Both the position numbers and the translations under genes were made by a program. Below, piece after piece: positions 1 through 64,000 of a stretch of DNA of 64,000 bases. The stretch covers positions 131,149 to 195,148 of the forward strand of contig JAKUCV010005714.1 of assembly GCA_028386065.3 (NCBI GenBank). Direction: 5' to 3'. The stretch comes from Turnera subulata. Taxonomy: Eukaryota; Streptophyta; Magnoliopsida; Malpighiales; Passifloraceae. The notes beneath the pieces were generated by a model that saw only the letters and a list, made by a program, of their open reading frames with translations, did no database searches and had not been told where the DNA came from. Position 1 is the first letter of the stretch, and the number at the start of each line of letters is the position of its first letter.

Positions 1-393
1 AGGTCTCTGTGAGTAGAACCATGTTGGGCTTGTACTGGTTCTTCAGATCTCTTAAGGTTCGTGTGAACTCATTGGGGCGCCTAGTGATTCCTCTGCAGTT
101 CCATACCAGAAGGCGAGCTTTTGGCCAAGTGGGTGGAAAGCCAGTTTTCCGCGGAACGCTCCGAGCAGTCATTGAAATTTGGTAATAGCTGCCCTCAATC
201 AGAGTCTGGCAAGAAGGCTCCAACCTGAACTCCTGAAGTCTGTCAGAGATGAAGAACATGAAGGAATTGGTCGAGCCGTAGAAGGAAGCTCGTAGGGCAC
301 TTTGATGCTCCAGGAAGACTGTCTCTTCCAAGGGTGTGACAAAGAACCGGAACGAGTAGAGCTCGTCAATGAAGACCAAATGAGGCATCCTCC
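1..393 (-). pseudogene. ORF-B distal part reading into a LINE-type endonuclease domain (interrupted, runs off the window)
   Basis: Read on the minus strand from 388 to 1, this is open for about 129 codons with no stop. It continues in phase from the N-terminal part at 10606-10717 once the intervening element and one 5-bp target duplication are ignored. The last 40 residues contain LLVWNCRG and, about 30 residues later, VLLTET. These are the first motifs (metal-binding N and E) of the apurinic-endonuclease-like domain that begins ORF2 of plant L1-type LINEs. The roughly 115 residues before it (with VFIDELYSFRFFV, SFMFFISDRLQEF, ISMTARSVPRKTG) match nothing I recognise. Reverse transcriptase would lie beyond the left edge. 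The gene is broken by the insertion at 394-10600. A LINE ORF2 with an unusual N-terminal extension is the best reading; a fusion of a host fragment to a LINE is the alternative. Confidence 0.6.
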
Positions 394-458
394 TGTGAAC
401 ACCCAAATTTGACCCACGGAAATTTTACTAAATTAGACTTCGTACATGTGTAGACTTA

Positions 459-690
459 GGACCAATGAGATGATTTGATCCAAGGTTCAAGCAAAATATG
501 AATTTTAATTTAGCAAAATTATTGTATTTTGATGAACTAAACCTTCATCCACTTAAATCCTAAGAATAATGAGATGATTTAACCTTAGGATAAAACATAT
601 AATAAGGTTTATTTGCATTCGAATGCATTCCTTGGGCCTTTTATTTATTTCCTACCCAATTATATTGAGATGATTTACTCATGGGTTAGG
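459..690 (+). other. Three TGAGATGA stem-loops in the U3 of the 5' LTR
   Basis: Three inverted repeats share the apical sequence TGAGATGA(T). Site 1 has GGACCAA (459-465) facing TTGATCC (475-481). Site 2 has TCCTAAG (558-564) facing CTTAGGA (584-590), with inner TAA/TTA pairs. Site 3 has CCTACCCA (651-658) facing TGGGTTAGG (682-690). Stems differ between sites but stay self-complementary. The same three positions are occupied in the 3' LTR, with cores near 9153, 9257 and 9353. Confidence 0.65.
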
Positions 691-990
691 AATGGATTTA
701 AGGGTCCAAGTTAATTATTCTCCAGAGTTTGTCTAGCCCACTAACACATTTCTTACAGATCAATTTTAGCACTGATTTTCGTGGAAAATCAGAGTTAATT
801 ATCATTTAATTAGATTATGTGTTTTTGGTATGATTTAGGGTGTTAATGGTAATCTTTTGATTATGGAATGATTTGGGGGAGTGATGATCAAGTAATTGAG
901 TGATTCTGGGTAGATTAGGGGTTGATTACGCGGTAGGATCAAATCATGCCTGAATTAGGGGGATTGGGGGTCCGAAAAGGAAAGAAAGGG

Positions 991-1095
991 TGAAACGTGG
1001 GGCGACCGGCGGCCATCTCGCGAAGACCGCCGGCTGCCGGTGGGCATCCACACAAGACGCCGGCAGTGGATGACCGCCGGCCATGGCGGTCATCA
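991..1095 (+). promoter_or_regulatory. GC-rich inverted-repeat cluster upstream of the LTR TATA box
   Basis: The segment contains several GACCGCC / GGCGGTC arms. The clearest is ATGACCGCC (1070-1078) facing GGCGGTCAT (1085-1093) around a six-base centre: a 9-bp perfect inverted repeat about 130 bp upstream of the TATA box. Equivalent clusters occur at the same place in the other Tat-type LTRs here (near 9691-9735, 25976-26075 on the minus LTR, and 37025-37125). Function is inferred only from position and conservation. Confidence 0.6.
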
Positions 1096-1219
1096 CCTTC
1101 CAGAATCCCCAATTTTTCCCGATTTTGTTTCTTTTTTGATCCTACGTGGTTTTGGACAAGATTTTCGGGCATAATCTTCACCATTAAGCAAGTCCGCGCC
1201 CCTAGGCTTCCCAGAGCAC

Positions 1220-1227
1220 TATAAATA
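1220..1227 (+). promoter_or_regulatory. TATA box of the 5' LTR
   Basis: TATAAATA lies in the context cactataaataggacccctcac. The same box and context recur in the other Tat-type LTRs at 9861, 37247 and 53234 and, reversed, at 25832-25839. Transcription would start about 30 bp downstream. Confidence 0.8.
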
Positions 1228-1933
1228 GGACCCCTCACACGAATTTCAAGGGACACACAACATTCCTCACATACACATCCATAAGCTCTTCTTGCTTGGA
1301 GAAACTCTACTTCTCCAAGTTTAGAAATATTTTCTATATCAAAAACTCTGGATGATTTTCGTGGGGAGCATCAAGCGGTAGTCTAGCAAGGAGGAGTCAA
1401 GAAGAGAATCAACCATAGAGCTAAGGAGTGGCAAGAAGGTGGGTGTAGAACTCGACCCATTGCAAGCAGCTAGAGGAGGGCTACATAAGGTAATCCTAAA
1501 TCCTTTTGATTGATTCTTGGTGATTGATTGCTGATGCTTTTGATGATGTAAGTGGCCACTTTGTGCCATGTTTAGAACTACGTGGCTTTGACCCCTATCA
1601 CTCGGGTACGTAGGCAGTCTCGGTTTCACAACAGGATGCAAGCCAAGTCTTTTCCTCCCCGTTTTTTTTATTTTCCACACTCTTACACACTTCCACAAGG
1701 TTTCGACCCAACACGGATGGGTGGCTAACACCTTCCCATCCGTGACGAACCCCCGATCCCATGTCTTTGGTTCGCCATGACCAGTTGCCTAAGGAGTCAT
1801 TCAAGGGTTTTTCCTAAGTTTTGTCCCTAATAAAACTTAGGTGGCGACTCCAATGACATGGGACAGACCCGAGGATGAAGGTGATAAAGAATAGGTGAGA
1901 AGGCCCAAGTGATTTTGGGTCGGGTTCTCATAG

Positions 1934-1953
1934 TTGGCGACTCCACTGGGGAA
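1934..1953 (+). other. Primer-binding site of element A
   Basis: TTGGCGACTCCACTGGGGAA starts one base after the LTR end. It is complementary to a tRNA 3' end of the form ...GGAGTCGCCA. From memory this is the arginine-tRNA type used by the Ogre/Tat group; the tRNA identity was not checked. Confidence 0.75.
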
Positions 1954-2691
1954 GTAGTGGGTTTAAGAAATCTTGTGCAGTCATAGAGCTTTATGTATCT
2001 TTTTGTTTGTCATCATAAGTGCCCTGCATTCATGATGATTTATGTGAAGCCTTTACCGTAAGAGGGCGAGGGAAGCCAAGTACACCACATACATTCTTTA
2101 AGTGATGGTGGCTTGCATGAACCCGTTTCTCGATGTTTAGCAATGATGGGGATTAACTGGCCTGGGACCTAAAGCGATATCCATTATCACATGTGATTAG
2201 GTCAACCTACTCCCTAGCGGCAGTCTTTTGGCCCCCAACCAGCTGCATACCCTGAGCATCTCATGCATTATGAATCAATAAGTGGTACCTGCATTTGCAT
2301 GGATCTTGTTTTGTGGTGTACATATGTGTATATCTTGTTATTTTGGAATTCGAATCTATGCATACATGGGGTTTGGGAAAGGAGAAAAGAGGAGTAATCA
2401 AGGGGACGGAGGCGCTCCATATATTCTCGTAGTGACTAATCAGAATTCAGCAGAGGATCACTTTGAGAAAATTTGAGTGGATGTCCAATTGCCCTAAGAA
2501 CTGGAGAAATTAGGATTTCATCGTACATGTCATTATGCATTGAATTTTAAAAAAAATAAGACACACCGAGTCGAGAGTCGGCCCATGTTCCACCTCTTTT
2601 GTCCAAACCATTTGTTATCAACTTTTTCTTTTGAGACCACCCAAACAAGGCACTAAAACCCACTTCTTTACCTGGGCAGTGAAGGGCAACC
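1954..2691 (+). other. Untranslated leader of element A
   Basis: This lies between the primer-binding site and the first sense ORF. No gene, RNA gene or clear repeat is visible. Confidence 0.6.
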
Positions 2692-3219
2692 ATGAACAGT
2701 GAGCATGCTAACCAATCAAGGGATACTACCGGTGCAAGAATGGGTGAAAGGGGTGAACCGACGGGGGATGAATTTCCTATTTCTAAGGATCGGAGTCTTC
2801 AACAAGAGAAGGAGGTGCAATTGACATACCGGGCCTTGATGGGGAGACTAGAAGAAACAATCCTTCGAGGAATTTTACTAGTGCAACCACTTGCTCAAGA
2901 AGCCATGAAGCAGTTCAGGGATGCCATGGGGCAATATGCACTTGTTGAAGATGTGATAAGGGGTATCCAACTTCGAAATGCTGCCCTTACTCGAAAGAGC
3001 ATCAAAGCAAAGGAGAACCTCTGGGAGTGCATCAGGGAACTAAGGAAAAGCAAATGGGATGATTGGGATGACATGTCAAGGTCTGAAGAGCACTCAAAAT
3101 CACGTGATGGCATGATGTCTAGTGAAGAAGATGAAGGCAGCCCCGGATTTAAAGACAAGGCAGAGAGGATTGAGGCCCAACATGACGGTCCAAAGGAAAC
3201 TATTACTATAGTCCCGTGA
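2692..3219 (+). CDS. 175-aa ORF of unknown function in the Tat-type element
   Basis: An ATG at 2692 opens a 175-codon frame in the sense orientation, about 740 bp after the primer-binding site. The product is hydrophilic and strongly charged. Residues about 38-115 are rich in alternating L, I, E, K and R and look helical, possibly coiled coil. The tail is acidic (SEEHSKSRDG, SSEEDEGSP). No zinc knuckle or recognised gag motif is present. Ogre-group elements are known to carry an extra ORF ahead of gag, and the position fits that, but I see no sequence proof. It is the only sense ORF of note in the element. Confidence 0.45.
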   Translation: MNSEHANQSRDTTGARMGERGEPTGDEFPISKDRSLQQEKEVQLTYRALMGRLEETILRGILLVQPLAQEAMKQFRDAMGQYALVEDVIRGIQLRNAALTRKSIKAKENLWECIRELRKSKWDDWDDMSRSEEHSKSRDGMMSSEEDEGSPGFKDKAERIEAQHDGPKETITIVP

Positions 3220-4563
3220 AGGCAGCTTGTGTACCCGGACAAGATAGGATGGGTAATGGAGGAAGATGCTTAGAGCGGTCGAGGAAAAGAATGAGAAGAC
3301 CTTAGATTTTAATTGTCAAGTCTGTCTTTGTTTTTCATAACACAAAATAAAGGAGGGTCGAAGTCTACCCATGTTAACTTCACCCTAGGGAGTCATTGTT
3401 GTCTGCCCCTAGTTAGTATTCTTCTGTTTAGCACCCATGTAATAAGTATTCTCATCCTCTCATTTATGAATGTGATGTCTAAAACCTTATCAAAATTTAT
3501 CAACTTGGTTTGGAACCATAAAATGAACTACGAAGGCTTGATCCAGCAAACCAAATTTGTTAAGTTATTTTAGCTCGCAATAATAAGCCTGGCTTGTGAA
3601 GTCATCTCCCAAAAAAAACAAAAAAAAAAGAAAAATAAAAGAAATAAAAAGAAATAAAAAAAAAAAAGAAAGGGGGATATGTTCTTCGCAACCAATGTGC
3701 CATTCGAACTTCTCATTTCATCGAACATTATTTCCGCTGGTACGAAGGTAACTCTATTAATGAGCCCGGTCTAAATAAATGTTGGTTCCTAAGTTAAGTT
3801 GATGGAAGATGATAAGGTTTAAGTCTGGACACCTTCTATTGAAAAAGTATTCTGAGTTCTTTAAAGCATTACCCTCGGTCCTGCCCGGATCATATTGTCA
3901 AGAAGGATCAGCACCAAATCATCTCCCAAAGTCGCCACCCTAGGGTGCAAAATTTGGGAATTCATCACCACCAAGACAATGTGCAATCGTCACCTCTTGA
4001 GATAGAAAATAAGAAAGCAATGAAGAAAGAGAGGGGGATCTAGTCCGCTAGGTTGAAAACCCGAAAGGGCGATCTATGCAAAAGTTAGGACACGCCTACT
4101 AGGTTGAAAACCCGAAAGGGCGGCCTAGGTAAAAGTTAAGGCTAATGGAGTTTGAGGTGATTGGGGCATGCTCACGATTCATATAAATCTCTACTTCAAA
4201 GCCATTCCTTGTGATATGCACTAGCAAAGGGAGATCGGCGTCTCATGTGACCTTGTGGAAACCCACTGAACGAAATACTTAATCCATACCGACACTCATG
4301 GCTCTGTGAATTTCGAAAATTGCATAAATGTTTGTATCTCATGGATAGGAAAGTCAGCATGCATGCACATAAAACAAACAGTAATCCCATCCAAGTACAT
4401 GAGTCTAGAACTTAGAACACGCGCACATGCATATAAGGAAAAAAGGGTAGAATCCTCAAAGTACATGTGTCTAGACACGAAGGACACGCATGCACGCATA
4501 GGGAAAAGAGGAATAGCCCCGTCAAAGCACACACACCTAGATAATAAAGCATACATGCATTCA
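3220..4563 (+). repeat. Non-coding interior of element A with an A-rich tract and a duplicated 50-bp unit
   Basis: An A-rich tract lies at 3609-3670. At about 4047-4139 a unit beginning ctaggttgaaaacccgaa, ending in a variant of ggcctaggnaaaagttaag, occurs twice 50 bp apart. The same tandem pair occurs at 23771-23865 in the second Tat-type relic, so it is a conserved internal landmark. Nothing coding is visible. Confidence 0.6.
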
Positions 4564-7110
4564 TCAAGACCATCTCTTCATGCTCCTGGGTTGGCGAACC
4601 GGTCGGGTGCACTCCTGAATAGTATCTTCAGAATCACCTGGGGTAGGGTCGGTAGGACGAAGGGTCGGTTGAGGGGAAGGAGGAGGCACAAAAGGCCTAG
4701 AAGGATGGGGATCCCGAGGCAACGGCATAGGGCGAGTAAACCCTCCCTCCTTCACACAGGAAGTCAACTCTCGTATCTGAATGGCTTGAGCTATCAGAGT
4801 CACCTTGGCCCGCCCGAGCAACTTCCATAGTCGAGAAACCTCAGGAGCCGGGACCTATTACAATGGGAAGACCAACCAAACCATAGGAGAGGGGAAGAAA
4901 GAAGATATTCAAGGCGATGATCAGGAAGATACCGTGGTAATATCAACAGTGAATGGTGGAAAGTCAGGGGGGAGATCCTCAGAAAAAGGCACTTGACAAC
5001 GCCTATACGAGTGATCAAAAGTCTCACAAGTGGCCTCACATACCGGAAGAATAGGACCAGACATAGAAAAAGATGCCCCGGTGCCTTTTTTCCCTTATGG
5101 GGCGAAACTCTAACAAGACAGACCAGCACTAGTCACTGATCCTCCCGCCTCTAGGGTAGTCAACGGTGGCATTAAGTGCGTCTTCATGAAGGAAGAATAG
5201 TCACCAGGGAGAGTCAAGTCATCAGCCTGATGATCCAAGTAGTCGCCCTTGGCGGCTTGGCCCCGTTCATTGATATCTTGCTTGGAGAGCGGAGGATCAG
5301 GAGGTATCCAAGGAAATTCTATGGTTTGTGCTCAAACGCGGTCCCCAAGGTACCACACCACCATACCGTGATATCCTATCAGACATCGACAATGATCAAT
5401 CACTAAGGTCGGAGAATCAATCCTCTCCAATCTGTCCTGGTATGCCGTGAAGGGAGAAAATTGGACCTGCCAATGGGTGTTCAGTAAGATAGTAGTGCCC
5501 GAACGGGATTTCTTTTAACTGGTAAAATTTTAGGAGACATAAAGACAAAGAAAGAAGGGTACCTTGTCCGATATGGCGACATAATCTATACAATGACGGG
5601 ACCACACTCGGTCATGGGCATGACTCCTAGTCCCACGATTCGGGGAGACCGGCCATGCCACCTCGCCCGGCGGCAGCTTCGGAGCAGATAGCCCAAGGTA
5701 CTCTTGACCCCACACCTGTAAAGGTCAACTGGGTAAACAAAGAAATGAAGAGACGACTAAATATGGTAGGGAATGACAAGAGTGAAAGCCATACCTCCCA
5801 GATCCAGGCCGAACCATAAAGATGCTTGGCAGCAAGCCGGGAAAAGTTGGACATTTCTGGGTAGGCATTCGCAAAACCCGCCGAAGCCCAGTCGATCCTC
5901 GGACTATCTAAATGGACAAGTGATGCCAATAGGTCACATCGAACCCGATCGCTAACAGAAGAAAAAAGAGACCTGCTCATGCTTGTCAATATAAAACCTC
6001 GAGTTCTTTGCTCAGTTGTCCCAGGGTAATGAGGGTCCAATAGGGCATCCTGCAGCCATTTGGGTGATACCTCACATGTACGGACCCAGTTGGGGGCAAG
6101 TCCCACCAATTCTTGAAATTGGTCAAGAGCTAATTGCTGGTCGAAGATAACTGGGTCACCTCGGAACAACAACCCAGTAATGTGAGTGAAGTCCGAAGGA
6201 GTCATTGTCATCTCGGCACAAGCAAGATGGAAGGTACTATTAGTATCCCACCACCTCTCGCCTAGTGCTGACATAGCCTGAAGATCGACTTTTTCCCTTT
6301 GGAAAGTACAAAAGAAATCCCACAGCCCGACTCTCCTGATGATGTTTTGAACAGGCTTGTTCTTTTTCACATGATCAAGGATGAGATGGCGAGCATTAGT
6401 CCCGGCGTGATTCCGTTTCCTCTCCTTCGAGTCCTGGATGGATACACCAAACGAAGTCAAAACCTGCGCCAACCCGGGTTTAGCAAGATCAAATCCAGTC
6501 CTCACATATCGAGACATGTATCATTGGGATGGGATTACACATTTGAATCATGCATTCCAACACCATGGCATAGTTTTATTTACGGGTCAAAACACAAGAA
6601 AGTCACAAAAAACCGCCCTGGTTAAGTTTGAAATTGGCCAAAAGTGGACAAGCCCATCAATACCTTGCCGTTCAACATTAACCTTATGTATTCACAATGT
6701 CAAAACAGTACCCGAGCCATTCGAAATCTCCAAACTTCATCAAGAACCCAAATCCCTCAATGTGGGCAGGACTTTAATCTGTGACTTCTTGTGTTTAATC
6801 CATGAAATAAACATAGGGAAAAGCATTATAGACATCCCAGGGGCATTCCTAAGAATTCAAATACAACATACACCACACGAATTCGAATCAAGGGGCATAT
6901 GGGCACACACTTAAAAATCAATCAAAGTAAGAATCTAATGGGTTTGTAGGTTTAGAAATCACTTGCTTGGACTTCATGGAGACGAGAAGAGATGTGCCTA
7001 TCTGGGGATTTCAATAACCAGCTTGGATTCTCCTCCGGATTGGATTTTGGATGATACTTCCTCATGGATTCTTCCCGCGATTTAGGAAGATTTGATGAAG
7101 ATGATGCCAT
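4564..7110 (-). pseudogene. Captured plant mobile domain (PMD, MAIN-like) gene, antisense to element A, introns retained
   Basis: On the minus strand an ATG at 7110 starts MASSSSNLPKS. The main exon (about 6500-5795) reads ERWWDTNSTFHLACAEMTMT, then PSDFTHITGLLFRGDPV, which are hallmark PMD motifs (FHLxxGEMTxTLxDVxxLxGLxxxGxPV). Splice signals are visible. A GTATGG donor at 5794 and a TTTACAG acceptor at 5716 give a 79-bp intron joining WIWE to VWGQEYLGLSAPKLPPG. A GTACCC donor after IDYVAISDK is followed by an acceptor ending TTTTACCAG, then LKEIPFGHYYLTEHPL. A stop or frameshift appears near 5417-5425. A helical and proline-rich tail (LIAQAIQIRELTSCVKEGG) reaches about 4564. PMD proteins act in gene silencing and are repeatedly found inside plant transposons. 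Exon 1 to exon 2 splicing is uncertain. Confidence 0.75.
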
Positions 7111-7261
7111 GAATAAAAATGAGAGGGATGGGGGATTGTTTTGTGGTGTTTTGGGGACAATAGGAGAAGAGAAAAATGAGAGGATTTCGGGTTCTAGGGG
7201 TGCCCTAAGCGAAATAAGAGAAGAAAGAAGTAGGAAGGGGCTTTTAAAACCCACCAATGAG

Positions 7262-7350
7262 CCAGCGGTCATGGCGTGAAGACCGCCAACCGTGGCGGTC
7301 ATCCCTGCATGACTGCCACGTGCTGGCAGGCTTCCACACGTGACCGCCAC
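7262..7350 (-). promoter_or_regulatory. Putative promoter module of the antisense PMD gene
   Basis: This segment carries the same arms as the LTR U3 cluster: GACCGCC facing GGCGGTCAT around AACCGT (about 7280-7303), plus GACTGCC/GGCAGGC and GACCGCC copies. On the minus strand it lies 150-240 bp upstream of the PMD start codon. A TATA-like TTTTAAAAG sits just downstream, near 7240-7250. The shared module suggests that the antisense gene uses a copy of the U3 control region. This is inference from sequence similarity. Confidence 0.5.
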
Positions 7351-7513
7351 CTCCCATACGAGATCCCTCTTCGATTCTTCATGGGTCCCGCAACTCGAAA
7401 CGGCCTTTTCCCTGAAATTAAACTCCGTATGGATATTTTTGGGTCCTAAATAGCGGGGTACACAGTTTAAATTGAAATCATTTATGGGTCCACTGTTTTT
7501 ACTTTGCGGAAAA

Positions 7514-8640
7514 TCTGGGTCTAGGGGCACAGTACCCCGTTTTGTTTGATTAACATATACCAGAGCACAGTAAACCTCTTAACTGGATATTAGGGGCATC
7601 CTTTCCCACCTTTCGGCTTGTATGTCTCCAGAGGCACAGCACGTCTAACTAGGCATTCTAGGGGCACGAGATCTAGACACATCCAGCCCAGGACCGGGGA
7701 GACAAGAAATGAACTCAATTAAGAGAACACAGTTAAAAGCCAAAGCTCGGTCCTTGCAAAGAGATAGCCTAGTCCATAGAGAGAGCCCAGTCAAAAGCCA
7801 AAGCCCGACCTTTGCAAAGGAAGAAATCTAGCCAACCTAAGAGATGAGAGAAGCCGAAAGCCAAAGCCCAGCCTTTGCAAAAGGAGAGCCCATTCAATAG
7901 TCATAGCCCGATCTTTGCATAGAAGGAGTCCAGTTGAAAGCCAAAGGCCTAGTCTTTGCAAACCAGGGGATGTGAGGTGTCTAGTTGACCGAGTCATGAG
8001 AGAAGGCCTGCTTTGAATTTGGGGAGCCCCAGAGATGTGAGATGATCGAGCCCAGTCAATAGAATACCCAATTTTTGCACCTTGGGAGGTAAACCCAGTT
8101 AGAAGAGAGGTATGGGATCCAGTCAAAACTAGAGAACCTAGCCATCAAAGGCCCAAATAGGAAGGAACATAGACACGAAAGAGCCTAGTCAAAGACGTAG
8201 ACCCAGTCTCCGCAAGATGAGAGAGCCCAGTTAGAAGAGAGATGAAGGAATCCAAGTTAACTAACATGACAGACCTAGTCATGAGAGAGACCAGAGAGGG
8301 GTGAACCCAATCAAAGGAGAAGATGAAGGAGTCCAGCCAAAGCCAAAGACCTGGTCTTTGCAAACCCGAGAGATAAGAATCCCAGTTAAGAGAGAAGTGA
8401 GGCATCCGGACCCAGGTGTCCAGACATGAGTAGAACCAGAAAGGAAAAGAACCCAGCCATGCGAGATCGAGATCCAGGCATCTAGACATGAGAACCAGTA
8501 AGCCAGGAGACCAGTCCCTGCAAACCTTGAGAATGAGCCGACCTTGAGACATACAAGTCAGAAGTCGTGACCCTGTTCTCGTAAACAATGAGATGAGGAG
8601 ACTGGACGAGAACTGAATACCCAATATTCACAAACCTCGG
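7514..8640 (+). repeat. Degenerate tandem repeats in the 3' interior of element A
   Basis: 7514-7690 holds decayed units of an aggggcac...tacccc type, related to the GGGGCATGCTACCCC array at 24779-25080. From about 7737 to 8640 a unit of about 60-90 bp recurs roughly a dozen times, recognisable by agcccagtcaaaagccaaag and cctttgcaaagg-like stretches. Open frames here are by-products of the repeats. Confidence 0.7.
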
Positions 8641-8789
8641 CATGAGGTAACACCTAGACATAGGATGAGGTTCACAAACCTCGGCATGAGGTAATACCCG
8701 AACATGAGATGAAATGCACAAACCTCGAAATGAGGTAGCACCCAGACTAAGACAGTAAGGCCAACGACCCGATAGATAAGATGATCCTA

Positions 8790-8965
8790 GCACCTCGGGA
8801 TGAGATGATTCTCGAGAATATGGGATGAGATGATTCCCATAAACCGAGGGCCAGCCCCTCAAATCTTTGGATGAGATGATTCCCGAGAATCTAGGATTAG
8901 ATGATTCCTAGAAACCGAGGGCCAGCCCCTCAAACCTTCAGGATGAGATGATTCTCGGAGCGGAG
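8790..8965 (+). repeat. Array of TGAGATGA stem-loops before the 3' LTR of element A
   Basis: About five units share the loop TGAGATGA (once TTAGATGA) inside different stems: CTCGGGA/TTCTCGAG (8794-8816), ATGGGA/TCCCAT (8820-8840), TGGA/TTCC (near 8872), CTAGGA/TCCTAG (8891-8911) and AGGA/TTCT (near 8940-8955). Changes on one arm are matched on the other. The phrase ccgagggccagcccctcaaa separates units. Confidence 0.7.
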
Positions 8966-9069
8966 CATGGGATGCTCCAACCCATGACACACACCATATG
9001 CATCAATCATCCAGATTTTGTTGTTCTTGTCTGACGTTGTTTCATCCTTAATCCATAAGGACTCATCAA

Positions 9070-9080
9070 CGAGGGGCATC
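9070..9080 (+). other. Polypurine tract of element A
   Basis: The sequence cgaggggcatc sits immediately before TGTGAACACCC. The identical tract precedes the Tat-type LTR at 36400, which supports its role as the plus-strand primer. Confidence 0.65.
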
Positions 9081-10600
9081 TGTGAACACCCAAATTTGAC
9101 CCACGGAAATTTTACTAAATTAGTCTTCGTACATGTGTAGAATTAGGACCAATGAGATGATTTGATCCAAGGTTCAAGCATAATATGAATTTTAATTTAG
9201 CAGAATTAATGTATTTTGATGAACTAAACGTTCATGCACTTAAATTCTAAGATTAATGAGATGATTTAACCATAGGATAAAACATATAATAAGGTTTATT
9301 TGCAATTGAATGCAATCCTTGGGCCTTTTATTTATTTCTTACACAATTATATTGAGATGATTTATTCTTGGGTTAGGAATGGATTTAAGGGTCCAAGTTA
9401 ATTACTCTCCATAGTTTGTCCAGCCCATCAACACATTTCTTGCAGAACAATTTTAGCTCTGATTTTCGTGGAAAATCAGAGTTAATTATCATTTAATTAG
9501 ATTATGTATTTTTGGTATGATTTTGGGTTTTAATGGGTAATGTTTTGATTATGGAATGATTTGGGGGAGTGATGATCAAGTAATTGAGTGATTTTGGGTA
9601 GATTAGGGGTTGATTACGCGGTAGGATCGAATCAGGCCTGAATTAGGGGGATTCGGGGCCCGAAAAGGAAAGAACGGGTGAAACGCGGAGTGACCGGCGG
9701 CCATCTCGCGAAGTCCGCCGGCCATGGCCGTCATCACCTTCCAGAATCCCCAATTTTTCCTGATTTTGTTTCTTTTTCGATTCTACGAGGGTTTGGACTA
9801 GATTTTCGGGCATAATCTTCACCATTAAGCAGGTCCACGCCCCTATGCTTCCAAGAGCACTATAAATAGGACCCCTCACACACATTTCAAGGGACACACA
9901 ACATTCCTCATATACACACCCATCAGCTCTTCTTGCTTGGGGAAACTCTACTTCTCCAAGTTAAGAAATATTTTCTAAGGCAGAAACTCTGGAGGATTTT
10001 TGTGGGGAGCATCAAGCGGTAGTCTAGCAAGGAGGAGTCAAGAAGAGAATCAACCATAGAGTTAAGGAGTGGCAAGAAGGTGGGTATAGAACTCGACCCA
10101 TTGCAAGGAGCTAGAGGTGGGCTACATAAGGTAATCCTAAATCCTTTTGATTGATTCTTGGAGATTGATTGCTGATGCTTTTGATGATGTAAGTGGCCAT
10201 TGTGTGCCATGTTTAGAACTACGAGGCTTTCACCCCGATCACTCGGGTACGTAGGAAGTCTCAGTTTCACAATGGGTTGCCAGCCAAGTCTTTTCCTCCC
10301 CCCTTTCTGTATTTTCCACACTCTTGCACACTTGCACAGGGCACACTTTTCTCTTTAATTGCACAAGGTTTCGACCCAACACGGATGGGTGCCTAACACC
10401 TTCCCATCCGTGACGAACCCCCGATCCCATATCTTTGGTCCGCCATGACCAGTTTCCTAAGGAGTCATTCAAGGGTTGTTCCTAAGTTTTGTCCCTAATA
10501 AAACTTAGGTGGTGACTCCAATGACATGGGATAGACCCGATGAAGAAGGTGATAAGGAATAGGTGAGAAGGCCCAAGTGATTTTGGGCCGGGTTCTCGCA
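9081..10600 (+). repeat. 3' LTR of element A (1520 bp)
   Basis: Matches the 5' LTR, with TATA at 9861, three TGAGATGAT stem-loops and a PBS-like TGGTGACTCC at 10510-10519. It lacks 47 bp of the GC-rich cluster, explained by deletion between two CCGCCGG repeats (at 1027 and 1074 in the other LTR). It ends ggttctcgca. Confidence 0.92.
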
Positions 10601-10605
10601 CCTCC

Positions 10606-10717
10606 CAAGCTCATTTGGCAGTTCCTCTTGTTGCTCATTTATCAGGCTATAGGCTAACCGATTCTTCCTTCCTAAGGAGGCTCCCTCAACAAAGAAGACA
10701 GATGATGGAGCAGGCAT
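10606..10717 (-). pseudogene. N-terminal part of ORF-B (MPAPSS family), truncated by insertion of element A
   Basis: The ATG at 10717 (minus) opens MPAPSSVFFVEGASLGRKNR, then LAYSLINEQQEELPNELG, before the frame runs into the element A target site. A second copy at 62286 (plus) reads MPAPSSVFFVEGANLGRRNR and then LAYSMVNDRAEELPNELGG. The two are conserved at protein level through this N-terminal stretch and share about 100 bp of 5' sequence including a TATA box. The continuation is at 388-1. I do not recognise the domain. Confidence 0.65.
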
Positions 10718-10806
10718 TTTTGTTTTAATGCTGTTTGTATATCTCTCTTTCTCTGAATCGTATTTTTCTTAAAATGCTTTTGATTATTTACTAACCATTG
10801 CTTTGC

Positions 10807-10814
10807 CTTTTATA
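10807..10814 (-). promoter_or_regulatory. TATA box upstream of ORF-B
   Basis: On the minus strand TATAAAAG followed by gcaaagc lies about 90 bp upstream of the ORF-B start. The second copy has tataaaaggggaagc about 110 bp upstream of its start near 62175-62190. Conservation between the two loci supports a real promoter. Confidence 0.5.
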
Positions 10815-11390
10815 GAAATATGTTTACCTATTTTTCAAAGTTTGGACCCTACATATTTTTTGATAAACGGTAAAGCAAACCTCTCTCTTCACAAAACTAC
10901 AAATTATTTATGCTCCTCAAGGCTCTTCTTTTTGAAAATCTTTACAACTGTCTACATTACTACTCTTGTCATATTGCATGTTTTCGGGCTACAAACACTT
11001 GTGTTTTCTAGCTCACTTCTCACATGCATTATTACTTCACTCTGACTATCTTGGCTCTTCAATTAAGGGATACGAATCCCAAAAAGTCGCTTTTGCTCAT
11101 GTGGGGTTTATGAACAAGTGGTTGCTAATTATTGCCATTAATTCGCCGTGCATTATGACGTCATTTTTTTGGCGTACACAAATAATAAACATCATTTCAT
11201 CAAGGAATATTTGATTTCTATTGTTACAAGAAATTCCTGATTTCACCATTTATATTCTTTTAGTTACTAATAACAGGCTTGTTTTTATTGGATCTTATAT
11301 CCTTCCTACCATTTATGATTAATAACAAGTTTGATTAAAAAAAAGGAACTATTTATTTATTTCTTCGTAAAATATTACAATAGAAGCACT
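10815..11390 (-). other. Spacer between ORF-A and ORF-B
   Basis: AT-rich with no credible ORF. Just after the ORF-A stop, the minus strand shows an aaataaataaatagttcc stretch that resembles attaatgaaataagtttcc after the second ORF-A at 63543, probably a shared 3' end. Confidence 0.5.
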
Positions 11391-11774
11391 CTATGAAGTC
11401 ACTTGCTTCTCCAGTTCCTTTACATGTTTGCGGACATTTTCAACCTGGGAGGAAAGTCCCATACAGGCCATCTCGATCTGCATCATAGCAGAGCTGATCT
11501 TCTTCAGGGCTAAGTTCAGATGTCCCAGTGTCTGTAATGGTGTATTACTGTGAGCTATCCCTTTGCCCTTCGGATCATCAGTGTCTTTGGTGACCGGCTT
11601 CTTTTGACGCTTGTGAGATATTGCCGTGTCTTCCAAATGACCAGGGACAACCCTCCACTTGCGACGTTTCTTCAGCTTTTCCTCAACATCAGGATCACCA
11701 AAGAGAGGATCACCAAAAGTATAGCTTAACTCCTCTGAGTCAGAGGTAGTTCTCGTTCTTATTGGTGAATTCAT
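11391..11774 (-). CDS. ORF-A: small basic and coiled-coil protein of unknown family (127 aa)
   Basis: ATG at 11774, stop at 11391. The N-terminus is MNSPIRTRTTSDSE. A basic middle follows (LKKRRKWR, HKRQKKP). The C-terminal 45 residues form a likely amphipathic helix (LNLALKKISSAMMQIEMA ... VRKHVKELEKQVTS). The ORF at 63165-63542 is clearly homologous (MDSPLHSRTTSDSE ... LTQLNLSLRKISSAVAQIEL ... LVKDLEKQVTQ). The conserved ends and shared SNTPLQ/SSTPQQ core imply selection at protein level at some time. It lies about 670 bp upstream of ORF-B on the same strand, so it could be the ORF1 of a two-ORF LINE, although no RNA-binding or zinc-knuckle motif is seen. An endogenous virus protein was considered but not supported. 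Confidence 0.6.
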   Translation of the reverse strand: MNSPIRTRTTSDSEELSYTFGDPLFGDPDVEEKLKKRRKWRVVPGHLEDTAISHKRQKKPVTKDTDDPKGKGIAHSNTPLQTLGHLNLALKKISSAMMQIEMACMGLSSQVENVRKHVKELEKQVTS

Positions 11775-11889
11775 GATTTGAGATATGCCTTGCCAAGCAT
11801 GAGGTTGGTATTTACAAGCAGAAAGTGATTACGGTAAGGACATATACGAGATTTCGTGTTGAAAAAAGTGGAATACTCGAGAAAGTTGC

Positions 11890-11906
11890 TGACGTAAGTC
11901 GTGACG
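11890..11906 (+). promoter_or_regulatory. as-1-like element upstream of ORF-A
   Basis: TGACGTAAGTCGTGACG has two TGACG half-sites in the spacing of the classical as-1 element, bound by TGA-type bZIP factors. It lies about 115 bp upstream of the ORF-A start. A TATATG sequence lies between them on the minus strand (near 11840-11846). Promoter function is inferred from motif and position. Confidence 0.5.
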
Positions 11907-12057
11907 AGACTATCAAAATCCGTAAAGAAAGTGTCATTCTTCGGAAATTCAAAATGAACTAAGAATCCCTGACTCTACATTGATCTAATTTGAGTATTTT
12001 TATTGTCTTACCTTTACTGACATGAGCGTCCGAGTATTTTCTAAGTTGTTTTGTAGG

Positions 12058-12840
12058 TACCCTTCATTTAAGCCAAAAGATAGGGGGAACAAGAAAGCCG
12101 AGACTGCAAAACATTGATGTTGCTCAACGGAACATCGATGTTCCTAATGTACAAACCTGGACCTGAGGCTATAAAACATCGATGTTGAGGAGCCAACATC
12201 GATATTGAGTGGACTTCAGCTCGTACCATTCCCAACCAGTAGCTTCAAACAACGATGTCTAAAATCCTAACATCGATGTTGTCTCATGTGCACAATCCAG
12301 TCATAAACTGACATATATAAACATCGATGTTCTGATATGAAACATCGATGTTGAGTAAGTATTTTTTTCTTCCCAGTAGTTTTAAACATTGATGCTTCCA
12401 GGTAAGACATCGATGTTCCTTACAATTTTTCAAGCAGTAGTTTTAAACATCGATGTTTGTCCGTTAACTTTCAAAAAAAATTGTCGTTGGAGTTTGATTT
12501 CAGCACTCCAACAGCTCTATTTTGGGCTCCCCTATATAAATGATGCTTCCTTCTCTCATTTACATACTCACTACTGTTCATTCATTTTCTAAACTCTCAT
12601 CTCCTATGTTATCTTTCATGTCTCCTCAATTTCAATAAAGAATTTGCCATTGCTATTTTCTTTTTGCTAAAGCCAAAAGGGGGAAGATAAGAAGAAGAAG
12701 TATATGCACAAAAAAAATAATATGCACCAAGTTAGGGGGAATCGTAGTTTGAAAAACGTAGGGGGAATTAACCTCACTTATGAATTCATAAAACTTGGCA
12801 TATACTCCTATTTGTTTGTCATTATCAAAAAGGGGGAAAT
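12058..12840 (+). mobile_element. 3' internal end of a SIRE-like Ty1/copia element (truncated)
   Basis: The sequence before the LTR has several aggggga blocks (12081, 12669, 12730, 12762), ending in the purine tract aaaaagggggaaat at 12827-12840 right before TGTTAG. This layout is characteristic of SIRE/Maximus copia elements. No coding domain is present. The left boundary is uncertain. It carries the first half of the palindrome array (12111-12458). Confidence 0.6.
12111..12458 (+). repeat. Paired AACATCGATGTT palindromes, 3' internal region of the SIRE-like element
   Basis: Eleven copies, several degenerate. Core starts: 12111/12132, 12176/12196, 12249/12270, 12321/12342, 12386/12407, and a single at 12447. 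Within pairs the spacing is 20-22 bp. Degenerate members (acattgatg, acaacgatg) usually pair with a perfect member. Confidence 0.85.
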
Positions 12841-13177
12841 TGTTAGAACTCATGCCTTCTTGTCTCATTTTAGGGTTTTGATATTGACAAACCAAGCATG
12901 ACTCAAACCTTGAAGCAAAAAGAAATCAATCAAAGAGCAAAGGGTTTCGATATTGACAAACCAAGCATGACTCAATTGATGACAACCTTGAAGCAAAAAG
13001 AAATCAATCAAAGAGCAAAGAGCACAAGTATTGAAGTAAAAAGCAAGAAGACTTAGGAACTCAAATTGTACAAAGGTTAAACACTCAATACTTCTAAGAC
13101 AATGGCTCAAAACAAAATCAATTTTACTCATGCATTCAATAGCATCTTTTCAATCATGAAATGCTTTTTGAGCAATG

Positions 13178-13657
13178 AACATCGATGTTCTGGTTTTAGA
13201 CATCGATGTTCCTGCCTTCAAACAATCTTTCAAAAACAGGTAGTAGCTCAGAACATCGATGTTGGAATCCTAAACATCGATGTTCTCATGACCGTTGCTC
13301 TTGAAAAATCTTTTGCAACAGCAAAACATCGATGTCCAAATTTGAGACATCGATGTTCCATCAATTGATGTCTTTAAATTGATTTTTGCCGAACCAAATG
13401 AACATCGATGTTCTTCAAGTAAACATCGATGTTCCCATGATGATGCTTTCAAAATGATTTCACCGAACCAAATGAACATCGATGTTCTTCAAGTAAATAT
13501 CGATGTTCCCATGATCATCAGCTTTAAAATAATTTTGCCGAACCAAATGAACATCGATGTTCAGTGAGTAAACATCGATGTTCTAGTGACCGTTGGACTC
13601 AATAATTCATATTTACTGTTAAAACATCGATGTTCCCTTTTGTAAACATCGATGTTC
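13178..13657 (+). repeat. Seven pairs of AACATCGATGTT palindromes in the LTR
   Basis: Core starts: 13179/13200, 13253/13274, 13326/13347, 13402/13423, 13476/13497, 13551/13572, 13624/13646. The spacing inside pairs is 21 bp in six cases and 22 in one. Pairs are separated by about 50-60 bp. Three consecutive pairs are preceded by ccgaaccaaatg and two are followed by accgttgg. The array lies upstream of the TATA box. Confidence 0.9.
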
Positions 13658-13959
13658 TCATAACCGTTGGTCTAATAATTCAAATCTACTGGAAGCTTTT
13701 ATTGAACTGAAGTCAACTAGAGTACAAGGAGCCGTTGCAGGAGCTTATCCCCCACACTCAAATTCTATAAAGAGGGATGTTTACACCTCGGGAAGCTCAT
13801 CCCATCAATTGTGCAAAATCTGAGTGTATACTTAAGCTAAAAGATTTGGTATTTGATCTGGTTTTTCTACTTACTGTGCGAAACACATTCTAAGGGGTAA
13901 TTTGTAGGCAAGACTTGGTTTAGTTTTACTTGATACTCAAGTCTAGGAATAGATTTGAG

Positions 13960-14130
13960 GGTAGGTTTAAGCTTAGCCTATGAAAAGCTTGTAACGTTAG
14001 TGTTTAGCCTATGAAAAACTTGTAAAGGTTTGAGCTTAGCCTGTGAAAAGCTTGTAGGGTTAGTGTTTAGCCTGTGAAAAACTTGTAAAGGTTTGAGCTT
14101 AGCCTAAGAAAAGCATGTGTTTGTAAAGGT
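13960..14130 (+). repeat. Short tandem repeats downstream of the LTR TATA box
   Basis: Four to five degenerate copies of a unit of about 40-60 bp built on gtttagcctgtgaaaaactt and gtaaaggtttgagcttagcc. Such repeats are common in the R/U5 part of SIRE LTRs. Confidence 0.7.
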
Positions 14131-14304
14131 TAAGGCTGATCCCGTAAAAACTTAAATATAGTGAGTGTTTTAAATCCTAAAAGAAAGAATCTTTAGGAAG
14201 TGGAGGTACCTGGTGAGGAGGAACCACTCTAAATCACCTGTGTTAGTGTCTCTCTACTTCTCTTACTCATTTCCTACGTTAAACACTCGCACTGCACCAA
14301 AAAG

Positions 14305-14305
14305 N
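14305..14305. other. Single undetermined base (possible collapsed assembly join)
   Basis: One n lies between the SIRE-like LTR and the Tat-type relic. The two sides may not be truly adjacent. Confidence 0.8.
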
Positions 14306-14566
14306 ATCCCCCCCTCCTTAGGCACTTTTGGGCATACACATCCCGTCATGTTTCCTTGTCATGCCCAAGTGTTCTAATACAAAATAAAGCCCGAGTTTAA
14401 GATTCCTGACGTCCATGGATCTCGTCTTTAAAAAATTAAACCTTTAGGAAACCATGGGTGACACGCACTTCAACTGGAATGAGATGGTGAAGGCATTAAG
14501 CAGGACGGTGAACATACCCAGAGACAGTAGGCAAGGCGCTAAAAGGTCTGGCAATCCAGAGCTTTT
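14306..14566 (+). mobile_element. Internal fragment of the second Tat-type element, left of the Athila-like insertion
   Basis: A short open frame from the ATG at 14453 (MGDTHFNWNEMVKALSR ... SGNPELF) runs to the insertion site. It can be followed on the right side (19139 onward) by KGQLMEFALKNIKRKELVIR, suggesting one interrupted ORF. The domain is not recognised. Confidence 0.4.
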
Positions 14567-15823
14567 TGATGTGCATGAAATTACATATATTTTATAGCAC
14601 ACATTGTCGTATTTTGGCTTGCATTCATCGATTATTCATGCATTTAGGTATTAAATCACTTCGTTTATAGTCAAAACTATCTTTCCTCATCCTTGGTTGC
14701 TTTCAAGTGCAATTTGGCGCAATTAGGAGCTTATTTGGCGATTTTTGGTTCAGCATCGCCGCTACATGTAGAAATGGACCAGATTGTCCACAACGTCGCT
14801 ACAAGAGAATCTAGGAGAATCAAGAGGGTGCACTTGGACACTCCTTCTTTGGAAAGAAGTCTATTTTGCCACTTTTATGAAGGTTACTTATTCTCCAAGA
14901 CTTAGGGTTTTAATTGAAGACTTGAGCATATAAATAGAGAAGAAACAAAAACCTAGAGGACGTTCTACTACTACATCAAGTCGGCAAAAAAAGTTTTGGA
15001 GGCTAGAAGAAAAGTGATTTCTAGGTTATTATCATTGTAATGTTGACAACTCTTGTTTTGTTGTTTTTATTCTATTCCATGAACTAATTCTTCTATCCAG
15101 GTTCAATGGATGTAGCTACAGAATGATGTTTAATTTATGATTCATGTTTCCTATTCCCTTGATTTGATATAGAGAGCTTCACAGTGTCTGCGGCCTGATC
15201 ATCCTCAAATACTTTCTTTCACGCCTTAGTGACGTACCTAACGGAGAAACCAAGAACTCAGATCGTTCTATATCAAGCCTCTGCCTTATCAATTGTCAAA
15301 AGAGATTTTTAGGGTAGTTGAGGATAACAGCATTTGGCACAGTGACACTGCGCCTTACTGAAGGGCTTCACCGATGAAAGTAGGTTGTTGCAGAACAAGG
15401 GTAGGCTTATATCTACACGTGACAGTAGTTATAAAGACTTTAGGTCAAGTAGCCCATTAAGGTAGGCGAATTAAAGCATCAGAATATTGAGTCGTAGTTA
15501 GACAGCGACGCTCTAGTGAACCCCGAAAAACCTAGGTCTACATCCACTGAGTTTTCTACCCAATTGACACCCAACCTTCTATTCTCCGATCTGTTCGCTT
15601 GCATTTTCTGTTTATTATTTCACTCTCCTTTATTTCTTGTTATTTACCTTATTTGCCTTATATATTTTAGATCACCTTCTCAAATCTCGACTTGGTTATT
15701 TATTTTTACTGTTTATAGTCTAATTGATCGAGAGCCTGAGGTTAGTATTGTTTTGCAGTCCCTGTAATTCGACCTTGTTTACTACAGCAACACTGTGCAC
15801 TTGCATCCGGTTTTGCACAAACA
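14567..15823 (+). repeat. 5' LTR of the Athila-like element
   Basis: Direct copy of 17837-19138. Its end is defined by the adjacent primer-binding site. Confidence 0.85.
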
Positions 15824-17836
15824 AATTTTTGGCGTCGTTGCTGGGGACTGCGTCTAAATAATACTACTTAGTGTTTGAGATTGATTAGGCTTTATTTGTT
15901 AGTTTGCTGTTTCTTTTTCATGTGGAAAGTTCACAAATAGTGCCTGTTACAGGGTAATGAACAGGATGTCCAGCTACAAGACGTTAAAGAAGCGCTGCTC
16001 GGGAGGCAACCCGAGGTAAGTTTTTATTTTTCATACATCCCATTAGCTTCATTTTTGTTTTTGTTTTTGTTGCTGTTTTTGCAGCCATAAAAAGTAGAAA
16101 AATCAGAAAACTATGAAGACAAGGGGACTATGATGGCAAGCAGGCGTGCACTGCCAGTGCAACACACCACTATCTGCAAATAGAGAAGCATACTTAACCC
16201 TACTTTTGCATTTTTAATTTTTCCACGTGCACTGTTTGCTATGTTGTGCGCATTGTTTGTTGTGCTGAATGTCCATTATACCCCTGCATCCATGCATTTT
16301 TCATCATCTGCAATTGACATTTTATTTTCTGTATTTTATTCTTCTGTATTGTCCAGAATAAATTTGGGGGAGTCCCTCCCTTTTTGTTATGTTTTTTTTT
16401 TTTGAGTTTTATGCTTTATTTCTGCCCCAGTGAGGACACTGTGGAATTTAAGTTTTGGGAGGCAGAAATTACCATTTCTTTGTTATGTTCTGCATTTACA
16501 TTCTGTTTTTATAGCCAAAAGTCTTATGTTGTGTATGTTGCTGGACTTTATATGCATTTTCTCAATTTATTCGCTGATGCAGCACACTGACAGCGCCACT
16601 ACTTACTTGCTGCTTCGACACCTGCTCATTTTTAGTTGTACTTAAATTCGAATTTGGCTCCTCTTTAGCTAAGTTTTGTTTATGCAGGATGTGAAATCGA
16701 AATCAGTATAGTAATCATGCTCCATCGAGGTAGCAAGTGCTATTCTTTTCTTTAAAATTGGGTTGTTCCTACTGTTGGCTATTTGAGAACCGACTCTTAT
16801 TTTTTTTCCGAGGTGAAACTTTTATCATCTTGGCATACTTAAGGATATGATATAGCCATTGTTTGATGTGCTTAATTTCCTTCAATTCCACCTATGTCAC
16901 TATTTCATTTGACAACCCCATTTGAGCCTAGGATTGATGGTTGATTTTCTTTTAATTTACCCTCATCATCACACCTTAGCTTTTTGAGCCTTGCGCAACG
17001 ATCATATTGCTTTTAAAGCACACTATTCTTTGAATTTGAGCCAAACCCTCTCTACTTGCTTTCCTAGTTCTAATTTTTTGGATGACAGTGTCATGGCAGC
17101 ATCGCTACTAGGTGAAAAAGAAGGAGTTTGTCAAAAATTTTGAATGGAGCTTGGTAATTGAATATGATGGAAATTTTTAATATACTGTTGTAAGAATCAG
17201 GGGAGCTTTTATAAAAAAGGGGGTACACAAAAAAAAAACAAAATTCAAAAAAGATATCCATTTTGCTCCTTTGAAAATTTTTTTGCTCACACTATCTCCT
17301 ATAATCAATATGAGCTCCAATATTCTGGTTTTCTTGGTTTAAGAACTAATTTGAAGAAGAAGCTATATGAGTTAGAATTTCGGAAGGTAAGCAGCTGTTG
17401 TTAGCCTATCTAATTCTCTTTCTTTGATAGCCTAACCTATCCCCATTACAAGACCAAGAAAGACCTGGTGATCCTTGTTTGTGCCTTGATGATCATTAGT
17501 GGAGATTGAGAATCTGAGTCGGCTTATGAGAAAGATATTTTTGGTCCTGGTACTTTATTTAACATATTGGCAAGAGAAACTTTGATGGTTAAATGCTTAC
17601 TTACTGTTTTCTTTTGATCATTTTGTATCTGCTTACTTTGCTGGAATAGAGCTGATTATATTTCTTTCAAAAGAATATACAGAATATTTAGCAGTGAGCA
17701 CTGCCGCGTGCAAGTCAGGTGATGTTGATGTGTTTAATATGAGAAAGCACTTGTAATTTCCTGCAACATCATTCTCTTTGTGTTCTAATTTGTGTTCTTG
17801 CTTGAGGACAAGCAATGGTTTAAGTTTGAGGGAATT
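15824..17836 (+). other. Non-coding interior of the Athila-like element
   Basis: After the primer-binding site (15830-15847) the interior is T-rich and holds only short accidental frames. No gag or pol motif is present. Confidence 0.65.
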
Positions 17837-19138
17837 TGATGTGCATGAAATTACATATATTTTACAGCGCACACTGTCGTCTTTTGGCCTTGCATTCATC
17901 GATTATTCATGCATTTAGGTATCAAAACACTTCGTTTTCAGTTAAAACTATATTTCCTCATCCTTGGTTGCTTTCAGGTGCAATTTCGAACTTATTTGGT
18001 GATTTTTGGTTCAGCAGCGCCGCTGCTTGTAGAAATAGACTAGACTATCAACAGCGTCACTATCGACAACGAACTCTGACCCAGGGGTTAATTTTGGACG
18101 ATTTGCACCTACAATATTGGAGAATCAAGAGAGTGCCCTTGGACATTCCTTCTTTGGAAAGTAGTCTATTTTTGCCACTTTTATGAAGATTACTTATTCT
18201 CCAAGACTTAAGGTTTTAATTGAAGACTTGAGCATATAAATAGAGAAGAGACAAAACCCTAGAGGATGTTCTACCACTGGATCAAGTTGGCAAAAAGAGT
18301 TCTGGAGGCTAGAAGAAGAGTGGTTTCTAGGTTATTATTGTTGTAATGTCGACAACTCTTGTTTTGTTGTTTTTATCTTTTTCCATGAACTAATTCTTCT
18401 ATCTAGATTCAGGGGATGTAGCTACAGAATGGTGTTTAATTTATGATTCATGTTTCTGGTTTCTTTTAATTCATTCTTCCCTTAATTTGATATAGAGAGC
18501 TTCACAGTGTCTGCACCGTGATCACCCTCAAACACTCTCTTAGACACCTTAGTGATGCACCTAACGGAGAAACCAAGAACTCAGATCGTTCTATATCAAG
18601 CCTCTGCCTTATCAATTGTCAAAACAGATTTTTAGGGTAGTTGAGGATAACAGCGCCTGGCACTGCGCCTTAGGGAAGGGCTTCACCGATGAAAGCAGGT
18701 TGTTGCAGAACTAGGGTAGGCTTATATCTACATGTGACAGTAGTTATAAACACTTTGGGTCAGGTAGTCCATCAAGGTAGGCGAATTAAAGCACCAGAAT
18801 ATTGAGTTGTAGTTAGACAGCGACGCTGTAGTGAACCCCAGAAAACCTAGGTCTCCATCCACTGATTTTTCTACCCAATTGACACCCAACCTACTATTCT
18901 CTGATCTGTTTGCTTGCAATTTATGTTTATTATTTCACTCTCCTTTATTTCTTGTTATTTACCTTATTTGCCTTATATATTTTAGATCACCTTCTCTAAT
19001 CTCGACTTGGTTATTTATTTTCACTGTTTATAGTCTAATTGATCGAGAGCCTGAGTTCAGTATTGTTTCGCAGTCCCTGTGATTCGACCTTGTCTACTAC
19101 AGCATTGTTGTGCACTTGTAGCCGGTTTTGCACGAACA
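17837..19138 (+). repeat. 3' LTR of the Athila-like element
   Basis: Starts after the purine tract and ends cgaaca. It contains about 50 bp (near 18056-18110) missing from the 5' copy. Confidence 0.85.
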
Positions 19139-21272
19139 CCTTCAAGGGCCAACTCATGGAATTTGCGCTCAAGAACATTAAAAGGAAGGAACTTGTAATT
19201 AGACCAATGGAGGGAGGACTCTCTTATCTTGAAGGAGACAAACAACAGATGCAGAAATTAGATGAGAGGATTGAGAACTTGTGGAGAAAGATGACCGCAC
19301 TTATGGGCCAAGGGGGCAAGGTGCTGAAATCAAGTACATTGGGGAAGCCGCGCAAGTGGAAGGAAAGGCATCATCGTTCAAAAAGGGAGAAAAGGTCACC
19401 GTGGACGGGGCACTGAAGGATAGTATGCAACTGACAACAGTCCCATTAAATCCTGGTTGAAGAAGATGCACATCAAAGTGAGAACTTGAAGCGGAAGATG
19501 TACCCCTTAGAAGATGAGATGAGGCTAGGCCCTAAGAAGCAGCGCCTTGGAATTGAGAGTTATAAGGAACCTGATTACCAGGAGGGGATGAAGGAGTTGC
19601 AAGGCCCCTAAGAGGAAGTGGATGAGTGCAAAGAATCAGATGAATTAGCTAATAGGCCGGTCAGTGACAATGATACCACTCTACCACCCTCCAAATCCAA
19701 CGGGTTGAATAAAGAACTTTCGAGGTTGAAGAAGAAATGCGGTTCCCTGTCGTTTTTTGAGACCGTTAGATTCACAAGGGCCTTCTGAAGATACCTTCTC
19801 AACTGAGGATCAGGGAAATTATTATCATTTATCATCAATGCTAGGGACATACCATAGGCACGTGTCTGGAATTTCGCTTCGCAGTTAAAATACTAATTGA
19901 CAAAAAATTACTGGTCTTACCTGAGAGGTCACGTTGAAAGAAACAGATGCATCAAAATTCAACTCAAGAGATTGGTCTGTACCGATCATAATGCCTAGTC
20001 CAGCCGCAAGTGGAAGAGCCTACTCCAAGCTGATAAATGATGTATTTAATAGGAATATTGATGGATGAATTGACGAGAATAGGAGTAGGAGGGAATCTCA
20101 TGTTTGGGATAGAGTGACGACTCAACATTTTGAGTGTATCTTTTGACCAAGAATAATATAATCTTCATTCATGGCACATATGTTTTGAATTTGGTAAATT
20201 CCATGAAAGTTCATTGACCTAGCCCGGAAACCTTTCAAACGAACCACAAAGACCTGATTCTATGGATGTAACCCCACCATACCTTCCCCAACCTCAAACA
20301 CACACCCCATCTGTTCTTTCGACACCCTTCCGACCCAGCCTCCATATTGACTCTACCACATCTACCTTGAACACTTGTCCAGAAGAGTTACTTCCCTGAA
20401 TGCGGCTTCCAAACGCATTTGTTCAAAAGGGTCATTCCCTCCGAAAAAAAAAAACGAAACAAAAGGAAGAAAGAAAATTTGGTAAAAAAGAGGAAATGAC
20501 CCTTAGTGCTCGAATGTTAATCCCCAGAAACTGGGAAGAAAAGAATATGTCATAGTGACCAAGACAAGTGTTTGCCCGCTATCTTTTGCCTTCCGTCAAA
20601 ACACCATTCTATCAACACACCCATCGTCATTCACAGATATGTAGGAAACCCGGCAACGGACCCAATCTATTTGGTTTCTAGGTTGGTTCAATGGACAAGA
20701 ATGGTTTATGAATAATATGCCACAAGGGTATTCAAATGATTATTCAGTTGAGGTTAAGTCATTTTTTTCAGAAAGGATGTATTTGGAGAAAAATGAAATC
20801 ATTCACAGGTATGGTTGATTATGAGATGCACCCAATATGAGATGAGCTGATTCTCTTTCTCTGTGGATTGAAATTCATCAGTGGAATGGATTAATAGTTG
20901 GCTAGGACTTCCAATTTTGGTGGATTATATGGATTTGGCTGGTGATTGCCTCACTTATCTCACCGGATTGCATTGACGGTCGGCTTTTCGGTTTTGACAA
21001 CTGCCTGGATTTGATCGGTGGTTGACTTGTTTCCCTTGGTGGAATGGTTTGGCAATCGGATGGGTCTCCTCAACTTTAGGTGGTTTGACGAACTCGATTG
21101 AAAAAAAAATTGCCTTGCTTCTCTTGCCGGTTCTGTAGTTCTCTGATGGTACTCCAAAGGCGCTTGGCTCAAATAGAATAGGCTTTCAAACCCATCATGC
21201 TCATGGCTATTATTCCCTCGGAAAAGAAAAATAAGAAGGAAAAGAGAAAAGGAAGGAAAGAAAGAGAGTTCG
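19139..21272 (+). mobile_element. Internal fragment of the second Tat-type element (decayed)
   Basis: The first 280 bp stay open (KGQLMEFALKNIKRKELVIR, then a charged helical stretch to about 19416). The rest has multiple stops. It is A-rich at 20445-20495 and 21222-21270, just before the solo LTR. The sequence resumes at 23768 with the ctaggttg unit seen in element A, which ties the two fragments together. Confidence 0.55.
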
Positions 21273-23767
21273 TGTCACGCCCCCGCCTAAGCGCGACCGG
21301 CCAGGTACCGTGTGCACCCACATCGTGCCACAAGGCACCCCAAGGCCTATAACCGTCTCTATAGAAGCTAGTTGCCTCTGCCTCGCGGGTTACTATCCAG
21401 GACATATGCGCAGCGTAAGCGGAAGCAAACCAAAATAAAAGCAAAGGCAACACCAACACTAATTACAATCAACTCCATATCCACTCATGTTATAGAATTT
21501 TGCTACAAGGGGCACTAACTCTTACTACATAGGGACATAACCTTTTTTAAAGAAAAATACAACAAATTTTATAAACCAACTCGGCTATACCCATCTACCC
21601 TCACTGCCCGTGCTCTCATCCTCGCACCTGAAAGACATGGGGAGGAAATGGGGGGGTGAGTATAAAACTCAGCAAGTAAATAAGCAATGCAAGAAAGTAA
21701 TCACACACTGCACTCAAAGCTCGGCATGAGCAACACACAGTCATGCAACACAATATAGTGCAATGCTCACAACGTCGGGCTCTCATGCCCCAATGCAATC
21801 CATTGTGTCCCAGACACGTACTGGTCTCACTCCCCCCCGACCAGCTAGGGTATGATGTGCCCCAAGGCAGCCTATGTAGTTTGGTAGCATATACAGGTGT
21901 TACTCCTTAGCCCACAGCCCCACGTACGAGGCATACAGAATATCATATAGCCCACAGCCCCACGTACGAGGCATACAGTTCATCTAGCTACCACAACTCA
22001 CATAGCTCCCGGAGGACATCGTGTCACACCTGTAATAGCCAAGCGGAACTAACTCCGCAAGGTCAGTGCCATCGCTCTCACTGACTAGAGGCCTGTACAA
22101 GGCACCCAGTGCCATCATCTTGTGGCGCACAAGTTTACTACAAGTGCCCACCATCTCATGGTACGTGCAAGCCTCGCAAGCACTACCCGTGCAACCAGTG
22201 CACCTCAACCGACTGGCCAGTAGTACCACAATCACAAGCAAAGGCAATCACATGCCAATCATCAGCACAACAAGTGCAATGCAATCAAGCCAACATAGGC
22301 AGCAAATGCACCACAAGCAAATAGCACATCCAATGTGCACCAACAAGTCACCAATGCGTCACAAACATGCACAATTAACCAACAAAGCAGCAAGTAGACA
22401 TGATTAGCCAACAATGGCTAATTAACCAACAATGACCAGCAAGCCAAATCAACAAACAATGATGCACAATAAGCATGCAAAATGGCCTTCTGCCCAACAA
22501 AGGTGCACTAGCAATCACTACCCGCATAAACCTATTTACTTACCAACACCTAGGCATCCCTAAGCCAATTCCTCTCTTTTGGAACCATTGGGTTTCTATG
22601 ACCTTAGTCCCTGTTCCACATACACAAAAATACAATTTAATTAATTCACAGCAGCTATAGGTTGTCAAACACAACTCAAAACCATATCACTTTTCTTTTC
22701 TCAAATCGGGCAGAAACTGCCCTGCACTACCAGCAACTTCAACACGAGATATACAGGCCTTATAGGCCGAAACAGATCTGGCCATCAACATAACAATTAT
22801 ACCCTTGTCTCTTAGCTTTCCAGAGCCGCCAAGAACACTCAATTCCAAGGTGTATAGCTCAATATATGGCTCAAAAACCAACCTGTGGTCAAACAGGTAG
22901 ACTGCTGCAGAACAGCTACAGGACAGTCGACTTTGGGAGTCTATAACTCTCCCATTTATGCTCCTAAATCCGCCATATCGGTGGCTATGGATAGCTATGG
23001 ATGTTACATAACTCTGGGCTCTGGTTTCACTCAATTCCAACCGTTGGCTTGGCCGGAATCTTCTTTTCGGTGGCCAGGGGTCAGTCTGCCCGAGAGCAGA
23101 ACCCCTAGGCACACTCCTTCTCTTTTCCTCTCTTCTCCTCTCTTTCTCACTCTCTCACTTAGCACGAATTGGGGAAGATAAATGAGAGGGTAAGGTGCTT
23201 GCTTTCACCCTTAAGCTGGCCAAGTAGGTGATTCACCACCCCACTTGCCACCTCTTGCCCTTTAGGTGCCACTTGCACCTTGCACGCCACCTCGTGCTTA
23301 TTTTTAGCCAATTAGCCCTTACCACACAAGATGCTAGCTTGTACACCTAAGCCTCCAGCACCTTATTCCCAAGCCACATGCCTCATTCCGATTGGCCGGT
23401 TTGGCCAATCACGAATTTACACATCATCGGGTCTAATTGTGCACCGACGGGCACCCCGGTGCCCCCGTTGTGCAACATTTCGTGCCAACTCGAGCCAACG
23501 GGTATTTCCCTTGGCCAATTGTTCCTCCAATGTACCTACTCCATCAAATAAATACATTCCTTATATAATCCAACACACATCGACCAATTAAATTGATCGG
23601 GCTCTTGGTATCTTAAAATTGTCCATCCCGTGCCATAGCACCATTCCACACGTAATTGTGCGCACTAGGGCAAGTCCGTGCGCACTATAAGCCATGTTAT
23701 GTGCCGATAGCCATCTCTCATCATATGAGCATCACATTATGCTCCAAGGAAAGTACGAGGTGTCACA
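21273..23767 (-). mobile_element. Solo LTR of a Del/Tekay-type chromovirus, TSD gttcg
   Basis: On the minus strand the unit begins TGTGACACCTCGTACTTTCC and ends GGCGGGGGCGTGACA, typical of Del/Tekay LTRs. A perfect 5-bp target duplication, gttcg, flanks it (21268-21272 and 23768-23772). The 2495-bp length is long for an LTR but usual for this lineage. No internal region is present, so it arose by LTR-LTR recombination. Open frames inside it are incidental. Two near-identical stretches (tagcccacagccccacgtacg) lie near 21907 and 21953. Confidence 0.88.
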
Positions 23768-24778
23768 GTTCGCTAGGTTGACAACCTGAAAGGGTGGCCT
23801 AGGAAAAAGTTAGGACAAGCCTGCGAGGTTGAAAACCCAAAAGGGCGGCCTAGGCAAAAGTTAAGGCTGAAGGGAAGGGGGGATAGTAGCCAATCACGAA
23901 GACATACTCGCGCACCAGATTGTATTGCTCCTCGAGACGGAAACTGCTCACTACTGAAAAAACGCCCAGCCAACCATACACAACCATCCAGACACGTTAA
24001 AAGGATGTCCGCATGTCCATTTGCTTTGCTTGGTCAGATGATTCTCCATCCATTCAACAAGGAGTGCTCACCCGTAAGGCCTTGGTTAGAATTCGGAGTG
24101 AATGAGTTCATGATTATTAAGAGTCCTTCCTTTACCTTTTGCATTTTCAATGAGAAGACTTGCTTTTGTTTCTGAGATCATTTAGCTTTCACCTTGGCTC
24201 GAATTCATACATCATGTTTAGGGTATTTCTGCATACTACAAAGAGAGCACTTGCATTCCGAAAAGGAAAAGAACAAAAATCACCACTAACATGTAGCACT
24301 ATGGAGCATTTGAATAAAGAAAGGGAATAGGAACGAGGAAGTGGGGAAAATGGAATGAGAAGGAAAAAATTGAGAGAGAGATGAAAGGAGGAAGAAAAGA
24401 GGGAGAGGGGAGGAAGAAAAAGAGCTGAAGAGGAAAGGAAGAGGGAGGACAAACATGTCATGGCATTTGCATGTAGAAACTAGGGGCATTCCCCATGCAT
24501 TGAGAGGATGACACGTTTAGACATGCCCATGCATCATGAGTTCCATTAATAAGGTCTAAAAATAGGAAGAGACGACATTAGAGACTTATCATCTTGTGTA
24601 GAGTGGTATATCCTGAGGTTGCTAAGTCGAAGGGGCATGGCATGCCCAAGTTTGTCGGCCGTCAAAATGGATACCACGCATTAGGAGTATAAGTTGCCTC
24701 GAGACAATCCTGCATGGAACGAGCTATAAAAGTAAAATTAAGAGTATAGTGGGCCCTGATTTTGAGAATATTGATTTT
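23768..24778 (+). mobile_element. Internal fragment of the second Tat-type element
   Basis: Opens with the tandem ctaggttg...ggcctagg unit (23771-23865), homologous to 4047-4139 of element A. A purine-rich block lies at 24300-24460. No gene is visible. Confidence 0.65.
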
Positions 24779-25081
24779 TACGGGGCATGCTACCCCATAA
24801 TTTGGGTTAATTTTTAAGGGGTATGCTACCCAGTTAGGTGTTTAGTTTTTCTGGGCATGCAACCCCATGTCTTGGGTCAAGTTTTTCGGGGTGTTCACCC
24901 CATGTTTTGAGTTAAGTTTTCTTCGGGGCATGCTACCCCATTATGTGTTTTGCTCCCCGGGGCTTGCTACCCCGTTATGTAATATGTTTATTTCCCAGGG
25001 CATCCTACCCCATTATGTAATGTGTTTTGTTTCTCGGGGTACGATGCCCCGCTAGGTGATATGTTCTTTGAGGCATGCTAC
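24779..25081 (+). repeat. GGGGCATGCTACCCC array, left half
   Basis: About nine degenerate copies of GGGGCATGCTACCCC spaced 35-50 bp, with variants gggtatgctaccca, gggcatgcaacccc, ggggtgttcacccc and gggcttgctacccc. The linkers share phrases such as ttatgtaatatgtt. The array was split by a solo LTR and resumes at 35412. Confidence 0.85.
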
Positions 25082-26087
25082 TATGAATACCCGACCCAAA
25101 ATCCCTTGGGCCTATTCACCTATTCCTTTTCACCTTCTTCCTCGGGTCAATCCCATGTCAATGGAGTCGCCACCAAAATTTTATTAAGGACAAAACATAG
25201 GAAAAACCTTCGAATGGGGTCAACCGGTCATGGCGAACCAAAGACATGGGATCGTGGGTTCATTGTGGATGGGAAGGTGTTAGGCACCCATCCATGTTGG
25301 GTCGAAACCTTGTGCAATTGAAGAGTACAATTGTACCTTGTGCAGGTGTGCAAGTGTGGAAAATAAAGAGAAGGGGAGAAGAAGAAGATTTGGAACAAAA
25401 GGGAAAATAAAAATATGTGGGCTTGAGTCTCCACCACTAGAGACCACCTACGTACCCCGACGACCGGGTTCAAAGCCCACGTAGTTCTTGTCATGGCATC
25501 ACAACAGCACTTACATCATCAAAACATCAGCATATAATTAGCCAGAATCAAAGAAAAAGGGATTAGTGTTACCTCTTGTAGCCCTCCTCTAGCTCCTTGA
25601 ATTGGATTGTGTTCCGCACCCACCTCCTTGCCACTTCTAAGCTTAATGGTTGATCCTCTTCTTGGTTCCTCCTTGCTGGACTATTGTTGATGTTTCCCAC
25701 GAAAGTCCACCAGAGTTTCTGCCTATAAATGATTTCTAGACATGGAGAGGCAGAGTTTCTCCAAGCACTCAAGCTTATGGGTGTGTATGTGAAAAACAAT
25801 GTGTGTCCCTTGAAAAGTGTGTAAGGGGTCCTATTTATACTGTTTTGGGAAGCCTAGGGGCATGGACCTGCTTAATGATGAAGATTATGCCCGGAAATCT
25901 AGTCCAAAACCGCATAGGATAGAAATTAGAAACAAAATCGAAGATTTGGGGGAATCTGGGAAGTGATGACTGCCATTGCCGGCGGTCATCTGCTGCATTA
26001 CCTCCAATGCCGACGGTCATGTGTGGATTTCTGCCGGCACCTGGCGGTCTTCACGAGATAACCGCCGGTCGCCCCGCATGTCACCCG
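25082..26087 (-). repeat. Tat-type solo LTR, part 1 (3' portion of the LTR), TSD gctac
   Basis: On the minus strand the LTR runs from TGTGAACACCC at 35411 to ...GGGTATTCATA at 25082, interrupted by the copia element. The duplication gctac is at 25077-25081 and 35412-35416. This part holds the reversed TATA box (25832-25839), the PBS-like decamer (25163-25172) and the GC-rich inverted-repeat cluster (25976-26075), which the copia insertion immediately abuts. Confidence 0.88.
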
Positions 26088-27622
26088 TGTTAGTTATATA
26101 TCCAAAAGCCAATCTATGGATGATTGTAGTCATGTATATACTTTGAGGTTATTCCAATAAATATGATTATGAGATAATTGCTTGCACATATTTATAACCC
26201 TAGTTCATATTTGATATATTCTTAAATGTCCCTAGTCGATTATTATTACGGATGGGTTGTAATAATAAATTAAGACTAGCGTATGTTGAGAATTGCATAT
26301 GTGATATGAATTCTACATACGGGTACAAGTTGGAAAACTTGTGGACTGGACCGACCCACATAAGAACCCTACATGGAACGTTATATGTATGTCATTAGTG
26401 GTTCTTATAGATGTATTGTCCTCCGACCTGAGATCGTCAAGGTATCCAACACATGAGTCATGTACTTTGATATTATTCCTAGTCATCCGTAACTGGGTGG
26501 ACATAAGGGTAGTCATTGGGTATATGACGAGTATGTAGTGGGTTTTGATTGATCAAGACGGGATTCGTTCGACCCATATAACGGGTATATTATCATATGG
26601 TTTCTTGATAGAGTTGAACTGTTAAATGCATGGCCATGCTCGGATTGGGTGATATGGTGATATCACGGGTATCCGTTTTATACAGTTAACTCGGGGAACA
26701 AGAAACATAGATTAAACATATACGAGATTGGCATATTCCATGTCTCGTGTTTGACCTAGATAATGGGACGAAAGGACGATGACATGTTCCGAGCCATATA
26801 GAATCAGTACTGAACTTGTCGTTCGGGCAGCAATGATGTGTTGCTAGACGCCGCTCTTTGCTTATAATTGTAAAATGAGATTTTACGATTATTGCCGGAT
26901 GTTACAGGTGCCGACAGGGTCACACACATAGAGCCATTGATTCGAGCAGATGGTTGAACCATGGTTGGACAGGGTATGGTTGGACCGTGGTTGGACTGTG
27001 GTTGGACCAGGGTCGGTTTTGGCACAATTATTAGCTGAATAATTGGCCAGACATTAGTGGTAAGGTGGTGTGTTTTCAGGTTGTCCATTAGTGGAGGCAT
27101 GATAATGAATGCCATTATCTTATCACCTAAAGGGGCCTTATGTTGGCCACTATGCTAATGGACTTTTATGAGTGGGATTGGGACTTTGTGGTGATCTGAT
27201 CACTCTCTACATTCTGCTCCTTCTCTCTCACGTTTTGCTTCTGCCAAATTCAGAGAAAAACACCACACACACCTCTTCTTCATTCTTTGTGAAAGAAAAA
27301 AGATAACCATACACACAAACACCACAAGGTTGTTGCTTCCGGTTTACTCTTGCTAGCACATCAGTCCGGGAGTGCTCGAGGTTTGATTCGTAGGACGATT
27401 TCAAGCCAATCACGGTTTGTGTGGATACCGTAGAGGAGCCAGGCCGTTGTCTTGCTCTTGCTGATTCCGTCCAGCATTTAGGTGAAAGATCCTAGTACTA
27501 CAGGTACGAAAATTTTGTTATACGGTTTATGCATGCTTCACTTGGTTCTTGGTTAAGTTTCCTTGTTTTCACTGCATATTGTGCTTGTTATGAGTGTCAT
27601 AATAGCTCTAGGGAAACTTACA
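26088..27622 (+). repeat. 5' LTR of the copia element
   Basis: 1535 bp, ending gggaaacttaca, followed at once by g and the primer-binding site. Confidence 0.93.
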
Positions 27623-27623
27623 G

Positions 27624-27636
27624 TGGTAGCGGAGCC
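27624..27636 (+). other. Primer-binding site of the copia element
   Basis: TGGTAGCGGAGCC is a variant of the TGGTATCAGAGC initiator-methionine-tRNA site usual in copia elements. Confidence 0.75.
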
Positions 27637-28080
27637 TTCTTGTGTAGCTCTAAACCGTATTGGTGATGCATATATAATATGATCATCTTAGCATGTGTAG
27701 GCATCACCTTGTGTATGTGTTATGCTAAGTGATTTTGAACATGATATGTTTGTGTATTATCAAATGATATGCTAATTTGATTTGGTATAAATATGATTTG
27801 CCATGCAAATATATGCATATGTTTGATAGGTTTTGCAAATATACATGATGTGTTATTTGTGATAGAGCATGATCATGTCATATTGCATTCATTTGTGTAT
27901 ATATATGTGATATATATGTTGTTGAGGTTGATTTGTCAAAAGTGTTTTGACAATCAGCACTTGATTGGTATGTGATATCAATCAAGATGTTTATGGCAGT
28001 AGGTCAAAGAGTTCGACCAAGAAAAACCGAGTGTCGGTTTGTGTTTTGAACGAATGTCGTTCAAGTACATACAGGCCAAA

Positions 28081-28674
28081 ACATCGATGTTGGTGTGACC
28101 AACATCGATGTGGGCATGAGCTTAGGCTTGGCCGAATCTTCATAACATCGATGTTGTGTGACAAACATCGATGTTCTGATGAAATGAGCCTCGGCCGAAC
28201 CTCCAAAACATCGATGTTGTATGACCAACATCGATGTTCTCTTGCAACCACTCAACAACATCGATGTTTAAATGTTAAACATCGATGTTATTTGAGCTCG
28301 GCCAAATTGATTGAATTTCCAGAATTCAAATAACATCGATGTTTATGAAACAACATCGATGTTATTGAGTTCCAGGAGTTCAAACATCGATGTTGGGTAT
28401 AAACATCGATGTTTTTATGCTACTGCCAAAATCTTGAATTTTTGAGTTACTCAAACATCGATGTTGTAGAGTCCAACATCGATGTTCTTGAGCCTCGGCC
28501 AAATGGTTTGGAGTTCAAGTACTCAAAACATCGATGTTGAAGTGCAAACATCGATGTTTTTGAGATTCTGCCAATACAGTGGGAGAGTGTGACTCTCACA
28601 ACATCGATGATTATGATTAAACATCGATGTTTATATGCCACAACATCGATGTTCCAAGATGAACATCGATGTTT
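28081..28674 (+). repeat. Ten pairs of AACATCGATGTT palindromes in the copia leader
   Basis: Twenty copies, almost all perfect. Core starts: 28081/28102, 28145/28165, 28208/28228, 28258/28279, 28333/28353, 28384/28403, 28455/28476, 28528/28548, 28601/28621, 28643/28663. Spacing within pairs is 19-21 bp; between pairs it is 22-54 bp. Spacers often carry a tcggccgaa or cggccaaat phrase. The array lies between primer site and gag, where copia and retroviral RNAs hold packaging and dimerisation signals. Reading frames across it (HRC and NIDV repeats) are artefacts. Confidence 0.93.
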
Positions 28675-28689
28675 CACATGTAATTTTGG

Positions 28690-29239
28690 TTTCCAAATTT
28701 ACATAACATCAATGTATGCTTTGTTGAATATATGCATGAGTTGTATGAACATATATTGGTGAAATATTAAGTTCTTAGTTGCCTTCCATGATAAGCACTC
28801 ATCAAGCTTAAGATCAACAATTGGTAGTTTTTGCCAAAGCAAGGTGCCATTGTTTATCCTAAGAAGGTGCGAGTGGATAATTGTAATATCTCGATTGCTT
28901 GTTGTGGGTTTGGACTTAACTAGGTTATCTTAATAGGATTAAGGACCTAGAGGCAAGGGTTGAGCTATGTCTATAAGATAGACTTGGACAAGATGTTGTT
29001 CACTCAACTATCCAAGAGTTACATAGAGATGTAATTGACAAAAGTTGTCTACCTAAATAGCTATGATGTAAGTTTATCAGCCAAAGCTGACTTATGTTGT
29101 AGTGAAATATGGATCTTGGCCTACTTGTTGTCATTTTATTGATTCATAGTAGGAGCATCATTTAATTAAATTCCTTGTTAAATGATTTATGTATGCATGA
29201 TTCTTATTTGTGTGAGTTGATCTTTGTTGTAGAATTACC
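28690..29239 (+). other. Distal leader of the copia element
   Basis: 550 bp between the palindrome array and the gag start. No further palindromes apart from one decayed acatcaatg near 28707; otherwise nothing recognised. Confidence 0.6.
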
Positions 29240-32200
29240 ATGGCACAAAACACAGGTACATTGTCATTGCGATCAGTCCTTGAGAAGGAGAAACTTAATG
29301 GGAACAATTTCCTAAAGTGGTATCGCAATCTGAGGATCATCCTCAGACAAGAAAAAAAACTGTATGTCCTCGAAGGGGCTGTTCCGAATGAACCGGCGCC
29401 TAATGCACCAAGGGCAGAAAGAGATGCTTACAAGAAGCATCTTTATGATGCAGTGGATGTTGCAGGCTTCATGCTTATGGCCATGGAATCTGAAATTCAG
29501 AAGCAACATGAGCTAATAGGGGCGTTCGATATGATCGAACACCTTAAGATGCTCTTTGAGGAGCAGGCTAGGCATGAGAGGTATGAGACCTCTAAAGCAT
29601 TATTCCAATGCAGAATGGCTGAATCAACACCCGTTAGACCTCATGCACTGAAAATGATCGAATACATTGAAAGCCTTGAGAGTCTAGGGTTTCCTTTGCA
29701 AAAGGAATTGGCTGTAGTCCTTGTCTTGCAATCGTTGTCGGACAGCTACAACCAATTTGTCATGAACTTCAACATGAACCATCTTGATAAGTCCTTGTCT
29801 GAGTTTCTCAATATGTTGGGAACAGCTGAGCAACAAATGAAGACAAATAAATCCAACATATTGATGATTGGTAAAGGCAAAGGAAAGGGTAAGGAAAAGT
29901 TCAACAAGAAGAAGAAGGGTGCCAAAAGGTTTGGCGCTTGTGCTTCTCCTTGTGATCATGTGCTTAAACCCAAGGGTGGAGTTGCAAAGGATGGACATTG
30001 TTTCCATCGCAACAAACCGGGCCATTGGAAGCGCAACTGCCCAGTTTACCTTGAAGAGGTAAAGAGGAACAAGAAGGGAAGTGAGACTTCCACTTCAGGT
30101 ATTTTTGTTATAGAAGCTAATATTTCTACTTCTGCATCATGGGTATTAGATACCAGATGTCGTTCTCACATTTGTGTAAATGTGCAGGAACTAAGAAAGA
30201 GTAAAAGGTTGGCGAAGGGTGAGATAGACTTGCGTGTCGGGAATGGAGCAAGAGTGGCTGCATTAGCCGTAGGGACTTATTTTCTATCTTTACCTAGTGG
30301 CTTGGTTTTGGAACTTGATGATTGTTATTTCGTACCTTCCATAAGCAGAAATTTGATTTCTGTATCTTGTTTGGACAAGAGAGGATTTTCATTTGTAATA
30401 AAGAACAAATGTTGTTCAATTTATTTCAATGATGTATATTATGGTGGTGTGATTTTAAGTAATGGATTGTATGTTCTAAACCTTGAGATGCCGATCTATA
30501 ACTTTAGTACGAAGAAGGTTAGAATAAACGATTCTAATGAAACCTACCTTTGGCATTGTCGTTTAGGCCATATAAACGAAACTCGCATTGCGCAACTCCA
30601 TAGAGATGGATTGCTAGACTCATTTGATTTTGAATCATATGAGACATGTGAGTCATGTTTGTTAGGAAAAATGACTAAGGCTCCCTTTAAAGGTAAAGGT
30701 GAAAGAGCCTCGAACATATTAGGTCCCATACATACTGATGTATGCGGACCAATGTCTACACAAGCTAGAGGTGGTTTTCAATACTTCATTACGTTTACTG
30801 ATGACTTCAGCAGATACGGCTATGTGTATCTAATGAGACACAAGTCGGAATCCTTTGAAAAGTTCAAAGAATTTAAGAATGAAGTACAGAATCAACTCGG
30901 GAAAAGTATTAAGATGCTTCGATCAGATCGAGGCGGTGAATATTTAGACCGAGGTTTTCTTGACTATCTAAGGGATTGTGGTATAGTATCACAACTCACT
31001 CCACCGGGTACGCCTCAATGGAATGGTGTATCCGAAAGGAGGAACAGAACCTTGTTGGACATGGTTCGTTCAATGATGAGTCAAGCTGACCTTCCATCCT
31101 CCTTTTAGGGACATGCACTAATGAGTGCTGCTTTTACACTTAACCGTGTTCCGTCTAAATTAGTTCGAAAAGACGCCATATGAGATATGGACTGGGAAGC
31201 GTCCCAATTTGTCTTTTATGAGGATTTGGGGTTGTGAGGCTTACGTAAGACGTGAAGCTTCAGATAAACTTGGCCCAAAATCTGAGAATTGCCTATTTGT
31301 AGGTTACCCTAAGGAAACTAAAGGGTATAACTTCTATAATCCCACCGACCACAAAGTGTTTGTTGCTCGGACTGCGATTTTTCTAGAAAGACAGTTTATT
31401 TCTAGAAGAATCAGTGGGAGGAAAATAGAACTCGAAGAAGTTCGAGACCTAGAGACTGAGATGGAACAAGAACAGGAACCACAAGATGTTGTGGACGAGA
31501 ATCCTGTTCCTGTAACACACGGACCACGTAGGTCAGATAGGATTCGGCATGAGCCCGAGAGATATGGATTTCTCGTGACTCATACCGGTGAAGTGATGCT
31601 CATAGATGATGATGAGCCCACTACCTATCAGCAGGCCGTTACGGGTCCGGACTCGCAGAAGTGGCTAGAAGCCATGAATTCGGAAATGGAATCCATGTAT
31701 CAAAACAAGGTATGGACCTTGGTTGATCCACCCGAAGGGGTAAAACCCATAGGGTGCAAGTGGGTCTTTAAGAAAAAGACCGACATGGATGGTAATGTGA
31801 TTACCTATAAAGGGCGGTTGGTTGCAAAAGGTTTCAAACAAGTTCATGGTATAGACTATGATGAAACCTTCTCACCAGTTGCCATGGTTAAATCCATCCG
31901 GATTCTTTTGGCTATAGCCGCATACCATGATTATGAGATATGGCAAATGGATGTCAAAACCGCTTTCCTTAACGGAAATCTTTTAGAGGATGTGTATATG
32001 ACACAGCCTGAGGGTTTTGTCGATCCAAAGAATGTCAACATGGTATGCAAATTGCAAAGGTCCATTTATGGACTTAAGCAAGCTTCAAGGAGTTGGAATC
32101 TTCGTTTTAATGATGTAATCAAAGAGTTTGGTCTCATCAAAAATGAAGATGAACCATGTGTTTACAAGAAGGTTAGTGGGAGCACTGTAGTTTTCTTGTT

Positions 32201-33194
32201 GTTATATGTTGACGACATTCTGCTCATTGGGAATGACATTCCAACACTACAGTCTGTAAAGGCTTGGTTAGGAAAGAATTTCTCAATGAAGGACTTAGGA
32301 GAAGCTGCCTATGTGTTAGGCATAAAGATCTATAGAGATAGATCCAAAAGGCTTCTCGGGCTAAGTCAGAGTACGTATATTGACAAGGTGCTAAAGAGGT
32401 TTAGCATGGAGAATTCCAAGAAGGGATTTTTGCCTATGTCACATGGCGTCTCTCTCTCAAAGAGTCAATGTCCTAGTACATCTAAAGAGAGAGAGCGGAT
32501 GAGTCAGATCCCTTATGCTTCGGCAATAGGATCTATCATGTACGCCATGTTATGTACTCGACCGGATGTCGCTTATGCTCTGAGTGTCACGAGCATGTAC
32601 CAATCTGATCCCGGTGAGAGTCACTGGATAGCGGTTAAGAACATCCTTAAGTACTTGAGAAGGACTAGGGATGCATTCCTGGTTTACGGAAGCGTAGATG
32701 AGCTCGTTGTAAAGGGTTACACCGATGCTAGCTTCCAAACCGACAGGGATGACTTCAGATCGCAATCAGGATATGTGTTTTGTCTAGGAGGTGGTGTTGT
32801 ATGCTGGAAGAGTTCTAAGCAAGAGACAGTTGCAGATTCTACAACCGAGGCTGAGTACATTGCAGCCTCAGATGCAGCGAAAGAGGCTGTTTGGATTAAA
32901 AAGTTCGTAACTGAACTCGGCGTGGTTCCTAGTATTGAGAGTCCGATTGAGCTCTATTGTGACAACAATGGAACAATCGCACAAGCTCAAGAACCTAGAT
33001 ACCACCAAAGATCCAAACATATTCTCCGATGCTATCATCTTATTCGAAAGATCATAGATAGAGGCGATGTCAGGCTGTGCAGGGTTCCTTCCGAAAACAA
33101 TGTAGCAGATCCCTTGACGAAGCCACTCACGCAGCAGAAGCATGATGGTCATTGCGCATCCATAGGTATTAGATACATGTATGATTGGCTTTAG
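29240..33194 (+). pseudogene. Copia gag-pol polyprotein, disabled
   Basis: ATG at 29240 starts MAQNTGTLSLRSVLEKEKLN. The gag zinc knuckle near residue 254 reads CFHRNKPGHWKRNC, with Arg in place of the second Cys. The protease active site near residue 304 reads DTR instead of DTG. Integrase shows the H-H and CESC zinc finger, TDVCGPM and SDRGGEY. A TAG at 31106-31108 replaces a conserved Trp codon, and a one-base insertion near 31165-31172 shifts frame. The frame resumes at about 31209 with reverse transcriptase (GCKWVFKKKTD, YVDD near 32206) and RNase H (YTDASF, TEAEY, LYCDN), ending MYDWL at 33194. The second segment is open for 661 codons, so inactivation is recent. Confidence 0.93.
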
Positions 33195-33208
33195 TGCAAG
33201 TGGGAGAT

Positions 33209-34756
33209 TGTTAGTTATATGCCCAAAAGCCAATCTATGGATGATTGTAGTCATGTATATCCTTTGAGGTTATTCCAATAAATATGATTATGAGATAATT
33301 GCTTGCACATATTTATAACCCTAGTTCATATTTGATATATTCTTAAATGTCCCTAGTCGATTATTATTACAGATGGGTTGTAATAATAAATTAAGACTAG
33401 CGTATGTTGAGAATTGCATATGTGATATGAATTCTACATACGGGTACAAGTTGGAGAACTTGTGGACTGGACCGACCCACATAAGAACCCTACATGGAAC
33501 GTTATATGTATGTCATTAGTGGTTATTATAGATGTATTCTCCTCCGACCTAAGATCGTCAAGGTATCCAACATATGAGTCATGTACTTTGATATTATTCC
33601 TAGTCATCCGTAACTGGGTGGACATAAGGGTAATCATTGGGTATATGACGAGTATGTAGTGGGTTTTGATTGATCAAGACGGGATTCATTCGACCCATAT
33701 AACGGGTATATTATCATATGGTTTCTTGATAGAGTTGAACTGTTAGATGCATGGCCATGCTCGGATTGGGTGATATGGTGATATCACGGGTATCCGTTTT
33801 ATACAGTTAACTCGGGGATCAAGAAACATAGATTAAACATATACGAGATCGGCATATTCCATGTCTCGTGTTTGACCTAGATAATGGGACGAAAGGACGA
33901 TGACATGTTCCGAGCCATATAGAATCAGTACTGATCTTGTCGTACGGGTAGCAATGATGTGTTGTTAGACGCCGCTCTTTGCTTATAATTGTAAAATGAG
34001 ATTTTACGATTATTGCCGGATGTTACAAGTGCCGACAGGGTCACACATATAGAGCCGTTGATTCGAGCAGATGGTTGAACCGTGATTGGACTATGGTTGG
34101 ACCGGGTATGGTTGGACTGTGGTTGGACCGTGGTTGAACCAGGGTCAGTTTTGGCACAATTATTAGCTGAATAATTGGCCAGACATTAGTGGTAAGGTGG
34201 TGTGTTTTCAGGTTGTCCATTAGTGGAGGCATGATAATGAATGCCATTATCTTGTCACCTAATGGGGCCTTATGTTGGCCATTATGCTAATGGACTTTTA
34301 TGAGTGGGATTGGGACTTTGTGGTGATCTGATCACTCTCTACATTCTGCTCTCTCTCTCTCACGTTTTGCTTCTGCAAAATTCAGAAAAAAAAACACCTC
34401 GCACACCTCGTCTTCATTCTTTGTGAAAGAAAGAAGATAACCATACACACAAACACCACAAGGTTGTTGCTTCCGGTTTACTCTTGCTAGCACATCAGTC
34501 CGGGAGTGCTCGAGGTTTGATTCGTAGGACGATTTCAAGCCAATCATGGTTTGTGTGGATACCGTAGAGGAGCCAGGCCATTGTCTTGCTCTTGCTGATT
34601 CCGTCCAGCATTTAGGTGAAAGATCCTAATACTACAGGTACGAAAATTTTGTTATACGGTTTATGCATGCTTCACTTGGTTCTTGGTTAAGTTTCCTTGT
34701 TTCCGCTACATATTGTGCTTGTTATGAGTGTCATAATAGCTCTAGGGAAACTTACA
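33209..34756 (+). repeat. 3' LTR of the copia element
   Basis: 1548 bp, nearly identical to 26088-27622, with a small local tandem difference in the gttggac repeats (near 26960 and 34090). Confidence 0.93.
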
Positions 34757-35411
34757 ACCCGTTCTTTCCTTTTTCGAACCCCAATCCCCTAATTCAGCTC
34801 TGATTTGATCCTACTGCGTATTCAACCCCCTAATCAACCCAGAATCACTTTATTACGTGATTATCACTCCTCAAAACCATTCCATAATTAATAGATTACA
34901 CATTGACACCCATTTAAGCCAAAATCATACCAAAAACACAAAATCTAATTAAAAGATGATTCAACTCTGATTTCCACGAAAATCAGAGCTAAAATTAACC
35001 TGCAAGAAATGTGCTAATGATCTCATTAAACTCTGGGGAATTCTTATTTCATTAACTTGGACCTCTCATTTTATTCCTAACTCAAAAATGAATCATCTCA
35101 TCATACTTGGAATGAAACTAGACCAGGAAGCCCAAATAATGAATTAAAACATATTTTAGTTTAATAAACCTTTATATATATTTTATCCTAAGATTAATTC
35201 TTCTCATTAATCCTAGATTTCAAATATATATAGGTTTAAATTACCAAAATATGTTAGCATCAAAAAAAATTACCAAAATATATTAATTCTACCAAATTGA
35301 ATTTTTAATATGCATTAACCTAGGACCAAATCATCTCATTAATCCTAAGTTCCAGCATGTTCGAAATCCAATTATAGTAGAAAATACATGGGTCAAATTT
35401 GGGTGTTCACA
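34757..35411 (-). repeat. Tat-type solo LTR, part 2 (5' portion of the LTR)
   Basis: Continues part 1 beyond the copia element and ends at 35411 with the reverse complement of TGTGAACACCC. It contains TGAGATGAT stem-loops. The best (near 35325-35350, minus strand) has an 11-pair stem, CTTAGGATTAA facing TTGGTCCTAGG, that closes fully if G-U pairs are allowed. Confidence 0.88.
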
Positions 35412-35720
35412 GCTACCCCGACGTATGATGTGTTTTGGTTCCCGGGGCATGATAGCCCGCTATGTATGTGGTTTCTCGGGGCATGCTACCCCACGCGATT
35501 TGCTCGAGGCATGCTATCCCGTAGGATTGGAATCATAGTCAGGACTCTTGATTTTTGGGGCATGCAACCCCATGTATTGGTTTCCCGGGGCATGCTACCC
35601 CATGTGTCTGTGAGACTCACTTGGGGCATGCTACCCCATTCCAAATCAATTTCCCCGCATGAAACCCCATTACTGGAGATGACTTTCTTTGGGGCATGCT
35701 ACCCCGAGGGGTCTGTAATG
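35412..35720 (+). repeat. GGGGCATGCTACCCC array, right half
   Basis: About nine further copies continue the 24779-25081 array across the nested insertions. Confidence 0.85.
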
Positions 35721-35767
35721 CCCCGAAAATTGTTCTCGACTGATGAGAATGTATGTGATGCCATGGG

Positions 35768-36290
35768 AGGGATGAGATGATTCCCACCAACCCAGAAATG
35801 AGAGAAACCCCGAGTTCCCAGGGAGGACGACTGAAATCCATAGAAAGTAGGTAACCCCAAAATCACCCCCACGGGAGGAGACATATCCCTAGTTAACCGA
35901 GAAGAGAGGATTCTGTGCTAACAATCTAAACACCGAGTCCCCATCGGAGGACGATAAAATCCCGAACCAAACCCGAGTACCACCATGGGAGGATGATAGT
36001 ATCCTTAGTTAGTGAGGATGAAATGATTCCTTGTTAATGACCCGGTAGATGAGAAGATTTTACCAAACCAAACACTGAGTACCCCGTGGGAGGACGATAG
36101 TATCCCTAGTCAGCCGTGATGAGATGATTTTTGGTTGATGACCACCAAACGAACCCGAGTCCCCGTGGGAGGACGATAAAATTCCTAGTTAGCTTAGATG
36201 AGATGATTCTTGGTCAACGAAACCACACACTGAGTCCCCCAAGGAGGACGATAAAACATTGAAAACCTGGGATGAGATTATTCCCGACCC
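35768..36290 (+). repeat. Alternating TGAGATGA stem-loops and ggaggacgata repeats
   Basis: Five stem-loops carry the TGAGATGA (or near) loop with stems such as GGGA/TTCCC (near 35770), AGGA/TTCCT (near 36015), AGA/TCT (near 36200) and GGGA/TTCCC (near 36270). They alternate with five to six copies of gggaggacgata. The same loop, with other stems, occurs at 8790-8965 in element A. Confidence 0.7.
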
Positions 36291-36388
36291 ATAGCACATA
36301 CATTTCAGCGTCAACATCAGCACCTACTCCGTCAATTTTGGGTATTCTTTTATCGTTGTTTTGTCTTCAGTTCCTAAAGACTTACCAA

Positions 36389-36399
36389 CGAGGGGCATC
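36389..36399 (+). other. Polypurine tract of the second Tat-type element
   Basis: cgaggggcatc, identical to the tract at 9070-9080, directly precedes the LTR. Confidence 0.65.
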
Positions 36400-38203
36400 T
36401 GTGAACACCCCAAATTTGATCCAGTAGTATTTTATTAAGTTATGAATATGTTATTGTCTGTGGATTGATGAGATGATTCGATCCTTAGATGAAATGTGTT
36501 TATAATTTAATAAAGTATTAATATTTTATTAATTTCAAATTTTTTATATATTTAACCTAGAATTATTGAGATGATTTAATTATGGGTTTAATATATTTAA
36601 AGGTTTGGATTTAGTAAAATATGGGTATTTAATTGTTTTAGGCCTTTTATTCTTTTTTGGACCCAATTGAGATGATTTTGGGCATTTAAATGGATAAGAG
36701 CCTAGACTAAATAAATATGGACCCTCCAGCATTTTTAGCCCATCAAAAACCTGGACTTTAGCAGCTCATTAACCCGAATTTTCGTTCAGAATTAGGGCTA
36801 GTATATTGCCTTGTGAGTTTTTTATATTTATGGTATATCGAGTGGAGTGAGGAGAAGGAAAACTAAATTAGGAAGAAGGGTGAGGGTAGGCTACAAGTTA
36901 GGAGGGTTTCTGGAAGTTTAAAACAGGCAAAAACCATTTAGGAAGGGCATGGGAATCAAGTTGGACCGGAATTATGAGGATCAAAACCGGGAAGGAAATA
37001 ACTAATTTGGAAACAAGTACCGGCAGATATGGCGACATGACCGCCAGCACATGGCGGGCTTGGAAGGATGACCTCCAACACTTGGCGGACATCGCGAGAT
37101 GACCGCCAGTGCTTGGCGGGCATTGCTCCTAGTTTTGGCAGTTTTCCGATTATTTCATGTTCTCTTGATTTCGGGTATCTACCATTGGACCTAGGGATTC
37201 AATCCCGAACCTTAGATCAACACCACGTCCAGATCCCCCCAGACACTATAAATAGGACCCCCATTCACCGTCAAAACTCACCAATTTCTCTCTTCCCCCT
37301 CTATACACACATAAGCTTAGGTGCTTGGAAAACTTCTTTGATTCCAAGCTGAGGAACCCTTTCAATGGTCGAAATTCTGGAGGAATTTTGTGGGGAGGAG
37401 TCGGGAGCCAGTAGCAGCAAGAGATCAAGAAGATAAGAAAAATGAAGCAAATTCAAGAAAATCGTTGGAGAAGAAGTGCTGAACCCGAGAAGAAGAATCC
37501 AATGAAGGCAGTCTTAGTATTTCGGCCACATCTGGAGTTGTAGATGTCAATTTACTGCGATCTTGGTGTCTTTGGAAAGGCAAGCAGTAGCCCTACAACT
37601 TTGCTGTTCTAGCCAGACACCAGTTCAGCCTTCTTCTACCCCGAATTCCCTGTTAAAATTCTGCCAAAATTATGTTTAGGAGTGGTAAGCAAGTAGGACC
37701 AAGAGGAGGGCTTCAAGTGGTAAATTGTTCTAATTTTTTCGATTATCTGCAGCTGTGACGTGATGATGCTGATGATGTGATTGTTTATGTGATGCATGTA
37801 AGAACTACGTGAGCTTTGAACCCATGATAGGGGGTACGTAGGCAGTTTGTAGTGGATTGAAACACAAGCTCAATTATTTATTTATTTATTTTTGTTTTGT
37901 CCTTTAACTCTTTTTTATTTTTGTTTTGTGTTGTTTGTGCATGGCATGTATTTATTTTTGATTGCATATGATCTCGCCTCAACATGGATGGGTGCCTAAC
38001 ACACCTTCCCATCTGTGACAAACCCCCGGGTCCATGTCTTTGGTTCGCTATCGGTCGCCTTAGGGATTCATTGGTTGCCTAAGGAAGGTTTTTCCATGAA
38101 TTTTTTCCTTTAACAAAATTCAAGTGGCAACTCCAAAGACATGGATGACGGTTAAGAAGAAGGTGTGGAATACGCCCAATGCATTTTGGGTCGGGTATTC
38201 ACA
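36400..38203 (+). repeat. 3' LTR of the second Tat-type element (1804 bp)
   Basis: Begins TGTGAACACCCC and ends gggtattcaca. It is followed by gaagt, the expected target duplication, whose partner is not in the window. TATA box at 37247-37254, GC-rich inverted-repeat cluster at 37025-37125, PBS-like TGGCAACTCC at 38125-38134. Stem-loops: GGATTGA/TCGATCC (36462-36484), AACCTA...ATTA/TTAATTATGGGTT (36554-36588), CCCAA/TTGGG (36662-36682). No 5' LTR partner is visible. Confidence 0.85.
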
Positions 38204-38208
38204 GAAGT

Positions 38209-39322
<1,114 letters not shown>

Positions 39323-40761
39323 ATGAAGTAAATGGAAATAGAAAAGGGGAGGGAGGAGGCATAGAGTAAATGGATTTTTGGTTTGAGTTTTAAACAATTT
39401 TAAAACTTAAAATTATATAATTACAGCGAAAGTGGGGCCCACTTGACACAAAGGACAGAGCTGTGGGCGCGTATGCTTCACCCCCGGGCAGGGTAGTCCA
39501 CGTCATCTGCGGGGCTGCCCGGGACCCCTAAACGGGACAAAAAAAAGAGTATGGACCCGTAAAAGAAACAAAAAATAGTACAGACCCCTAAACGGTATTT
39601 TTAAAACAGTACGGACCCTATATATGCTATTTACCCACTTAATATTAGTGAGAAATACTATAGAGTGTAGATGTAGCAATGATTGAAGTCAAACTACTAT
39701 TAGTGCTTATCACCCACGAGACCCATTAAATGAAGGGTTAATTTATTCTTAAGTCTTACTCTTAACACGGGTTCTCATAAAATATGACAATATTGTGGAG
39801 TTCTCATCCTGTCATATGTCAGTCAATATTGTGGGGTTATGGGCCATGCTGCCTGACATTGTCACGCATTTTTTCAACAACCACACTCCTTTAGTCCAAC
39901 TTAATGATAGTGCCTGGTATCTTGAAATGGATGCCTCCGTTCCATCCCTAATTCCCATATGCTTCCTACCTCTACCTTAGCGGTCCTAATAAAATCAGTG
40001 TTGCAGAAGATACATTGCCGTCAGTTGCCACTTATATTACATTTATAGAATCCATCCAATTGAGGCAGGAACCATATTGTTATTGCCTGCAACCTCCCTA
40101 CACCTTTGGAGCATTTGGTGACATTGAAATCCGATGGGATTGCTAGTCTTCATCAGATCATTACTTCCCCTAAAAATTTCAACCAAACAAAATGCAGAAA
40201 TATGCATATTAATATTAATAATTGCCACGCTCTCCCATGTGGAATTCTGCCACGATATTTTCTCCATAACTCGTGATGAACATAATAATATTAATAATTG
40301 CCAATTTACTCAACGATATATCTCGGCAATTATTGAGGGATAGATTGCTTGGTAATGATAAATCCCCCGTAAGGACATATTTGCTTTGCTCATGGAGTCA
40401 CATGGTTGCATAACCATATCCAATTTTCTATAGATGCTTCTCTTTATACGAAATGTTTTACAGAAGCTCACTTGGCGTTTGGCAAACTGATCATGAGGAC
40501 TTGCACCTTTCAGTTTTGGAATGGGCAAGCTAAGATAACTGAAGCCAAGATTTTTTTTCCACTTGTGGAACTTCCAGGTCACTACTTCCACGGTTTTATA
40601 GGATCATAAAATGGGTATAAAAACAACGGGACAAATAGTAATTTTGTCATTGTACTCCATTTTACAAAAAAGTAGGTAAGAATCTAAATGTATGAAATTG
40701 GAAAATGAATTCAATGACAGAAAACATTTACACCAATGAAGAGCATATATCTAAGAGGTTT
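39323..40761. other. Intergenic sequence 3' of the ERF gene
   Basis: 39420-39640 resembles the edge of a small transposon (repeated gtacggaccc and taaacggt phrases) but no terminal repeats were found. 40550-40620 is homologous to 55290-55370 and belongs to the duplicated ERF block. No gene recognised. Confidence 0.5.
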
Positions 40762-41490
40762 CTAAGTCATTTGGCCTAATTTTTGTACATATGTTTGATC
40801 TATATATATTCTTCGCTTGGACATTGGAGATGCGTCATCGGATTCCGACGAGAAAGAAGAGGAAGAAGAAGGTTCTGGTGAATCACGTTTACGGGTCATT
40901 CTCATAGGGCTAGTGTCTTGAGTATCAGAGCCAATTAGAAGTGGGAAATTAAGTTTAGCTCTTGCTCCACGCATCTTGAAAGCAGCTCTGTCATAAGCCA
41001 GAGCTGCTGCCTCAGGAGTGTTGTAAGTCCCCAGCCATATTCTGGCTCCCTTCTTCTTGGGATCCCTAATCTCCGCCGCGTATGTCCCCCACGGCCTCCT
41101 CCGCACTCCCTTGTACTTCCTTGCTGCCGTTGGGGAGTAAGGTGAAGAAGCTGTGACTGTGGTTTGAGGTTCAAAGCTGATTGTAGTGGGTTTTCTTTCA
41201 ACTTCACCGTTTGGATTCCACTCAGAAATATCACTAGTGGACTCTTCTTGAAAGTTCAAAAGGCCTAGAGAGAGAGAAACCAAAGATTTAGAAACAAGTG
41301 ATTGGCATGCCCTGGAGTTTAGAATGCTACTCCAGTTCTTTGATAAGGGCTGAGTGCTGCAAAAGTTTGAAGTACTCCCACAATTCATTGTTGTGTTATT
41401 CTCAGGGAAATAGTCATCTTCAAGAAGATGCTGGCAAATGGACTCAAAATTAGGGCAATCAGAGGGTGAGGTGCTTTGATAGTACTGCAT
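40762..41490 (-). CDS. Ethylene response factor, AP2/ERF family group IX (ERF13/ERF2-like)
   Basis: A single-exon gene of 242 codons, typical for ERF genes. The AP2/ERF DNA-binding domain lies at residues 126-183 and is complete: [20 protein letters not shown], then [20 protein letters not shown] and [10 protein letters not shown]. The Ala and Asp of the second beta strand (AAEIRD) place it in the ERF rather than DREB subfamily, binding GCC-box DNA in the nucleus. The N-terminus carries short acidic and aromatic segments ([20 protein letters not shown]) like the activation motifs of group IX. The C-terminus is Ser-rich with a basic MSKRRIYI patch. Group IX factors act in ethylene, jasmonate and defence responses. 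TATA at 41581-41588. A broken duplicate is at 55606-57557. Confidence 0.95.
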
Positions 41491-41580
41491 TTTTGTGACC
41501 TAATAGTAAGAGCGAGAGATGTAATTGGTAGATATGAAGTGTGCGGACTTTGAGTGGCTATAGCAATGAAGATGGGGTAC

Positions 41581-41588
41581 ATTATATA
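41581..41588 (-). promoter_or_regulatory. TATA box of the ERF gene
   Basis: TATATAAT on the minus strand lies about 95 bp upstream of the start codon. The duplicate locus has gtatatatac in the corresponding place (near 57645-57655). Confidence 0.6.
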
Positions 41589-42166
41589 CTACAGTTTGTG
41601 AGCTGTAATAAGCGGAAGAATGAGCTCGTGAATTGTATTATAGAAAATTACCATTTGCTCCTCCTATGAACTTTCATGTTAATTATATAAAAAAAATATG
41701 GATTAGGCACATGTTTTTCGATGTGTTCTATGGGGTATTTTTTGGGCTCCTAACCTTTTGTTGTTGTAATATTAATTATGTGTCCGTCAAGCATCAGGTC
41801 ACACCTCCAATACACCTGACGAACTGTTCTACATGTCTTCTAGTGGAAGCAATGTTATCTTTTTCAGGAAAACGCTAAGGAATCTAAATAAAAAATATTC
41901 AATCATTCGTGTCAAAATAATGGAATCAAATTAAATAAAACCAAGCTGCTGATTATGTAGTCATCTTTTATTATTATATGATAACTCAAGGATATTGCAG
42001 ATCAATAGCATGTGAAGCATCTATAATAAAAGAAATCACAACTTCTGTTAGCATAGTCACCAATGATGTCAGTTTTCTGCTACATGTAGCATGTGCGCTT
42101 CTTAATTATCCCAATGATAAGATATTGAACCATTCGTGTTATTTTTTTTTTTCCCCTGTACAATAT
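41589..42166 (-). other. ERF upstream region, partly duplicated at 57660-57990
   Basis: Shared phrases with the duplicate include gaactttcatgtta, cacatgtttttc and aatattcaa(t/c)ca(t/c)t(c/t)gtgtcaaaa. No further regulatory element could be named with confidence. Confidence 0.55.
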
Positions 42167-42171
42167 TCAAC

Positions 42172-42557
42172 TGTAAAAATACCGAATTTATCTCTATGTG
42201 AATGATGCTTTTGGAAGGGTCTTTGTGCTTGTAGGGCTTGCAAGTAGAGACTAGGACTTAGAAAGGTTGCCTTTAGGACCTGCAAAGACTAACAAAGAGT
42301 AGGATCCGGGGAAGTCCAGGGTTTGTGACCCGGAATGGCACTCCGATACCTAAATCAGATGGTGGATTTTCTCTGTGGAAAATGAAGGTAAGAGACAAAG
42401 TAAGAATTTAGAAGAATGAGCACCGTACCTCTTTACTTGGCATAAGGAGTCTATTTATAGGAAAAACTAGACTCTTGGTCTTTCCAGCTGGACTAGGACC
42501 TAAGCTTTTACCTTAGACCAAGGCCTGACCTTGTTGGTGGGCTTCCATATGTTATTA
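42172..42557 (-). repeat. 3' LTR (minus) of the LARD-like element
   Basis: 386 bp, tgtaaaaataccg...catatgttatta on the plus strand. Confidence 0.8.
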
Positions 42558-42721
42558 TTAGCCCCTAACTCTGAGGGATGTTGTGCAACAATATTCCCTA
42601 GAGTTTATTTCCTTCAAGATAAACTTGTACTTTAGTTGTCTTCGCATATTAGATTGCCTTACTTGAGTTCTGAGCTCATTGAGTTTTTGAAACACCCCCT
42701 TGTTGATGTCAACTCATCAAG

Positions 42722-43746
42722 TGATACGACAACAACCCTAGAATACCTCTAGTGCCACCTCCGTAACTATCTGAGTGTCCCGATCTTCAATCTCAATAAA
42801 ACTCGCCGTACAAGTCTCCTTCACCTCCTAATCTCTACAAGGATTAGACAACAAATAAGCTAGAACACAACAAAGATTCTTGCAATTCTATTCTTCACCT
42901 CCTAAACTCAATCAAGGAGTAGGCAAGAAAGGGATTAGAATCACAAGGAATTGAAAAAATGACACAAGCAAAGATACTTGACAAGTAAACTCAAACCCTA
43001 ATATAAAACCAAGAGAATCACTCTCTCAATATTGATTGAATCACACAATCAAAGAAAACTTCGAAGGCAAATCTTATTCTCAGTAATAATGTTGTGTAAA
43101 ATAACAAAGCATAAGACCCTTATTTATACTAGTTAGGTCAACAACACATGACCTAAACTGACTAGTAATTGGACTCCTAATTCCTGACCCTAAGTCGGCA
43201 AAATAATGCTAAAAAATAACTCAAATTTGACTTCTAACCTGGCTGCCCAACTCGGCCACACATGTCCAATTTGGACTAGGTTTTGACTTTTATAATCATT
43301 TATTATAATGGACTCTAATTAAAACCCAACTGAACAAACTTAAGCCCATAATAATTAAACCCAATTACACGGACTTGATCCAACTAAATAAATAATTCAA
43401 GCCAAAATTATCCAAACCCTAATCATAAAAATTTAGCTCTATTAAAATAAAAAGAATAAGATATGTCGACATGGCCCACCAAGCCAAGGCTGATGTTTAC
43501 TAGGCCCCACAAGTACTCTAGAGTCAATTACTCCTTAATTGACAGCAAATTAATGGGCTTCTGGTTCAGCTCCTCTCCAAGCTTGATCATGATGTCTTCT
43601 TGCACTCTTTATTCATTAATGCTTGAATGTGATGTAAGAGTTGATTCTTGAGCATCCTTGAACTTGCTCTTGTAATTGGTCCTTGAGGCAATGCCATGGC
43701 GCCATCTCCATTTCCATTGATGCTTGAAGCTTGCTTGAGTGCATCA
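42722..43746 (-). repeat. 3' LTR (minus) of the deleted gypsy element
   Basis: 1025 bp, direct copy of 46242-47259. Confidence 0.88.
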
Positions 43747-45346
43747 TTCCCCCTTTCCTCAAAAGGATTCGCCCTCGAATCTGTACCTGCATTTTCAAAG
43801 GGAGAAAGATCAACAATATAAAGCGTAGCACTAACTTTATACACACCAGGCAGATCAATCTTGTAAGCTTTATCACTAATACATTCCAAGACTTGAAGAG
43901 GTCCATCTCCTCTTGGATCCAATTTCGATTTCCTTTACTTAGGAAACCTCTCCTTCCTAAAGTGCACCCAGACCCATTCTTCAGGCTCAAATCTATCCAA
44001 TCTGCGCCCTCTATTGGCCCAATCATCAGAATCGACTACATCCTCCAATTCTGGCATTCTAATCAATGCAGGGTCGACATCAGGGACCTCCCTCTCTTCA
44101 TCAGCGTACAACTCTCCATGCTCAGTGGTAAGCATCACCTTCTTGTTGACACATTGTGACGTATAATGCCTTAGGCTTATACACTTGAAACAGTTGATGT
44201 TTCTCATCTTCTCTCTAGCTTTCTATGCCGCATTGGGTGTCTTCTGCTCAGCTAATTTTTGCTCCTCCTTTTCCTTCTATGGAATTGTCTTACGAGTACT
44301 AAAATAGGTTTGCTAGAGCTTCCCATATCTTGCTTGGAATACTTGGAGCTGGCATTCCAATTGCTATTAGCTTGAAGTCTCCCATAAGTCTTCTTCTTAA
44401 GTTGCTTCTCTATCTTAGAAGCTAGAGCCACCATCTCATCAATTTTTGCATAATGTTGCAACTCAAGAACGTTAGCAATATCAGCATTTAAACCACAATA
44501 AAATCTCGACATAAGTGACTCTTCATCCTCTTCATGTCCGGCTTAATTCATTGCCATCTCAAGCACCTTCCAATACTCATCTACACTATTGGTACCCTGC
44601 TTAATCGAATGGAATCTATAAAGCAGCTCCCTTAATTGAGAGGCAGGAACGAATCTCTTCTCCATTATCCTCTTCATCTCTGCCCATGTCTCTGTCTCTG
44701 GCTCTCCCTATCTCCTTTTATCAATAAGAAGCTTGTGCCACTAGGATTTAGCATAATCTATGAATTCCACAATAGCAAGCTTGACCTTCTTCTCCTCAGA
44801 ATACCGATGGAAATCGAAGATAGCTTCCATGTCTTGCACCCAATCTAAATATGCACCAGGATCACTAGTAGCATGAAGAGCTAGAATCTTCATCTTGATA
44901 GACCCCACATCACGATCTAGGTGCAATAGCCACTCTTCCCTGTTGACAACTGGGAGGTCAAGAAACCTAGGTCGGTAGTTGTGTGCGTCGCCGCCTCTTC
45001 CTCCTTCTCCACGTCATCTTCCAGTAGGTATCCTCTGATTAACCTTGCCAAGCTGGTCCTCCAGATTGACTTCTTCCTCCTCTGTGCTAGCATCTTGAGC
45101 TTGCACTCTCCCTCTGGTCCTAGGTGCGACAATGCTCTCAGAAAGCTCTTGAACTACTCTCTCTTGACGTGCTATGCGAGCTTCCATATCTCTTCCTTGT
45201 CGATCTTTCTTGGCATTAGTATCCACCAATCTGTCACCAACTTCGTTGTTCTGAGCTTTCAACTGATCAAAGAACTCCTTAAAATTGGCTATCACAATAC
45301 GCCGATCAAACTTACTACCTTTAGACAATATAACAGAAACTAGCAA
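43587..45346 (-). pseudogene. gag joined to integrase C-terminus; protease, RT, RNase H and integrase core missing
   Basis: Minus-strand pieces in order: a coiled-coil gag N-terminus (45346-45014, FDQLKAQNNEVGDRL), gag core (44926-44741, ATSDPGAYLDWVQDMEAIFD, EEKKVKLAIVEFIDYA) and gag C-terminus (44512-44252, MSRFYCGLNADIANVLELQH). A CCHC knuckle (CFKCISLRHYTSQC) starts at 44190. About 40 codons later the same frame reads FEPEEWVWVHFRKERFPK, the start of the integrase GPY/F region. This continues in another frame with RGDGPLQVLECISDKAYKID and VDLSPF (43922-43770). Roughly 3 kb of pol is absent, with frameshifts and stops in what remains. Confidence 0.85.
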
Positions 45347-46220
45347 GAAACTTGTTAGTAGAAAAGCTCTTTACATGTATCTCTCGTGTTTATTCTCTCT
45401 TGGCAATGAATGTTACTCTCAGCCTTTTACCATTCTTGATTCTGCTTCAGTTTTATACGTTAGGTTCAAATAAAACCAAATCAAGCAACCAAACCTGTGA
45501 CAATTAATTCAAAGAAAACAAACAAATCCTAAAGAAGAAAGAAAGGATATTAATTCTGGAGGCAAAATTAACTCCAAGAAAGAAAGATTGATCACACACA
45601 AGAACAAGGATATATATGTGAATGAACATTGATAAGCTAAGTAACTATGAAATAACAATCACCCAACACAAGAAAAAGCACAAAAATTGCAAAATAAACA
45701 AAGAAAACCAAATCTGCAACATAATTTTGTAGGTGACTTGACATACAAAATTCGACAGAAACAACTAAAAACCAGAATGGTCAGAAAAATTTTGTAGGTG
45801 AGCAGACATACAACATTCGAAAACCACCTACTCAATTCCTCATGCAGAAATCGATTTAATTCCAGCAAATAATCCAACTTCTTGATTTCAATCAATTAAT
45901 TCAACTCAAATTGGTCATACAATTCGGCCACAACAATCCTCCTGCAAGAAAATTCACAATCTTGCAAACCAAGCAACAATCTTTCAATTCCTACAACAAC
46001 AACTCTAACCGTTTTTTCTTCTTTTTTTTTTGTTCTTTTATTTATTATTTTTGTCGACTAGCTAAATAAAAGAAAAGTATTTTTTATATATATAAGTCGA
46101 CACTACTAAAATAACAAAGAAACAAGGAATTGAAACTTAAACAAAGATATTGTATGGCCACAAATTTTACAGAAAGAAAAAAAACAACACCAAAGCAAAA
46201 AGGATATGATTGATTGAAAC
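45347..46220 (-). other. Leader of the deleted gypsy element
   Basis: Lies between the primer-binding site and gag. AT-rich; no gene. Confidence 0.6.
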
Positions 46221-46241
46221 CTCAGCTCTGCTACCAAAAGA

Positions 46242-47259
46242 TGATACGACAACAACCCTAGAATCCCACTAGTACCATCTCCGTAACTATTTGAGTGTCC
46301 CGATCTTCAATAGCAATCAAACTCGCCGTGCAATTCCCTTCACCTCCTAATCTCTGCAAGGATTAGACAACAAAGAAGTTAGAACACATCAAAGATTTCT
46401 AGAATTCTATTCTTCATCTCCTAAACTCATTCAAGGAATAGGCAGCAAAGGGATTAGAATCATAAGCAATTGAATAAACGCCACAAGCAAAAATATTTGA
46501 TAAGTAAACTCAAACCCTAATATAAAACCAAGAGAATCACTCTCTTAATATTGATTGAATCACACAATCAAAGAAAACCTCAAAGGCAAATTTTATTCTC
46601 AATAATAATGTTGTGTAAAATAACAAAGCATAAGACCCTTATTTATACTAGTTAGGTCGACAACACATGACCAGAACCAACTAGTAATTGGACTCCTAAT
46701 TCCTAACCCTAAGTCGGCAAAATAAGACTAAAAAACCACTCAAATTTGACTTCTAACCTAGCTGTCCAAGTCGGCCACACATGTCCAATTTGGACTAGGT
46801 TTTGATTTTTCTAGTCCTTTATTATAATGGACTCTAATTAAAATCCAACAATAAAAACCCAACTAAATAAACTTAAGCCCATATTAATTAAACCCAATTA
46901 AATAAATCATTCAAGCCGAAATTATTCAAACCCTTATTATAAAATTCGACTCCACTAAAATAAAAAGAACAAGATATTTCGACATGGCACACCAAGCCAG
47001 TGCTGATGTCGACTGGGCCCACAAGTGCTCTTGAGTCAATTACTCCTTAATTGACAGCAAATTAAAGGGCTTCTACTTCAGCTCCACTCCAAGCTTGATC
47101 ATGATGTCTTCTTGCAACTCTTTATTCATTAAAGCTTGAATGTGATGTAAAAGTTGATTCTTGAGCATCCTTGATCTTGCTCTTGTAATTTGTCCTTGAG
47201 GCAATTCCTTGGCGCCATCTCTATCTCCACTGATGCTTGAAGCTTGCTTGATTGCATCA
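46242..47259 (-). repeat. 5' LTR (minus) of the deleted gypsy element
   Basis: 1018 bp. It ends at the primer-binding site on its left side in plus coordinates. Confidence 0.88.
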
Positions 47260-47264
47260 TCAAG

Positions 47265-48059
47265 TGACCAAAAGTGTGACTTGAATTTTTTCTTTTCCAA
47301 GAAAGCCTGTTAAATCCCTTGTATAGGCTAGTGGTCCTTATGTTAGGCGATTGCGGACTTTGTTGAGCTCATGTTAACCTCATTTTGGCTTTTGTACCTT
47401 TCTCTGGACCAACATGAAGTCTCATTTGGATTTGTACGAAGCCCCCATTCTAACTCGTGACAAGACTTTTTGCTTTTTGTTGTCCCTAGGTGTTCTTCTT
47501 CTTGAGGATCTTTTATTTACATCGTTTTGTTTTCACGCCTAGATTTGATTGCAACGGGCTGTAGCCATCCTTTAATGGGATGCTGCCAATAAGTCAGGGC
47601 CCTTTCCAAAGGAGTTTCTTGATTGATAAGTACTTACAGTTCCTCACAGGCATGGTGGGAGGACTTTTGGCGGGATGTTCCTAATAAGTCAAGGTCCTTG
47701 ACAGTCCCTTTTAGGGTTTTCCACCACTCTAGCCCCCAACTCAAAGGGGAGCTTATTTAGCTGCACTTTGAGTTTCCCATGAGGTCCTTAGCTGCAATTT
47801 AAGTTATACATGAGCTCTTCCCTTTCTTATAAGGCGTATATGAAGTCCCGAGGAAGATTTTCTTACCAAAGAATTTTCCTTATCTGTAGAGACTTTAAGT
47901 AATTTTTTTAAAAACATAAACTAAAAAAAATACTTGTTGCAACCCCTAGTTGTTCGAAGTTTGAAGTAAGGACTTATGTTCACTGCCTTAATGACAAAAC
48001 CTTAGCTTAATGTGTAAGACAAGATACAAGTTTGTAAGACCGTTGAAAAAGATTAATAC
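47265..48059. other. LARD interior without genes
   Basis: Continues the LARD-like element after the nested insertion. Phrases such as taagtcagggccctt and taagtcaaggtcctt recur (near 47590 and 47687), but no ORF or clear array is present. Confidence 0.5.
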
Positions 48060-49590
48060 TAATGATTCTTAAAGTTTCCTTGGGGAATTTTGGCCTCTAA
48101 TTTTCAAGGCTACTTGGAGAATCCAACCTTTGATTCTTAAAGTATTTTGGAATTTTCGGACTTTTAAAGAAATTTTGGAGATTTCGAACCTCTAAAGAAA
48201 TTTTGGTGATTTCAGACCTCTGAAGGTCTTTTGGAGATTTCAACCTCTGAGTTTCAAGGTTTTATTGGAGGTGGAGACTTCGGACCCTTTGAGGTCTTTT
48301 AGAGATTTTAGGATCTCTGATTTTCAAGGCGATTCAAAGATTCTGACCTCTAGGAGTTTTTTTTTTTTGGAGATTTAAGGGACCTCTGATTCTGATGGTC
48401 CGTTAGAGATTGAGGGACCTCTGAATTGTAGGACCTTTGGAAATTATATGACCTTTGCGGTTCTTTGGAGACATAGGGACCATTGTTTAGGGTCTTTTGG
48501 AGAGTTAGGGACCTTGATTTAAAGGAACTAAGACCTCCGGTTTCTCGGAAGTTGGACCTCCGATTTCAAGGAAGTAACACCTCCGGTTTCAAGGAAATAG
48601 AACCTCCCTTTCAAGGTCCTAAGGCTTTGAGACCTTAGAATTCAAGTAGGACCTCCATTTCAAAGGAGTAAGACCTTCAGTTTCACGGAAGTGGGACCTC
48701 CGTTTTTGAGGAAGTAGGTCCTCCATTTCACAGAAGTAAGACCTCTGGTTTCTTGGAGGTAGGACCTCTACTTTCAAGGAAGTAGGTACTCCACTTCACG
48801 GAAGTTGGACCTCCGGCTTCACAAAAGTAGGACCTCTGGTTTCATGGGGGTAGGAACTCCAAGGAGGTAGGTCCCCTAGTCTCACGGAAGTAGGACCTCC
48901 GGTCTGAAGGAGGTAGGACCCTTGTCTTACGGAAGTAGGACTTTTGGTTTCTGGGGGGTAGGACCCCATCTCACGGAAGTAGGACTTTCGGTTTCAAAGA
49001 GGTAGGACCCCGTCTCACAGAAGTAGGACTTCCGGTTTCAAGGAGATAGGACCTCCGGTCTCAAGGAGGTAGGACCCCCGTCTCATGGAAGTAGGACTTC
49101 CGGTTTCAAGGAGGTAGGACCTCCGGTCTCAAGGACGTAGGACCCCCGTCTCACGGAAGTAGGACTTCCGGTTTCAAGGTGGCAGGACCTCCGGTCTCCA
49201 GGAGGTAGGACCCCATCTCACGGAAGTAGGACTTCCAGTTTCAAGGAGGTAGGACCTCCGGTCTCAAGGAGGTAGGACCCCCGTCTCACGGAAGTAGGAC
49301 TTCCGGTTTCAAGGAGGTAGGACCTCCGGTTTCAAGGAGGTAGGACCCTGTCACACGGAAGTAGGACTTCCGGTTCCAAGGAGGTAGGACCCAGTCTCAC
49401 GAAAGTAGAACCTCCAATTTTATGGAGGTTGGACCTCCGGTCTCAAGGAGTAGAACCCCCGTCTCACGGAAGTAGGACTTCCGGTTTCAAGGAGGTAGAA
49501 CCTCCGGTCTCAAGGAGGTAGGACCTTGTCTCACGGAAGTAGGACCTCCAGTTTCAAGGAGGTAGGACCTCTGGTCTCAAGGAGGTAACT
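48060..49590. repeat. Hairpin minisatellite of the LARD-like element
   Basis: The core (about 48840-49590) is a tandem array of alternating units built on cggaagtaggacttccg, ggaggtaggacctccgg and ggaggtaggacccccg joined by gtctcaa, gtttcaa or gtctcac. Each unit is a perfect or near-perfect hairpin with an AGG loop (CGGAAGT-AGG-ACTTCCG; GGAGGT-AGG-ACCTCC). From 48060 to 48840 the units are progressively degenerate (ggagatttcggacctc). Higher-order periodicity is about 65-70 bp. Confidence 0.9.
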
Positions 49591-51993
49591 TTGTACAGGG
49601 TATACTGCGGCTTTTTACGTGAGATAGATCGCAACGAGTGTTAGGTCGCGGCTTAGGAGGTACACGAGTTAGGTCGCTACTTTGTATGTACACGGGTTAG
49701 GTCGCAGCGCGAGTTAGGTCGTGGATTTGGAGATACACAAGTTATGTAGTTGCTGAGTGCATAGGGCTGGGGCGGAACTTTGGATGTGTAATTGGTATTC
49801 GATAGCCAGTCACTAATGCCACCCCGTTTACATTGTTTAAAGTAACTTTTACCTACTATCGAGATCCTTCTTCTGTAAGTCATTCGGATCCTATATCATT
49901 TAGGTTCTTTTAAGAGAAACATTTGATAAAAGTTTGACAAAAAAACAAAACTACAGAGCTTGTTTAATCAATAAAAAAGTTGATTTTAGATAATCTTTGT
50001 TTGTAAAAAAAAAAAATGAAAAGACCATTTGATGAAATATAAGAAAAGAATATGTGATGCTTTCAATTCCTTGAGTGTGGAGTACTTTTGGATTCTCCAT
50101 ATTTTATACATGACGGATTAGCTCTTTTGCTCTTGAATTTTGCAACCTTCTTCTTTTGTATTCTTCTTCTTCCTTTTGATCGCCACACCTGGTTCGTAGG
50201 CTTCGAAATAAGAACCTTGATAAGGGCCTTCTCAATTTTTTTTTTGGACCTGTTGGTCTACCCTCTCGAAATTTTGGTTCCCATGTTGGATCGGTTGGGA
50301 TCTAAAATTTCTATCATAACATCTTACTACTCTCTGACTTTGTCGAAAACAGATGAAACACGTCAATTTCTGTGTTCTCCCTTGTTAGTTCCTGGGCTTC
50401 TTGGTCCTTGCCTTGGAGAAAGTCCTAACTACTGGCTGCTCTAAGGTCGCCGTGCCATCAAGTGGCTCTGTAGGTCTTACTATGAAGGAGGTCTCGATGT
50501 TATCTAGTTTTGGATGATGGGGTTTCTTTCAAAGAAGGCCTTCAAGGGTTTCTCTTTATACCATCCTTAAGATATTTTATGTGAAACCTCCCGAAAATCC
50601 CAAATATGTGACTCCTTCCTCCATGCATCTAAATTAATAAGCGCTAAGTCGAATCTCAGGCCTTGAAAAGCATATCGCTTCCAACATCATCTTATGGATA
50701 CCTTTTTTTGTAAAAGGGGAGTAAGTTTTAGCTGTCAACGCTGAGGGGCTTTGGGTTTAGGACAGGTAAAGTGCAAAGAGGGCTCGAGTTACTAAGTAGG
50801 AGAATAATATGTGAAGCTTGTTTAAAAAGAATTTCATATGAAAAAAAACTTTGTGTGTTTCTTTTAAAGGACGTTGGTCCTAAGGGGCCCTTTTAAGAGA
50901 GATGGATGACCTCTTCATTTCATGTAGACACTTTAATTCGGCAAGGAGGTATCTCTTCAGACGCTGCTACTTTCATTGCAATATGAGATCTTTTATCCAT
51001 AAGAGTAAATATTTGAGTTGCACGGGCCACCAACATATGAAAGAGGAGTTTTACAAAGTTACATGGCAAAAAGTCTGAAGTTTATGGTGTGGTGTGAGCT
51101 TTAGCTCCTCCGTCTTTCTTAACTTTATAAGGTCCTCGTTTCAATGAGACAACCGAGGTCGTGACAGATGTGTTGGACGCTAGCCTTACCAATAGATTGG
51201 GCATTTTGCGCTCAAACGTTTGTTAGACGGGTGAAGGACCTATAGGTGTAACGCTTGGGAATAGAATTTCCTCATCTTTCCTTCATGGCCCCTTGTCTTT
51301 CTATTGAAGGACCTTGTAATCTCTCTTTCTCTTCAACTTTATGTGACTTAATCACACAGAGCACCTTATATGAATAAGAATTTGATATGGCTAATGCCTC
51401 CTCTAAGAATTCTTAGAGCTGAGGTTCCTTGGACCAGGGAGCCTCCTCGTGGAGATCCTAGGACCTAGAAGTCCTAGGTCCTTGGGCTTTTTTTCTAACT
51501 CTTTTATTCATGTGCTACCTCAGCAGTATCCCCTAATGGGTGATAGGTTCGTAAGTTATGCAGACCTACTTGTATTTCTCGCCTAAATTGCATAAGCTCC
51601 ACCCATGTTACTATTTCATTACTCTTCCGATTAGCAGTATTGGAGGTTCTTGAATTTTTCCAAATTCCACCGTTGGTGGGATTCAAGATTGTACTAGACG
51701 TAGGTCCATTTACGGCGGGATCGAAGATTGTATTTGACGTAGGTCTTGCACTAGTGTTATTAGGAATATTTCTGGTACCACGAAGGTCTTATGATTGTAT
51801 TGGTAGATGTACCTCCATTGGCCGGAGGTCCTTAGATGCTTATTGAATAATAAGAAATGAATCTTCAATCATCGGTCGGAGGTCCTCCGATGTCTTGAGT
51901 TTCGTTGGTTCTAGACCCCTGGATGGGATCCCAGATAACACCCGAGGTGGAGAAGCCATTGCTTTTTGTTTAGTTTCCCAAAGACCACGCCAA
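49591..51993. other. LARD interior, non-coding
   Basis: 49630-49745 holds four to five copies of a gagttaggtcg phrase. The rest shows no array. Open frames up to about 118 codons (for example 50088-50444) lack any recognisable domain. Confidence 0.5.
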
Positions 51994-52412
51994 CATAAAA
52001 ATACCGAATTTACCTCTATATGAATGATGCCTTTGGGAGGGTCCTTGTGGTTATAGGACTTGCAAGGATCAGTAGAGACTAGGACCTGGAGAGAGTAGGA
52101 CCTAGGAAGGTTGCCTGTAGGACCTGCAAAGAACAAAAAAGAGTAGGATCTGGGGAGGTCTAGGGTTTGTGACCCCGGATGGCAGACCGATGCCTAATTC
52201 AGATGGTGGTTTTTCTCTATGGAGATTGGAGGCGAGAGACAGAGTAAGAATTTAGATGAATGAGCAGTGTACCACTCTACTTGGCATAAGGAATCTATTT
52301 ATAGGGAAAATTAGACTCTTGGTCTTCCCAGCTGGACTTGGACCTAAGGTTTTACCTTGGGCCTGGGTCTGACCTTGTTGGTGGGCTGAAGGTGAAATTC
52401 TATATTTTATCA
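51994..52412 (-). repeat. 5' LTR (minus) of the LARD-like element
   Basis: About 419 bp, homologous to 42172-42557 but longer by small indels. Confidence 0.8.
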
Positions 52413-52427
52413 TCAACCATTCGTGTC

Positions 52428-54044
52428 TGTGAACACCCAAATTTGACCATGAATATTTTTCTAATTTAGATTTTAGGTAGGCTTGAACCATAAGATCAAA
52501 TGAGATGATTTGGTCTTTGGCTAAGGCATACTTAGAATTTATTTTAGTGGAATACATTTTTTATGAAATGGGATTTATCTATTTGGACCCTAGGATTAAT
52601 GAGATAATTTAATCTTACGATAAGAATATACTAGAGCCTAGTTCATCAAAATAATGTCCCAATTTATTCATTTGGGCTATCTTGTTTATTTTAATCCAAT
52701 CATAATGAGATGATTTATTTTTGGGTTAAGTATGAATATGAGGGCCTAAGTTAATAAAATTTGGACCTTTCAGAGTTAAGCAGCCCATAAACGCATTACT
52801 TGCAGACTAATTTTAGCTCTGATTTTCGTGAAAAATCAGAGTTAAATCATCCCTTAATAGTAAATGTATTTTTGGTATGATTTGGGCATGAAATAGGGAA
52901 TTAATGTGTAATCAATCAACTAAGAGATGATTGGGAGGAGTACTAATCAATAAAAGTGGTAATTCTGGATTGATTAGCGATTAATTATGCGGTGGAATCA
53001 ATTCAGGGAGGAATTAGGGGAAACTGGATGCAAAAAAAAGGAAAGAGCGGGGAAACACGGAGGTCTCAGGCGGCCATCCAGCCCATGACTGCCAGCCCTA
53101 GCGGTTAAGCATGCCCAGATTGTCTGATTTCCACGATTTCGCCCCTAATTTGCTTCTACAATGTTTTGGCCCAGGTTTTTGGCTGAAACCTTGGTCATTA
53201 TGCAGGTCCACGCTCCTATACACCCCAGAACTCTATAAATAGGACCAACCACCCCTATCTCCTNNNNNNNNNNNNNNNNNNNNCCCCCGGCACACTCACA
53301 TTTCCGAAGGATCACTCATTATACACACACCCCCATAAGCTTTGTTTGCTTGGAGAAATTCTACTTCTCCAAGCCTAGGAAACCCTCTATAGGCAGAAAC
53401 TTTGGAGAAATTTCGTGGGTATCATCAATTAAAGGCAGCAAGGGTAGACCAAGAGGGAATCAAAGATTAAGTTAAGGAACGGGAAGAAAGTGAGTGCACA
53501 ATTCATCCCAAACCAAGGAGCTAGAGGAGGGCTACAAGAGATAACACTAAACCTTGTTGAGTTTATTATTTGCTGAGATTTTGATGATGATATCGATGAT
53601 GTGAATGCTGTGATGCCATGAATAAGAACAACGTGGGCTTTAAACCCGGTCGCCGCGGTACGTAGATGGTCTCTAGTGGTGGAGACTCAAGCCCAATTAC
53701 TTATTTTTCCCTGTTGTTTCAGTTTCATTTTATTATTTCTGTGCTGTTTGTTTCCACACTGTTCACACACCTGCACAAGGCGTACATGTATTCTTCAATT
53801 GCACAAAGTTTCGCCCCAACACGGACGGGTGCCTAACACCTTCTCATCCGTGATGAACCCCCGAATCCCATGTCTTTGGTTCGCCATGATCAGGTTCATA
53901 AAGGAGTCATTCGAAGGTTTTTCCTCAAATTTTGTCCTAAATAAAATTTGGGTGGCGACTCCATTCATATGAAAATGACCCGAGAAAAAAGGTGAAAAGG
54001 AATAAGTGAGGAGGCCCAAGTGATTTTGGGATCGGGTCTTCACA
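52428..54044 (+). repeat. Tat-type LTR (solo or truncated) with an assembly gap
   Basis: Begins TGTGAACACCC, ends gggtcttcaca. TATA box 53234-53241, PBS-like TGGCGACTCC 53953-53962. Stem-loops: AAGATCAAA/TTTGGTCTT around TGAGATGA (52492-52517), GATTAA/TTAATC (near 52594-52614), TTAATCCAA/TTGGGTTAA (52691-52729). The flanks gtgtc and cctag do not match, so it is not a clean solo LTR. 53264-53283 is 20 n. Confidence 0.8.
53264..53283. other. Assembly gap (20 n)
   Basis: Undetermined bases just downstream of the LTR TATA box. Confidence 0.99.
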
Positions 54045-55289
54045 CCTAGGTTTCATATTTTGTTCCCAGGTTGTTCTCCATCAAAAGTTAACTGACGAAT
54101 CGATTCACCCTTCCGATTTGCGGCAAGGCTCTGTCCTTTACTTATCTCAAAGTGCTATGGCCCCACCAATTTCTTTTTATACTAATCATGTGTATTGAAT
54201 TAGTGAATCAAAGAGAGCGGTACAATTTCCCCGGTCTGTTTCAACTATGCAATAAAATAGTCCTCAGTCTTCCAGACCAAATAAAAAAAAAAAAAAAAGA
54301 GACAGCGGTACAATCCTTCCAACTATTGACTAAGAGGTAAAAATACTTAAAAAAGACTACCACAGCAAAGCATGGCAGTGAATAAAGTTAAAGGAAATTA
54401 GATTGAAAATTGTAAGTAGACACGCCTATAGCTCCTTTCCAATTTTTGAATGGGTTTCCAGAACCAATACAACGCCATCACTCCATGGAAATGCCGGATG
54501 TGACTGATTGAACCACCAACAGGAAACCATCAGATCGAACAATCCCTCCACCAAAGACACTTGCTCCTTATTGAACACCAAGTGCCAACCAAACCGGTCA
54601 AGGAGATGCCAAACCTATACAAAGCAAAGCACGACGATTGTGTCCAGCAGCCAACAGAAAACGCAACTATATATGACAACCATTCGGCAATGGATTCGGA
54701 GACGACCAAGCAGACTCCTCGCAGGGGACACAATTTCTGCAAAATTAGAGCCACAAGGAACAGATGAGAGTGGATTCTAAATCACGGGAAATGTCCCAAG
54801 CTAAAAACCCACGACGGGAAGGAGTCACCCTGGCTGCAAATCCCTAGTGAATAAGAAGCTAGAGGAACGATTCAATTTTTGGAGGCATGGCTCCAAACCA
54901 GACCAGCCAAACTGCATTTTAATCTTAGAAAGTGCAACTCAGTAACCGAAATCCAGCCAAACTCTCTGTAAACTAAAAGCATCTCTTAGAATATAAGAGC
55001 AAAACCAGTCCAATTATCCGTTTAATCTTTTGCTTAAAATGATCACTTATGCTAGTTGAGCTATATTGTGTTCAAAGTTCGAGATTGGAATCCCCATACC
55101 AATCTTCTCGTTGAATTAAAATGTAGAAAATATGGATGGAGCAAAGCGGGATGTAAAATGTAAAATGTAGAAAATCTTCTCGAGATTGGAATCCCCATAC
55201 CAATCATCATTTTGAACAAATTAAATATATAGGAAAAGAATACCAAGTCGTTCTCCAACTTGGGCTTGCTAGATTTAGTTGATTATTTT
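54045..55289. other. Intergenic sequence
   Basis: No gene recognised. A local duplication of cgagattggaatccccatac lies at about 55079 and 55179. Confidence 0.5.
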
Positions 55290-55740
55290 CATTTTCTTCC
55301 CATTTGTGGATCTTTCTGGGTGATTACTTCCACACAATTTCCTATGTTGTAAAAATGGCCGCAAACATAGTTAATTTTTTATCAATCAATCATCTTTTTT
55401 TTCTCATTTAATCGCTTCGCTTCACATGATGAAGTACTTGATTTTGGGAGATATATATGTGAATTATTTTAGACGTAAAAATATATATAAGGAGATAGAC
55501 AAGTGGAAGAAACCGTAGGTAAGAATAAAATAAGAAATATTAAATTCTTAATTCTTTCTAACTTATTTCCAACTCTCATATTTTGGTATTGTGTACATCA
55601 TTTAACTATATTCTACGCTTGGACATTGGAGATGCATGTTCATCGGATTTCGATGAGAATGAAGAGGAAGAAGATGGTTCAGGTGAATCACGTTTACGGG
55701 TCATTCTAATAGGGATACTGTCATGAGTATCAGAGCCAAC

Positions 55741-57017
55741 GGGTTAATTACATTTTGACCTCCTCAATCCTAGTTTATTTTTGACTCACCCCTTGAACTT
55801 TGTTTTTCGTCAAATGACCACCTGAACTCCCAATTTCATGCAATTAACCACTTCCGTCCAAGGGTAGATGGATTCTGTTATTTGCACTAACGGAATATTG
55901 GGATGGATGACACGTGGCAGCATCATAACTATTCAATAATTTTTTGTTATTTTTTTAAAAAATACAAAATAAATTTATATCAAAGAAAATAATTGTTTAA
56001 TATTTTTTTATTTTTCTTTTTCCAACAAAAATATAAAATAGAAAGGGAATAATAAAAAATTATACCAATTGATTGGTAACTATTATTCCCTAAAAATATG
56101 AAAAGCTCCCATTAATTGGTATTAAAATAACAAAAAACCTAAAATTTAGGAAAATAATAATTTTTATCCGATTAATTGGTATAAAAATAAAAAATACATA
56201 AATTTTAGGAAATTAATAATTATTATTCCCTAAAAATATGAAAAGCTTCCATTAATTGGTATAAAAATAGAAAAATACCTAAATTTTAGGAACGTAATAA
56301 TTATTATTCCCTAAAAATATGAAAAGCTCTCATTAATTGGTATAAAAATAAAAAAACCTAAATTTTAGGAAATTAATCATTCCATAAATATATAAAAAAT
56401 CCTATTAATTTTTATGAAAATAAAAGAAAACCTAAATTTTAGGAAATTAATAATTATTATTCCCTAAAAATATGAAAATATCTCATTAATTTTTATATTT
56501 TAGGGAATAATAATTATTAATTTACTAAAATTTAGGTATTTTTTTAATTTTTACCAAAATATGGGAGCTTTCCATATTATTAAGAAAATAATAATTATTA
56601 ATTTCCTAAAATTTAGGTATTTTTATTTTTATACCAATTAATGGGAGCTTTCCATATTTTTAGGGAATAATAATTACCAATTAATTGGTAAATTTTTTTA
56701 TTATTTCCTTTTTATTTTGTTTTTTTGGAAAAATAAAAATAAAAAAAATTATTAAATAGTTATTTTCTTTGATATATATATTTTTATTTTGTATTTTTTG
56801 TTAAAAAAGAATAAAAAATTATTGAACGATTATGGTGCTGCCACGTGTCATGTGCAATGAATATTCCGTTAGTACAAGTAACGGAATCCAATTGCCCATG
56901 GACGGAAGTGGTTAATTGCATCAAATTGGGAATTCAGGTGGTCATTTGACCAAAGAAAAGTTGAGAGGGTGAGTAAAAAATAAATCGAAATTCAGGGGGT
57001 CAAAATGTAATTAACCC
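55741..57017. mobile_element. Mutator-type MITE with long inverted repeats, 9-bp TSD agagccaac
   Basis: The ends gggttaattacattttgacc and its complement are long terminal inverted repeats (at least 170 bp) including the cacgtggcag block. The 9-bp duplication agagccaac (55732-55740 and 57018-57026) is the Mutator signature. The centre is an AT-rich foldback of about 110-bp repeats (ctaaaaatatgaaaagctcc, cctaaattttagga) that are inverted in the right half. There is no transposase, so it is non-autonomous. Confidence 0.9.
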
Positions 57018-57154
57018 AGAGCCAACCAAATGTGGGAAAATAAGCTTAGCTCTTGCTCGAGAGGGTGAGTAAAAAATAAATCGAAATTCAGGGGGTCAAA
57101 ATGTAATTAACCCAGAGCCAACCAAATGTGGGAAAATAAGCTTAGCTCTTGCTC
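56963..57154. repeat. 96-bp tandem duplication across the MITE/ERF junction
   Basis: 56963-57058 and 57059-57154 are essentially identical. Each contains the last part of the MITE, one target duplication and ERF pseudogene sequence. The duplication therefore happened after MITE insertion. Confidence 0.92.
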
Positions 57155-57557
57155 CTCGTATCTTGAAAGCAGCTCTGTCATAAGCCATGGCTGCAGCCTC
57201 GGGAGTGTTATATGTCCCCAGCCATAATCTTGCTCCCATGAATATCCTTGAAGTGGTTTTTCTTTCATCTTCATCGTTTGGATTCCACTCATGAATATCA
57301 CTAATAGACTCTTCATGAAAGTCCAAAAGGCCTAGAGAGGAAGAGGTCAAAGAATTGGAAACAAGAGATTGGCAAGCCCAGGAGTTTAGAATGTTACTCC
57401 AGTTCTTTGTTAAGGGCTGAGTGCTGCAAAAGCTTGAAGAACTCCCACAATTGATAGTTGTGCTAGTCTTTGGGAATTGTTCTTCTTCAAGACGAAGCCG
57501 GCAAATGGACGCAAGATTACGGCAATCAGAGGGTGAGGTACTTGGGTTGTACTGCAT

Positions 57558-58000
57558 TTTTCAGCGATGTAATGATAAGATCGAGATGTTGGAAGATGTG
57601 AAGTGTGCAGAGTTTGACTGGCTAAAGCTATGAAGATGGGAGTATGTATATATACACTTCCTGGGATGGACATTGAGGTCGTGAATTACAGTATAAAAAA
57701 ATTATCATCATTTGCTCGTTCTACGAACTTTCATGTTAGTTGATAAAAAAAAAAAAATGGTTAAGCCACATGTTTTTCAATGGGTTCTATGACCTTTTTT
57801 TAATTCTAATATTGATTATCTCTTCATCATGCACCAGAGTGACACCTTCCAAGAATACACCTGACGAATTGTTCTTCGTGTCTTTTAGTGACAACCATGT
57901 TATCTTTTCCGAATAAAAAATATTCAACCACTTGTGTCAAAACAATGGAATCAAAGTAAACAAACCCAAGCTGATGATAGATGTAATTATATTTTAGGGG
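57558..58000 (-). other. Duplicated ERF promoter region
   Basis: Homologous to 41491-41970, as shown by shared phrases. No independent feature. Confidence 0.6.
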
Positions 58001-58660
58001 TTTTTGGTACGGATGGTACTCATATTTTATAGTTTGAGACAATCATGTACCTATAACTTTTCACGAGACAATCACGTACCTACAACTTTTCTCGAGCTGG
58101 GTATATGCTGGATTTTTAACGGGCAGGTCAGTCATGGGTCTCGGGCTGGGTATATGCTGATGTGGAGGCTGCCCAAAATTGGGCAGCTGCCTGTAACTCA
58201 AAACAACGTCGTTTCACCATGGTACGACGTAGTTTTCACATCCACGTGGCAGGTGTGGGTCCCACCCATTTCTTAATACCTGACCCAATTATCGACCCGA
58301 TTTTATCCTTAAGAGGTTCAACCGAACCCAAAGAAATTTTTTTCACTTTAATTCATTTATCCCTATTATTTTTATAAATTGATCCTGCACTATTCTCCTA
58401 ATTAAGTATGCACTAATAAAATAAAAATAAAGATATTTTTAAAATAAAAAATTGCTTTTAAATGGAATTATTTTACTGTTTTCTATAATTTTATTGAAAC
58501 GTGAGAAAATTTTAAATTAATTATTTAAAAATAGAAAATTGATAAAAAATATTAAAAATCAAATTTACAATCTAAACCCACCGGCCACATTTTTTTTAAG
58601 AACCCACCGGCCACATTATTTTACAATCTATTTTACAACTTAATAAAACATTACAAATTA
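58001..58660. other. Intergenic, possible small transposon edge
   Basis: Phrases repeat close together (caatcatgtacctataactttt / caatcacgtacctacaactttt; gctgggtatatgctg twice near 58088 and 58146). No matching inverted end was found. Confidence 0.35.
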
Positions 58661-59440
58661 AAAAAAAAAGTCCTCTCCCTTCCCCTCAACACCCAAACCG
58701 ACACCACCATCCCTCTCCCTCTCCCATTTTTTTTCCTCTCCTCTCTCGCCTGGAAACTCGCCGCCGCCCCTGTCCTAGTCGCTGCCGCCTCGTTTCCCTT
58801 CTCCACAAAGCAGCCGTCGTCACTGTGATAGAAGAGGAGGCGCCGGAGGGTCTGCAACCCGTGCGTGTCTGGGGCACGACAAGGAGAGCACGTCGTCGCC
58901 TACTGCTCGGTAAGCCTCCGACCTTTACTCTCTTCCTCCTCCCCTTTTCCTCTTCTATTGTTCTTCTTTTCTTGTGGTTGTTTGGGACTAACCCAATCGG
59001 ATTTTTGCTTTTGTTGTATTGTGGTGTCGAATCTGGTGGTGTCGGTGTTGGGTGTTTACGGTGGCTGGCTGTTCTGTTCCGGGTTGCGGATTGAGCAGAT
59101 TTGGAGATCGGGATTTGATGCCTGCAGTGGCAGTGGTGAGGCGCGATCGATCGGCGTTCGTTGGGGGTGGTTACGGCAGAAGCGGGTCACAGCTTCGGGG
59201 ACCGATTAGTCGAGCTTAACTCGTCTAGGTGTTGCAACGGTGGTGATGGCAGCAGGGAGGAGGAGCAGAGTCGAGGGAGTAGTTCTCGGTCGGTGTTGTG
59301 CGCGGCGGTGATGGCGACGAAATGGTGGTGGTCATGGTTCGGCGCGCGGGGAAGAGGAAAAAAGAGCGATGTGTTGCCGATGAGGGGAGGGTGGTGGTGT
59401 TTCGTGGAGGTGGTGGTGGTTGTGTTCTCCTAGGATTATG
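58661..59440 (+). other. GC-rich gene-like segment (possible first exon)
   Basis: After a pyrimidine-rich stretch (ccctctccctctccc) the sequence becomes GC-rich. A plausible splice donor (ctcggtaagc) lies near 58909. Codons from 58825 (MIEEEAPEGLQPVRVWG) could be a short N-terminus, but no domain is recognised and no second exon was found. It might be the 5' end of a host gene truncated by the LTR at 59601. Confidence 0.3.
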
Positions 59441-60344
59441 CCTTGGGTTAATTTTTTATTTTTTTTTTTAGAAAAATTGGTGACTGGTGATAAGGAATAT
59501 TATGAAAAGATTATGAGAAAAAGTTGGATTATATGTCCTTTTTGAAATTATGTTTTTTTCAAAGAAAATCTTGATTTGATAAGGCATTTATAGCTCCATT
59601 TGAAGCGCCCGACCCGTATTTACCGTACACAGTAAACACGTGCCGGGACTGTGACAACCCGACCAATCAAACCCAGCATACAATGTATAAAACATAACCC
59701 TTGGCTCGCAGCCCAAAAATATAAACAGCAATATGGCCCTACGGCCCAACATCAATAACAGCAGTAATAACTCAACTGGCCCAGTGGCCCAACAATAATA
59801 AAAGTATGCACAGCGGAAGACTTATAACTCACATGACAACACATGCAAAGCCCAATGCAACTGATGGATCCGAGTCCTGTCCGAGGGTACGCTTCAGCTT
59901 GCCCCGTACGTTCCTGCACTACAAACAACTCATCCTACGGGATGAAACCCAGCAGGCGAGGGGTGAGTCCGAAGCGCTCACCGACGAAAGATAAACAGAG
60001 ATATATAATCAACCGTAATACTTTCGAAGTAATGCAACCATCAAATCAGAAGAATCTATCACAACCAACACAACAGTGGAATACAACTCAAACAACACAA
60101 CAGAGGAAACCAACTAAATCATATCAAAGCCAAGACCAAAAGAATAATTGTTATCAATTCCAATTTTATCTTTCGGGTCCCTGTCACTGGACAAGCTAGG
60201 GTCGTACCAGGTTATCAATTAATTCCGGATGCCAGGTCAAACAACCATACCAAATCTTACCATACCGGGACCACGTCCCAAATTACCAAATCACACCGGG
60301 TTCAACAACCCAAATACCATACCAGGATCAACATCCCAAAACCA

Positions 60345-60616
60345 GATATTCGGTATATCCGAACCACTGGGTATTCGGTAAACCCCAACCACAGGCATCA
60401 ACATGCCAACCGGATATTCGGTATATCCGAACCACTGGGTATTCGGTATACCCCAACCACAGGCATCAACATGCCAACCGGATATTCGGTATATCCGAAC
60501 CACTGGGTATTTGGTATACCCTAACCACAGGCAACAACATGCCAACCGGATATTCGGTATATCCGAACCACTGGGTATTCGGTATACCCCAAGCACAGGT
60601 ATCAACATGCCAACCG
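60345..60616 (+). repeat. Four tandem 68-bp repeats with two hairpins each
   Basis: Units start at 60345, 60413, 60481 and 60549. Each has GGATAT-TCGGT-ATATCC and GGGTAT-TCGGT-ATACCC, two stem-loops with the same TCGGT loop and one compensated stem pair. Frames reading through them are repeats, not genes. Confidence 0.95.
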
Positions 60617-62070
60617 AATCAAGTAACCAAACCAAGTAACCGACCATAGCATCCCAGAATTAATCTTCAAACCATCGGGTCATACCACTACTTCCCACAT
60701 ATATCATCATGTCATATCAATTCCAATTTCCAATTTCCAATTTCCATTTCTCAATTATCCACAGTCAATAGTTTATTCCAATAATCCAATCACAACACTG
60801 TCTACCGACAACAATCACAATATCCATAACAGTCAAACAATTATCCAACTTCCTATTAGCTCAAGTTATACAACAGACCATTCCATCAACAGCTTCATAA
60901 CATCAATTACTCACAGTCCAACATCAATCACAACACAATATCCAATAAACCAATAACAGTCATACAGCGGTTCAGTCAAGCAAATCAACATCATAGCAAC
61001 AACAGCAACAATAACCGTAGCAGCCAAGTAACCAACACAATTCCATATTACCAAATATCCATCAACAATACATGTAACACCAATTATTCACAATTAACAG
61101 TTCATCACAATATCCACACGACCAATAGCACAGTCCAACAACAGCAACATCAATAACCATAATAGTCAAATATCCAACAATGACCCTCTCAGTAGTTCAT
61201 TCAAACAACAGAACACACAACTATCCACATTGACCAGTTCATCAATATTCTCAACACAATATACACAAGTCTATCACAATCCAACAACAGCATCAATAAT
61301 TCCACAGCAATCAGGTAACAGTCAATAATTATTCCAACAGCTCAATCTAACAACAAAAATACACAAACAACAAGGATACACACACAGCATTACGGGCACA
61401 TATCAAGGTTTATCCATCCTCACCTTTGCCGATTGCTCAACTCTGTAAATAATGACCGGTCCAAAGCCGGCTCCTCGGGAAACTGCCCGATATCATAACC
61501 TATATAGAAAACAACATGCTCACATAAGATGCACATAAGAGTATGTCATGATGCCAATACTGCGAAATAAACCCATTCCGGCTCATATCCTTTATTATCA
61601 TCTTTTACCGAAAATATTATTCCGTACGTATATCCGAATATTACCTCGGTATTTAATACTTTAATTCTTTCCAAAATATTTTTATGGAGTTATTTATCAT
61701 TTTCCAAAATTTATAATCATTATAAATATTTTTGTAAAGATACGTATTTAAATTTATATTTCCAAAATTATTTATATAAAAAAATTATACTTCCCCAAAA
61801 ATATAGCTACTATAACATAATTCCCTGAAAATATAGCGAATTCTTATACTCCCAAAATATTTATAGTATATTTATTATTTTCTAATGCAGTCATTATTCC
61901 GTAATTTGTAAAGGTTATAATTCTTATTTTAACTACCTTAGTTTTTGAAAATAATAAAACATGATGATTACCCTTTTTTTTATTTTCACAAAATAAACCA
62001 CATACTCCATGTACTCATTTTTCCCAGAAAAAAATCCAATCCATATTACATATATATTTATTTGTTATCA

Positions 62071-62099
62071 TATATATATATATATATATATATTCCCAG

Positions 62100-62139
<40 letters not shown>

Positions 62140-62140
62140 G
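62071..62140. repeat. Microsatellites (ta)n and (att)n
   Basis: A ta run at about 62072-62092 and an att run at about 62103-62140. Confidence 0.95.
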
Positions 62141-62285
62141 AAAATCAAAAACGGTAATCACGCTCCCTATAAGAGTATAAAAGGGGAAGCGGTGATGTGT
62201 AAATCATCAAAGCATTTAAAAGCAATGAAACGTCCAGACAACCAAAACCACAACACTCTGAAAAGCAAAACACTACACGTCAACA

Positions 62286-62432
62286 TGCCTGCTCCTTCCT
62301 CAGTCTTCTTCGTCGAAGGTGCCAATCTCGGCAGAAGGAATCGTCTAGCCTACAGCATGGTCAACGACCGTGCTGAAGAGCTGCCGAACGAGCTCGGCGG
62401 AATGCCACGCCTTGTCTTCGGCGAGAAGGAGG
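62286..62432 (+). pseudogene. Second ORF-B copy, N-terminal fragment
   Basis: Starts MPAPSSVFFVEGANLGRRNR and is homologous to the 10717 copy up to NELGGMPRLVFGE, close to the site where element A interrupted the first copy. It then passes into unrelated GC-rich and polypyrimidine sequence of the LTR. A TATA box (tataaaagggg, near 62177) and about 100 bp of 5' sequence are shared with the first copy. It is probably a truncated insertion. Confidence 0.6.
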
Positions 62433-62983
62433 CGACGGTGAGGTGGTGTCGCGTGCGGCGACTGGCGGTTGATGGTGGAGAAACGAAGGTGGCGGCGGCG
62501 GTGGCTCCTGCCCCTCTCCTTTTCTTTTCTTTTTTTCTTTTCCACTCTTTTTCTTTCTTCTTTCTTTTCTTTTTTTCTCTCCCTCTCTTTCTCTTTTTTT
62601 TTCTCTTCTCTTTTTTTTTTTCCTTCCTTTCCTGCTTCCTTCATCGGTCTTTAAACTGGTTTTTTTTTTCCTTTTTACTATTAAGCATGTGAGCAATAAT
62701 GCAAATCGTCCATATTACGGGCGAGTCCGATCCGGTCCAGAAAATAATCGATACCCGTAGTTATTTTCCGATGTGATTTCCCGAGAAATTTCGAAACTCG
62801 GTAAATACCAACTTAGGTTCGAAAAATCTGCGGGAAAATTACGAGCGCAGAAAAACCCTCGGTTTCGAAAAACGACTCCCGATTTACCTTGAATTAATTA
62901 CCCAAGATTAATTCAACAGTAAATCACGGTAAACGACTTCTACAGTCCCGGTAAAAATTAAAAATTTTACCCGGGCTGTTACA

Positions 62984-63080
62984 GTCTACCCACCTTAAAA
63001 AAATTTCGTCCCCGAAATTCTGTCTTATCCGTGGGCCCTACCACGATAAGATTCTGGCACACTCTGCCAGGTATCCAACC
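62984..63080 (-). other. 3' internal end (polypurine region) of the Del/Tekay-type element
   Basis: On the minus strand: ggataagacagaatttcggg, then gacgaaattttttt and aaggtgggtagac immediately before TGTAACAG. Homology to the Del type stops about here, so the element is truncated. Confidence 0.6.
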
Positions 63081-63164
63081 TCAACATGAGATACCGCTTA
63101 TACCCTTAAGCGACATCTCATCCGCTTATTAATACCAAACCACATAGCTGAGATACTCTCAGCC

Positions 63165-63542
63165 ATGGACTCTCCACTTCATTCTCGAACGACCTCAGAC
63201 TCCGAGAACAACAGCTACATCGGCGGCACAGCTTTCCCAACAAGCTCTGAGGATGAACCTCCCAAGAAGCGGTTCAAGACCAACATCATCGGCTTGAAAG
63301 AGCACATGGTGGTCTCCCCAAAACGGCGAAAGAAGCGTGCCGGCAAGAAAGCTGAGGACAAGAAAGGCAAAGCGATAGCTGAAAGCAGCACACCGCAACA
63401 GAAGTTGACGCAGCTGAACCTCTCCCTGAGGAAGATCAGCTCGGCGGTGGCACAAATTGAACTGGCGTGCGCGGAGCTCTTCCCTCACCTGAGGAACGTC
63501 CAGCAACTTGTAAAAGACTTAGAGAAGCAAGTAACTCAGTAG
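63165..63542 (+). CDS. Second ORF-A copy, basic and coiled-coil protein (125 aa)
   Basis: ATG at 63165, stop at 63543. It begins MDSPLHSRTTSDSENNSYIG. The basic middle is KKRFKTN and KRRKKRAGKKAEDKKGKAIA. The C-terminal helix is KLTQLNLSLRKISSAVAQIE, then NVQQLVKDLEKQVTQ. It aligns end to end with the 127-aa ORF at 11774-11391, with conserved N-terminus and C-terminal helix and a divergent acidic/basic centre. Here it is GC-rich and intact. It lies downstream of an ORF-B fragment, whereas at the other locus it is upstream, so the two do not keep a fixed order. Function unknown; a nucleic-acid-binding ORF1-like protein is possible. Confidence 0.6.
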   Translation: MDSPLHSRTTSDSENNSYIGGTAFPTSSEDEPPKKRFKTNIIGLKEHMVVSPKRRKKRAGKKAEDKKGKAIAESSTPQQKLTQLNLSLRKISSAVAQIELACAELFPHLRNVQQLVKDLEKQVTQ

Positions 63543-63884
63543 AGTACTTCTTCTCTGATGTAAAACTGTTATGAATTAATGAAATAAGTTTCCTTTTTAG
63601 ATCTAATCTCTTAGATTATGAATTCTCTTTTTAAGATATGAAAATCATGTTTAACTGAGAAAAGCAAAATATTAAAGCAAAATGAAACCATCAATAGCAA
63701 AATAAAATCAAACATAAATATGTTAAAACAAACCAACAAAAGTAAGCAATTGGAGGATGAAACATAAATATGTTAAGTGGGCTTTCTCTCTCGTTTTGGC
63801 TGAGAGTTTTCTTTCTTCTAGGGCTTCGTCTCCCATCTAGGGCATCTCTGCCTGCTAGGGTTTTTTGGCCGGATTAAGTCCGAT

Positions 63885-64000
63885 ATGGCTGATCACAACC
63901 AATTGGAGGATGAAGTCGAGGGCCATCCTATTATCGTCCCGTCAGCGAAAGAACAGGCAGCGGTGGTTTTCGAGGATGATGAAGGCGAAACAGGTCCTAC
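63885..64000 (+). CDS. 5' end of an L1-type LINE, ORF1 start (partial)
   Basis: A pyrimidine-rich leader (gggctttctctctcgttttgg, cttctagggcttcgtctcc) typical of plant LINE 5' ends precedes ATG at 63885. The 38 visible codons begin MADHNQLEDEVEGHPIIVPS and include an acidic VVFEDDEGET segment, as in many plant LINE ORF1 proteins. The DUF4283-type domain would follow beyond the window. LINE assignment rests on leader style and N-terminus only. Confidence 0.45.
   Translation, partial: MADHNQLEDEVEGHPIIVPSAKEQAAVVFEDDEGETGP

Follow-up and report, generated by a model that had tools for sequence, protein, structure and literature searches.

The window, that is, the entire 64-kb stretch of DNA analyzed, contains five LTR copies of related elements, namely, the 5' and 3' LTRs of element A, the 3' LTR of element B, the solo LTR C, and LTR D, along with an AP2/ERF protein. 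The sample behind all LTR results consists of these four LTR families, all located in one window. The coordinates are as follows.

394..1932, + strand, 5' LTR of element A (ends set by eye; BLAST match 394-1929)
9081..10600, + strand, 3' LTR of element A (1,520 bp, 89% identical to the 5' LTR)
25082-35411, - strand, solo LTR C, starting at 35411 (target duplication GCTAC at 25077-25081 and 35412-35416, by eye)
starting at 36400, + strand, 3' LTR of element B
40765-41499, - strand, AP2/ERF protein (100% identical to a Turnera subulata [Passifloraceae] protein over 82% of the query, which assigns the window to this species or a very close one)
starting at 52428, + strand, LTR D

Element A was recognized as an LTR retrotransposon on the basis of (i) its two LTRs, (ii) a 5-bp target duplication, CCTCC, at 389-393 and 10601-10605, (iii) a purine tract, GAGGGG, which lies four bases upstream of the 3' LTR in both A and B, and (iv) a putative PBS, with features (ii) to (iv) of A read by eye. 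The solo LTR C is interrupted by a Ty1/copia element at approximately 26.09 to 34.75 kb and represents a double nested insertion. In a BLAST comparison, LTRs A and B matched over 106 and 197 nt (71 to 73%), both farther downstream, and nowhere in the U3. No pol domain was found in the five element A ORFs scanned with Pfam (14 ORFs of at least 90 aa lie between the LTRs), and element A may lack pol. An antisense ORF at 5630-6520 (minus strand) contains a plant mobile domain (PMD, PF10536; E value of 5.6e-17).

Retand elements usually carry TRP28 in their antisense ORF, and PMD goes unmentioned in the same survey, in which LTRs range from 315 to 1,194 bp (PMC11963269); with 1,520 bp, LTR A exceeds this range. 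The domains that define Tat/Retand elements are the RT and an additional RNase H (aRH) (PMC6317226). In this lineage, an antisense ORF lies between pol and the 3' LTR; in element A, the five ORFs scanned yielded no pol to which the PMD ORF could be related. A Tat-type assignment is no more than plausible, with RT and aRH not found in the five ORFs scanned and LTR A longer than the LTRs of the survey. In the non-plant collections, no exact match to the 19-base LTR start was returned by either viral_contigs or genome_contigs, the PBS-like 17-mer had none in viral_contigs, the PMD protein had two pattern matches in viral_contigs, of which none was confirmed, and the 5' LTR of A had no match among plasmids.

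The window contains 25 copies of the word TGAGATGA, compared to 3.08 expected. In the segment at 459-690, which is part of the 5' LTR of element A, the corresponding loops are found at 466, 570, and 666, and each LTR copy (A5, A3, B, C, and D) contains three such sites that are spaced approximately 100 nt apart, with a wider gap between sites 1 and 2 in LTR C. The exact 9-mer TGAGATGAT is present at 13 of the 15 LTR sites, the exceptions being TGAGAAGAA at site 2 of LTR C and TGAGATAAT at site 2 of LTR D. The original prediction of three sites per LTR was thus correct for every copy, whereas the invariance that it had assigned to the loop was slightly overstated. Twenty of the 21 exact copies of TGAGATGAT in the window are hairpin sites, and the remaining one, at 8038, has a flank score of 4. 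At four places (8589, 8705, 19515, and 20838) TGAGATGA is not followed by a T, and the flanks are unpaired at 8589 and 8705, the two of these places that were scored. Flank pairing is best centered by a loop length of 9 (mean of 6.29 pairs out of 8), compared to 4.71 for a length of 8 and 3.46 for a length of 10. In an alignment of the four diverged U3s, fully invariant 9-base windows were observed only at loop 1 and at alignment bases 10 to 20, which correspond to the LTR start, the end that integrase handles. A search of the window against Rfam yielded 0 matches at the gathering score, and a string search of the open-license literature produced no report of the loop motif, its sole match being concerned with potato carotenoids.

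The pairing of the sequences flanking the loop was compared to chance using 24 sites with at most one mismatch in the element zones. This set includes the minus-strand site 35025 and leaves out site 35206, which has two mismatches, as well as the near-duplicate 5' LTR of A. The flank score of the native sites was 12.92, as opposed to 5.58 (standard deviation [sd] of 0.78) with the 3' flanks swapped among sites, and none of 20,000 swaps scored as high. In a motif-blind scan, all k-mers found in 10 or more distinct contexts were ranked by flank pairing. Among 140 9-mers, TGAGATGAT ranked first (12.0) and its reverse complement second (10.6), followed by a word with a score of 6.4; among 28 11-mers, ATGAGATGATT ranked first. 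At a k of 10, ATGAGATGAT was sixth and other words led, and at k values of 5 to 8 neither the motif nor any part of it was among the best six k-mers. As a negative control, we used stretches outside plants that match the two-loop pattern (25 viral and 74 prokaryotic); their mean flank score over 103 strand-loci was 1.37, and the highest mean, 8.9 (L016), was due to a repeat that pairs with itself. Two stems proposed earlier were correct as to pairing and needed amendment in detail: GGACCAA/TTGATCC at 459 contains one C-A mismatch, and at site 1 of LTR D (52501), the stem is shifted in register and encloses a loop of 8 nt.

We then asked for covariation between the arms. In an alignment of 24 sites, termed A1, in which 35206 replaces 35025, 75.8% of the 264 cells were paired, compared to 48.9% after shuffling, and the covariation was 0.684, compared to 0.227 (sd of 0.031) in shuffled alignments, of which 0 of 500 reached the native value; when the partner was slid, covariation did not exceed 0.271. 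Double changes do not discriminate in A1, since they affect 10 of 11 pairs, compared to 9.3 in shuffles (222 of 500 as high). Since the sites are related to each other, arms were also swapped exclusively within homologous sets, namely, LTR sites 1, 2, and 3, two subsets from the 3' untranslated region (3' UTR) of A, and the set from the 3' UTR of B, covering 23 sites and leaving out 8777. The native arms paired at 160 of 207 positions, as opposed to 140.4 (sd of 4.9) in swaps, with 0 of 50,000 as high; counting only Watson-Crick pairs, the values were 133 and 110.0 (2 of 50,000). Single homolog sets are mostly too small on their own: the native arms ranked 3/24, 6/24, and 4/24 for LTR sites 1, 2, and 3, respectively, and 4/6 and 1/2 for the subsets of A, and the 3' UTR set of B alone ranked first among 720 permutations (Watson-Crick plus G-U). 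RNAalifold, applied to the five LTRs, drew three hairpins in which 13 of 85 pairs had double changes, with an unfavorable covariation term of +5.52; LTR B aligns poorly, and in the alignment of the four LTRs without it, 6 of 70 pairs had double changes and the covariation term was -0.06. In both alignments, support from covariation was thus small, and hairpin 3 was drawn without the 9-nt loop. The central claim of the original prediction, that the loop is kept and that the stems are free in sequence yet paired, is borne out by the flank swaps, the covariation in A1, and the homolog-only swaps.

Pairing of the LTR arms extends approximately 46 nt to each side of the loop, and the first ~320 nt of the U3 are able to form three adjoining hairpins of approximately 100 nt each. 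The stems of the original prediction are only the tips of these hairpins, and 12 additional sites are located outside the LTRs, in the 3' UTR. The U3 hairpins are listed below (WC, Watson-Crick; bit scores are those of the covariance model described further below).

420..520, + strand, U3 hairpin 1 of the 5' LTR of A, loop TGAGATGAT at 466-474 (35 WC, 2 GU, 2 AC; 32.3 bits, outside the training set)
524..624, + strand, U3 hairpin 2 of the 5' LTR of A, loop at 570-578 (31 WC, 2 GU, 2 AC; 31.8 bits)
620..720, + strand, U3 hairpin 3 of the 5' LTR of A, loop at 666-674 (31 WC, 3 GU, 0 AC; 26.1 bits)
9107..9207, + strand, U3 hairpin 1 of the 3' LTR of A, loop at 9153-9161 (33 WC, 3 GU, 3 AC)
9211..9311, + strand, U3 hairpin 2 of the 3' LTR of A, loop at 9257-9265 (29 WC, 2 GU, 2 AC; lowest arm score of the 12 long hairpins)
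9307..9407, + strand, U3 hairpin 3 of the 3' LTR of A, loop at 9353-9361 (30 WC, 3 GU, 1 AC)
35046..35146, - strand, U3 hairpin 3 of solo LTR C, loop at 35100-35092 (33 WC, 3 GU, 1 AC, 14 gap columns)
35152..35252, - strand, U3 hairpin 2 of solo LTR C, loop TGAGAAGAA at 35206-35198 (38 WC, 2 GU, 0 AC)
35284..35384, - strand, U3 hairpin 1 of solo LTR C, loop at 35338-35330 (33 WC, 5 GU, 2 AC; top model match, 34.3 bits)
36423..36523, + strand, U3 hairpin 1 of the 3' LTR of B, loop at 36469-36477 (32 WC, 11 GU, 0 AC; fold at ~36425-36520)
36521..36621, + strand, U3 hairpin 2 of the 3' LTR of B, loop at 36567-36575 (35 WC, 4 GU, 0 AC)
36622..36722, + strand, U3 hairpin 3 of the 3' LTR of B, loop at 36668-36676 (31 WC, 5 GU, 0 AC)
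52455..52555, + strand, U3 hairpin 1 of LTR D, loop at 52501-52509 (31 WC, 6 GU, 1 AC)
52554..52654, + strand, U3 hairpin 2 of LTR D, loop TGAGATAAT at 52600-52608 (32 WC, 4 GU, 1 AC)
52660..52760, + strand, U3 hairpin 3 of LTR D, loop at 52706-52714 (32 WC, 7 GU, 0 AC)

To score them, arms of 46 nt were aligned in a strand-neutral manner for 12 long hairpins from the four LTRs (A, B, C, and D). The mean arm score was 38.7 and the lowest 26.5, compared to 7.0 (sd of 7.9; maximum of 33.5) at 500 random positions. The arm score fell to 30.0 when arms were exchanged with the homologous site of another LTR, and the exact permutation placed the native combination at 3/13,824. Nine of the best 40 long palindromes of the window are centered on the motif, and other palindromic repeats in the window reach equally high scores; it is the constant loop, and not the long palindrome as such, that sets these hairpins apart. 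The minimum-energy fold of the U3 of LTR B consists of three adjoining hairpins of ~100 nt. Over the five LTRs, the motif forms the apical loop in the minimum-energy folds at 10 of the 15 sites (read by eye); the motif hairpin is missing at site 2 of A3, site 3 of C, and site 2 of D, and sites 2 and 3 of A5 have a different tip. In hairpin 3 of the 5' LTR of A, the outer stem is good and the tip is poorly paired. A further U3 hairpin, CTCTGATTTTCGTGGAAAATCAGAG at 9452-9486, shows small changes among LTRs A, C, and D and is degenerate in B (by eye).

Read on the sense strand, the 12 long hairpins comprise 389 Watson-Crick pairs, 55 G-U pairs, 11 A-C appositions, 62 other mismatches, and 70 gap columns. 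The share of G-U differs from 0.5 (p of 3.6e-8) and from the value of 0.531 determined at 1,500 random centers in the same elements (p of 2.5e-7). The ratio of G-U to A-C was 20:0 in LTR B, 17:2 in D, 10:3 in C, and 8:6 in A, the stems of the latter being paired without a G-U bias. Because a cruciform would treat G-U and A-C alike, the excess of the former favors sense RNA over a cruciform. Of the RNA (or cruciform) element with tolerated G-U pairs that had been proposed, we therefore retain the RNA; the cruciform and promoter-site readings were set aside on the same counts. A strand-biased mutation process could contribute to the G-U excess, since arms are rich in G+T on the sense strand (0.605 in B, compared to 0.517 in the rest of the LTR; 0.547 and 0.604, respectively, in C). 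The strand question is decided by the long arms only and not by the short tips, in which G-U and A-C amounted to 21 and 8 for the inner six pairs (p of 0.17 against permuted arms) and to 33 and 20 for ten pairs (p of 0.098). Fold z scores, based on 60 shuffles each, were -7.8, -6.5, and -5.7 for the sense U3 of B, C, and D, respectively, and -3.4 for that of A together with its 3' UTR. The antisense values were -2.4 (B), -7.0 (C), -0.5 (D), and -3.6 (A), so that the antisense strand is as structured as the sense strand in C and A. Three control zones of element A had z scores between -0.9 and +0.6 in sense and between -1.6 and +2.5 in antisense.

These data bear on two alternatives. (i) It is very unlikely that the element acts at the DNA level, as a cruciform or as a palindromic transcription factor site within the U3 promoter. 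The hairpins of the 5' LTR are indeed located upstream of a TATA box (~1219-1228, by eye), and antisense folding equals sense folding in C and A, but the sense-strand G-U and A-C counts speak against this reading, a protein site would need conserved arms, whereas the arms here are free, and the loop is present also outside the LTR, in the 3' UTR. (ii) Fold-back template switching, which keeps quasi-palindromes perfect without selection, is a highly improbable source of the pattern. Many tandem and palindromic repeats are found nearby, which speaks for such a mutational artifact, but the copying of arms yields Watson-Crick pairs and no G-U excess, nor does it provide a reason for a single loop common to 3' UTR and LTR hairpins with different arms. 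Taken together, we are confident that the window contains a conserved 9-nt apical loop, UGAGAUGAU, on variable but paired arms and that this structure belongs to the sense RNA.

The 3' UTRs of two elements, A and B, contain twelve shorter hairpins with this loop, of which seven have the exact loop and five have one change. There are six per element, at most ~640 nt upstream of the 3' LTR.

8766..8963, + strand, six short hairpins in the 3' UTR of A, loops at 8777, 8801, 8826, 8872, 8897, and 8944 (4/6 exact)
35762..36292, + strand, six short hairpins in the 3' UTR of B, loops at 35773, 36019, 36050, 36120, 36199, and 36273 (3/6 exact; model scores of 21.0 to 32.3 bits)

In A, a 71-bp tandem unit is found at 8798-8954. 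A covariance model was built on the 24 aligned sites, and training sites match it by construction. With an E value below 0.1, it produced 25 matches in the window, made up of 22 of the 24 training sites and three non-training matches, the latter being located in the 5' LTR of A and nearly identical to sites of its 3' LTR. All 25 are located in a U3 or the adjacent 3' UTR, and the first match elsewhere had an E value of 0.13. Four of the six sites in the 3' UTR of A are full matches below 0.1, and 8801 and 8897 are partial matches (E values of 0.17 and 0.33). As a whole, the 3' UTR of B is not unusually structured (fold z of -0.7; 60 shuffles), and in contexts of 89 nt the mean tip probability exceeded 0.5 for only 10 of the 24 sites in sense and 9 of 24 in antisense.

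In retroelements, it is at the 3' end of the transcript that the U3 sequence is included. With transcription starting at the promoter of the 5' LTR, the U3 would be copied only at this end, so that in A and B the 3' UTR and U3 hairpins would form a single cluster of approximately nine hairpins there. The loop may be read by a protein, with the stem merely presenting it. Because the loop is kept as strictly as the LTR start across diverged families, including one for which the scanned ORFs contained no pol domain, the pattern suggests that the reader is a shared trans-acting factor. This factor could be the Gag nucleocapsid of autonomous partners, in which case the array would be a multivalent packaging and assembly signal; the hairpin structure and Gag-mediated packaging are tentatively proposed together. 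Retroviral packaging signals are usually located in the 5' leader, which counts against packaging from the 3' end.

Several known systems share individual traits with these hairpins. BARE1 and BARE2 provide a precedent in plants for cis signals that an autonomous LTR element shares with one lacking Gag: barley BARE2 does not produce Gag itself but does undergo packaging, and it has retained the packaging signals of BARE1 (PMC3735527). BARE elements belong to copia, and their packaging and dimerization signals are compared here by description only (PMC3735527). In satellite virus STNV-1, there are also many hairpins with a constant loop motif and variable stems; its AxxA loop motif is very short, and in vivo data from the same study speak against a role in packaging (PMC6475782). 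The LTRs of Sireviruses (Ty1/copia) likewise contain short palindromic repeats that are clustered upstream of the TATA box and form hairpins (PMC2829016, PMC10760457), along with an inverted repeat that flanks the PPT. In Sireviruses, however, the arms are conserved, with a CGG-CCG core, and the intervening bases differ (PMC2829016), whereas in our elements it is the loop that is conserved, on freely varying arms, unlike a Sirevirus-type palindrome. Nothing was found that marks the hairpin-bearing elements as copia. As in our elements, Tat/Ogre/Retand elements have an antisense ORF as well as repeats that follow the coding region and precede the 3' LTR (PMC7004042, PMC11963269). Their 3' UTR repeats are hypervariable, family-specific tandem repeats, the origin and function of which "remain unknown" (PMC11963269). 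The terms hairpin, stem-loop, and secondary structure are absent from the main text of the 2025 Retand survey (PMC11963269), as are hairpin and secondary structure from the 2019 Tat-lineage paper (PMC7004042).

The closest counterpart for a different reader is the constitutive transport element (CTE) of MPMV, a 3'-UTR RNA structure with repeated identical loops that is read by a protein (PMC4377836). It stems from an animal retrovirus and has two internal loops on one compound stem, and it is likened here without a claim of homology (PMC4377836). By analogy, it is possible, if rather unlikely, that a host RNA-binding protein reads the loops for export, stability, or translation of the element RNA. 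The near-3' position and the repeated identical loops resemble the CTE layout (PMC4377836), and conservation among families would be equally expected. On the other hand, the CTE binds NXF1 via two conserved internal loops and not via apical ones. We know of no host factor for UGAGAUGAU.

A distinctly unlikely alternative is that the stems of ~100 nt resemble pre-miRNAs and are processed to small RNAs, or that they are a by-product of promoter-region palindromes. Hairpin size and stem length would suit such processing, and small RNAs are drawn to the LTR palindromes of maize Sireviruses, but for Ty3 elements of maize the same study generally saw no clear peak of hairpin-forming sequence (PMC10760457). 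Furthermore, a conserved loop is needless for Dicer products, and silencing ought to favor the loss of structure over its upkeep. From the layout and conservation of the hairpins, we consider Gag packaging the most likely role and a host factor nearly as likely, and we place the pre-miRNA-like, DNA-level, and mutational readings lower. The most far-reaching form of the Gag reading is doubtful: a Ty3-type network, including members without their own enzymes, would share an RNA address label in the form of 3' tandem UGAGAUGAU hairpins that are read by a common Gag for packaging, with stems that diverge to escape homology-based silencing.

Little is known about packaged RNA of plant LTR retrotransposons outside BARE (PMC3735527), and a loop motif common to diverged families offers a concrete handle on RNA recognition for packaging or export. 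It also points to a possible reason for the unexplained short 3' UTR repeats, some of which would be hairpin arrays.

Two further roles of the loop were discarded. A mini-ORF (ATG AGA TGA) is contradicted by the absence of the A in 3 of 24 sites and by the location of the sites outside any leader, and self-kissing of loops is contradicted by UGAGAUGAU not being self-complementary (by eye). The 5' leader of A contains CATCTCA at 2257-2263 (+ strand), which is complementary to seven loop bases; a 5'-3' kissing interaction with the loop is possible, and a chance match is plausible.

Other repeats of the window were noted in passing. (i) An array of GGGGCATGCTACCCC-like hairpins at 24785-25073 and 35447-35694 (+ strand) is located in the apparent 3' UTR of B and is split by the solo LTR C; over 17 sites with at most two mismatches, native arms scored 10.2, compared to 8.8 when swapped (32 of 5,000 as high). 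(ii) A minisatellite at 48518-49588 forms, on the minus strand, small CCT-loop hairpins with covarying stems (GGAGGT/ACCTCC and GGAAGT/ACTTCC); for the 32 sites in 48400-49700, native and swapped arms scored 12.95 and 11.43, respectively (1 of 5,000 as high). (iii) The 12-bp palindrome AACATCGATGTT occurs in two separate tandem arrays, at 13271-13691 and at 28076-28653, the second within the copia element. (iv) The top arm score in the window, 80 of a possible 92, belongs to a long fold-back at 56480, which is possibly a MITE; 99.9% of all positions score 43 or less.
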